Origin: a virus | Virus record (IMG/VR): IMGVR_UViG_3300050821_016407 | Span: 1-37,262 of that record | Reading direction: 5' to 3' (one strand) | Length of the DNA: 37,262 nt | Part shown: positions 1 through 37,262 of the stretch, in pieces | Position numbering within the stretch: position 1 is the first letter of the stretch | Layout of the letters: every line of letters begins with the position of its first letter | The notes under the pieces: model-generated | Told to the model about the DNA's origin: nothing | Databases searched by the model: none | What the model saw: the letters and a program-made list of their open reading frames with translations, nothing else | Made by a program: the position numbers and the translations under genes

Positions 1-97
1 AATATCGGCACACCGCGCTTTTCTGCGACGCGCGCCATGCCTATTTTTATGCGGCGCGAGGCATCTTGCTCATACGGTTTCGTAAACCGTAGGTCTC
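1..97. repeat. Left copy of 97-bp terminal direct repeat
   Basis: These bases are identical to the last 97 bases of the window. The integrase reading frame crosses the join without interruption and ends at a stop that fits the next gene by a GTGA overlap. I therefore read the repeat as the overlap of a circular assembly, not as two physical phage ends. A true short terminal repeat or an attL/attR pair would look similar in a single contig. Confidence 0.85.
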
Positions 98-1217
98 GAG
101 TTCGATTCTCGAGGATGGCTCGAGAAATATCGCTGTTTTCGATGTCTCGTTGTGGCTCGATTGGGTCGGTTCGGGCAGCGTTCGGGTACAGAAGCGGCAC
201 GGTGGCAAAATGCCGAGAAACAAGCTGACCGAGCGCGACCGGACCAAGCTTTGCATAGGTGGTCTGGGCGAGCTTGTCGGTCGTGTGCCGGAGGAGCTTC
301 GAGACGAGTTCCGCCGGGAGCCCGGCGTCGCGGTGCCACGATGCGCTAGCTCGGCGAAGGTCGTTCGGAGTGATGCGAGCGACGTTGGCACGGACGCAGG
401 CCGCGGCCATGTCGCGCGAAAGATTGCCCCATGGCCGAAAGAGAAGATCTTTGCCGGGGGCGGCGGAGAGCGCAAGCTCGAGCCACGGCCGCGTGATGGG
501 GGTGATCGGGACATCGTCGTCCGCTGCTTCAGTCTTCGTCCCGCGCACGTGCACCACGCCAAGCGCTAGGTCGACGTCGACGCGACGGGCGCGTGCGGCC
601 TCCGACCGGCGAGCGAGCGCGCCAACAAGGAACGCCACGTGCGCCACGCGCCACGGGTCGAGCTCCCTGCATGCCGCGTGTACTTCGTCCTGCGACGGCT
701 TCCTCTGGCGCGGCTTGTGGTCTCCGTGAAAAAACGGAGGCAGCACGCGCTCGGGCGACACGGGGAACGTACCGAGGTAATGCGCGAGCCTCAAGAATTG
801 CCCCGCATGGCCGAGTTCCTTGGAGACCGTGAAGCGGGTGACGCCTTCGCGCAAGCGCTGGTCAATGTACGCGACCCAGAGATTTGGGTTGGCGAGCTCT
901 GACATCGGGCGAGCGCGGCCCCACACACGGGCGAAGTGCCCGATCTTCTGCGTGGCAATCGCGATTGTAGCACTCGCCCGGCCGCGGCGTTCCAAGTCGA
1001 GTAGGTACGCATTCAGGCAGCCGTCGAGCGTCGTCGCGGCCGCGGCTGCGTAAGCCGGATTCGCGAAGCGCCGCTCGAAATCGTCGGCTCGCGCGGCGGC
1101 CGCGGTTTCGTCGGTGCAGTTCGTTGCCTTGCGGACGATCCGTCCGTCGGCGCCGGGGACGCGGCACCAGATTTTGTTCCCACGTTCGTAGAGTCGCTTG
1201 TCGCGGAACTTTCGCAC
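1..1217 (-). CDS. int: Tyrosine-recombinase integrase (5' and central part; continues across circle junction)
   Basis: Catalyses site-specific integration of the phage circle into the host chromosome. The start is GTG at 1217 with AGGAG at 1230-1226. The frame is open to base 1 and, across the circle, ends at 37090, giving 430 residues. The N-terminal half resembles an arm-binding and core-binding region. The catalytic domain has Arg203 (ARRSE), Lys228 (RGTKTE), Arg288 (NDLRR), His311 (LLRH) and the nucleophile Tyr321 (TTYAKL). The usual His before DLR is Asn285. The attP-like tRNA piece lies about 45 residues after Tyr321. An excisionase-like gene precedes it and overlaps it. I am sure of the family; the exact start is likely but not proven. 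Confidence 0.9.
   Translation of the reverse strand, partial: MRKFRDKRLYERGNKIWCRVPGADGRIVRKATNCTDETAAAARADDFERRFANPAYAAAAATTLDGCLNAYLLDLERRGRASATIAIATQKIGHFARVWGRARPMSELANPNLWVAYIDQRLREGVTRFTVSKELGHAGQFLRLAHYLGTFPVSPERVLPPFFHGDHKPRQRKPSQDEVHAACRELDPWRVAHVAFLVGALARRSEAARARRVDVDLALGVVHVRGTKTEAADDDVPITPITRPWLELALSAAPGKDLLFRPWGNLSRDMAAACVRANVARITPNDLRRASASWHRDAGLPAELVSKLLRHTTDKLAQTTYAKLGPVALGQLVSRHFATVPLLYPNAARTDPIEPQRDIENSDISRAILENRTRDLRFTKPYEQDASRRIKIGMARVAEKRGVPI
74..120 (+). other. attP: Putative attP core: 3' half of a tRNA-Thr(CGT)
   Basis: Read on the plus strand, this is the anticodon arm to acceptor end of a tRNA. The anticodon stem is ACGGT/ACCGT with loop TTCGTAA (anticodon CGT, codon ACG, Thr). 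A 5-nt variable region follows, then T-stem TCGAG/CTCGA around loop TTCGATT, then acceptor strand GGATGGC with discriminator T. No proper D-arm or correctly spaced 5' acceptor strand precedes it. Phages that integrate into tRNA genes carry just such a 3' part so that the host tRNA is rebuilt. It lies inside the integrase gene on the opposite strand, at about residues 366-382. The crossover point within it cannot be fixed here. Confidence 0.75.
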
Positions 1218-1387
1218 GGCTGTTGCTCCTGCCTTTTCGTGTATGCCGCTAGGGCCTGGAGAGAGACGCGGAGATGCTTGCCGACATAGACGTGGACCAT
1301 CTTCGTTCGCATGATGGCTCGCGCCGTCCGCTCGGGAATCCCGAGCTGCGCGGCGACGTCACCGGCGGCGAGCAGGCGCTCGCTCAT
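1013..1387 (-). CDS. xis: Excisionase-like HTH DNA-binding protein
   Basis: The first 55 or so residues form a MerR/AlpA-type winged helix-turn-helix, starting MSERLLAAGDVAAQLGIPER with a later VGKHLRVS wing. This is the form of small phage excisionases that bind near attP and direct Int to excise. The position directly before int fits. The ATG at 1387 overlaps the stop of the preceding gene (ATGA). The open frame goes on for a further 68 codons inside int. That C-terminal half is Pro/Arg/Ser-rich and looks like a by-product of overlapping int. The functional part may end early, or a stop may have been lost. Function is inferred from domain and context. Confidence 0.65.
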   Translation of the reverse strand: MSERLLAAGDVAAQLGIPERTARAIMRTKMVHVYVGKHLRVSLQALAAYTKRQEQQPCESSATSDSTNVGTKSGAASPAPTDGSSARQRTAPTKPRPPREPTISSGASRIRLTQPRPRRRSTAA

Positions 1388-1722
1388 GCTGCCGCGCCCC
1401 CCGCCTCTTGGCGGACTGCCGCCGTCCAGACGAGACGCATCTCTTTGGCCACGGCCGCAACCTCTTCGGGATCGGCGCAGTCCACGTCCACGCTACCTGT
1501 GCAATCGTCCTCGTCGCACATGACCTCGACCGTAATGTCGGCGTCCTCCAGGCGAGCCGTCCAAGCGTCGAGTTGCGCCAGAGTGACCGGCGAAGGCGTG
1601 GATACCGTCCGTTCCGTTCTCGCAATGGCGTCCAGCCATGCGTGATGCAGTTCTCGCTCGAGCTGAGGGTTGGAGGCGCCGCACATCGCTTCCCACCGCG
1701 ATAGCTGCTCCGCGGTAATCAC
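1384..1722 (-). CDS. Hypothetical protein, acidic C-terminal half
   Basis: A 112-residue protein of unknown function. The GTG start at 1722 overlaps the TGA of the preceding gene (GTGA), and its own stop overlaps the ATG of the excisionase-like gene. An upstream extension of this frame would be antisense filler within the neighbouring genes, so I chose the coupled GTG. The N-terminus, MITAEQLSRWEAM, suggests a helical segment. The C-terminal half is strongly acidic with three cysteines (MCDEDDC and VDCADPEE). It sits between a pentapeptide-type gene pair and xis/int, so it belongs to the same leftward transcript. I do not recognise the family. Confidence 0.65.
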   Translation of the reverse strand: MITAEQLSRWEAMCGASNPQLERELHHAWLDAIARTERTVSTPSPVTLAQLDAWTARLEDADITVEVMCDEDDCTGSVDVDCADPEEVAAVAKEMRLVWTAAVRQEAGGAAA

Positions 1723-1991
1723 GATGTCCTCGCGCGCGGCGTCTGCGGCTCGCGATTCGGAGAGCGCTCCGTGAGCTCCCGCTTGAGCGAGTCGATACGG
1801 AGCTTCCGCAGTCTCGCGTCTTCCTTCGCGCGCTGCACTTGCTCCCGTTCCTTGTCGCGCATCGTATTCCAAGACCAACCCTCGCGGTTGCCTTGGAGAC
1901 GCACGCGCTCCGCGACGCGGTCCGGATGTTGTTCGCGTTGTTCGAGTTCGGCCGACGCGAGGTCGCTTTCGATAAGAGCGAGCGGCCTCAC
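1719..1991 (-). CDS. Hypothetical coiled-coil protein
   Basis: A 90-residue charged, helical protein rich in Glu, Arg, Lys and Gln (for example RDKEREQVQRAKED), consistent with a short coiled coil. The GTG start at 1991 overlaps the TGA that ends frame-corrected gene 1988-2612. The reading frame is also joined to that upstream gene through a one-base frameshift, which makes the two appear as one 297-codon frame. The GTGA overlap, and the family pattern of the upstream protein, argue for two genes. Its end overlaps the next GTG start. Function unknown. Confidence 0.65.
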   Translation of the reverse strand: MRPLALIESDLASAELEQREQHPDRVAERVRLQGNREGWSWNTMRDKEREQVQRAKEDARLRKLRIDSLKRELTERSPNREPQTPRARTS

Positions 1992-2612
1992 GGCGTAACC
2001 GCTGTGAGGCTGGCCTCGTACGCCGCTGACTCCTCGGCGCATCGGCGGATGTCCTCGAGCGCTGGACCGTTCGCACCAAAGAAAATGCGGAACGAAGCCT
2101 TCGCTCGCCAGGTAGATGGCTCGCCCTGCGCATTCGGTTCCGCCGAACGACCGCTCGAGCGCGTACCCGGCCTCGCCCGCCAGGTGCACGGCATAGCCGG
2201 CGCGGCAGTGCGTGGTACCACATGGCGTTTGCCCGTGCCAAGAACCCATATCGAACGATTCGGGCGCGGACGTTACGGCCCCAAGCATCTTCTGATTGAG
2301 CTGCTCGACCACCGGAACTCCGGGGTGCGTTGCGCGGTATGCGATCGCGCTCTCTCGGCTGCGGCGGACGCGCAGGATGGGATCTTTGCGCTCTTCCTCG
2401 CGGCAAGCCATCCACTGCTCGTGCGTCTCGGGCTCGAGCATCGGCGGCGCGGCGCCAGTGTTGCGCGCGCCGCCGAGATTCGCGTCGCCGAGATTCGCGC
2501 CGCGGAGGTCCGCGCCGACGGCGGTCCCCGCCACAAGCGCCTCCTTCACCGTTTCGTACTCGCCCTCGTAAAGAACCGCGCCCGTGACTCGATGCTTGAT
2601 CTGAATCTTCAT
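1988..2612 (-). pseudogene. Pentapeptide-type phage protein, apparently frameshifted
   Basis: Starts at ATG 2612 behind a strong GGAGGG site. Residues about 32-48 contain pentapeptide-repeat units (ADLRGANLGDANLGG). A conserved-looking block follows with CGTTHCRAGYAVHLAGEAGYALE, given here in parts: CGTTHC, RAGYAVHLAGEAGYALE. After VPHF, at the A-run on the plus strand at 2082-2085 (TTTT on the coding strand), the sensible continuation (FFGANGPALEDIRR) is in the +1 frame and ends at 1988. The uncorrected frame instead runs into the next gene. This is a one-base insertion, a real decay, a programmed shift or a sequencing error. The family is common next to phage regulatory genes but has no established function that I know. 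Confidence 0.6.
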
Positions 2613-2690
2613 ATTCCCTCCTCAAAAACAAACGCGGATGCACGCCCGCGCAGGATTGCGCGCGCGCCCAACCGGCGAGACGATGGCCGG
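2613..2690. promoter_or_regulatory. Divergent intergenic region, likely start of both transcripts
   Basis: This 78-bp gap separates the leftward gene starting at 2612 from the rightward lipoprotein gene at 2691. Both units must begin here or further away. It contains a GC-rich imperfect inverted sequence (about 2645-2675) and the Shine-Dalgarno site of the leftward gene. I see no convincing -35/-10 pair, so the promoter call rests on gene orientation only. Confidence 0.35.
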
Positions 2691-3125
2691 ATGGGGAAGA
2701 TTTGGATGGTGGTCGCGATGCTGGTGGCGACGATGACGGGGTGCGGGAGCGACGGAGGCGGCTCGGCGGGAGCCCCGGCGCATTGCGACCCGTCGCAGCG
2801 CGTGGGGACTTATCTGTTGCAGTACACGACGATCAGCGGCGACTGCGGGAACTACGCCGACGTCCTTGTCATGTGGGGCGCGCCATCCGACCCCGCCGCT
2901 GGTACGTGCACGACGGTCGCTTCTTCGGTGTCGGGCGACGGCTGCCAACTTGGCTGGACGGACAACTGCACGCTGCCCAACGGGGCCAACGGCATCTTTA
3001 CGTGGACCGTGACGCAAAAGACCGTGGACGCCAGCGTCCTCTCCGGAGCTACGACCAGCGAAATTCTGTCGCCGCCAAGCGACGTGTGCCTCGGCACCTA
3101 TGACGTGACGTACACGCGACAGTAA
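2691..3125 (+). CDS. Small secreted lipoprotein
   Basis: A 144-residue protein with a typical lipoprotein signal. After MGKIW comes a hydrophobic stretch and the lipobox MTGC (Cys about residue 17), then a flexible GSDGGGSAG linker. The mature part has cysteines at several places (DPSQ, SGDCGNY, GTCTT, GDGCQ, DNCT, SDVCLG), suggesting a disulphide-bonded outer-membrane or periplasmic domain. It is transcribed away from the leftward unit and lies beside the immunity region, a common place for genes expressed by the prophage. It could alter the host surface or exclude other phages. That role is a guess; the export signal is clear. Confidence 0.7.
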   Translation: MGKIWMVVAMLVATMTGCGSDGGGSAGAPAHCDPSQRVGTYLLQYTTISGDCGNYADVLVMWGAPSDPAAGTCTTVASSVSGDGCQLGWTDNCTLPNGANGIFTWTVTQKTVDASVLSGATTSEILSPPSDVCLGTYDVTYTRQ

Positions 3126-3144
3126 TGTCGCCGAACCTGAGCGC

Positions 3145-3176
3145 ATGCGCACGCTTGCGCATAGCGTCATGACGCT
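3145..3176. terminator. Back-to-back palindromes between convergent genes
   Basis: Between the rightward lipoprotein gene and the leftward HTH gene lies ATGCGCA-CGCT-TGCGCAT (3145-3162). It is followed at once by the perfect 14-bp palindrome AGCGTCATGACGCT (3163-3176), which overlaps the HTH gene's 3' end. Such hairpins can act as a two-way transcription terminator. No clear T-run follows, so a protein-binding role is also possible. Confidence 0.45.
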
Positions 3177-3406
3177 TCACCTTGCGTTTGGTGACGCGCC
3201 GACTCCTCCCGGGCGATCATCGCGAGATTCACCCGCCCCCCCGTAAGGGCGTGGAGCCTGACGATGACGTCGGCCCGGCGGGGAAGCCTCTTTCCGCTCT
3301 CGAAGTTCGACCAGTCGGCTTGCGCCAGTCTGGCTTTATCAGCCGCCTCTCGCTGCGAGAGCCCCATGCGGGCCCGCCACGCGCGGAGATGCTCCCCAAC
3401 CGTCAT
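3167..3406 (-). CDS. HTH XRE-family regulator (Cro/CI-like)
   Basis: A 79-residue DNA-binding protein with a complete XRE helix-turn-helix: GEHLRAWRARMGLSQREAAD, then a second helix pair with WSNFESGKRLPRR. It is about the size of Cro or a short repressor, with no separate dimerisation domain. It faces a second HTH gene on the plus strand. A 16-bp palindrome sits only 10 bp upstream of its ATG, and no Shine-Dalgarno site is visible between them. A promoter within the palindrome would give a nearly leaderless message, as with lambda cI. Probably part of the lysis-lysogeny switch; which of the two genes keeps lysogeny cannot be told. Confidence 0.75.
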   Translation of the reverse strand: MTVGEHLRAWRARMGLSQREAADKARLAQADWSNFESGKRLPRRADVIVRLHALTGGRVNLAMIAREESARHQTQGEAS

Positions 3407-3415
3407 GACGATATT

Positions 3416-3431
3416 GATAGCGATTGCTATC
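3416..3431. promoter_or_regulatory. Operator copy 1 (16-bp palindrome)
   Basis: The sequence GATAGC-GATT-GCTATC is a perfect inverted repeat with a 4-nt spacer. It lies just upstream of the leftward HTH gene and in the gap between the two divergent regulators. The same element, reverse-complemented, occurs at 3950-3965. Two identical palindromes on either side of a repressor gene are best read as operators. Confidence 0.7.
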
Positions 3432-3490
3432 CGCGGGTCAAGCCGAAAACGAAATCAACCGATATCGCGCCGGAATATACGGTCGCACCG

Positions 3491-3910
3491 GTGGCTGGAC
3501 CGTCAGGGTCGCGAACCCGCGTGCCGATTGCGCAGCACATTGCCGAGGCGATGCAGCGCCACTTCAACGATCGCGTGGATATGACCGAGCCAGGTGGGCG
3601 ACGCGCCCGCGGGTGGCAGTACAAGCTGCGCGATCGACTCCTTCGCGACTCGCCCCTCTGGACACTGAGCCAGCCCGAAATTTCGCAAATCTCTTCGGGC
3701 AAGGTGAAGAACTGGTCCCTGGACACCATTCTGGCGGTCCGGCAGTACGTGGGCGTAAGTCTAGACCAGCTCCTTGGGCTCGCAGAGCCTGACTTGGAGG
3801 CGAAGATTCGGGAGATCACGCGCGAGGAAATTCGCCGCGCGCGCCCCACGTCCAGCACCCCGCCGCCCGATTCCACTGAGCGCCGAACGTCGGAACCGGC
3901 GAAAAAGTAG
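3491..3910 (+). CDS. HTH regulator, likely CI-type repressor
   Basis: An estimated 139 residues if it starts at the GTG at 3491. The upstream frame stays open back through the operator, so the start is uncertain. The central part (LSQPEISQISSGKVKNWSLD, then a helix ending in LDQLLGL) matches an XRE-like helix-turn-helix in which the recognition helix picks bases in the operator. The C-terminus is charged and Pro/Ser-rich with no sign of an autocleavage (S24) domain. It is flanked by the two identical palindromes and heads the rightward early operon. I infer a repressor or early regulator; antirepressor is an alternative. Confidence 0.6.
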   Translation: MAGPSGSRTRVPIAQHIAEAMQRHFNDRVDMTEPGGRRARGWQYKLRDRLLRDSPLWTLSQPEISQISSGKVKNWSLDTILAVRQYVGVSLDQLLGLAEPDLEAKIREITREEIRRARPTSSTPPPDSTERRTSEPAKK

Positions 3911-3939
3911 CCGCTTGCGGACGACGAAAACTTTTCCCC

Positions 3940-3967
3940 TTGCGCGGTCGATAGCAATCGCTATCGT
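3940..3967 (+). promoter_or_regulatory. Candidate early rightward promoter
   Basis: TTGCGC (3940-3945) and TATCGT (3962-3967) are separated by 16 bp and enclose the second operator palindrome. A repressor bound there would block polymerase. It would drive the gene at 3991 and the nuclease-Sak4-SSB module behind it. The -10 match is modest. Confidence 0.4.
3950..3965. promoter_or_regulatory. Operator copy 2 (16-bp palindrome)
   Basis: GATAGC-AATC-GCTATC is the exact reverse complement of the element at 3416-3431. Further ATCG-rich half-sites (TTATCGATATCG) follow to about 3979. It lies 25 bp before the start of the first small early gene, where it can control rightward transcription. Confidence 0.7.
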
Positions 3968-3990
3968 TATCGATATCGAAAGGGGCGACG

Positions 3991-4194
3991 ATGTTAATCA
4001 CCTGCAACGAATGCCGAGGACTCGGCCAAGACTTCGCCAATCGACCGACGGAGCGCCGGCACTGCACCCCGCCGCCTCCGCCCGCGAATGACGTAGCGCT
4101 GCCACCGCTCGCCCGGGTCGACCCGGGCTCGGCGAGCTGGCGCGCGATGCAGCAGACGGCCGTCGCGACCGTTCGTCCTGGGGCTGCGTCGTGA
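3991..4194 (+). CDS. Small hypothetical protein with a CxxC pair
   Basis: A 67-residue protein, first gene after operator 2, behind an AAGGGGCG ribosome site. The N-terminus contains CNEC (residues 5-8) and a single later Cys, which may bind a metal. The middle is Pro-rich (six prolines in a row region) and the C-terminus shows no domain. Its TGA overlaps the GTG start of the next gene (GTGA). Position makes it a likely early gene, comparable in place to small host-takeover or regulatory proteins. Function unknown. Confidence 0.6.
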   Translation: MLITCNECRGLGQDFANRPTERRHCTPPPPPANDVALPPLARVDPGSASWRAMQQTAVATVRPGAAS

Positions 4195-4280
4195 GCAAAT
4201 ACGACGTGCGCCTCATCGAGGCGTGGATGCTGAGTATCGCCCGGCGGATGGCGATGCTCGCGGCGCGGAGCGGACGATGA
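4191..4280 (+). CDS. Tiny 29-residue early protein
   Basis: Begins with GTG overlapping the preceding stop (GTGA) and ends in TGA overlapping the next ATG (ATGA). These two couplings are the main evidence that it is translated. The peptide (MSKYDVRLIEAWMLSIARRM and nine more residues) is basic and could form an amphipathic helix. Below usual size limits, so easily missed. Function unknown. Confidence 0.5.
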   Translation: MSKYDVRLIEAWMLSIARRMAMLAARSGR

Positions 4281-4495
4281 GCCTCGCGGAGATGCTCGAC
4301 CGCCTCCGCCTCCACCGCGCGCGCCTGGGCGGGACCGCGCTCGCGTGTGAGGAGCGGCTCGGGACGACGGACCCGCTCACCGTGTCACTCGGCGACCGAC
4401 TCATCGAGGCCGACGAGCTCTTTCTGCTGGCCCATGCGTACGAGGCTGATTCGGTCGCGCGCGAGGTGCTGGCCATTGCGACGAGGGGACAATGA
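4277..4495 (+). CDS. Hypothetical helical protein
   Basis: A 72-residue, mostly helical, acidic protein (MSLAEMLDRLRLHRARLGG, later DRLIEADELFLLAHAYEADS). The ATG at 4277 overlaps the TGA of the 29-residue gene. An in-frame start further upstream would overlap that gene fully, so I prefer 4277. Its TGA overlaps the ATG of the nuclease gene, so the two are translationally linked. No conserved domain recognised. Association with the recombination module is by position only. Confidence 0.6.
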   Translation: MSLAEMLDRLRLHRARLGGTALACEERLGTTDPLTVSLGDRLIEADELFLLAHAYEADSVAREVLAIATRGQ

Positions 4496-5394
4496 AGACG
4501 TATGTTCTCGAGCACAAGACGACTTCCGACGATATCGGCTTAGGCTCCGTCTATTGGACGAAGCTCACGCTGGACCAGCAGATTTCGAACTACATGGTCG
4601 GCGCTCGCTCGCTCGGATACGAGCCCGACGGCGTCCTGTACGACGTGCTTCGAAAACCGGCGCTCCGCCCCCTCGAAGCGAACAGCAAGCGGAAGGTCGC
4701 CGAGTCGCCGCTCGAGTACATGCAGCGGTGCCTCGACGATATCGCGAGCCGGCCGGACTACTACTACCAGCGCGGTGTGGTCGTTCGGTTGGCCGACGAA
4801 GAGCGCGAGGCGGCGGCGGACCTTTGGTCGACGGCCGACGCGATTCGACTTGCGCAGAACGCGCAGCAGTGGCCGCGCAACGTCGACTCGTGCGAGCAAT
4901 ACCATCGCCTATGCGATTACTGGCCCGTGTGCTCGGGGCAGACGCCAATCGAGGCCCCCGCTTTCGAGCGCGTGCCGGCACATGCGGAGCTCGATGCGCA
5001 TCGCCACTTGCCGCTCGTAACGACGTCGAGCGCTCGATCGTTCCGAGCGTGCGCGCGGAAGTACTACTACGCGTACGTGCTTGAGCGCCGGCCGCGCGTC
5101 GCGGACGCTCGCTCATTCGGCAGGCGCGTTCACGCCGCGCTCGAAGTGTGGACACCCACGCACAATCTCTCTGCAGCGCTCGCGGCGGTCGCCCTCCCCG
5201 TTTTGGACTTCGAGACCGCCAAGCTGAACGCGATGCTGACCGGGTACCACGCGCGATGGGCAGACGAACCAATCGAAGTCGTCGCCGTCGAAAAGGAGTT
5301 CTGCACCGATCTCGTCAACCCCGCCACGGGCGCCAAGAGCCGGACGTTCCAGCTCGCGGGCAAGCTCGATGGTCTCGTTCGAAAGGCAGCTTGA
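4492..5394 (+). CDS. Circularly permuted RecB-like Fe-S PD-(D/E)XK nuclease
   Basis: A 300-residue exonuclease-type protein with its halves swapped. It starts with what is normally the second half: E7-x-K9 (LEHKTT), the Q30-x3-Y34 motif, and three cysteines C134, C141, C147 (VDSC, HRLC, WPVC). Then comes what is normally the first half: TTSSARSF-RACARKYYYAY with C187, G210, H214 (GRRVH), and finally D293 (AGKLDGLV). All active-site residues and four Fe-S cysteines of the AddB/Cas4-like class are present, but in the order ExK-Q-CCC-C-H-D. The start has GAGGGG before ATG 4492, and upstream coding is an unrelated gene. Directly followed by Sak4, so it probably makes single strands for annealing. 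Confidence 0.75.
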   Translation: MKTYVLEHKTTSDDIGLGSVYWTKLTLDQQISNYMVGARSLGYEPDGVLYDVLRKPALRPLEANSKRKVAESPLEYMQRCLDDIASRPDYYYQRGVVVRLADEEREAAADLWSTADAIRLAQNAQQWPRNVDSCEQYHRLCDYWPVCSGQTPIEAPAFERVPAHAELDAHRHLPLVTTSSARSFRACARKYYYAYVLERRPRVADARSFGRRVHAALEVWTPTHNLSAALAAVALPVLDFETAKLNAMLTGYHARWADEPIEVVAVEKEFCTDLVNPATGAKSRTFQLAGKLDGLVRKAA

Positions 5395-5397
5395 GTC

Positions 5398-6363
5398 ATG
5401 GCCAACGTCGTTCAGATTCCCAACAATTCCCCGCGCCGCAAAGCGCTCGCGAGCGTCAAGCGCGGCGTTCTCTCCGCCCCTCTTCGGGTGCTCATCTACG
5501 GCGCCGAGAAGGTCGGAAAGAGCACGTTTGCGGCCGGCGCGCCGAAGCCGGTTTTCATCGGCGCCGAGTCGGGCACCGTCAACCTCGACGTCGATCGCGT
5601 CCAGCCGGCGAATTGGAACGAAGCTGTCGGCTTCATCGAGGACATGGCGACTGAAGAGCACCCGTACAAGACGCTGGTGCTCGACCCCATCAACTGGCTC
5701 GAGCCCATGTGTTGGGCAAAAGTGATCGAGCTCGAGGGCAAGGGCTCGCTCAACATCGAGGAAGTTGGCGGCGGCTTCTCGAAAGGCTACGAGGCGGCGC
5801 TGAATCCGTGGCGCGAGATGCAGCTTGCGCTCGAGCGTTGCTGGACGCGCGGCATGAACGTCGTGCTTTGCGCGCACGCGCTCGTGAAGAATTTCAAGAA
5901 CCCGCACGGTCCGGCATACGACCGTTTCGAGATTGCGATGCACGCGAAGGCAGCGGGCGTCTTCAAGCAATGGGTCGACGCGGTCCTTTTCGCTGAGCTT
6001 CAGACATTCACGAACGTCGACAAGCGCACGAAGCGCGTCACCGGGGTCACGTCGGGCGCGCGCATCATTCACACTATGCCGAGCGCCGCATACGACGCGG
6101 GATCGCGGTGGAAGCTTCCCGAAGAGCTGCCCCTTTCGTGGGACGACTTCGTAGGCGCCGTCGAATCCGAAAAGGGCCGCGGCGCAGAGCTGCTCGCGCG
6201 CATCGACGCCATGCTCGACGAGCTTGGCGACGACGCAGCGAAAACCGCCGCGCGTCCGTTCATCGAAAAGCACAAGAGCAACGCAGACCGGCTCGCGGAG
6301 CTCGCGAATCGGATCGCCATCAAGATCGAAGAGAAAAAGGCAAAGGAGGCCACGGCGTCATGA
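5398..6363 (+). CDS. Sak4-like RecA-fold ATPase (single-strand annealing recombinase)
   Basis: A 321-residue ATPase. Walker A is GAEKVGKST (about residues 40-48) and the Walker B region is TLVLDPI (about 84-90). A later LCAHAL stretch fits the sensor position. This architecture matches phage nucleotide-binding proteins of the Sak4 type, which are RecA-core-only proteins that promote DNA annealing, often with an SSB. The C-terminus is a helical, charged tail. It lies 3 nt behind the nuclease gene, and its TGA overlaps the ATG of the SSB-like gene, so the three form one recombination cassette. The exact subfamily is by memory of motifs, not a search. Confidence 0.75.
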   Translation: MANVVQIPNNSPRRKALASVKRGVLSAPLRVLIYGAEKVGKSTFAAGAPKPVFIGAESGTVNLDVDRVQPANWNEAVGFIEDMATEEHPYKTLVLDPINWLEPMCWAKVIELEGKGSLNIEEVGGGFSKGYEAALNPWREMQLALERCWTRGMNVVLCAHALVKNFKNPHGPAYDRFEIAMHAKAAGVFKQWVDAVLFAELQTFTNVDKRTKRVTGVTSGARIIHTMPSAAYDAGSRWKLPEELPLSWDDFVGAVESEKGRGAELLARIDAMLDELGDDAAKTAARPFIEKHKSNADRLAELANRIAIKIEEKKAKEATAS

Positions 6364-6872
6364 GCGATGTTCAGGCGGGATTCTACAAGGGGCGCGGCAT
6401 CGCCGGGTCCGAACAGTACGGGGTTGCCGGCACGGGCACGGACCAGATTGCGGTCGACGTCGACGTCCCGTCAGTTGGTCGCGCTCTGACCGTGTTTCTC
6501 TATTTCTCGGACGGCGCCGCGCCGTATGCGATCGAAAAGCTGCGCGCGATGGGTTGGCAGGGCAACGACCTTGCGAACCTCGTAGGCATCGATGCGAACG
6601 AAGTCGACGTGTCCGTAAAGTACAAAGAGTACCAGGGCAAACAGCGGATAGAGGTCGACGTCGTTGCGGGCGGCGGCGGTCGCGTGAAGCTCGAAACAAC
6701 GATGAGTCACGCGCAGAAGGCAGCCTTCGCCGCTCGGATGAAGCCTTTCGTCGTCGGCGCGAACAACCTCGGCGCATCTACCCAACGCCCAGCGCCGGCC
6801 CGTGCCCCGGCCCAGCGCCGCGAAGGCGCGTACGACCCTGGGCCGCCCCCAGATGACGACTTGCCGTTCTGA
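6360..6872 (+). CDS. Single-stranded DNA-binding protein (SSB-like)
   Basis: A 170-residue protein starting at ATG 6360 (ATGA overlap with Sak4). The N-terminal two thirds are beta-rich with repeated VDV/EVDV strands, as in an OB fold. The end is a Pro/Ala/Arg-rich linker followed by the acidic tip PDDDLPF, which is nearly the DDDIPF tail by which bacterial SSBs recruit partner proteins. Many phages put such a protein next to Sak4 and a nuclease. The fold is inferred from the tail and context; sequence similarity of the core to SSB is not obvious. Confidence 0.65.
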   Translation: MSDVQAGFYKGRGIAGSEQYGVAGTGTDQIAVDVDVPSVGRALTVFLYFSDGAAPYAIEKLRAMGWQGNDLANLVGIDANEVDVSVKYKEYQGKQRIEVDVVAGGGGRVKLETTMSHAQKAAFAARMKPFVVGANNLGASTQRPAPARAPAQRREGAYDPGPPPDDDLPF

Positions 6873-6878
6873 GGAGCG

Positions 6879-6929
6879 ATGTTTCCGACGCCCCGCCAAG
6901 CCCGAAAGGGCCGCATGCCGGATACCTGA
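6879..6929 (+). CDS. Possible 16-residue leader peptide
   Basis: ATG at 6879 follows GAGGAG by two bases and reads MFPTPRQARKGRMPDT before TGA. The spacing is short for a ribosome site. The frame runs through a stable hairpin at 6900-6911. It may be a leader peptide for the structured region that follows, or chance. Confidence 0.25.
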   Translation: MFPTPRQARKGRMPDT

Positions 6930-7025
6930 GGACAGGAGGGCTGACGTCCCAGGACTCGAGCGCGACGAGACAAGCCTGCAACCGCAAAGGTTTTCGCGAC
7001 AGCGGTGACAGCCGGAGAGACGGCT
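6900..7025 (+). ncRNA. Hairpin-rich untranslated stretch, possible structured RNA
   Basis: Between the SSB-like gene and the next gene several short hairpins follow each other. They are GCCC-GAAA-GGGC (6900-6911), CCTG-AGGA-CAGG (6925-6936), CTCG-AGCGCGA-CGAG (6955-6969), AACC-GCAAA-GGTT (6980-6992) and AGCCG-GAGAGA-CGGCT (7010-7025). In a genome that otherwise overlaps its genes, a 176-base gap is unusual. The last hairpin could end transcription only weakly, as no T-run follows. No known RNA family recognised; a GC-rich sequence gives some hairpins by chance. Confidence 0.35.
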
Positions 7026-7048
7026 CATTTATTCGAGGACGGCTGACC

Positions 7049-7555
7049 ATGAAATACGATTACGAAGAAGTGCGCGCGCTACTGCTGACGTTCGTGCATA
7101 CCGACCCGGTCGCGCTCGACCGGCTGGCGCGGATTATCAGCGAGTGCTGTGGGAAGACTTCGGAGACCGCCAAGACCCCGGCGATTTCTCACCTCTCGCC
7201 GGGCGGAGGCTCCGAAGAGGGCCCGGCACCTATTTCGGCCGAGGCGATGATTGAGGGGGCCGTTGCGAAAATTGCGGAATTGGAGAGCGAAGCAAGGATC
7301 CTAACTGAGCTGAACGAATCACTAGAGGGTGACGTGGCTAGGCTCGAAGGGGCGCTGAAGGATACAATCGGAGACGCCGAGACTGGAACGACGATGAGGA
7401 AGTATGTGATCGAACAGCTTGAGGAGTACGAGCGACTCATGGCCGCGTGCCGAGAGATTCTCGCCGCCGCTCGCCACAAGCCGGACGGTCTGTCCAGCTT
7501 GTGGGTCCAGAGGTGGCTGCGGTCGTTTGATCTCAAGGGGGATCCGCCGCCATGA
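7049..7555 (+). CDS. Hypothetical coiled-coil protein
   Basis: A 168-residue protein after the hairpin-rich gap. The N-terminus (MKYDYEEVRALLLTFVHTDP) looks globular, then a Ser/Gly/Pro-rich linker. From about residue 68 a long heptad-like helix follows (KIAELESEARILTELNESLE, then DVARLEGALKD) typical of a coiled coil. The C-terminal piece includes a Trp-rich WVQRWLRSF motif. Its TGA overlaps the ATG of a 21-residue gene. No function recognised; likely an early accessory protein. Confidence 0.65.
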   Translation: MKYDYEEVRALLLTFVHTDPVALDRLARIISECCGKTSETAKTPAISHLSPGGGSEEGPAPISAEAMIEGAVAKIAELESEARILTELNESLEGDVARLEGALKDTIGDAETGTTMRKYVIEQLEEYERLMAACREILAAARHKPDGLSSLWVQRWLRSFDLKGDPPP

Positions 7556-7617
7556 GGGACTCTTACCGGAGCCCCGTAGATCGGGTGGGCGCCAGAAAGG
7601 ACGAGAGCGGAAGATGA
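7552..7617 (+). CDS. 21-residue peptide gene, cassette border remnant
   Basis: Starts at ATG 7552 overlapping the previous stop and ends in TGA overlapping the next ATG, both ATGA. The peptide begins MRDSYRSPVDRVGARK. It is nearly identical to the C-terminus of the zinc-ribbon protein ending at 7987 (GDSYRSPVDRVDAR). It therefore looks like the leftover 3' end of a second copy of that gene, re-started to keep translational coupling. Confidence 0.5.
   Translation: MRDSYRSPVDRVGARKDESGR
7558..7595 (+). repeat. Cassette left border, copy A
   Basis: This 38-bp segment matches 7925-7962 in 35 of 38 positions. Both copies encode DSYRSPVDRV and both lie just before a small gene whose 3' end also carries a shared border (7793-7811 and 8169-8187). 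Confidence 0.85.
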
Positions 7618-7811
7618 GCACTCGTCGACGTGTTATTTCTCCTGTCGAGTACGAGGCTCAAAAAACTCGCGCCCGTGTTGCTGAGGCGGCAGCGAAGAAG
7701 TGGAAAGAGGCCTTCGAACGCGAGGCTCGTCGCGCCGTTGCGTTCCACTCTGGTATGGTGGCGGCCCTCGAAGAAATAGAGGTACTCAAGAAGCGCGAGG
7801 CCTCCCGATGA
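7614..7811 (+). CDS. Small basic helical protein (cassette A cargo)
   Basis: A 65-residue, highly charged, helical protein (MSTRRRVISPVEYEAQKTRA, then a Lys/Glu/Arg/Ala-rich helix). The ATG at 7614 overlaps the previous TGA. The last residues, KKREASR, and 19 bases of DNA are shared with the end of the gene at 7984-8187, while the rest of the two proteins is unrelated. It therefore appears as an exchangeable cargo between fixed borders. Function unknown; possibly a nucleic-acid-binding or coiled-coil accessory protein. Confidence 0.6.
   Translation: MSTRRRVISPVEYEAQKTRARVAEAAAKKWKEAFEREARRAVAFHSGMVAALEEIEVLKKREASR
7793..7811 (+). repeat. Cassette right border, copy A
   Basis: The 19 bases GCGCGAGGCCTCCCGATGA are identical to 8169-8187. 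They encode REASR at the 3' end of a small gene and contain the ATGA overlap that starts the next one. Confidence 0.85.
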
Positions 7812-7987
7812 ACAACCCCAACGACTTCGCGCACCAATGCCGCAAATGCTGGCAGCCGGCCAGAACTGTCATGGTCGGCGATGACGGAGACCGTCACTAC
7901 CAGACGAACTGCACGTATTGCGGAGACTCTTACCGGAGTCCCGTAGATCGGGTGGACGCTAGGCAGGCGGATGGAGGGAGGACGTGA
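7808..7987 (+). CDS. Small zinc-ribbon protein
   Basis: A 59-residue protein with two CxxC pairs: CRKC (about residues 11-14) and CTYC (about 36-39). This suggests a zinc ribbon that could bind nucleic acid or protein. The C-terminal 21 residues (from GDSYRSPVDRV) are repeated in the 21-residue gene at 7552. ATG 7808 overlaps the previous stop; its own TGA overlaps the GTG of the next gene. Zinc binding is inferred from cysteine spacing only. Confidence 0.65.
   Translation: MNNPNDFAHQCRKCWQPARTVMVGDDGDRHYQTNCTYCGDSYRSPVDRVDARQADGGRT
7925..7962 (+). repeat. Cassette left border, copy B
   Basis: Second copy of the 38-bp border (35 of 38 identical to 7558-7595). Here it is the 3' end of the zinc-ribbon gene. 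Confidence 0.85.
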
Positions 7988-8187
7988 GCATCGACGACTA
8001 CCCTCTTTTGATAGGCGAGCGCGTGAGAATCAAAAGCAAGAGCGTAACCGGGTCCGTGGCGAATCTTGACAGACGCCGAGTCCAAGTCGCGCTCGATGTT
8101 GGCCCGCTCGTTTGGAGGCACCGCGACGATGTGGAGGCGCTTGCGCCAACGGTCACCATCCAAAGAAGGCGCGAGGCCTCCCGATGA
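7984..8187 (+). CDS. Small beta-rich protein (cassette B cargo)
   Basis: A 67-residue protein from GTG 7984 (GTGA overlap). The pattern LIGERVRIKSKSVTGSVANL, followed by RRVQVALDVG and a short acidic turn, looks like an SH3/KOW-like small beta barrel. That is a fold assignment by eye only. The end, QRRREASR, shares 19 bases with the cassette A gene. The middle is unrelated to cassette A. Function unknown. Confidence 0.6.
   Translation: MSIDDYPLLIGERVRIKSKSVTGSVANLDRRRVQVALDVGPLVWRHRDDVEALAPTVTIQRRREASR
8169..8187 (+). repeat. Cassette right border, copy B
   Basis: Identical 19-base copy of 7793-7811, again at the end of a small gene and including the ATGA start of the next one. Confidence 0.85.
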
Positions 8188-8399
8188 GCGACGAGAAGGC
8201 GCCGGAGACGGCGTGGGTCTGGTGGGGTCATCCGGACACGGGTGACGGATACGCCTTCGTTCGGCAACACGAAGGCCGTGAACGCTACATCCTCGCCTCC
8301 GTCGCCGAGGCGCGGATTGCGGAGCTGGAGGGGCTAATTACGGCGTTGCCGGGTGGGCGAGTGGCGTTGCACGGACTCACTCCGCAGCGCAAACCGTAG
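8184..8399 (+). CDS. Small hypothetical protein, possibly truncated by an amber codon
   Basis: A 71-residue protein from ATG 8184 (overlap with previous stop) with an N-terminal WVWWGHPDTGDGYAF stretch and a short helix (AEARIAELEGLI). It ends in TAG at 8397. The same frame stays open after TAG for another 32 codons to TAA at 8498 (including GYVVREGALHKGDRFV, a plausible protein continuation). The full gene may thus have been 104 residues long, now cut or read through. No function recognised. Confidence 0.5.
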   Translation: MSDEKAPETAWVWWGHPDTGDGYAFVRQHEGRERYILASVAEARIAELEGLITALPGGRVALHGLTPQRKP

Positions 8400-8498
8400 C
8401 CCAAGGCGGCGGGCAGCGGCTACGTGGTGCGCGAGGGCGCGCTGCACAAGGGCGATCGATTCGTTCGTGCCGACGAAGCGCACCACCCGGTGGCGTAA
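8400..8498 (+). pseudogene. In-frame continuation after amber codon
   Basis: In-frame with the preceding gene after its TAG, this stretch reads KAAGSGYVVREGALHKGDRF and a further eleven residues to TAA at 8496-8498. A GTG at 8424 could start a 24-residue peptide but has no clear ribosome site. I take it as the detached or readthrough C-terminus of the gene at 8184. Confidence 0.35.
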
Positions 8499-8501
8499 GC
8501 C

Positions 8502-8720
8502 GTGGCCAAGCGCTCATCAGGCGCCAGCGGCCGCACGCTCACCCGCGCCCAGCGCCAGGCCCGCGGCGACGTCCAGGTGGCCGTGTGGCTCGAGTCGGAC
8601 GACGCCCGCCTCCTCGCCGATCTCGAGGCCGGAGACCCCGGCGAGGGCGCGCGGGCGCGCATCGTGAGGCGCGCGCTCCGCGTCCTGCACCGGATGGGTG
8701 GGTCGGGGGAGGCGGCTTAG
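8502..8720 (+). CDS. Ribbon-helix-helix-like small protein
   Basis: A 72-residue basic protein from GTG 8502. After an Arg/Ser/Thr-rich start, DVQVAVWLESDDARLLADLE followed by a helix with ARIVRRALRVLHRM follows the plan of a CopG/MetJ ribbon-helix-helix domain: a short beta strand, then two helices. Such proteins are dimeric repressors. It is the last gene of the rightward unit and overlaps the end of the endolysin gene on the other strand by 4 bases. It could regulate its own operon; this is inference. Confidence 0.5.
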   Translation: MAKRSSGASGRTLTRAQRQARGDVQVAVWLESDDARLLADLEAGDPGEGARARIVRRALRVLHRMGGSGEAA

Positions 8721-9364
8721 GCAGCGTCCGGGAGCGCGTCCGCCGTCGCGACAATGGGCAAGTCGCCCAGCTCGTCCGGCTGCATCGTGCCCGAATCGAA
8801 TGTGATGCCGTCAAGCACGAACGGGGCGCCCTGTTGCCATGCAACGCCCCGCGTCGCGACTTTCCGGTGCGCGGCGTCAGACCCGTAGGACGTGTGCGGG
8901 AGCTCGTAGAGTTGCTGCGCGTCGAGCGGCAGTCCGTATCCGACGTAGAGAGCTGGCTCGTACGGAGCGATGCCGTGACTCCAATCGGTCGAGTAAAGCG
9001 ACGCCTGGGCCGCCGTGGTGCTTGGGCCTGGGCCCTCCAGATCCTGGTCGACGTGCGCCTCAGCGGGGTAGAGCGCTCGCTGCGCCTCCGTACGAGCGGC
9101 GACGGCGTCCGCGTACCCGTCGCATTGTCCTGGGAGCCAACCTGGGTCGCGCACGCGCTGGTAGAGACCAACTTGGAGGCCGGTCTCCGTCAGCATTGCG
9201 AGCTCGGGCGCCGTGATGTCACCGCCCTCCGCCGCTCCTGGCTTGTACGCGAGCGTCCGGACGATGCCGACGTAGCCCATCGCGACGAGCTTCGCGGCCG
9301 TCGCGCGAGGGACGGTGACGCAGCAGTCGGCCCACTTGCCTGGCGTGGCCTTGGCGGCGATCAC
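8717..9364 (-). CDS. Endolysin candidate, glycoside-hydrolase-like (DUF1906-type)
   Basis: A 215-residue protein from GTG 9364 (GTGA overlap). The sequence suggests the TIM-barrel of the DUF1906/GH25-like superfamily: GYVGIVRTL, DITAPELAMLTETGLQVGLY, then HVDQDLEG with acidic residues at a strand end, and PALYVGYGLPL. Proteins of this type cleave or are thought to cleave peptidoglycan and are common phage lysins. There is no signal peptide, so release would need a holin, and a candidate lies three genes upstream. The last gene of the leftward unit, in the classical lysis position. The family is by eye. Confidence 0.6.
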   Translation of the reverse strand: MIAAKATPGKWADCCVTVPRATAAKLVAMGYVGIVRTLAYKPGAAEGGDITAPELAMLTETGLQVGLYQRVRDPGWLPGQCDGYADAVAARTEAQRALYPAEAHVDQDLEGPGPSTTAAQASLYSTDWSHGIAPYEPALYVGYGLPLDAQQLYELPHTSYGSDAAHRKVATRGVAWQQGAPFVLDGITFDSGTMQPDELGDLPIVATADALPDAA

Positions 9365-9600
9365 GGCGAACTCCCAAGCTTCTTCGCCTCGAGCGCGTCT
9401 GCCGCGAGACGAGCGGCTGCCATCGCTGCAGCGATGACATCATCTCCTGACTTCGCCGTCGCGGCCGTCGCGATCTTCTGCGTAAGCGCGAGAGCCGCGG
9501 TGACGACGGGCACCAACTCGGCCTCGCCGAGCAGGGGCAGTGCGACGTCGGCTCCGTCGGCGGCGTACTGGAGGTATTGGAGAAATTCGGCGGATGTCAT
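9361..9600 (-). CDS. Small hypothetical protein of the lysis cluster
   Basis: A 79-residue Ala-rich protein, MTSAEFLQYLQYAADGADVA and on, with two helical hydrophobic runs (ELVPVVTAALALTQ and AAAMAAARLAADAL) that are only moderately hydrophobic. The ATG at 9600 overlaps the previous gene's TGA. Between a Cys-rich exported protein and the endolysin, it may be a holin partner or antiholin, but no typical transmembrane segment is clear. Function unknown. Confidence 0.55.
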   Translation of the reverse strand: MTSAEFLQYLQYAADGADVALPLLGEAELVPVVTAALALTQKIATAATAKSGDDVIAAAMAAARLAADALEAKKLGSSP

Positions 9601-9851
9601 TCCGCGCCTCCGTCCCGCACGCATCCGCTCGACGACGCCAGCGCGCCGCCTGGACCGCAATAGAGCTGTTCGACCGCGACGCGGCATGCGTCGATGGTCG
9701 CTCGCGTGTTGTTGTTGATGACGCACGTGCTCAGCGCGGCGCCAAACATCGCGGCCTCGTCGGCTTGCGCGACGGGGGGCACGGCGGGCGAAGAGGCGCA
9801 CGCCAGTTCGCCCGCGAGACCGACGGTGAGGATGAAGGGCCAGGGCTTCAT
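9597..9851 (-). CDS. Small exported Cys-containing protein (spanin-like candidate)
   Basis: An 84-residue protein with an N-terminal signal (MKPWPFILTVGLAGELACAS). The Cys at position 18 would be lipidated, though ELAC is a weak lipobox. The mature part has three further cysteines (STCVIN, DACRVA, LYCGPG) and a Gly-rich end. In the lysis cluster, a short lipoprotein is what an outer-membrane spanin (Rz1-like) looks like, but Pro-richness is missing and no inner-membrane partner is nested. ATG 9851 overlaps the stop of the holin candidate (ATGA). Confidence 0.5.
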   Translation of the reverse strand: MKPWPFILTVGLAGELACASSPAVPPVAQADEAAMFGAALSTCVINNNTRATIDACRVAVEQLYCGPGGALASSSGCVRDGGAE

Positions 9852-10024
9852 GCCTTCGCCTCCGGCACGAGCTTCGTGAGCACGGCGCCTAGCACGCTGG
9901 CTGCACCGGCGATGGCGGCTACGACCGTAGCCGCCTGCGTGAAGCCGTTTGCCGCGAGAGCGGTCGCGACGCCCCCCGCCGAGGCGATGATGACGGAATC
10001 GAGCTTGATGATGACTTGGAGCAT
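9848..10024 (-). CDS. Small membrane protein, holin candidate
   Basis: A 58-residue protein from ATG 10024, MLQVIIKLDSVIIASAGGVA then more Ala/Val/Gly-rich residues ending LVPEAKA. It has one or two short hydrophobic segments (IIASAGGVATALAA and TVVAAIAGAASVLGAVL). This size and pattern fits a class II/III-like holin that forms the lesion for endolysin release. It sits in the lysis cluster, with AGGATTCCC before the ATG. Its TGA overlaps the next gene's ATG. No sequence family recognised. Confidence 0.55.
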   Translation of the reverse strand: MLQVIIKLDSVIIASAGGVATALAANGFTQAATVVAAIAGAASVLGAVLTKLVPEAKA

Positions 10025-10032
10025 GGGAATCC

Positions 10033-10512
10033 TCAGTGGTGAAACGTCTGCAGATAAGCCGCAGCGAGCTGGACCCCTAGAACGACGAGCCCCGCGGCGA
10101 TGGCTCCGTTCCTTTGGTATTTTGCGGCGCGAAGGTCGCGCTCTTTTTCTGCATCCTTGAGCTTGCGCTCTTCGACGAGAGCCTTGAATTCCTGCTTTTC
10201 GCGTTCCGACATGGCGCGCTCGATCGCCTCTTGGAGGCTGCCCTCCACCGCCAGGTCGATATCGTGTTTCGATGTCTCGCGGTGCGACTTCAGATTCAGT
10301 TCAAAGTCATTCAGGCGCCGCCCGATGCTCGCGTCGAGCAAGTGAAAGTCGGCTCGCAAGTCGTCCTGCGCGCGCGCCACGCATTGCAGTCCGGTCACGA
10401 CTTCGTTCGTCTTGTTCGTGAGTCGCTGGAGAGCGCGCTTCGTGGAAGGCGACGCGACCTGCGTATCCTCGTCATCAAGCAGCGGCATCATGTCGATAAG
10501 CTTTCCGGCCAT
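10033..10512 (-). CDS. Tail-anchored coiled-coil membrane protein
   Basis: A 159-residue protein from ATG 10512, MAGKLIDMMPLLDDEDTQVA and on. It has a central helical region rich in Glu/Lys/Arg (EREKQEFKALVEERKLKD) and one C-terminal transmembrane helix (GAIAAGLVVLGVQLAAAYL) close to the end. Placed between the internal virion protein and the holin candidate. Options are a lysis accessory (inner-membrane spanin-like but reversed topology) or a membrane-associated ejection protein. Extending upstream to 10680 would only read antisense-like Arg-rich sequence, so 10512 is chosen. Confidence 0.55.
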   Translation of the reverse strand: MAGKLIDMMPLLDDEDTQVASPSTKRALQRLTNKTNEVVTGLQCVARAQDDLRADFHLLDASIGRRLNDFELNLKSHRETSKHDIDLAVEGSLQEAIERAMSEREKQEFKALVEERKLKDAEKERDLRAAKYQRNGAIAAGLVVLGVQLAAAYLQTFHH

Positions 10513-10519
10513 AGCATTC

Positions 10520-13048
10520 TCAAGCGGCGGGCGGAGGGCCCTGTGTTGCGGCGAATGCGCTCTCCGCGCTTGGGCGGTCTTTGATCTTCCCCCGCGGCGG
10601 CTTCTGCGACGGCGGGCCCGATGGCGGCGCAGATGGCGCGTAGGCCGCCTGCAACGTGCGCACGCGCGCGCCATCGGCAATCGGATCGAGCGGCATGCCG
10701 AGAAAACGCGAGACGCTCTGCCGCTCCGCCGGGGGAAGCTTCACGTCCGGGTGGGCCGCGTGAAAGTCGAGGACCTCCTGCCGCATCATCCCGAGCACGT
10801 GCGGATAGATGGTCTGCGCCGCGTCGAGATGCGCATCGGACAGCGTCCCGCTCGCGACGTGCTCGAGCAGGCGCATCGGGTTGGCTACGATTTCGGCCTT
10901 GTCGTGAAAGTCGAGCTTCTGTTGCGCCGTCGGCTCCCAGTCGTTTGGGGCGAACGGCGCTGGGGGCGCGGGGGCGCGCGGAATGGCCGCGTGGAGGTAT
11001 TGGACCGTCTGCGCCATCTTCCCCTGCCATGCATCCGCGACGTTCGGAGCGGTCCGCGCGAGGGGGCCAGAGAGCGCCGCCGTGGACGCCGCAAGCGCTT
11101 GCGGATTGCCGACGAGCGTCTCGAGCTGGCTTCCGAGCTTCGCCACGCTCTGGTCCGGGGAGAGGCCCGTCGTCGAGCCAAGCAGCGACGTCATATGCGC
11201 TTGGCTGCGTGGCGCGGTTGCCTCGATGCCTTCGGACGCGAGCCGGCGCACGACGGCGCGCACGCCGCCCATCGTCGCCGCAAGGCGCTTTCCGCTCTCG
11301 CTCGCGAGCACGCCCGCAAAGACGTCTGGCCCCTCCTTCGCTGCGCGCTTGGCGATAGCGCTGAGATACACGAGCCCACGGTTTTCGGCCCACCGCTTCG
11401 CGAGAAAGTCGAGCGCCATTCCGGCGGGCCGCGCGAGCTGCTGTCCAAACATCGCCCCGGCGGGGCCGCCGAGCGCGGCGCCGATGCCCGTTCCAGCGGC
11501 CTGCACCGCCGCGCTCATCGGGCCGTGGCCCATCGTGAGCATGCTGGACAGGCTCATGTACCGGTTGCCGACGTCCTGGCGGTCGAGGATGGCCGCAAAC
11601 TTCTCCAGCTGCGAAAGCTTCGCGTAGGCGGCTTTGCTCTTTACGAGCGCGCCGACGAGCTCGGGGTTTTCACTGGCCGCGGCAACGGCGTCCGCCGCCT
11701 GGTGGACGTGATCGCGCACGACTTGATAGGCAGCGTCCTTGAGCTGATCGAGCGCCGTCACGGTCTCTACGCCGCGTGCGCCGCCTTCGTTCTGCGCGCG
11801 CGTGATCGGGTTGACCCACTTCCGACGAAGGGCGCTCGCGAAGTTCTGCGCGTCTTCGAAGGAGACGACTTTCTGGGCATTCTCGAGCGTCGTCGTCGGA
11901 AGCGCATGCGCGGAGGCGATCACTTGCTCGAGCGCGCGCGCCTGGTCCGCGTTCATCGGCATGCGCATCTCGGGCGTGTCAAGCGCGTTGCGGAGCTCCA
12001 CGGCCAAATCCATCGGCTGAATCGCATGCTGCGCCGCGTCAGGACTGCTTTTCAGGGCGCCGTCGAGCTTTTCGATCGTGTCCCCGATCTCCCCGCCGAC
12101 TTGGTCATGCATCGCCTCGACGGCATCTCCGATGTCCTGGCGCGACATGCCGGGTTTGAGCAGCCCCGACTCGTGAACGAAATTGCCGAGCTCTTGAATC
12201 CGATCCTCGCTGAGCCCCTTTAGCGCCGAGCGCTCCGCCCCCAGCGCCTTGAGGCCGCGCGCGTTCGCGAACCGGTCGAGCCCCTCGCGCGTCGCGGGGT
12301 TGTCCAGCGCTTCGCTCGCCCGCTCCCCGATGGCCCCGACGCCACTCCCTACGAGCTGCCCAGCCCCACCGAGCACCGCCCCCGCCCCCATGCCCCAGAG
12401 AAGCGTCTCCGCGGCCTTCTGCGGGTCTCCGAACGCCGCGTGCACGAGCGCCTGGGGTGACGCCATGAGCGCGCCCTGGGTCGCGTAGTTGACGGCTGTT
12501 CCGGCCAGCTTCGTCGCGAGCGACGCTTCGGCAATCTCCGCCGCCGGAACGATGCCACGCGCGGCGGCTTGCCCGATACCCTCGACGGCGCTGAAGAGGC
12601 CTCCGGTCGCCAGGGCCGGCGCCGCGATGCCGATGGCCCCGCCGAGCGTGCGCGCCATCGAATGGTAGTCGTCCGCCGCCTTGCGACGGAGCGCCTCGTC
12701 GGGTGTCTCGGTATGCTCGCGGATGGCGTCGAGCGCGCCGAACGAAGCCTGATTGACCGCGCTCTCCGCGCCGCTCTCCAGTGACCCGACGATGCCCTTC
12801 GCGGCCTCTTCGTGGCGGACCTGGTGCGCCTCCTCTTCGTCGTGCGAGAGCAGGCCGTACTTGCCCGAGGCGAGCGCGCTCGCGACCTTCTCCGGCGCGG
12901 CCTTGTAGATGGCGCCGTCCGCACCCTTGAGCGCGACCGGCCCCGCGTCCGCGTCGAGCGCGTAGGCGCCCGAGACGAGGCCCGCGTGCACGTCTTCGGG
13001 AGACGCGTCTACGGGCTGGCCGGTTTGGCGATCGAAAACCTGGGGCAT
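10520..13048 (-). CDS. Large internal virion / DNA-ejection protein candidate
   Basis: An 842-residue Ala-rich protein, one of the largest in the phage. The N-terminus has two related short modules (PEDVHAGLVSGAYALDADAG and APEKVASALASGKYGLLSHDEE in part). Later come several membrane-active Gly/Ala segments (GGAIGIAAPALATGGLF, GMGAGAVLGGAGQLVG, GTGIGAALGGPAGAMFG) between long helices. This build is usual for podovirus internal proteins that leave the capsid and form a channel through the envelope. It lies after the fibre genes and before lysis genes. No lysozyme motif seen. Function inferred. Confidence 0.55.
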   Translation of the reverse strand: MPQVFDRQTGQPVDASPEDVHAGLVSGAYALDADAGPVALKGADGAIYKAAPEKVASALASGKYGLLSHDEEEAHQVRHEEAAKGIVGSLESGAESAVNQASFGALDAIREHTETPDEALRRKAADDYHSMARTLGGAIGIAAPALATGGLFSAVEGIGQAAARGIVPAAEIAEASLATKLAGTAVNYATQGALMASPQALVHAAFGDPQKAAETLLWGMGAGAVLGGAGQLVGSGVGAIGERASEALDNPATREGLDRFANARGLKALGAERSALKGLSEDRIQELGNFVHESGLLKPGMSRQDIGDAVEAMHDQVGGEIGDTIEKLDGALKSSPDAAQHAIQPMDLAVELRNALDTPEMRMPMNADQARALEQVIASAHALPTTTLENAQKVVSFEDAQNFASALRRKWVNPITRAQNEGGARGVETVTALDQLKDAAYQVVRDHVHQAADAVAAASENPELVGALVKSKAAYAKLSQLEKFAAILDRQDVGNRYMSLSSMLTMGHGPMSAAVQAAGTGIGAALGGPAGAMFGQQLARPAGMALDFLAKRWAENRGLVYLSAIAKRAAKEGPDVFAGVLASESGKRLAATMGGVRAVVRRLASEGIEATAPRSQAHMTSLLGSTTGLSPDQSVAKLGSQLETLVGNPQALAASTAALSGPLARTAPNVADAWQGKMAQTVQYLHAAIPRAPAPPAPFAPNDWEPTAQQKLDFHDKAEIVANPMRLLEHVASGTLSDAHLDAAQTIYPHVLGMMRQEVLDFHAAHPDVKLPPAERQSVSRFLGMPLDPIADGARVRTLQAAYAPSAPPSGPPSQKPPRGKIKDRPSAESAFAATQGPPPAA

Positions 13049-13049
13049 G

Positions 13050-13142
13050 CTACTGTTGCCTCAAGGCCGCGCCGACATCGGCCAAGCAATAACGCGACGG
13101 GCTAGAGGTCTCACCGCTCCCCGTCACCGGCGCAGAGCCCAT
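13050..13142 (-). CDS. Tiny 30-residue protein
   Basis: ATG 13142 is preceded by GGGAGGGGG, a strong ribosome site. The frame (MGSAPVTGSGETSSPSRYCL and ten more residues) ends in TAG at 13050-13052, one base before the ATG of the 842-residue gene. Ser/Gly-rich, no domain. It may be a small virion component or translational leader. Confidence 0.45.
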   Translation of the reverse strand: MGSAPVTGSGETSSPSRYCLADVGAALRQQ

Positions 13143-13179
13143 GGCCCCCTCCCGATCGATGTTTGGGTGGGAAGCCAAT

Positions 13180-14991
13180 TTATTGGACCTCGTCCCGCTC
13201 GAGCGCGTCGTCGGGCGCCGAGGCCGCTCCACCGCCGCCGGCCTGGAGTTGCTGTAATTGAATCTCGAGTGTTCGTTTCGTCGCGTTCAGACGCGCCCCA
13301 GTGGGGTCCTGGCCGACGAGCCCGGACACGTTGTGCTCGAGCGGATCGCCAGGGATGAGCGACTGGTACTGCTTGAGCAGCTCAGGACTTAGCCGCGCGC
13401 CCATAGCCTTCGCGAAGTTCGTGCGCGTCGCTTCTGCGATGGCCGCCGCTTCGGCTTTCTGGTCCGGACTTCGAATGAAGCCCGCGTTTTGGCGGAGCGC
13501 GATGAGCTTGTTCACGCCGTCGAGCGCAGAGCGCACGGACGCGAGCTGACCGGGCTGGCCGCCGTCCTTCGTCGGCTTGGCGAGCTCGGGATTCGAACCG
13601 CCCTTCACCAGGCCGTATTCGCGCGCGGCCTGTTCGCGCGACGCTTCGGGGGTGATCTCGTGCCCCGCCTCGCGCGCTTTGTCCGCGATGGCCTGCGCGC
13701 GCTCCGTCACCATCTTCGGGGTGACCGTGTTCCCGCCGCCGACGGGCGCTTCCGCCGCCTTGTAGATGGCGAACAGGCGATCGTTTAGCGCGGCCACTTT
13801 CTCGTCGCGCCGGCCGATGAGCTCCTGGCGCATCGCTTCGAGCTTGGTCTGCGCGTCCGCGTTTCCTTGGAACGTCGCCGCCCGGCGCGCAATGTCGTTC
13901 GAGGCCACCGTATATGCGCTCATGGTCGAGTCGCGCTCGGCTGCGAGCATCGCGCTTTGCTGATCAAACCCCTGCGCGTTTGCCGTCATCCGCTTGCCGA
14001 GGACGTCGAGTTTCGCGGCCATGTTCGAGCGCTGCGCGTCGATGTCCGCGGTGATGGCGTCCTCGATGATCTTCCCCGCGTAGTTTTGGCCGCCCTGCCC
14101 ATTCGGGCCGAGCGCATGCGCGCTGAAGGCGCCGAGGCCGATGGCCACCGCTGCGCCGATCTTCTGCGGCGTCGACATGTTCTGGTAGTAGCGATTCGGG
14201 TCGACCCCCTGCGCGCCGGCCTGCGCGAGCGCTTCGTCGAGCTTCGACTGCCGCGTCTTGGTCTCATCAACAAGTCGCGCGCGATGCTCGTCGTCGCGCT
14301 GCTTTTGCTGCACAAATTGTTGATGGGCGATGGCCGCGTCTTCGCCGAGCGCGCGCGACTGCTCCGAAGCGGAGTCCGCGAGCGTCTGGAGATGGCCGAG
14401 CGCTTGGGACGTGACGTCGGCTTGCTCCTGCCCCTCTTCGCCGAGCGACTTGGCGTACTCGCGCGACGCGGGCGACATGCCAGCCGCGTGCGGCACGCTT
14501 CCGCCGCCACTCACGAACTTCGCCAGCGCATCGTCGACGGGCGAACCGCCAGCGCTCGGCGCGGCGCCAGCGCCGGCCGGCGGAGGCGTGAGGTTCCTCG
14601 GCGTTGCCGGCGCAGCAGTGCCGCCCGGCGCGCCCCTCTTGGCGAGCATCGCCGCGAGCGCAGGATCGCCCGCTGCGGCATCGGCCGCTCCTGCCGCTCC
14701 CGTCGCCGCCGGATTGAACGGGGCCTGTGGCGGGAGCCCCGCGGCAGCGAGTCTATCGGCCGTGTTGTTTGCCGGCGCGGGTTGCGCCGCCTGCGCCGCC
14801 CGCCGCGCCTGGAGCGCCTGGAGCGCCGGATCGGGCTGACCCGAGCCGCCGGTGAGCGGGTCGTACCCACCGGGCGACGCGGATGCGCCGCCCATCTGTT
14901 GCAGCCAGGCGGCTTGCTGCGCGGGCGATACCTGCCCCGAATTGACGAGCGCCTGAATCTGCGCCGGAGTCGGAAGCGGAGCGTTGTTCAT
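13180..14991 (-). CDS. Coiled-coil internal or tail-associated protein
   Basis: A 603-residue protein starting MNNAPLPTPAQIQALVNSGQ. The N-terminal quarter is Ala/Pro/Gly-rich and of low complexity. Residues about 180-420 form long Gln/Ala/Glu-rich helices, with an N-terminal-proximal stretch IGAAVAIGLGAFSAHALG that is hydrophobic. The ATG overlaps the TGA of the long fibre gene (TGATG). Two large helical proteins in a row (this and the 842-residue one) after the tail genes match the ejection-protein set of podoviruses. No enzymatic motif seen. Function inferred from place and composition. Confidence 0.5.
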   Translation of the reverse strand: MNNAPLPTPAQIQALVNSGQVSPAQQAAWLQQMGGASASPGGYDPLTGGSGQPDPALQALQARRAAQAAQPAPANNTADRLAAAGLPPQAPFNPAATGAAGAADAAAGDPALAAMLAKRGAPGGTAAPATPRNLTPPPAGAGAAPSAGGSPVDDALAKFVSGGGSVPHAAGMSPASREYAKSLGEEGQEQADVTSQALGHLQTLADSASEQSRALGEDAAIAHQQFVQQKQRDDEHRARLVDETKTRQSKLDEALAQAGAQGVDPNRYYQNMSTPQKIGAAVAIGLGAFSAHALGPNGQGGQNYAGKIIEDAITADIDAQRSNMAAKLDVLGKRMTANAQGFDQQSAMLAAERDSTMSAYTVASNDIARRAATFQGNADAQTKLEAMRQELIGRRDEKVAALNDRLFAIYKAAEAPVGGGNTVTPKMVTERAQAIADKAREAGHEITPEASREQAAREYGLVKGGSNPELAKPTKDGGQPGQLASVRSALDGVNKLIALRQNAGFIRSPDQKAEAAAIAEATRTNFAKAMGARLSPELLKQYQSLIPGDPLEHNVSGLVGQDPTGARLNATKRTLEIQLQQLQAGGGGAASAPDDALERDEVQ

Positions 14992-17900
14992 CAGGCCCTC
15001 GCTCCCGAGCGCAGAAGCTCCTCGAGCCGGTTCTGTCGCTCGTTCAGGTACGCGAGCCCCGCGAGCTGCGTGCCGGCCATCTTGCCGTAGTCGACCTGCT
15101 TGTAGCCGGTGCTCGGATTCGTCTCGACGAAGCTCTTGCCGAGCGGCGTGGACTCGATCTCCTGCGCCATCGGCGACACGAACGTGCCGTGCCCTGCACC
15201 CGGGAGGTCCGGCTCTTTGTACCGGTACTGGTGCGCGTGGAGCGCATCCAGGAAGTCCTGCATGTTGTCGGGCGATGGATCGCGGACGCTTGTCTTCGCG
15301 TCCTCATCGGAGATGCCCGCGAGCGAAAGCGTCTTTTGCGGCGCCGTCGTCGGGCCCGACACGCTCGAGTATTGCGGCGCCGGTTGCCCATTCGGCAAGT
15401 ACGGCGGGACGGCCGGGTACGACTGCGAGGCCGGGTAGAGCGCGGCGGAAGGAGCCCTGACGCTCAGCGCGCCAGCCGGAAGCGCATTGAACATCGCGCT
15501 CGGGGCGAGCGTGTTCATCACGGGGAGCGGGCCCACCGGCTGATTCGTCGCGTTAATCGACGTCGCTCGAGCGGGGGTCGGCGTGCCGCCGGAAAACCCG
15601 AATGCGGAGACGCCGCCGGGGCTCGTCATGCCCGCGCTCTGCCCCACGCCGCCCGCGTAGGAGGCCATGTTCCCCCAAAGCCCGCTCTGCGGCGTGGAGG
15701 GCCCAGCGCCGCTCGACGGTCCGCCCGTGAAGACGGGCGCTGCGCCGGTCGAGACGCCGCCCGTGTTCCCCGGGCCGCCGCCATAAATGCCGCCGCCGTT
15801 GCCCTGCCCGTACCCCTGCGCGTACGGAGGAGGCGCCGGCATCTGCCGATCTGTCGCCGCCGAAGGGGCTTGGCCGGTCTGCATGAAGGCGTTGTTCGTC
15901 GCCCCTCTCGATGCGCTCGCGCCTTGCTGCGCGCTCGCCTGTTGGAGAAACGCCTGCATGCCGCGGTTGCCCGAGATGACGTTTTCCTTTGCTTCGTCAT
16001 CGCTCGTCGCGACGGCGTTCTGTTGATCGAGGTCCGAAATCTGCTCATTCGTCGCGGTCTCGCCAGTACCCTGCGAAAGTTGCATGCCGTGGCTAGTGGT
16101 CGCTAAACCGCCGCTCGATCCGGCGAGCGTTTGGAGGAGACCGCCGACAAACGGGACGGCGCCGAGGATTCCGCTCTCGAGCGCCGCACCTGGCGTCAAG
16201 CTCGTTTGCTTCGTCTCCGTCCCGAGGGAAAAGTGAAGGTCCGCCGTCGGATCAATCGACTGGTCACCTTTCGAAGAGCCGAGCTGCGAAAGAAACGAGC
16301 GCATCATGGGATTACCGCCCTCGATGCCCTCCTTCACGTTTTCGTCAGAATACGACGTCTGCCCCGACAAAAGGCCCGTGCTGCTACCGCTAGTCGTCGG
16401 GAATCCAATACTCGATGCGGGAGCCGTAAAGCCTAGAGAGATATCTCCGCTGCCCGAGTCTCCGCCCGTATTGGCGCCACCCGACGGCCCATACGTGCCG
16501 CCTCCCGAGCTACTCGGGTTGGGAAGGCCGCTTGCCGATGCGGCCGCGTTGATTCCTGCCGTGCTGCTCGGATTGCTCGAGCTATTCGCTGCGTTGATCG
16601 CTGCGCCGCCGAGCCCCGCCAGCCCACCGAAGATGGCGCTCGTGAGATTTGCGTTTGCATTGGCGGCGGCTTGGTATGCCTGCGCGTTGATCTGATTGTT
16701 GCCGAGTTGTTGCTGGACGCCTAGCTGCTCGCTCGCGAGCTCCGCCGAGCGATTCGCCTCACTCACGCCCGTCTCCGCGCCGAGCCCCGCGAGCGTGTTC
16801 TGCGAGGCCGTGTTGTATGCATTCTCCGCCGCCGTCTGATTCGCAAGCCCGTACTGACTTGCGGCGGACAGATTCGCGAGGTCGGTCTGCTGCGCGTTGC
16901 CCAGATTGGCGAGCGTCATCGCCTGCGCATTGCCAACGTTCTGGCTCGTCATGTTGTTCTGCGCGAGGAGGTTGGCGAGCGTCATCGCCTGCGCATTGCC
17001 CGCGTTGTATTGCCCGGCCGTATTCACCGCGCCCTGATTCGCGAGCGTCGCCGCTTGCGCGAGCTGCGCATTCGCGAGCGACGTGTTCTGCGCATTCGTC
17101 GCATTGAATTGGCTATTCCCTTGCGCGAGCTGCGCGTTCGCCGCGTTCGCCGCCTGCTCGTCCGACGTGTTGAACTGCGCCATCTGATTCGCGGCGCTCT
17201 GATTCGCAAGGTTCGCCGTCGACGAGAGGCCCGCCTGCGCCGTGTTGTACGACTGCGATTGCCCGCGCGCCGTGCCCGCGACCGTGCCGAGCGCTTGCTG
17301 CGCAGCCTGCGTCTCCTGCGCACGCTGAATGCCCATCTGGGCATTGAGCTGCGCCTGCGCCTGCGCGCTCTGATTCGCCGCCATCGTCTGCGCCAGACCG
17401 GCGTTCATCGCGCCGCCGCGCTGCGAGCCCAGCACGGCGAGCTGATTCGCCACCTGTTGTTGCTCGCCCTGTTGGAGCTGCAGGTCCGCCGCGCTCGTCC
17501 CGCCGCCGTTGGCCTGTGTTTGCAGTGTGTTCTCGAGATTTTGCTGCACGGCGAGCTGGGAGGCGTCGCCTGCCGTCGAGATTTGCGGCGCGCCCGTCAT
17601 CGTCGCCGGGCCCGCCGTCGCGGCGCCCATTAGCGCTCCTTGCGACTGCGCCGCGCGCGCCTGCGCAGCCTGCGCGAGGGCCGCCGAGTAGCTCGAGGCC
17701 TGCCCTTGCGCGGCTTGCCCGTACGCTGCCTGCCCCTGCGCAGCCGATGCCGATGGCGCGGTCACATTGTAGTTTTGCGGGGTCCCGTTGGCGCCAACGA
17801 AGCTGGAGAGGTTGTTCCAGACGTCGTTTAGGCCGTAGTTTCCGTCGGTCTGGCTGGGCGCGCCGGAGAGCGCGGACGGGTTGAATCCCGCATAGCCGGG

Positions 17901-18089
17901 GGCGTAGTACTGCCCCGTGCCGAAGATGCCCGTGGACTGCCCGCTCGCCGCGGGCGCAGGCTGGGCATTTCCGTTGCCCTGGGGGGCCGTCTGATTCGTT
18001 GGATTGTACGGGCTCTGATTGCCGAACGGGTTGTTGTAACCGCCGAGATAGTTCGCACCGCCCGCGTTGCCGGTATAGCTGTTTGCCAT
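14991..18089 (-). CDS. Long tail fibre with S74-type C-terminal chaperone
   Basis: A 1032-residue protein. The N-terminal 560 residues are Ala/Gln/Asn-rich with short repeats around NAQAMTLANL and ANQSAAN, likely a fibrous helical stalk. The C-terminal 106 residues look like the peptidase S74 intramolecular chaperone: SDEDAK at 927-932, a helix with FLDALHAHQYRYKEP, VSPMAQEIEST, VDYGKMAG, and a terminal coil NERQNRLEELL. In this family the chaperone trimerises the fibre and cuts itself off with a Ser-Lys dyad spaced as S-x4-K. Two more SDxxxK motifs lie at residues 581 and 696. Adsorption role inferred. Confidence 0.7.
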   Translation of the reverse strand: MANSYTGNAGGANYLGGYNNPFGNQSPYNPTNQTAPQGNGNAQPAPAASGQSTGIFGTGQYYAPGYAGFNPSALSGAPSQTDGNYGLNDVWNNLSSFVGANGTPQNYNVTAPSASAAQGQAAYGQAAQGQASSYSAALAQAAQARAAQSQGALMGAATAGPATMTGAPQISTAGDASQLAVQQNLENTLQTQANGGGTSAADLQLQQGEQQQVANQLAVLGSQRGGAMNAGLAQTMAANQSAQAQAQLNAQMGIQRAQETQAAQQALGTVAGTARGQSQSYNTAQAGLSSTANLANQSAANQMAQFNTSDEQAANAANAQLAQGNSQFNATNAQNTSLANAQLAQAATLANQGAVNTAGQYNAGNAQAMTLANLLAQNNMTSQNVGNAQAMTLANLGNAQQTDLANLSAASQYGLANQTAAENAYNTASQNTLAGLGAETGVSEANRSAELASEQLGVQQQLGNNQINAQAYQAAANANANLTSAIFGGLAGLGGAAINAANSSSNPSSTAGINAAASASGLPNPSSSGGGTYGPSGGANTGGDSGSGDISLGFTAPASSIGFPTTSGSSTGLLSGQTSYSDENVKEGIEGGNPMMRSFLSQLGSSKGDQSIDPTADLHFSLGTETKQTSLTPGAALESGILGAVPFVGGLLQTLAGSSGGLATTSHGMQLSQGTGETATNEQISDLDQQNAVATSDDEAKENVISGNRGMQAFLQQASAQQGASASRGATNNAFMQTGQAPSAATDRQMPAPPPYAQGYGQGNGGGIYGGGPGNTGGVSTGAAPVFTGGPSSGAGPSTPQSGLWGNMASYAGGVGQSAGMTSPGGVSAFGFSGGTPTPARATSINATNQPVGPLPVMNTLAPSAMFNALPAGALSVRAPSAALYPASQSYPAVPPYLPNGQPAPQYSSVSGPTTAPQKTLSLAGISDEDAKTSVRDPSPDNMQDFLDALHAHQYRYKEPDLPGAGHGTFVSPMAQEIESTPLGKSFVETNPSTGYKQVDYGKMAGTQLAGLAYLNERQNRLEELLRSGARA

Positions 18090-21000
18090 CAGGACATTCC
18101 GATCTGGCGTGACGTCGGGAGGTTTTTGTTTCCGCCGCGCTTCACTCCGACGACGAGGGAGAGCGCCGAGAGAGAGAATCCCGCGCCTCCTGGCGCGCTT
18201 TGGCTATCGGTGATCGTGAGCTGGAACGACTGGCACTTTTTCAGGACGTCGAGGCGCCACTGGTAGTTGCTCGGGTTCGACGGCGCGGTGGGCACTTGAA
18301 TCGTCGCGGCGATCGGCGTCGAGACGCTGTCGTAGTCGACATGCGCGGATAAATTCATCGTATGCGCGCTGATGTACTGGCCGAGCACATAGACGTGATA
18401 GAGCCGCTGGTAGCCCTGGATCGCTGTGGGGTTGAGCCACGCGGTCACGAGCTCGAAAGGGATGGGCGCCCCCGCGTCCGTGAAGGTCGCCGGGGTCTGG
18501 ATGTAAATCTCCCCCGTGGTCGCATTGGAAAGCGCGAGGACATCGCCGCCGCCGTGGTAGACATCCGAATCGGTCGCCAGGTGCGGCGTACCAGTGAAGG
18601 TCGACCACTGGTCGTAGTAATAGTCGTACGCGAGCGCGGTCCCGCCGGGACTCGTAAAAATGACCCACTGGTCAGGAATGAGCGCCGCGGCTGTGAATTG
18701 GATTCCCTGGCCGGAGCCGGGCTTCGTGAACGACTCGACGGGCGCGCCCTTGTACGTGCAATTCAGCGAGCGATCGAGCAGGTAGATGCCGCCCGTATTG
18801 CTCTGGAACATGAGCCCCATCTGGGTGAGGACGATGGTGTTTGCCTGCGCGCATCCGATGTTGCCAGTTGGCAATTGCGTGGGCGATCCAAGGTCGCTCT
18901 GCGCGCCTGTCGCGTCGGGTCCTTGACCCGTGATGTAGAATATCGAGTTCTTTTTGAAAATAAAAAAGTTCGCGTCCATTCTCGCGATGGCCGTAATCGG
19001 GCCACCGTCCGGGTCGACGCGGAGATTCAGCGCGGCGCAGAACTGCGCAGGCGCGCCCTCGATCGACTGCTGCGAATAGAAGAGCGTATACGGGTCGTCC
19101 GTGGTGTTCGTCCACACGCGGTTCGCGTATGTCGCAATGAGCGTGCACGCGGGCGGCGCGAAGTTCGGCAGGACGGGATTCCCCTGCGCGAGCGGCTGCG
19201 TATAGAGCAGGCCATTGCTCTGGATCGACGCGTCCGCGAGCGTGTCGGTAAACGTCGTTGTCGCCGTCAGAGGGAGTGGATAGGGATTGTACGTGGGCGC
19301 GACGGCGCTCGTAACCCGGTAGAGGAGCGTCCCACTTGCCGTCGTTCGGTACACGACGAGTCGCACCCCGGTTTTGTTCGTAAGGAAGAGCGTTGGGATC
19401 GTAATGGCGACGGAGCCGGCGCCGGCTCCGCCCACCGTAACCTGGACAGGCGGCAGTGGATTGGACGGCTCGGCGAAGCCGAACGCGTCGAGGTACTCGT
19501 AGGTTACCGAGTAGAAATAGGTCCCCGCCGCCATCAACCCGCCCGTAGTCGCTGGCGCGAAGGTGACCTCTTCGGGCCAAACGAGGAAGCCTGCCTCGAC
19601 GTACAAATGCCCGTCATACCGCTGCAGGATGCCTCCGACCGTATAGAGACTCCCATTGATGGCGGACGACAGTTGTTCGGTAGCGGACGAGAAATTCAAC
19701 GTTGTCGCGTTCACGCCGAGCAAGCTTAGAATCGTGCCGGCCTCCGTATTCGGAATGCCCTTCGCGCCATTGGCGTACACAAATACGCCGGCCGTGAGTT
19801 GCTGGCACTCGGGGACCATCCAGTCTTGATTGTTCAGGTAGCCGCCGCCAATACCGTAGAGCGTTCGGGATACGATGGTCGTCGTCGTACCGTTCCAAGC
19901 GATGCATACGTAGCACGGCTGCATTTGCGTCTGGAACGCGCAATTGATGAGAACCTGCCCATTCCACGAAAGCGGCTTGCTCGCGATGCCGAGCCCGTAC
20001 CCGATGACAACAGGCGTCGTTACCGACCCCCCGCTCGTAATCGTAAACGCCTTGAGTGTGTGTCGATAGGACTGCGAGCCGCCACCCGTCTGCACGTGCT
20101 CCGCGAACACCGTGGCTGTGCCACCGACGACGATGGCCGCCACAGCCACTGGCGTGAAGCTCGATATGGTCGTATGTATCGCCGCCAGAAACACGGCCCC
20201 AGCGCTCGTGTAAATGAGCGTCTCCACCCCAGACGAATTGTCCGCGATGGTCACCCAACAATGACTCGAGCTGTCCGTGTAACATGCGAGGCCATTGACC
20301 TGCGTTGTGCCAGAATAGGTCCAAGCAGTGTTCGTCCACACGAGCGCGGTGAAGGCTGCGTTGAGCGCCGAGACTTGTACCGTGAGGTTGCCGGCGACGA
20401 TCTTGTAGTACGCGATGAAGACAGTCCCATTCGGCGCGACGCACGCATCGAACCAGCATGGGGCAATCACGCCAGCAATGGGAGATGCCACAAATGTCAG
20501 CCCCGTCGGATTGGACGGACTGATGGTGCCCGTAGCGAGCGTGCCTCCGCCAGTATCGCATACGATGAGAATGACGTTCGCCGAGGGGACTGGAAGGAGC
20601 TTGGGTCGCCCCGCGCTGGCCCCAAAGAATCCCTGGTCGAGCACGATTGCCGTGCCCGACGCCGTATCGAACACGCTGTACCGGATGGCTCCGCGCGAAT
20701 CCTCCCACGCATATACGTCGATGCCGCCTAGGCTCGCATGGTCCGGCGAGAGTTGCTGGTAATTACCTGCGATGATGGTCTTATCGCTCTGGACGACGGG
20801 GACCATATTGCCCCGTGCGGACCACGCGTTCTCCGCTTCGATAAACGAATAGGCGCTTTTACCGTCATACGTGAGAAGCTCATTTCCGAACGCCGTGACG
20901 GCGAGCGTCGTTGCGATCGTGCCGCCCCCAACTATGCCCATCCCGAGCGCGGTATAGCCCCACCGGCGCGACACGAGCCCGGTCTGCGAAAGGATGCCGT

Positions 21001-21097
21001 TCTGTAGCGCAAGCACCTTGCCAGCGACCACCTGACTCGGGTCGGTTTTCGAGTCGATGCCGCCCGCGAAAGGAACAGCGACGATTTGCTTCTCCAC
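18089..21097 (-). CDS. Large tail/nozzle-type structural protein
   Basis: A 1002-residue, beta-rich protein with Thr/Gly/Ala-rich strands and little helix. It starts at GTG 21097 behind GGAGG. The opening, VAVPFAGGIDSKTDPSQVVA then ALQNGILSQTGLVSRRWGYT, is the pattern seen at the start of podovirus tail nozzle proteins. Repeated WXXX and FTDTLADAS-like strands suggest a beta-propeller and Ig-like folds (FAPATTGGLMAAGTYFYSVT is fibronectin-like). It follows head-completion genes and precedes the fibre, so it probably forms the tail tube tip. Family by eye only. Confidence 0.6.
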   Translation of the reverse strand: MEKQIVAVPFAGGIDSKTDPSQVVAGKVLALQNGILSQTGLVSRRWGYTALGMGIVGGGTIATTLAVTAFGNELLTYDGKSAYSFIEAENAWSARGNMVPVVQSDKTIIAGNYQQLSPDHASLGGIDVYAWEDSRGAIRYSVFDTASGTAIVLDQGFFGASAGRPKLLPVPSANVILIVCDTGGGTLATGTISPSNPTGLTFVASPIAGVIAPCWFDACVAPNGTVFIAYYKIVAGNLTVQVSALNAAFTALVWTNTAWTYSGTTQVNGLACYTDSSSHCWVTIADNSSGVETLIYTSAGAVFLAAIHTTISSFTPVAVAAIVVGGTATVFAEHVQTGGGSQSYRHTLKAFTITSGGSVTTPVVIGYGLGIASKPLSWNGQVLINCAFQTQMQPCYVCIAWNGTTTTIVSRTLYGIGGGYLNNQDWMVPECQQLTAGVFVYANGAKGIPNTEAGTILSLLGVNATTLNFSSATEQLSSAINGSLYTVGGILQRYDGHLYVEAGFLVWPEEVTFAPATTGGLMAAGTYFYSVTYEYLDAFGFAEPSNPLPPVQVTVGGAGAGSVAITIPTLFLTNKTGVRLVVYRTTASGTLLYRVTSAVAPTYNPYPLPLTATTTFTDTLADASIQSNGLLYTQPLAQGNPVLPNFAPPACTLIATYANRVWTNTTDDPYTLFYSQQSIEGAPAQFCAALNLRVDPDGGPITAIARMDANFFIFKKNSIFYITGQGPDATGAQSDLGSPTQLPTGNIGCAQANTIVLTQMGLMFQSNTGGIYLLDRSLNCTYKGAPVESFTKPGSGQGIQFTAAALIPDQWVIFTSPGGTALAYDYYYDQWSTFTGTPHLATDSDVYHGGGDVLALSNATTGEIYIQTPATFTDAGAPIPFELVTAWLNPTAIQGYQRLYHVYVLGQYISAHTMNLSAHVDYDSVSTPIAATIQVPTAPSNPSNYQWRLDVLKKCQSFQLTITDSQSAPGGAGFSLSALSLVVGVKRGGNKNLPTSRQIGMS

Positions 21098-21110
21098 CGC
21101 GCGCCTCCTT

Positions 21111-21419
21111 TCAGAAAACGAAAATGTCCGCCTTGCACGAGGCGGTCGCTCCCAGCATCAGATATTTGGACGGGTCGGGGCTCGTGCCCGCGGTGATCGA
21201 CGAAGCGGCCGTTTGATTGCCGATCCAGAAAGAGAGGTAATTGCGACCGAGGCCGTGAACGACGAGGTTGTTCCCCGCCTTGAGCGAGATATTCGCCATC
21301 CACTTTACGCCGTTGAGCGGATTTTTGATGAGCGTGTTGAGGGGCTCTCGGATGGCCTCCTGAATCAGGTTTAGGTCCTGATCCGTCGTCTTGATGGGAG
21401 AGAATTGCTTGAGCGCCAT
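21111..21419 (-). CDS. Small tail or head-tail structural protein
   Basis: A 102-residue protein starting MALKQFSPIKTTDQDLNLIQ. It has a helix (LIQEAIREPLNTLIKN) and then beta strands with LVVHGLGRNYLSFWIGNQTA. Together these resemble small phage proteins that decorate or close the tail. It is between the adaptor-like protein and the large nozzle-type protein. Upstream codons to 21473 would read into the neighbour, and ATG 21419 is preferred. No established name that I can support. Confidence 0.6.
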   Translation of the reverse strand: MALKQFSPIKTTDQDLNLIQEAIREPLNTLIKNPLNGVKWMANISLKAGNNLVVHGLGRNYLSFWIGNQTAASSITAGTSPDPSKYLMLGATASCKADIFVF

Positions 21420-21423
21420 GGTC

Positions 21424-22173
21424 TCAGCGCCCCCCAGAGAAAGGTCCCCAGCCGCCGAAGCCCGCGTTTGCACGTACGCGCTTCACATCGGCGATCTTCC
21501 CCGGCTGATTGTCGTCGCGCACCGTGAACTGGCGCAGGACGCTCGACTTGAGCTCCGCCATGTCCTGCGCGATGAGCGCAGCCGTCTCGAGCGACTCTTC
21601 GCGGATGAGCGCTTTTCGTGCTGCGAACATGATGATGAAGTCCTGAATCCCGTTCGTTGCCATCCACGTGCCATCGATCGTGTCGGTCTGATTCACGAGC
21701 GGCTGGAAGGCCGGGATGTACTCGAGCTTGTAGCTGCCCGCGGAGCTGTCCGGCGGCAGAAATTCGAGCACATTGCCGACGAGCGAGTAGTACGCGGCAA
21801 AGTTGCCATAGAGCGGGTTGATGGGGGGGGCCGCGTGGAGGTTTCGCTCGATGCGCGAGTTCAGCCTGAAGCACGGAGCGTAATACGGCCCCGAGCCGAC
21901 GACGCCGATCTGCCGCGAGACAGAGCGAAGCTTGTCGAACGTCGGTACGGCGGTCTGAAACCCGACGGTGATCGAGTTGCCGGAGACGCCGCCCGCGAGC
22001 GTGAAGAGGTACGTAGCGAGATTGTAGTCCTCGTACGTTTCGGTCAGCGCGCGATAGAGCTCGCCCGCGCCGGAGTTGACCCATTCGGTCCACGTCGGCG
22101 TGTCGAGCGTCGACGCGTTGACGCGGTCCGCGAGTCGCTGCGCGCCGAGAATGAGGTCCGAAAGCGCCGTCAT
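21424..22173 (-). CDS. Head-tail adaptor-like protein
   Basis: A 249-residue protein. The ATG at 22173 overlaps the previous TGA (ATGA); a TTG two codons earlier is less likely. The start, MTALSDLILGAQRLADRVNA, then WTEWVNSGAGELYRAL, is the helical beginning common to podovirus adaptor proteins under the portal (P22 gp4-like or tail-tube-A-like, about 200-250 residues). A beta-rich middle and a C-terminal helix set (FIIMFAARKALIREESLETA) follow. The neighbouring portal, capsid and nozzle genes agree. Family by architecture, not by search. Confidence 0.6.
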   Translation of the reverse strand: MTALSDLILGAQRLADRVNASTLDTPTWTEWVNSGAGELYRALTETYEDYNLATYLFTLAGGVSGNSITVGFQTAVPTFDKLRSVSRQIGVVGSGPYYAPCFRLNSRIERNLHAAPPINPLYGNFAAYYSLVGNVLEFLPPDSSAGSYKLEYIPAFQPLVNQTDTIDGTWMATNGIQDFIIMFAARKALIREESLETAALIAQDMAELKSSVLRQFTVRDDNQPGKIADVKRVRANAGFGGWGPFSGGR

Positions 22174-22517
22174 GCCCAAACGACCTGGAGAGTCTCGATG
22201 CCGTTGGCCGTGATGACAAACGAAGGGATGGCGCCCGCCGCGAAGCCAATCGAGGCCGGGAAGCTCGCGCCGGGCCCGAAGGGCACGCCCGTGTCGCCCG
22301 CGATCCCCTTGAGCGTCTTGGTGATGACGGAGCCGATGGGCGGGTAGATCGTGAAGCCCTGCGCGGCGGCAGGGACCGTAACCGTCACGCTGCCATTCGC
22401 GGTCGTGACGGTGCTCGGCGGCAACGCCGACGTGTTGACGTTGGAAACGGTCTGCTGGGCGTTCAGCCCATCGCCCGAAACCGTCGTCGCGATCGTCGTC
22501 GTCGCCGTCTTGCTCAT
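22170..22517 (-). CDS. Small beta-rich virion protein
   Basis: A 115-residue protein, Thr/Val/Gly-rich (MSKTATTTIATTVSGDGLNA, later FTIYPPIGSVITKTLKGIAG). It has no charged clusters and many predicted beta strands. Found between capsid and adaptor genes, it may be a decoration or spacer protein. The ATG at 22517 overlaps the previous stop. No family recognised. Confidence 0.6.
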   Translation of the reverse strand: MSKTATTTIATTVSGDGLNAQQTVSNVNTSALPPSTVTTANGSVTVTVPAAAQGFTIYPPIGSVITKTLKGIAGDTGVPFGPGASFPASIGFAAGAIPSFVITANGIETLQVVWA

Positions 22518-22765
22518 CGCTTCTTTCCCGTCAGCAGGAGCGCCGGATGGCCACCGCTTCCGCTGTCGTCGTCGCCCCCGCCGTCCTTCTGGCAGATGGC
22601 GTGCGCGTCGCTGAAGGCCTGCGCCGCGCCCTTGGCGTCCCCCGACTTGACGGCGCCGATGAAGGCGCTCATTGCGTCCTCCAGGGCGCCCCCGTAATCG
22701 GAGCCGCCCTCGTCTCCGTCCGGTTCGTCGCCGCCCTTGCCGAGCAAATCTGCGAGCGAAGGCAT
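22514..22765 (-). CDS. Small acidic protein of the head region
   Basis: An 83-residue protein with two Gly/Asp-rich acidic parts (GKGGDEPDGDEGGSDYG and KDGGGDDDSGSGG) around one helix (AFIGAVKSGDAKGAAQAFSD). Such a form is seen in small head proteins of unknown role; it could bind cations or capsid. The ATG at 22765 is one base after the previous stop; its TGA overlaps the next ATG. Confidence 0.55.
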   Translation of the reverse strand: MPSLADLLGKGGDEPDGDEGGSDYGGALEDAMSAFIGAVKSGDAKGAAQAFSDAHAICQKDGGGDDDSGSGGHPALLLTGKKR

Positions 22766-22766
22766 T

Positions 22767-23264
22767 TCAGGGCACCTGTGTTCGCTTGAGGAGGAGCGTC
22801 AGCCAGAAGCCGACGTTCGCGGGGGGATTGGTGAGCGTGCCGGCGCCGATGCGGAACGAGACCTTCACGGTCTGCGCGGCGATGGTCGGGTCCGTACCGG
22901 GTTGCACGCCCGCGTCCGGGCTCGTAGTGTTGGCGCGCACGTTGGCGTTGACAAACGGGTCGATCGTCGTCGTCGCGCCGGGGTCCTGCGAGATGACCCA
23001 AGCGCCAAGCAACGCGAAGTAGGCATTGTCCAGCGTGAACTGGTAGATGCCCGTCCCGGTATGCGGCTGCGTGATGATTGTGCCCGCCCCGATGGCCTTC
23101 TGCGCTCCCTTGAGGAGCGTGTACGGGCCGGTTCCGGGGGGAGCGTTCGTCGGCTTCGCGGGCAGCACGTTGGCAGAGCCGTCGAGCGCCACGAAACCGG
23201 AGATGAGAACGACGTCGTGTTCGTAGTGTTTGACGAACGAAGTGAGGAGTGCGTTGTCACCCAT
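22767..23264 (-). CDS. Virion protein, possible capsid decoration
   Basis: A 165-residue, beta-rich, Thr/Gly/Pro-rich protein, directly behind the major capsid gene. It begins MGDNALLTSFVKHYEHDVVL and has strands such as GIYQFTLDNAYFALLGAWVI. The position directly after the capsid gene is typical for decoration or head-stabilising proteins, but also for minor capsid components. No catalytic motif. No family recognised. Confidence 0.55.
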   Translation of the reverse strand: MGDNALLTSFVKHYEHDVVLISGFVALDGSANVLPAKPTNAPPGTGPYTLLKGAQKAIGAGTIITQPHTGTGIYQFTLDNAYFALLGAWVISQDPGATTTIDPFVNANVRANTTSPDAGVQPGTDPTIAAQTVKVSFRIGAGTLTNPPANVGFWLTLLLKRTQVP

Positions 23265-23276
23265 GGTCGGCTCCGA

Positions 23277-24593
23277 TCAGAGTGGCAGGAGGACGTTGCA
23301 GTTGTCGCGCGGGCTCTTGGGCACGAGGTTGGAGTACGAGCCGAAGCGACCTTCGAGGCCGTCCGCCGTGCCGAGGCGGAGAAATTCGAGGCCGTCCGAG
23401 TTCAGGACCGCGACGGGCTCTCCTACCGATCCGAAAACCCAATCGGAGATTTTCGTCCCCGCAGCCATCGAGCTCGGGCACGCGTAGTCCGGGATGACGT
23501 CGATGTCTCCGTTTGCGCCGATGATCTTGACCCCCTTGAAGCCGATGCTCGGCTCGTCGTTCATGGTGATGTCGAGGAAGTTGACGATTCCTTTGGCCGA
23601 CAGTGCCGAGACGAGGTCCGAGTAGTGCTTGTGATCCAGGAAGTACTGCTCGAGCCGTCCGCCCTTCTTTGCGACGACGTTTGCGCCGCGAAGGAGCGCC
23701 TCTTCGATTCCGGTCGACGAACCGTCGATGCGCGACCCCGCGAGCCAATCCGCGTTTTGCGAACGGTCGACGTTGTAGAGCGTCGTGTTTGTGATCGTCG
23801 TTCCGAACGGAGGGATGTACTGCTGGAATCCCGAGATGACGCCGTTGACCGACGTGCCCGCTCGGTCGCCACGATGCGCGATGAAGTCGCTCGCGGCAGC
23901 CGTCGGAATGCCGTCCGCCGCGTCGTTCAGGTTGACCGGCGCGCCCGCGAGCGTGCCGACGGTGAAGGTGCCCGCGTCGTAGCTCGTCCCGATGACGAGC
24001 CACCCATGATTGTTCGTGCCGAACGCGCGCTCCGCGCCCGTCGCAGTCGCGGCCACCGTGAGCTCGTCGCCGAATGCGATCTTGACCGTGTCCTCGCTGT
24101 TGAGCAGCGTGCACACGCTCGTCGCGAACGACGGCATCTGCGTGGAGTTGCCGACTTGCGCGATGACGCCCGTCCCGTCGCCGTAGCAGTAGTGATGCAG
24201 GCGATTCGAGACGTTCTCGATGATGCCGTTGACCTCGAGCGACTTCAGCTCGACGAAGGCGCCTTCGTTGCCCTTCGAGCGCATGAGCGACTCGTTGTCG
24301 ATCTGAATGAAGCCGTAGAGCTGCTTGCTCGTGAGCTCCCAGGCCTGAATCTTCGAGCTCGTCGTCGCCGCCTTGGCCTGCGCGACGGAGAACGTCGTCG
24401 AGACCGCGGGCGGATACGCGTACTTCATCGGGATGTGCCAGCCGCGAGCCGCCTGGTCCGCGCCCACCCATCCCTCCTCTTTCGGCACGAGCGCGAAAAA
24501 GGGACGATCCTTGTACGTCAGGTCGTCGTAACCGTCCTCGTAGTACTGCTTGAACGCCGCATCGAGCGACGTGCTATTTGCGCCAACAGCCAT
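23277..24593 (-). CDS. Major capsid protein
   Basis: A 438-residue protein starting MAVGANSTSLDAAFKQYYED, following the scaffold gene. An N-terminal arm and helix, a beta-rich domain (TVGTLAGAPVNLND) and a C-terminal part with KIIGANGDIDVIPDYACP and then SNLVPKSPRDNCNVLLPL are in keeping with an HK97-fold capsid protein. Its length is usual. It lies in the classical order terminase-portal-scaffold-capsid. A strong hairpin covers its ribosome site (24594-24619). HK97 fold is inferred from context and composition. Confidence 0.75.
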   Translation of the reverse strand: MAVGANSTSLDAAFKQYYEDGYDDLTYKDRPFFALVPKEEGWVGADQAARGWHIPMKYAYPPAVSTTFSVAQAKAATTSSKIQAWELTSKQLYGFIQIDNESLMRSKGNEGAFVELKSLEVNGIIENVSNRLHHYCYGDGTGVIAQVGNSTQMPSFATSVCTLLNSEDTVKIAFGDELTVAATATGAERAFGTNNHGWLVIGTSYDAGTFTVGTLAGAPVNLNDAADGIPTAAASDFIAHRGDRAGTSVNGVISGFQQYIPPFGTTITNTTLYNVDRSQNADWLAGSRIDGSSTGIEEALLRGANVVAKKGGRLEQYFLDHKHYSDLVSALSAKGIVNFLDITMNDEPSIGFKGVKIIGANGDIDVIPDYACPSSMAAGTKISDWVFGSVGEPVAVLNSDGLEFLRLGTADGLEGRFGSYSNLVPKSPRDNCNVLLPL

Positions 24594-24619
24594 GACCGGC
24601 TCCTCTGGGAGGACCGGTC
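24594..24619 (-). promoter_or_regulatory. Hairpin over the capsid gene ribosome site
   Basis: On the coding strand the capsid ATG is immediately preceded by GACCGG-TCCTC-CCA-GAGGA-G-CCGGTC. The 6-bp and 5-bp stems are separated by one bulged base with a 3-nt loop. The only Shine-Dalgarno-like sequence, AGAGGAG, lies in its 3' arm. It may limit capsid translation, stabilise the message, or be a weak terminator after the scaffold gene. Confidence 0.55.
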
Positions 24620-24638
24620 ACGCCGTCGCGCCACTCGT

Positions 24639-25769
24639 CTACGCGAGGGGCTTCGACTTGTACGGCTGCACATGAGCGCGCATCCGTTTTGCGAAACCGG
24701 TCGTAGGGGGCGCAGGAGCCGCTTGTTGGCTGGTGGCTCGATCTTGCTTGGGAGCTTGTCCTGCCGCGGGGGCGCTTGCCCCGCCCAGGAGTCGGGCCGA
24801 TTTCTCGGCTTCACTTCGCAGGTAGTTCGCTACCTCTTTGCAAACGTCCTTCGGGTCTCCGACCCTTTGGGTCTTCGAAAACCGATCGGCAAGCACACTA
24901 TACACTTGACGCCCGGCATCGTCACCAAAAGCGTCGCGCAGAATCTTGAATTCTGGCGCGGAGTCGATGATTGGATTGATCGAGCCGGATATATAACTAC
25001 GAACTTGCTCCGCATTCCGGCTTTGCTGCCGCTCTTGCGCTGCCTGCTGTACCTCGCGCTCGATGGCCGCCATGCGTTGTTCGCTGAGTTGCTGCGCCTG
25101 TGCGACCTTCTGCTCGGGAGTGCGCGTGCCGTCGGTCACGATCTCGTCGAGGATCGACTGCACGTTCCACCCGAACACCTGCTGAAGAAATTGGAGCTTG
25201 CTCGCCGGGGGCTTCGTCCGGATTTGCTCGACCATGTTCGCGCGCTGCAACGCCTCGCGGTGCTGCTCTTGTTGTCGCGCGAGCTCCTGCTTGGCCGTAG
25301 AGATGCGCGCGTCCTCGCGCGTGAGGCTCGCCATGCGCCGGGCGTACTCGCCCTCGGCGAGCTTCGCTTGCTCCGTCCCCGCGGCTCCGTCGACGGCCGG
25401 CGCCTCCGCGGGCTTTGCCGCCTCGCCGGGCTTCGCGGCGCCTGAATCTGCCGTCGGAGACGTCCCTTCTGTCGCTGACCGCTCAGCAACGGGAGGCGTG
25501 ACGGCGGCAGATTGAGACGCCGCGGACTTTGGGGGAGCGGATGGCGCCGCCGGGGCCTGCGCACCAGCGGCCTTGTTGGCGGCCTCCTGCGCGCGCTGGG
25601 CGCGGCTCGCCATCTGCGACCGTTGCGCTTGCGCAGGGGGCGACGCGGGCAGGCCGGACGCCTTGCTCTGGTACGGCGAGCCCACTTGGCGCTTCTGGAC
25701 CGCCGGCGCGGCGGGGGCCTGGGTGGCAGCGGCGGCAGCCGCGGGGATGCTGGTAGCAGGTTGGGTCAT
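24639..25769 (-). CDS. Scaffold protein
   Basis: A 376-residue protein with Ala/Pro/Gln-rich N-terminal third (about residues 1-140). A long Glu/Gln/Arg-rich helix follows with coiled-coil character (ARISTAKQELARQQEQHREA, then AQQLSEQRMAAIEREVQQ). A basic C-terminus ends in FAKRMRAHVQPYKSKPLA. Helical, highly charged proteins with a basic C-terminal helix between portal and major capsid genes are the usual scaffolds of capsid assembly. No protease motif is visible, so removal of the scaffold would not be by its own protease. Family by architecture. Confidence 0.65.
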   Translation of the reverse strand: MTQPATSIPAAAAAATQAPAAPAVQKRQVGSPYQSKASGLPASPPAQAQRSQMASRAQRAQEAANKAAGAQAPAAPSAPPKSAASQSAAVTPPVAERSATEGTSPTADSGAAKPGEAAKPAEAPAVDGAAGTEQAKLAEGEYARRMASLTREDARISTAKQELARQQEQHREALQRANMVEQIRTKPPASKLQFLQQVFGWNVQSILDEIVTDGTRTPEQKVAQAQQLSEQRMAAIEREVQQAAQERQQSRNAEQVRSYISGSINPIIDSAPEFKILRDAFGDDAGRQVYSVLADRFSKTQRVGDPKDVCKEVANYLRSEAEKSARLLGGASAPAAGQAPKQDRATSQQAAPAPPTTGFAKRMRAHVQPYKSKPLA

Positions 25770-25778
25770 GGGGGACTT

Positions 25779-27713
25779 TCAGGCGGCGGCGGGCATGGTG
25801 ACGGGGCCCGCGCCGGCCGGAGCCAGCGGAGCGGCGGGGGGAGGCGGCGCCTGGCCGATGGCGCCCGCTGGAGGCGGAGCGACGGTGCCGGGCGCCACGG
25901 CGTTCGTGTTGGCGGCCTGCTGAAGCTTGATGGCCGCGTCGAGGAAGCGCGTGAGGAGTTGCTGCTTGTACGGCTCGAGCCCGTTGATTTGCGACTCGAG
26001 CACTTCGGCGCCCGCCATCTTGATCGCCAGGTTCAGGTCAGCGATGGGGTCCGGCGCGATGTACTTCGCGTCGTCGACGATCGAGCCCAGACACATTTCG
26101 ATCTGCTCGCGGCTCGCGGTCTCTTCGTCGACCCAATCGTAGAGCACGGGGACGTTGAGCTGCGCTATGGCGACGTCGCGCGGCATGATGCCGCTATTGA
26201 CCATCTCTTGCACCGTTTGCAGGCGCCCCTCGGGCGTCTCGGGCAGGATGTTCGTCGGCCACACCTGCAAGTCGTACTCATCCTCTTCGAGCGACACGTC
26301 CTTCCAGTCGACCGTCTCGATGAAGCCGCGCCCAGGGACCTTGATCTTCAGCTTCGAGATGCCGTCGCGGTACATGTCGCCCGCAAGGTCGATGATGCAG
26401 CGCGCGACCTGCATGTACCATCGCTCCCATCGCTGGCCGACAATGGCGAAGCGCTGCGTCTCGACGTCCTGGTACGTGCGAAGGCCCACACCCGAGTTGA
26501 GTCCGGCCGGTTTCTCCGAGCTCGCGGAAAGCTGCGAGACGCCCTCCTGCTTGAAGCACTGGTCGATGAGCCACTGCAGATACTGATAGAAATCAGGCGC
26601 CATCGCGGGTGGCGTGGTGAACACCGGCGGATTGCCCGAGTACTTGTTGACGGTGATCTCATTGGTGACGGTGTGCTGCGACACGCCGGATAGCGAGTCG
26701 ACCCAGATGCGAGGAATCGCGAACTGGTGGAACGACTCGCCGACGTTCTCGATCATCTCCGAGATGCGCCACTGCATCGCTTCGAGCGATAGCGCGATGC
26801 CCGTACCGAAAGGCCCATACGTCGGGGGGCGCCAGTGGAATCGGAAGATCGGGATGTAATCCTTCGTCCACGGCTCATCGAGTAGCGTTGCGTTCGAGAC
26901 GCAGACGACGTGACGGCCGTCTTTCGCCTCGGGCGTTGACGGCGTCCGCCACGTCTCGGTGACGAGCACGAGGTCTTTCGCCGAGCCGAAGTTGACGTCA
27001 CCGCGCCAAGAGATGCGAGAGTCGCGAATCTCCTTCGACTTGTCGGGGTAGCGCTGCAGGAGCTCCGTCCGCGGCGTCGGATGCTCGTAATGCATCTCCT
27101 GCGGCTTGTCGTACATGCCGTCCACTTGGTCGATGAGGAGCTCGTCGACCTTGACGACTTCCGAGGACATTTTTCCGTCGCGGGCGCGAATGAGAAGCGC
27201 GCCGGTCCCGTAGATGCCCGAGTCACGAAAAACCTCGTCGCCATTCGCGTAGACATTCGCCGAATGCATGCTGCCGTCGAGGAATTTCGTTAGCTTTTTG
27301 CACTTGCGCTTGAGCCGGTAGTCGCCCTTGTTCGGAAGCACGAATGCGCGCGGCTTGCTCTTCGCGATGCGCGCCTGCGCCGTGTCGACGACCTGCTGAA
27401 CGACATTGACGCTCATCCGATTGACGGCCGTCGAGCCGGTCATCACCGTCGAGGAGAATAGGCCCGAGCTCGCAAACACGTTCTGCAAACTGTTGCAGTA
27501 CATGTTCTGAAAAATGCAAAGCTCGTAGCGGCGCCGGACCTGGCGACTCTTGATCGACCGCGCCGTCTGAAACAGCTCTTCGTGGCATTGCCCGTCGGGC
27601 CGGTCGTACCAGTTGTCCGTGGGCAGCCCGCGCGCGGCGCTCTTCTTCGTCGAGTAGCTCTTTTTCTCGACGGTGGACCCCGAACGTCCGGGCGCGGACG
27701 GAGCCGACCTCAC
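25779..27713 (-). CDS. Portal protein
   Basis: A 644-residue protein from GTG 27713 (GTGA overlap). Portal-like features are a helix-rich crown/stem region and conserved-looking WRTPSTPEAK, FRFHWRPPTYGPFGTGIALS and QGVSQLSASSE-like motifs; the window has EGVSQLSASSEKPAG followed by GVGLRTYQDVETQRF. These resemble podovirus (P22-type) portals. The C-terminal 60 residues are Ala/Pro/Gly-rich. It lies between terminase and scaffold genes. The dodecameric ring would form the DNA entry and be bound by the adaptor. Family assignment by motif and order. Confidence 0.75.
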   Translation of the reverse strand: MRSAPSAPGRSGSTVEKKSYSTKKSAARGLPTDNWYDRPDGQCHEELFQTARSIKSRQVRRRYELCIFQNMYCNSLQNVFASSGLFSSTVMTGSTAVNRMSVNVVQQVVDTAQARIAKSKPRAFVLPNKGDYRLKRKCKKLTKFLDGSMHSANVYANGDEVFRDSGIYGTGALLIRARDGKMSSEVVKVDELLIDQVDGMYDKPQEMHYEHPTPRTELLQRYPDKSKEIRDSRISWRGDVNFGSAKDLVLVTETWRTPSTPEAKDGRHVVCVSNATLLDEPWTKDYIPIFRFHWRPPTYGPFGTGIALSLEAMQWRISEMIENVGESFHQFAIPRIWVDSLSGVSQHTVTNEITVNKYSGNPPVFTTPPAMAPDFYQYLQWLIDQCFKQEGVSQLSASSEKPAGLNSGVGLRTYQDVETQRFAIVGQRWERWYMQVARCIIDLAGDMYRDGISKLKIKVPGRGFIETVDWKDVSLEEDEYDLQVWPTNILPETPEGRLQTVQEMVNSGIMPRDVAIAQLNVPVLYDWVDEETASREQIEMCLGSIVDDAKYIAPDPIADLNLAIKMAGAEVLESQINGLEPYKQQLLTRFLDAAIKLQQAANTNAVAPGTVAPPPAGAIGQAPPPPAAPLAPAGAGPVTMPAAA

Positions 27714-27958
27714 GTGAGCCTCGACGTGCGTGTCGCCTGCGCTGGCGCGCCGAGATGACCGAGACGAAGCTCGCGATCTTGCTCATCGGGCGACAAGCGA
27801 GACAGACGCTCGAGCGGCGACTCCTTCGTCGCTGGCTTGTCGGGCGGCGCGGACGGAAGCGCGCGGTTGATAACGATGCCGTCTCCCGCTTCGAGATGCG
27901 TCACGCCGTACTGCGCCATGACGATGAGCAGGCGCTCGAGCTCATTGGGCGCGATCAT
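27710..27958 (-). CDS. Small hypothetical protein before the portal
   Basis: An 82-residue protein from ATG 27958 (ATGA overlap), MIAPNELERLLIVMAQYGVT then HLEAGDGIVINRAL and a charged helix (LERLSRLSPDEQDRELRL). The C-terminal LGHLGAPAQA is like small head-gene proteins of many phages. A role in head assembly is only positional. The codon frame upstream of 27958 reads antisense of the neighbour and is not used. Confidence 0.6.
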   Translation of the reverse strand: MIAPNELERLLIVMAQYGVTHLEAGDGIVINRALPSAPPDKPATKESPLERLSRLSPDEQDRELRLGHLGAPAQATRTSRLT

Positions 27959-28209
27959 CGCGGTCTCTCCTCTCCGGTGCGCTTGTCGCGCCAGATGCGA
28001 CGTCTCGGCGGCAGCGGGCCTGGGAGCCCAAACCGAATCATGGCCGCCCGACGATCCTTGCGGGGGAAAGCCGCAATGAGCGCGTCGCAATCGTCCGCCG
28101 GAATCCAGTAGTGGGAGATGGGGCCGCCCATCGCCATCACCGCGCGCGAGCCATCGATGAGCGCCTGTTCCAGATCGCTTAGCTTACCGTTGGGCAGCAC
28201 AACCGTCAC
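27955..28209 (-). CDS. Small hypothetical protein
   Basis: An 84-residue protein from GTG 28209, overlapping the previous TGA (GTGA). MTVVLPNGKLSDLEQALIDG is followed by PISHYWIPADDCDALIAAFP and a basic Arg/Lys/Pro-rich end. Its stop overlaps the next ATG. No family recognised. It is unlikely to extend upstream, since that would overlap the zinc-finger gene. Confidence 0.6.
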   Translation of the reverse strand: MTVVLPNGKLSDLEQALIDGSRAVMAMGGPISHYWIPADDCDALIAAFPRKDRRAAMIRFGLPGPLPPRRRIWRDKRTGEERPR

Positions 28210-28487
28210 GGCATTCCCCTCGCGCGCATCTCCCGCGCGCACGCGTCGCAACAGAGCACCACGCGCCCGCGGAACGGGGGCACTACGCGCCCGAGGATGC
28301 GCGACGGCACTGCAACCTGCGAACGCTTCCGCGTCTTGCACAGGTCGCACAGGAAATCCGTCACGCGCTGGCGCGCCGCCTTGAGTCGGCCCGTCGCGAC
28401 GCCCTCGAGCATTTGCTCGAGCGCCTTGAAGCCTTCATAGTTCGAAGCGCGGCGAACCGTGTACGTGGAGCGGTGGGGCTCGGGCAT
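28206..28487 (-). CDS. Zinc-finger-like small protein
   Basis: A 93-residue protein with CDLC and CCDAC pairs about 32 residues apart, a plausible four-Cys zinc site, flanked by basic segments (KTRKRS and REMRARGMP). This suggests nucleic-acid binding, in a region of small genes between the fibre-like and portal genes. The ATG at 28487 overlaps the previous TGA. Zinc binding is by spacing only. Confidence 0.55.
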   Translation of the reverse strand: MPEPHRSTYTVRRASNYEGFKALEQMLEGVATGRLKAARQRVTDFLCDLCKTRKRSQVAVPSRILGRVVPPFRGRVVLCCDACAREMRARGMP

Positions 28488-28777
28488 CAGATCGTCTCCC
28501 GCGCTCCCTCCGCCGCAATCGCCTTCGCGTATTTCTCCGCGTTCGCCTCGCGCATCGCCACCTGGCGCTCGACGCGGCCATCGGCCGGCTGATTCAGCGC
28601 GACCTTGAGCGCCGTCATCGCCCCCTCGAGCCGATGCATGCTCGTGACCAGCGTGAAGCGCTCCGCCTGCTTCTCTTCGAGGTAGGCCCTGGCCTCCTCA
28701 TCGAGACGACCGATGAGCGCCTTCGCGGTCGCGAGCTGTCCTTCGTAATCCGCGAGCTGTTCTTCGAGAGTGGCCAT
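28487..28777 (-). CDS. Coiled-coil hypothetical protein
   Basis: A 96-residue protein starting MATLEEQLADYEGQLATAKA, almost all helical with heptad-type Leu/Ala spacing (LIGRLDEEARAYLEEKQAER, then MHRLEGAMTALKVALNQ). It is long enough for a dimeric coiled coil. The ATG at 28777 shares its A with the previous TGA (TGATG). Upstream codons belong to the lipoprotein gene region. Function unknown. Confidence 0.6.
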   Translation of the reverse strand: MATLEEQLADYEGQLATAKALIGRLDEEARAYLEEKQAERFTLVTSMHRLEGAMTALKVALNQPADGRVERQVAMREANAEKYAKAIAAEGARETI

Positions 28778-29004
28778 CAGTCGTTTCCTTCCGTGCAACG
28801 AGTCAAGACTCCCGGCGTATCGCCGCACCACTCGCATCCGTCCTTCGTGCACGCGTAGCCCTCTGGGCATTCGAAGCCGCCGAGGCACACATGCCAATTC
28901 AGGCCAAACGCGGGCGCGCCCTCGTACGACACGAAGAAGTCCACGGGCCCGCACGAAGCGAGTAAAACCGCGTAGAACGTCGCATGAGACAGAAGCCATT
29001 TCAT
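28777..29004 (-). CDS. Small Cys-rich lipoprotein
   Basis: A 75-residue protein with a lipoprotein signal: MKWLLSHATFYAVLLASCGP, lipobox LASC with Cys18. The mature part is Cys-rich (HVC, FEC, YACTKDGCEWC) with Gly and aromatic residues, like small disulphide-knotted outer-membrane proteins of myxobacteria. Set among virion genes of the leftward unit, it would be made late in infection. Superinfection exclusion or a spanin-like role are possible. The ATG overlaps the previous stop. Confidence 0.6.
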   Translation of the reverse strand: MKWLLSHATFYAVLLASCGPVDFFVSYEGAPAFGLNWHVCLGGFECPEGYACTKDGCEWCGDTPGVLTRCTEGND

Positions 29005-29327
29005 GCCACCACCTGCGCCGTCTCGCCCACAGCCGTAGCTCCGATCCACGTTGCATCAAGCGCCGACGGCGCCGGCAGCCCAATGGTCGCACCGACAATG
29101 GGTACTGTGACCCCGTCCGCCGGGTATGCCCATTCGGCGAGCGTCGGATGCTGGAGTGGAAACGCGTGGGTCTGCGTCACAAATGGTCCCGACATGTGAA
29201 TGCCTCCGCCGACGTTGACGCCTGCCTTGGGATACCCCTGCTCGGCATCGACAGACGCCTGCAGGCTCGCAGCCGTCGCCTCGATGGCCAAGACATAGAA
29301 GCTCCCGGCCGCAGGCCCGAAGCTCAT
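29001..29327 (-). CDS. Small beta-rich virion-type protein
   Basis: A 108-residue protein starting MSFGPAAGSFYVLAIEATAA, Ala/Gly/Val/Thr-rich. Strands such as GVTVPIVGATIGLPAPSALD suggest a compact beta domain like those of tail-fibre accessory or decoration proteins. It follows the lectin-like protein and the two share ATGA overlap. No family recognised. Confidence 0.55.
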   Translation of the reverse strand: MSFGPAAGSFYVLAIEATAASLQASVDAEQGYPKAGVNVGGGIHMSGPFVTQTHAFPLQHPTLAEWAYPADGVTVPIVGATIGLPAPSALDATWIGATAVGETAQVVA

Positions 29328-30046
29328 GCCGCCGCAATCCCATAGCGGGCCCCGAGGTACGAAAACAGAGAGTGCATCTGCGAGGGAGTGAGCGCCGACG
29401 AATAGAGCAGCACGCTTGCTATGGTGGCCGTGGCGAACCCGGACGACTGCGTAGCTGCGCCCAGCTCGGGCGTCACGACGCCATTTGCGCCAGCATTTCC
29501 AGAGGCCGCGGCCGTCCCGGAATTATTGATGTAGCTGGCGCTGGACGCGCCATTCATAATTGCGCCCATCACACAAGGCGCGACCATCGACGTCGTCGAA
29601 TTCAGTGCGGTACCAGCATAAATGTCCAAATTACCAGCGTTGTTGTAAATCTGCTGGCTTGTTCCTGCTTTGGCTGCGAGCAGATATGTCCCTGTCGACG
29701 TAAGTTTGCCGGCGACCACCCACGTCACGGGTTGCGCGAGCCCGAGGTTATTTACGCAATCAATGTACTGCGCGCCGGCGCATCCGAGCGACGGAGCGCC
29801 GGCATAGTTCGCGTCAGATGCGGAGTAGATCGGCTGACTTGTGCCCGACGGATTTGTAAAGTTGTTGCCATTCCCGCTCTGGTCCGCCCAGGCACTTACG
29901 GTCGACCCGTTGAGCGTGATGCCCAATGCGGAATCGAGCCAAATCTTGAGACCGGGTATCTGCGACGGAGAGAAACCTACGATTCCGCGCGAGCTCGCGC
30001 GAGAGCTTGCCCGCGCGCGGGAGCTGTAGCGCCCCAGCCGAATCAC
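29324..30046 (-). CDS. LamG/concanavalin-like carbohydrate-binding protein
   Basis: A 240-residue protein from GTG 30046 (GTGA overlap). After a basic Ser/Arg-rich start comes PSQIPGLKIWLDSALGITLN and SAWADQSGNGNNFTNP, the opening of the LamG/concanavalin A-like jelly-roll domain that phages use in tail tips or capsid decoration to bind sugars. The end has ALTPSQMHSLFSYLGARYG, the usual terminal helix of this domain. It stands before the head genes. Likely receptor or surface-glycan binding; the exact location on the virion is unknown. Confidence 0.65.
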   Translation of the reverse strand: MIRLGRYSSRARASSRASSRGIVGFSPSQIPGLKIWLDSALGITLNGSTVSAWADQSGNGNNFTNPSGTSQPIYSASDANYAGAPSLGCAGAQYIDCVNNLGLAQPVTWVVAGKLTSTGTYLLAAKAGTSQQIYNNAGNLDIYAGTALNSTTSMVAPCVMGAIMNGASSASYINNSGTAAASGNAGANGVVTPELGAATQSSGFATATIASVLLYSSALTPSQMHSLFSYLGARYGIAAA

Positions 30047-30243
30047 GCGGCCTCCGGTGGGACCGGCGCGTCGTGCTCCCGCAAATGGTCCCTCGCGGCG
30101 TTCGCCTCGGCGTGATAGCCATCCGCGCCAGCTGCTCTTGCGCGCGCCGCCGCTGTCTCGCGACCCACGCTCGCACCGCAATCCTGGCACGTCCAAACAG
30201 ACGGGCCCATGCGGATCGCGTGGTGCTCGCAGCGCGGACTCAT
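30043..30243 (-). CDS. Small zinc-ribbon-like protein
   Basis: A 66-residue protein from ATG 30243 (ATGA overlap). N-terminal CEHH and then WTCQDCGASV place Cys/His ligands for a zinc ribbon (about residues 5-25). The rest is helical, Ala/Arg/Glu/His-rich. Many phages encode such short ribbons; function unknown. Its TGA overlaps the GTG of the lectin-like gene. Confidence 0.6.
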   Translation of the reverse strand: MSPRCEHHAIRMGPSVWTCQDCGASVGRETAAARARAAGADGYHAEANAARDHLREHDAPVPPEAA

Positions 30244-30707
30244 CGGCCCTGAATCCCCTTGCCGCGCAGCTTGCACGTCGGGCTTCCGCTTCCCGATGCA
30301 AACGTGAACAGCATCCGAAGCCACGCGTAGGTGCAGGCCGCCTCGTCGAGGGCGATCTGATTTGCGCCGCTCGCCACCGCAAACGAATTGGCGAAGGCCG
30401 CGCCGTTGACGGAGAACGATAGCGGCACCCAATCCGCCGCCGGCAAGTCCGCGGCGTTCGGCGTCCCCGTGAGACTGCCGACTTCGTCGACCGTCGCCTG
30501 AAGCTGCACCGTCCCGACGAGCGTCGAGCCGGCCGGCGTCGCGAAGACGTACCGGTACGTGTCGAGCCCATCGACGTTGATGGGCACCGAGTAAAACGTC
30601 GCGGTATTCGCCGGCTGAAAGCCGTTGAGCGGAACGAAGGGAAACGCGGACGGCGTGTAGCCGTCCGTCGACTGAACGAGAACGACGCGGGCGCGCGCGT
30701 TGCTCAA
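30240..30707 (-). CDS. Hypothetical beta-rich virion-type protein
   Basis: A 155-residue protein from TTG 30707 (TTGA overlap with the previous stop; first codons SNARARVVLVQ). Beta-rich with FYSVPINVDGLDTYRYVFAT, VQLQATVDEVGSL and WLRMLFTFASG. This is the pattern of small phage structural proteins with an Ig-like sandwich. Between terminase and fibre-like genes. Rare TTG start chosen because of the overlap. Function not known. Confidence 0.55.
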   Translation of the reverse strand: MSNARARVVLVQSTDGYTPSAFPFVPLNGFQPANTATFYSVPINVDGLDTYRYVFATPAGSTLVGTVQLQATVDEVGSLTGTPNAADLPAADWVPLSFSVNGAAFANSFAVASGANQIALDEAACTYAWLRMLFTFASGSGSPTCKLRGKGIQGR

Positions 30708-30982
30708 GAAAACATCCTCCGACGTTCGATGAGCATCATCGTCGCAGCGTCATGGCCGTGCGCCAGCGCGTGCCTATCCCAGAGCTCGAGCTCCGTAAGG
30801 GTCCACCTCCGGGTGGACTCAGACGCGCCCCCATGCTCGGCCTCGACACACCGAGACGCCGCAGCCCGAAGCGGGCCGATATGGTATTTGGACAGTTCCA
30901 CCGGCAAGCCTTCACTCAAACGGAAGGCAATTGCCTCCAGTGTCTCTTTGATACCAGGCCAATTCACTTGCACGTTGCTCAC
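30704..30982 (-). CDS. Small hypothetical helical protein
   Basis: A 92-residue protein from GTG 30982 (GTGA overlap). MSNVQVNWPGIKETLEAIAF, then a helical segment RAAASRCVEAEHGG and an acidic/basic C-terminus (TLTELELWDRHALAHGHD). No domain recognised. Its stop overlaps the TTG of the next gene. Confidence 0.55.
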   Translation of the reverse strand: MSNVQVNWPGIKETLEAIAFRLSEGLPVELSKYHIGPLRAAASRCVEAEHGGASESTRRWTLTELELWDRHALAHGHDAATMMLIERRRMFS

Positions 30983-31302
30983 GATATTCTCACGGCGTCG
31001 AGCAAGTTCGCGACGGCCGCTTCGGCGGAGTTGGCCCAGCCGCGCAAGTGCGCGAGCTTCTCGTCGACGCCATCGAACAGCTGCGCCTCGAAGCGGTGCC
31101 CCGCGGCGTAGTGCGCGTGATTCGGCTCGAATTCGAGCGTGGTCACCAGGCCCGATGTCACCGCCTCGACCGGCTCGAGCCGCACCGTTCCCGTGCGGAC
31201 TGCCTCGGCCATGTCTGCCAGGTCGACCGGCGTGGCGCCGTCAGGCAGCGTTTCCGGCACGGACTCTTCGGTGGACGTATCCGCAGCGCTCGGCTCGCTC
31301 AT
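30979..31302 (-). CDS. Small acidic protein downstream of terminase
   Basis: A 107-residue protein starting MSEPSAADTSTEESVPETLP, an acidic Ser/Thr/Glu-rich N-terminus. A probable beta domain follows (AVRTGTVRLEPVEAVTSGLV, then ATLEFE-like TTLEFEPNHAHYAAG) and a C-terminal helix (DEKLAHLRGWANSAEAA). ATG 31302 is chosen. An ATG at 31362 would overlap the terminase end, and the extra 20 residues look unlike the rest. Function unknown. Confidence 0.55.
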   Translation of the reverse strand: MSEPSAADTSTEESVPETLPDGATPVDLADMAEAVRTGTVRLEPVEAVTSGLVTTLEFEPNHAHYAAGHRFEAQLFDGVDEKLAHLRGWANSAEAAVANLLDAVRIS

Positions 31303-31346
31303 GGGCGAGTTTTCCCATGCACAAACGCAACTGTCCAGACTCCCAG

Positions 31347-32798
31347 TTACGGACGTCGCCACCCGTTGGGTGGTCGGTCGAATCTATTTCTTGGATTCGA
31401 TTGTTGATTACGTCTTTCGCGCATCTGTTGCAAAAGTTCTTCGGTGGCGCGCTGCGATTCCTTCACTGGGTCGGCTGGCGGGGGCGTCTCTTTCTCCGTG
31501 TCGTAGTTTCGACTCTTTCGCCAGGCGTACAAAAACGCGTCGGCCAGGTGATTCGGGAATCGCGGGTCTTCCTCCCATCGCTGCGGGAGCGCCGATAGAC
31601 CCCTATCGTCCCACACGAGCGACCCCCATTCCTCGAACAGCTCCGCGGCAGCGGGGAGCACCTTTACGCGGGCGGCCTGGAGGTCCGAATTGAGCGCCGC
31701 GATGACGCCGCGTTTACCCTGCTTCTTTGCCGCCTCGATGGGGAGCTGATGCCGCTGGCGGAGCGTCTCGACGCCTTGGAGGTCCGCGGCGTCGAACACC
31801 ATCGCGCCTAGCTGATAGCGTCGAGTGATGGGCTTCACCCATTCGGCCACGTCGTCGAACGTCAACCCCGGCCGCTTCTCGGCCGATACGACGAAGAGCG
31901 TCGGGTCGAACCGGTGGTAGGCGACGACGACGAGCGCCGTCGGGTCGTTGTAGCCGAGGTCCACGCCGAGCACGAAGGTGTACTCGCTTGCCGGCCGCGG
32001 GAGGCTCGGGGCGGAGTTGAGCGACTCGCTAGCTCGGTAGACGAGCGCCGAGAGGTCAGCGACCCACTTGCCGTCCCACTCCTGCTGGAAGCGCGGCGTC
32101 CCCGCGAGCGCCGGATTGCGCGCCAAGAGCTCGTCGTAGACCTTCTGGAGGTTCGCGCGGATGTGCGGATTCTCCCGCCAACTCCAGCGATGCGTAGACC
32201 ACCCTGGCTCGCGCGGCTCGTCGCATGTGACATCGTAAAACAGGCCCGTCGTCGCGTTCGTGGGCGTACCGCTCAGGATAATCGTCCCGAGCTCGTCGCC
32301 CATCGCAGGCTGCAGCGAGCCGTAGACGATCTCCCGAAGGTCGTGCCGAAACTTCGACGCCTCGTCGATGTACACCTTGCGATACTTCTGCCCGACCCAC
32401 TTGTGAATCTCGTCCTCGGAGACGTCGGCGCCCGCGAGGTATACGAGCGAGCCGTTTGCGAACGTCCACGCCGAGTCGCTCTTCACCCACTTCGCATCGA
32501 TGCCGAATCGGTCGACGATGGGCCGCATGATGTCCTTGTTCAGGATGGCGCGCGCCGCCATGCGCGTAAGCCCAAGGTAGAGCGAGCTCGAGCCCGGATG
32601 CTCGAGCGCCGTGGAGCACAGGTCCGTGCCGATGCCGTACGACTTGCCCGCTCGACGGGTGCAGAGAAACGCCTTGAGCCTCGCCGAGTCGGCGATGGCA
32701 GCTCGCTGCTCTGCAAAGCATGCGAGGCGCATCTGCGCGCGCCGAAGGCGGCGGACGCGTTGCTCGACGCGGAGCTCTTCGAGGGCGTCGGGGGTCAC
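31347..32798 (-). CDS. Terminase large subunit
   Basis: A 483-residue DNA-packaging motor. The ATPase part has Walker A (CTRRAGKSYG, about residues 46-55), Walker B (KVYIDEAS, about 142-149) and a coupling motif (ILSGTP). The nuclease part has VLGVDLGYNDPTALVV, VFDAADLQG and DAFLYAWR, giving the three acidic residues of the RNase-H-like fold. Start GTG at 32798. Length and motif order are those of a normal large terminase. I do not see a recognisable small subunit beside it; one of the small genes at 33156-34443 could serve. Confidence 0.85.
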   Translation of the reverse strand: MTPDALEELRVEQRVRRLRRAQMRLACFAEQRAAIADSARLKAFLCTRRAGKSYGIGTDLCSTALEHPGSSSLYLGLTRMAARAILNKDIMRPIVDRFGIDAKWVKSDSAWTFANGSLVYLAGADVSEDEIHKWVGQKYRKVYIDEASKFRHDLREIVYGSLQPAMGDELGTIILSGTPTNATTGLFYDVTCDEPREPGWSTHRWSWRENPHIRANLQKVYDELLARNPALAGTPRFQQEWDGKWVADLSALVYRASESLNSAPSLPRPASEYTFVLGVDLGYNDPTALVVVAYHRFDPTLFVVSAEKRPGLTFDDVAEWVKPITRRYQLGAMVFDAADLQGVETLRQRHQLPIEAAKKQGKRGVIAALNSDLQAARVKVLPAAAELFEEWGSLVWDDRGLSALPQRWEEDPRFPNHLADAFLYAWRKSRNYDTEKETPPPADPVKESQRATEELLQQMRERRNQQSNPRNRFDRPPNGWRRP

Positions 32799-32799
32799 G

Positions 32800-33159
32800 T
32801 CAACGGCAGACCGCGCCCTCGACGCCGATCCCCGTCAAGCCAGCATCCGGAGCCCATTCCACCTGTTGACCGCCGAGCGCGATCCCGAATGGCGCAAGCG
32901 GCCCGCTCTGCTCGCCCTCACTATGCTGCTCACCCCATGCGATGCCAATCAGCGTCCCACCGTCCGCGGGGTCAAGCACAAGCAACAGCGGTAGCCCGTC
33001 GAACGTCGCTGTGCACGTCTCGGTGCCTGGTAGTGGCGCCATCTCAAACGAGGACGGTCCGCCGCACCCGCTCACGACGACGGCCAGCGCAATAGCCATC
33101 AGGATCGCCCCGAAGAACATCACAACGAATGCGATGTCTCGTTTCAGCTGTGCGCTCAC
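32800..33159 (-). CDS. Lipoprotein with hydrophobic signal anchor
   Basis: A 119-residue protein from GTG 33159 (GTGA overlap). After SAQLKRDIAF a long hydrophobic signal (VVMFFGAILMAIALAVVVSG) ends in the lipobox VSGC with Cys about residue 34. Mature residues include GTETCTATFDGLPLLLVLD, a Pro/Gly-rich beta-type domain, and the end is EGAVCR. Export to the envelope is likely; role unknown. It is unusual to find a lipoprotein directly before a terminase. Confidence 0.6.
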   Translation of the reverse strand: MSAQLKRDIAFVVMFFGAILMAIALAVVVSGCGGPSSFEMAPLPGTETCTATFDGLPLLLVLDPADGGTLIGIAWGEQHSEGEQSGPLAPFGIALGGQQVEWAPDAGLTGIGVEGAVCR

Positions 33160-33554
33160 GACGACGCCTCGGGATGGCACGAGGCGAATTGGATATTTTC
33201 GAACGGCGTCCACGTCCACACAGTGACGTCTCCCCCGTCAGGCACGTCGTATGTCCAGCCGAGCCACACGACGCGACTGGTCCAGTCAACGCGAATCAAC
33301 ACACCCGCGGACGCCTCGACGGAATCCTTGAACGTGCGCGAGCTCAGGCCCTGCATGCCCTTCGGCACGGGCGGCGGCGAGATGACGACGGGCGTGAGCA
33401 CTTTGAGCACGCGGATGACGGGGACGACCGGGGGCTCGTGCGGTACCGGTTCGGTTGGCGGCGGCGCGCTCGCTGCGGCCGCGAGCTCCGCCAGCATCGC
33501 CTGCTGCTGCGCAGCCGTCGGCGGTTCTTGATGTGACATCGGAGTCTGTTGCAT
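33156..33554 (-). CDS. Hypothetical protein with proline-rich linker
   Basis: A 132-residue protein with CAGGAAAGAGAG before ATG 33554. MQQTPMSHQEPPTAAQQQAM is followed by a Pro/Val-rich stretch (EPVPHEPPVVPVIRVLK and PVVISPPPVPKG). A beta-rich C-terminus contains SAGVLIRVDWTSRVVWLGWT and GDVTVWTWTPF. Trp-rich strands suggest a small sandwich domain. Candidate terminase accessory by place only; no HTH seen as in small terminases. Confidence 0.55.
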   Translation of the reverse strand: MQQTPMSHQEPPTAAQQQAMLAELAAAASAPPPTEPVPHEPPVVPVIRVLKVLTPVVISPPPVPKGMQGLSSRTFKDSVEASAGVLIRVDWTSRVVWLGWTYDVPDGGDVTVWTWTPFENIQFASCHPEASS

Positions 33555-33574
33555 CGATCGTCTCTCTTTCCTGT

Positions 33575-34099
33575 TCACGTTGTCACCAGCAAATACGGAT
33601 TGTACTTCACCCGGTAGCGCACCGCTGTCGTGTGCTGCCGTTCGGCTTTGGGTCCACACGGCGGCACGAACAGCTCCTTCGTTCCGTGCGTCGCGTGAAT
33701 CGTCGCGCCTCTCGCCAGCCCATCGCCGAACGCCGCGCGAAAGAGCGTGCCAGCGAGACCGAATCTCCGGAACGCCATCTTCACGTAGAGCCAGTGCACC
33801 GTCGGGACCGTGCGCTTGTCGAAGACGATGAAGCCCAGCATGTGGCCGCCTTCGCCCGGCTCGACGGCCACCAGCGTCTCGCTCTCGCCCATCAGGCGCA
33901 GCGCCAGCAGGCGGTGCGGCTCGATGCTCGGGTCGCGGAAGATCGAGTCGCCCACGCCGAACGCGAGGAACGAGTACCGCGCGCCGCGCCACCAGGCGTC
34001 GACGACGAGCGGCAAGTCCGCAGGCGTCGGGCCGCGGAGCTCGTAGGGGAGCTGGCAGAGGCGGGGTGTGACCGGGGGAATCTTTTCGGCTGCGCTCAT
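33575..34099 (-). CDS. GNAT-family acetyltransferase-like protein
   Basis: A 174-residue protein starting MSAAEKIPPVTPRLCQLPYE. The GNAT core is visible. An N-terminal strand-helix (LRGPTPADLPLVVDAWWRGA), strand 4 (GHMLGFIVFD) and the acetyl-CoA site VKMAFRRFGLAGTLFRAAF follow. The family moves acetyl groups from acetyl-CoA to amines of proteins or small molecules. ATGA overlap with the previous gene places it in the packaging-region operon. Substrate unknown; phage examples are thought to modify virion or host proteins. Known function in this phage: none. Confidence 0.6.
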   Translation of the reverse strand: MSAAEKIPPVTPRLCQLPYELRGPTPADLPLVVDAWWRGARYSFLAFGVGDSIFRDPSIEPHRLLALRLMGESETLVAVEPGEGGHMLGFIVFDKRTVPTVHWLYVKMAFRRFGLAGTLFRAAFGDGLARGATIHATHGTKELFVPPCGPKAERQHTTAVRYRVKYNPYLLVTT

Positions 34100-34443
34100 C
34101 GTCTCGCTCCCACTTCTCCAAGCTCGCGCTCGGCCTGTCCGATTGCCGCATCCAGTTCCGCCGCCGTCAACCGCGTAGCGTCGACGGCCTTGAGCGGCGG
34201 GTTCAATTTGTCTTCGCGTTCAATGCGCCACCGCTCGTGCGCGAGGATGCCGAGCGCCGACGCAACCGCGAAACCGTCGTAGCGATCGAGTTTCGCGCCC
34301 TGCATCCGGCGCTCGAGCACCGCGTGAAGGAAGTCCAGCGCGCGTCGCGGATCGTGGGACGGGAGGACTCGCGCCCCTGACCCCTGACCCCTTGAGGGTA
34401 GCGTCAACGCGCGGAGGGAACGGACGCCCGGCTGCTCAGACAT
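34096..34443 (-). CDS. Hypothetical basic protein, small terminase candidate
   Basis: A 115-residue protein from ATG 34443 (overlaps previous stop by 8 bases), MSEQPGVRSLRALTLPSRGQ. A helical middle (PRRALDFLHAVLERRMQGAK, then DGFAVASALGILAHERWRIE) is followed by a C-terminal helix LTAAELDAAIGQAERELGEV. Size, helicity and place upstream of the large terminase could suit a small terminase subunit, but I see no clear HTH. Uncertain. Confidence 0.5.
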   Translation of the reverse strand: MSEQPGVRSLRALTLPSRGQGSGARVLPSHDPRRALDFLHAVLERRMQGAKLDRYDGFAVASALGILAHERWRIEREDKLNPPLKAVDATRLTAAELDAAIGQAERELGEVGARR

Positions 34444-34633
34444 GGGCCATCTCCTGCCTTGCACGTTGCCGCTTCCCAGAATGAAAGCAAGCGCCTCTAC
34501 GCCGCGCCATAGGCTCGACAAGCGACCGCCGAATCCCACACACGCACTCGATGACGTACCGGCGCTGTAGGTGCACCTTACCCAGGTCCTCGACGACAAC
34601 CGACTCCCCAAACCGGTCTCCGACGGCGAGCAT
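34436..34633 (-). CDS. Small CxCG zinc-binding-type protein
   Basis: A 65-residue protein starting MLAVGDRFGESVVVEDLGKV, then RRYVIECVCGIRRSLVEPMA and a Cys/His end (GACFHSGKRQRA). The form VGxRFGxxVVVE...CxCG is the start of a small beta-domain family common in phages, also found at the N-terminus of some HNH/AP2-type homing endonucleases; the nuclease part is absent here. DNA binding is possible. The ATG shares its A with the previous TGA. Confidence 0.55.
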   Translation of the reverse strand: MLAVGDRFGESVVVEDLGKVHLQRRYVIECVCGIRRSLVEPMARRRGACFHSGKRQRARQEMAHV

Positions 34634-35223
34634 CAGCGTCTCCCTCCAGCGCCCGGACACGAGCACCGCAAAAAGTCTCCCGCCCGATTCGATGTCACGA
34701 CCGCGTTGCCCATTGGCCGGCCGCACCGCGAACAGTGCCCCCCCCTCGGCGCCGGACGCGCTTTCTTTAGCGCCTCGAGAATCCACTGTCCCGGGTCGAC
34801 GCGTTGCGGGTCCAGGTGCAGCCCCGCTTCGCTCAGTGCGAGCTCCGCGGGCGTGAGCTCCGTCTCTGGTTTGCAGTCGAGGCTCGCGAGGTAGTCCGCG
34901 AAAGAGACGGCTTCCGCTTCGTACGCGGCCTCCTGAATCGCTTTCGCGCGGTCCTCGGCCTTCTGCCGTCGGAGGCGTTCCGCCGCGTCCTGAGTCAGCG
35001 CAGGGGCCAAGGCGGCCGCGTCGTTCTCGCGGCGGACCGCGGCGTCGACGTACCGGCGCCATGGGATGCCGCCGACGGTTTCGAAGCCTTTGGCGATCGA
35101 CCCGACGCAGTGCGCCTCCCAGAGGTCGTCGACGGCATCCGCGTCGAGACCCTTGGCCATGGCGTATTGCCGGTCGGGCGGCGGCATGGGCGGGTGCTCG
35201 CGGTAGGACTCGGCGGCGCTCAC
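34633..35223 (-). CDS. Hypothetical replication-region protein with C-terminal zinc ribbon
   Basis: A 196-residue protein from GTG 35223 (GTGA overlap with previous). The N-terminal part has DLWEAHCVGSIAKGFETVGG and IPWRRYVDAAVRREND, and a central coiled stretch (QDAAERLRRQKAEDRAKAIQ). The C-terminus holds HCSRCGRPMGN and LRCSCPG, a four-Cys zinc ribbon. Next to the initiator gene it could be a helicase loader or DNA-binding accessory; no Walker motif seen. Function inferred from place. Confidence 0.55.
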   Translation of the reverse strand: MSAAESYREHPPMPPPDRQYAMAKGLDADAVDDLWEAHCVGSIAKGFETVGGIPWRRYVDAAVRRENDAAALAPALTQDAAERLRRQKAEDRAKAIQEAAYEAEAVSFADYLASLDCKPETELTPAELALSEAGLHLDPQRVDPGQWILEALKKARPAPRGGHCSRCGRPMGNAVVTSNRAGDFLRCSCPGAGGRR

Positions 35224-35672
35224 GACCACCTGGCCATTTCCGCCGCTTCCGCGGCATTCATCGCGTGCGCAGCTGCGGCGCCGCGGTACCGGCGGTCCGC
35301 GATGAGATGCGCCGGCAGTCGCATAGGCGACGGATCGCGCGGCAGTCGCGTCGGTCGTTGCGTGCGTTCGACGTCGAGCGACGTGCACGCGGTGGCCTCT
35401 GGCGCATCGAGGCGTTCTTGCCGTCCAGGCAGAAGGCTAAAGAATGGATTTCTGCTGCGGTAAACGAGATTTCCGACCGGCTCTTCGCTCCGGTAGGTAA
35501 TACCCATTCGCTCGGCGAGTCGTTCGCCGCTGGCCCCTCGGCGCACCTTCGAGAGCCACACGCAGCAATCCGCGTAGGCTCCCTCAACGCATGAGCGCGG
35601 ACCGTAGACGACCTTTAGGGCGACGTCGAGCGTCGTTGCCGTTGCCAGCGACCGGCCATGAAACGGGTTCAC
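35220..35672 (-). CDS. Hypothetical protein in replication region
   Basis: A 150-residue protein from GTG 35672 (GTGA overlap). MNPFHGRSLATATTLDVALK is followed by CVEGAYADCCVWLSKVRRGA and a basic stretch (RTQRPTRLPRDPSPMRL). The C-terminus is Ala/Met/Glu-rich. Two cysteines in a row in a segment that may be an alpha domain. Neighbour of the initiator gene, but no helicase motif is visible. Function unknown. Confidence 0.5.
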   Translation of the reverse strand: MNPFHGRSLATATTLDVALKVVYGPRSCVEGAYADCCVWLSKVRRGASGERLAERMGITYRSEEPVGNLVYRSRNPFFSLLPGRQERLDAPEATACTSLDVERTQRPTRLPRDPSPMRLPAHLIADRRYRGAAAAHAMNAAEAAEMARWS

Positions 35673-36433
35673 GACAACTCCTCCAGCTCACGGAGCGCGG
35701 CGAGCTGCTTGGCCCTCTCGGCCTCCACGGCCGTCGCGTCGAAGCTCGGAGCGAGCCGGCTCGCGAAGGGCACGACAGGGGCGACGGGAGGAGCGACGGG
35801 CATGCTCTCGCTCTCGGGCTCTCCCGAAATCAAACTCTCGACCGCCGCGTCGGTCAGGCTCACGTGAGACTCCTGCGAAGGGCTTGCGGCGAGCCCTTTC
35901 GGGCTCTCCGGCTCTGTCTCTCGCGCGGGGAGACTTCCAGGATACGACGGCGATCCGATCTTAATCTCAGAGGGGAGAGGGAGAGGGGCATTTTTTGCCA
36001 TGGTGTTTGCCATTGGCATTGCCACTGGCTTTGCTACCGGTTTGCCATTGGCAAGTGGATGGCTTTTGCCATGGCACTTGCCATCGTTCGTGGGCCCCCG
36101 TGGACCCCATCGGGCGACCGCTCCGCGTCTGCCTGCTTCCGCTCTCGCTGTACCGAAGTCCGGATTCCACTCTTCGAAGTCGTGTATCCGGAACGTCGCC
36201 GGAAGCGCTTCGTGGGGGTCCAGCATTTTGGCATCGACGAGTCTTTTGATGCAGCGCTTAGCGACGGCATTCCCGCCGGCAAGCTTCGCCAAGATTGCGA
36301 GCGTGACGACGCCGCGCGTGCCGTGGTCGCTCGAGTGCGAGAGCGCGAGCGTCCAGAGGCCGACCGCTTCAAGGCCCGCTTCGGCAGCCTTCGGGTGCGA
36401 GTGCAGATTGTCGTCGATGCGAGCCCAGCTCAT
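35669..36433 (-). CDS. Replication initiator (lambda O-like), contains the origin
   Basis: A 254-residue protein starting MSWARIDDNLHSHPKAAEAG, then EAVGLWTLALSHSSDHGTRG and LVDAKMLDPHEALPATFRIH followed by DFEEWNP. This is the N-terminal winged-helix form of phage replisome-organiser proteins. Residues about 117-147 (KPVAKPVAMPMANTMAK) are encoded by the TTGCCA repeats, so the binding sites lie inside its own gene, as with lambda O. The C-terminal third is Ser/Pro/Glu-rich, then helical. ATG 36433 overlaps the preceding TGA. No helicase gene recognised, so host helicase would be loaded. Confidence 0.7.
   Translation of the reverse strand: MSWARIDDNLHSHPKAAEAGLEAVGLWTLALSHSSDHGTRGVVTLAILAKLAGGNAVAKRCIKRLVDAKMLDPHEALPATFRIHDFEEWNPDFGTARAEAGRRGAVARWGPRGPTNDGKCHGKSHPLANGKPVAKPVAMPMANTMAKNAPLPLPSEIKIGSPSYPGSLPARETEPESPKGLAASPSQESHVSLTDAAVESLISGEPESESMPVAPPVAPVVPFASRLAPSFDATAVEAERAKQLAALRELEELS
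35969..36083. other. ori: Putative phage origin of replication (iterons)
   Basis: Six exact TTGCCA and one TTGCTA occur on the plus strand at 35995, 36007, 36019, 36031 (variant), 36042, 36066 and 36078, that is mostly every 12 bases. Several pair with TGGCA to form palindromes, such as TTGCCATTGGCAA at 36042-36054. Next to them is a 20-base pure purine run (35969-35988) and a T6 run. Iterons beside an asymmetric purine tract inside an initiator gene is the plan of lambda ori. Confidence 0.65.
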
Positions 36434-36615
36434 GGGCGTCTCCTCGTTCGCTGGCCACACGAGCGGCAACGTCGATGCTCGCGGTCACGTCGCGTAGCGG
36501 TGATGACTCGTGTTTCCCAGCACGTATTGCAGCGCACGCGGTATGTAGGCGGATACTGACGGCCGCCTCGAATGGCGCCGACGCGGATTCGCTCGAGCGA
36601 CGTAGAGAGGCTCAT
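36430..36615 (-). CDS. Small zinc-finger protein
   Basis: A 61-residue basic protein with CNTC (about residues 29-32) and CRSC (about 50-53), likely one zinc ribbon for nucleic-acid binding. MSLSTSLERIRVGAIRGGRQ and an Arg-rich tail flank it. ATGA overlaps join it to both neighbours, the DnaA-like and initiator genes. A role in replication or its control is inferred from position only. Confidence 0.6.
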   Translation of the reverse strand: MSLSTSLERIRVGAIRGGRQYPPTYRVRCNTCWETRVITATRRDREHRRCRSCGQRTRRRP

Positions 36616-36890
36616 GTCGCCGCAAGCTCCCGCTGCCGCGCGCGCAGATGCCAGCCGATGGTCGTGTGGTCGACGCCGAAAAACCGTGCCGCCTCCGGCT
36701 GCGAGAGCCCGAGCGTGTCAACGAAGAGGCAGAGGAATTCGCGACGCGCGCGGGCGACACTGGCCTCGCGGACTCGGAAGCCGAGGACGGACGACGCGGT
36801 TACGCCGTGCCGATGGCAGGCGCGCTCGAGCGTCTTGTCGGCGCCGAACTTGACGAGGTCCGCGAGAATCAGGCGAACGGGACGACTCAT
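36612..36890 (-). CDS. Stand-alone DnaA domain IV-like DNA-binding protein
   Basis: A 92-residue protein from ATG 36890 (ATGA overlap). ACHRHGVTASSVLGFRVR, then SVARARREFLCLFVDTLGLS and EAARFFGVDHTTIGWHLRAR line up with the C-terminal DnaA box-binding domain of bacterial DnaA: helix, SxxxARxRxxxxxxx, then xxGxDHTT signature. No ATPase part exists. Host DnaA domain IV binds DnaA boxes. This version could direct or block initiation at the phage or host origin. It lies two genes before the initiator/iteron gene. Domain assignment is strong; function is inference. Confidence 0.75.
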   Translation of the reverse strand: MSRPVRLILADLVKFGADKTLERACHRHGVTASSVLGFRVREASVARARREFLCLFVDTLGLSQPEAARFFGVDHTTIGWHLRARQRELAAT

Positions 36891-37093
36891 GACGCGCCCA
36901 ATCGAAAGCATTCCTCGAGCGCCTCCTGCAGGTACTCGGCGGCTCTCCGATCGAGAAAGAAGACGCGATCGTCAAAATGAACGCCGAAGGTCCCGTCGTC
37001 GGAAAAACCCACCAGGATTCGCTCGGGCCACGTGCCATCGACAACGGCGGTCTTGGGCTTCGCGAGCCGCTTCGCGTGCTTGAGCGGCTTCAC
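36887..37093 (-). CDS. Small hypothetical protein after integrase
   Basis: A 68-residue protein: basic start KPLKHAKRLAKPKTAVVDGT, then WPERILVGFSDDGTFGVHFD and RVFFLDRRAAEYLQEALEEC. I choose the GTG at 37093 because it overlaps the integrase TGA (GTGA), the junction type of this phage; an ATG at 37117 would lie inside int. First gene after attP in the leftward direction, ahead of the DnaA-like gene. Function unknown. Confidence 0.6.
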   Translation of the reverse strand: MKPLKHAKRLAKPKTAVVDGTWPERILVGFSDDGTFGVHFDDRVFFLDRRAAEYLQEALEECFRLGAS

Positions 37094-37262
37094 GATCGGA
37101 CCCCCGCCAAGAGGCATGCGAGGTTCGCGGTGGCCTCAAACAGCCACGCGGGCCGTCGCTCGTACAATATCGGCACACCGCGCTTTTCTGCGACGCGCGC
37201 CATGCCTATTTTTATGCGGCGCGAGGCATCTTGCTCATACGGTTTCGTAAACCGTAGGTCTC
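37090..37262 (-). CDS. int: Integrase, 3' end (wraps from window start)
   Basis: This is the C-terminal end of the integrase that begins at 1217, reached by closing the circle. The final part is encoded only here and ends with VRS and TGA at 37092-37090. The stop overlaps the GTG start of the next leftward gene (GTGA), the junction type used throughout this phage, which supports the reading across the join. Residues after the tRNA-like segment have no recognisable domain. They would be replaced by host-encoded residues after integration. Confidence 0.8.
   Translation of the reverse strand, partial: DLRFTKPYEQDASRRIKIGMARVAEKRGVPILYERRPAWLFEATANLACLLAGVRS
37166..37262. repeat. Right copy of 97-bp terminal direct repeat
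   Basis: Exact copy of the first 97 bases. It stops in the middle of the tRNA-like T-arm, where the left copy continues. Both copies are limited only by the window edges, which is typical of a circular contig with an overlap. Confidence 0.85.

Follow-up and report, generated by a model that had tools for sequence, protein, structure and literature searches.

According to published data, iron-staple enzymes, Cas4 and AddB among them, contain one N-terminal and three C-terminal cysteines that bind a single cluster (PMC3466216), and the termini of a canonical member should therefore adjoin in space. The family residues follow one another along the chain in the order C-H-D-ExK-Q-CCC, and one of these enzymes, Sso0001, is a 5'-3' exonuclease of single-stranded DNA (PMC3466216). 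The genes of canonical phage relatives immediately precede that of a Sak4-like ATPase and usually also that of a single-stranded DNA-binding protein (SSB), as in the DNA described here; in HK620, Sak4 acts as an ATP-dependent annealase, and the neighbouring SSB stimulates it (PMC5928155). For circular permutants a model of origin through gene duplication has been put forward (PMC3320104). It is highly probable that the gene considered below is a natural circular permutant of such a phage nuclease, presumably active like its canonical relatives and most likely formed through tandem duplication and trimming.

The window, i.e. the whole stretch of DNA analysed, is a linear 37,262-bp IMG/VR viral record obtained as a metagenomic contig. 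Its recombination module contains the following features (permuted types A and B are defined below):

4223..4495, plus strand: small open reading frame overlapping the nuclease start (ATGA), without family match
4492..5394, plus strand: circularly permuted iron-staple PD-(D/E)XK nuclease (type B), 300 aa, recognised from its frame, PF12705, PHROG_1218 and AlphaFold2
4492..4935, plus strand: canonical C-terminal half of the nuclease, now first, with the ExK strand (E7, K9), Q30/Y34 and Cys 134/141/147, assigned by identity to canonical C-halves
4936..5022, plus strand: fusion linker made of the canonical C-terminal tail and the canonical N-terminal lead, assigned by comparison with canonical tails and starts
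5023..5391, plus strand: canonical N-terminal half, now last, with C187, G210/H214 and D293 on the final strand, assigned by identity to canonical N-halves
5398..6363, plus strand: Sak4-like RecA-core single-strand annealing ATPase (AAA_24 E 2e-40; PHROG_124 E 3e-37)
6360..6872, plus strand: phage SSB-like protein, 170 aa, with acidic tail DDDLPF, assigned by its position after Sak4 and by homology

The nuclease frame begins with MKTYVLEHKTTS, ends with GKLDGLVRKAA and has in ATG 4492 its sole ATG/GTG/TTG start after the preceding stop codon. This ATG overlaps the stop of the upstream frame as ATGA and is preceded by an RBS-like GAGGGG, and Sak4 starts 3 nt after the nuclease stop codon. With stop and flanks also intact, the sequence-only reading was right to describe the gene ends as clean and the gene as not cut off. 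The two halves of the nuclease and Sak4 have similar GC content by codon position (first half, 0.63/0.42/0.83; second half, 0.70/0.50/0.78; Sak4, 0.64/0.43/0.82). The label of PHROG_124, matched by the frame at 5398..6363, is "Sak4-like ssDNA annealing protein". Homologues of the SSB-like frame adjoin Sak4 in related loci, one being annotated as SSB in Tunturi phages, and its end DDDLPF resembles the acidic tails described with the SSB of HK620 Sak4 (PMC5928155). Elsewhere in the window, a small HTH repressor-like gene (HTH_31; 3167-3406, minus strand) lies upstream of the recombination module, and large genes almost without PHROG match occupy the minus strand at 10520-27713, where only weak matches to portal/head-tail adaptor and virion proteins were registered, pointing to a poorly known phage lineage.

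It had been proposed earlier that the halves of this protein are exchanged at the hairpin between the D and ExK strands, and both the frame and the exchanged order could be confirmed directly along the translation. The motifs run ExK - QxxxY - CCC - linker - C - GxxxH - D, so that E7-x-K9 (LEHKTT), Q30-x3-Y34, C134, C141 and C147 precede C187 (CARKYYY), G210-x3-H214 and, at the very end, D293 (GKLDGLV). Every signature residue of the RecB/AddB/Cas4-type iron-staple PD-(D/E)XK enzymes occurs once. The catalytic set GxxxH, D, ExK, QxxxY is complete (H214, D293, E7/K9, Q30/Y34), and, judged from sequence, all four cysteines of the putative staple (C187 together with C134, C141 and C147) are present and conserved. 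Among 131 proteins compared (92 canonical, 31 type A and 8 type B) nine of the 11 signature positions are invariant (C187, G210, H214, D293, K9, Q30, Y34, C141 and C147), C134 deviates in a single case, and Asp takes the place of E7 in eight type A proteins and one canonical. Both PF12705 (PDDEXK_1; E 8e-11, 42.8 bits vs a curated gathering cutoff of 22) and PHROG_1218 "exonuclease" (E 8e-23) match in two stretches, the best of which is the N-terminal part of the profile found at the C-terminal end of the protein (for PHROG_1218, profile positions 6-150 at residues 172-298); canonical L174 covers positions 7-355 of PHROG_1218 in one stretch. Since its motif order along the chain departs from that of the family, the window protein is classed as a permuted derivative rather than an ordinary member. 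Neither does it stand in a cas1/cas2 adaptation module as a Cas4 would, its immediate downstream neighbours being Sak4 and SSB.

Rotation of the window protein at the linker raised its global alignment score against L174 from 405 in native order to 658 (51% identity over 288 columns), which, compared with 12±6 for shuffles, excludes chance. The rotated alignment continues across the D/ExK hairpin, interrupted by one gap only (GKLDGLVR-KAAMKTYVLEHKTT vs GKLDVIVRDQRDGRVYKVEHKTS). Type B proteins aside, the closest sequence relatives of either half are canonical phage nucleases, with identity of roughly 40-55% to canonical syntenic nucleases for the C-half and 36-48% to canonical nucleases for the N-half. 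The linker, FERVPAHAELDAHRHLPLVTTSS, corresponds to a canonical C-terminal tail (..NVHEELT..) with an N-terminal lead of canonical type (LPVLTNS) behind it: the old tail ...FERVPAHAEL is joined in the window to the old lead LPLVTTS, and L174, for comparison, terminates with "...VHEELTDDAAYAA*" and starts with "MTTRLPVLTNS". Nearly the whole canonical tail (HxEL) and then the lead (LPxLTxS) have been kept. A phmmer search of PDB with the window protein gave no match.

AlphaFold2 predicted one compact domain for the window protein (mean pLDDT 96.5, pTM 0.90), canonical L174 being modelled with pLDDT 95.9 and pTM 0.89. Alignment A10 was used for folding, and alignments mixing in canonical N-halves or M2 fragments (see below) were excluded as misaligned; one sequence of the phages collection was omitted from the structure prediction. 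The models were compared through the order of secondary-structure elements and not by superposition. The DSSP order of the window model, E(ExK) H H E H H E H H E / H H E H H H E E(D), is an exact rotation of that in L174, H H E H H H E E(D) / E(ExK) H H E H H E H H E with one more short helix at the C-terminus, and the D strand (residues 282-298) is the last element of the window model. The PD-(D/E)XK fold is thus present by prediction only, and the two unrelated domains that would have refuted a permutation do not appear in the model. Comparison with AddB, Cas4 and RecB-like folds, as had been suggested, was positive for the canonical protein: the L174 model matched Cas4-family ACE1 (best), AddB, RecE and Cas4 SSO0001 in PDB with E-values from 8e-8 to 9e-5. 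The permuted model has no significant PDB match although its canonical relative has them: nothing was found below E 0.001, and the best match was to part of RecE (E 0.16), as is expected of a sequential search with a permuted chain. In BFVD it found viral PD-(D/E)XK proteins (best E 1.3e-12). A sequence search with the canonical profile reached AdnAB-type helicase-nucleases (E 2e-4) and 4ic1. Annotators should therefore be aware that a profile or fold search working sequentially along the chain will recognise just one half of a protein of this kind.

About 240 loci, some of them overlapping, were obtained by scanning viral and genome contigs. Four HMMs, one per module, were derived from clean canonical seeds (M1, C..GxxxH; M2, ..D; M3, ExK..QxxxY; M4, CCC) and searched against every frame in these loci. 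A single-sequence scan of viral_contigs, with patterns that were too specific, gave no relatives, and tblastn against plasmids gave no match. The canonical order M1-M2-M3-M4 was registered in 123 frames, including some near-copies. Searched part by part in this manner, the window protein again displayed the exchanged order M3-M4-M1-M2 (type B), which seven other IMG/VR contigs share at 44-51% identity (L116, L121, L123, L148, L207, L208 and L209). A second permuted order, M2-M3-M4-M1 (type A), with the chain opened after the GxxxH helix, is commoner (63 frames). It was found in one locus (L235) of a genome from the phylum of a Myxococcales MAG and in the isolated Tunturiibacter phages Tunturi_1 and Tunturi_2, which are circular complete records; their annotated "exonuclease" (L003:2941-3975 and L002:3019-4056, respectively) is a type A permutant. 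Being isolated soil phages with a named host, they offer a good experimental system. In 7/7 type B entries (five contigs, the window being counted three times), 60/63 type A and 90/123 canonical frames, Sak4 follows the nuclease at a distance of at most 1.5 kb. The permuted gene fills the same slot before Sak4 as the canonical one.

None of the frames in these loci contained any module twice, the seven other type B contigs gave a single match each to the N-half, and among the roughly 240 loci there was no intermediate with a tandem or partial duplication. The small frame at 4223..4495 had no module-HMM match and is not a remnant of the nuclease. An M1-M2-M3-M4-M1 arrangement in L046 turned out to be false: it originated from HMM seeds collected by a loose regular expression and was gone with clean seeds. 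Two further observations concern other features of these loci. Between M3 and M4, in the loop before the YxxR strand, type B proteins L207, L208 and L209 and canonical L227 carry a Cys-rich, zinc-ribbon-like insert (e.g. CKECKKKNP..C), which differs from the insert of other members (RVRTKDGKKWRE). In Tunturi_2 the permuted exonuclease is immediately preceded by a phosphoadenosine phosphosulfate reductase-like gene (L002:2124-2867), which Tunturi_1 lacks in this position.

On trees of rotated sequences the architecture labels need 4-5 changes. L150 (type A) groups with canonical L163 (61% identity) and, together with L151 and L196, is a candidate for an independent and relatively recent permutation, as far as sequences alone can tell. 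L148 (type B) joined canonical L111 in one tree and was unresolved in another, and the trees disagree on whether type B is one clade. In AU tests one origin for all permutants was marginally rejected (p=0.0445), and one origin was not rejected for all type A (p=0.23) or all type B (p=0.34). Two events are thus a conservative count, and three to five are possible. It is about as likely as not that circular permutation has a natural hotspot in the iron-staple nucleases of phage Sak4 modules, with three or more independent events (type B, the main clades of type A, L150-like type A beside L163 and perhaps L148) and two opening sites, made possible by an Fe-S staple that joined the old ends in advance.

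Based on these data one can assume that the ancestor was a canonical gene (C - GxxxH - D - ExK - QxxxY - CCC) just upstream of sak4-ssb, which most likely was duplicated in tandem and fused. Trimming would then have left a unit from the D/ExK hairpin of the first copy to the same hairpin of the second. The old termini, already held by the four-cysteine staple, would now be linked by a loop of about 30 residues with the hairpin open, and the permuted chain would fold to the same domain as the canonical one. Permutation at this hairpin is supported by the rotated alignment, the predicted single domain and the recurrence of the order. A staple tying the old ends together fits the evidence too, the cluster itself being inferred. 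The tandem-duplication origin, also part of the sequence-only reading, is favoured by a linker that retains nearly complete canonical ends; with no intermediate in hand the route stays inferred and is not proven against fission and fusion. Given the same predicted fold, the enzyme is expected to work as the syntenic canonical nucleases do. Its inferred role in phage recombination and repair would be metal-dependent resection of DNA ends, supplying SSB and the annealase Sak4 with single-stranded DNA.

Relocation of the termini to the central hairpin might instead have altered function, for instance docking to Sak4/SSB or preference for DNA ends, and persistence of the permutation in several diverged phages is compatible with that. 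We consider it unlikely, because canonical, A and B forms share slot, partners and catalytic residues, as near-neutral variation would. Fission of the gene followed by re-fusion in the other order, without a tandem copy, is quite improbable: the D/ExK hairpin is a plausible split point and a tandem intermediate is missing, but split genes were not found either, and joining of a near-whole tail (HxEL) to a lead (LPxLTxS) is what end-to-start tandem fusion predicts. There is very little to suggest that the permutation broke the enzyme and left a decaying relic; no activity has been shown, but catalytic and cysteine residues are conserved across diverged permutants, the long open frames keep their overlapping start and conserved slot before Sak4, and the single-domain fold is predicted with confidence. 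A mis-joined contig can practically be dismissed, even though the window is a linear metagenomic contig for which no near-identical second one was seen, since start, stop and flanks are intact, independent contigs have the same order, an artefact would need a cut in the same hairpin every time, and this reordering and a second one cut elsewhere, the latter present in complete phage records, recur in many phages.

Natural permutation of a presumably active nuclease by duplication and trimming remains the preferred reading. It cuts the catalytic core, and the D and ExK that belong to a single active site come to lie near the two termini of the polypeptide. One gene slot, with the ancestral and two permuted orders across many phages, provides an evolutionary series on the origin and cost of permutation, and a testable rule is offered that a metal staple between termini licenses it. 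In the open literature searched there was no report of a permuted RecB/AddB/Cas4-type or PD-(D/E)XK nuclease, though earlier mention is not excluded; a study of Cas4 phylogenomics that treats pfam12705 phage proteins has no word starting with "permut" (PMC5704561).

Among known systems, the canonical phage "exonuclease" of PHROG_1218/PF12705 encoded before Sak4 (L174, L086 and, in a Myxococcales MAG, L083) is homologous to the window protein over its full length and has the same 11 signature residues and the same Sak4/SSB neighbours, but its order is C-H-D-ExK-Q-CCC and its termini lie at the Fe-S staple, those of the window protein being in the D/ExK hairpin. Type A permutants (Tunturi_1/2, L018, L062, L150) are homologues that occupy the same slot and share the fused C-to-N linker; they differ in that their chain is opened behind the GxxxH helix, rather than in the D/ExK hairpin, and reads D - ExK - CCC - C - H. 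Nuclease domains of AddB and AdnAB have the four-cysteine staple and the RecB-type motif set, whereas the window protein is permuted and stands alone, not fused to a helicase. Cas4 proteins (Sso0001 and Argonaute-associated ACE1) share the domain and the four cysteines, yet the window protein is permuted and belongs to a context of phage recombination (Sak4, SSB) rather than CRISPR adaptation. Natural permutation among DNA-modifying enzymes is also exemplified by DNA methyltransferases with permuted motifs (Jeltsch 1999 and Bujnicki 2002, as cited in PMC3320104), noted in jumbo phages as well (PMC7824862), whose fold and activity differ from those of the window nuclease.
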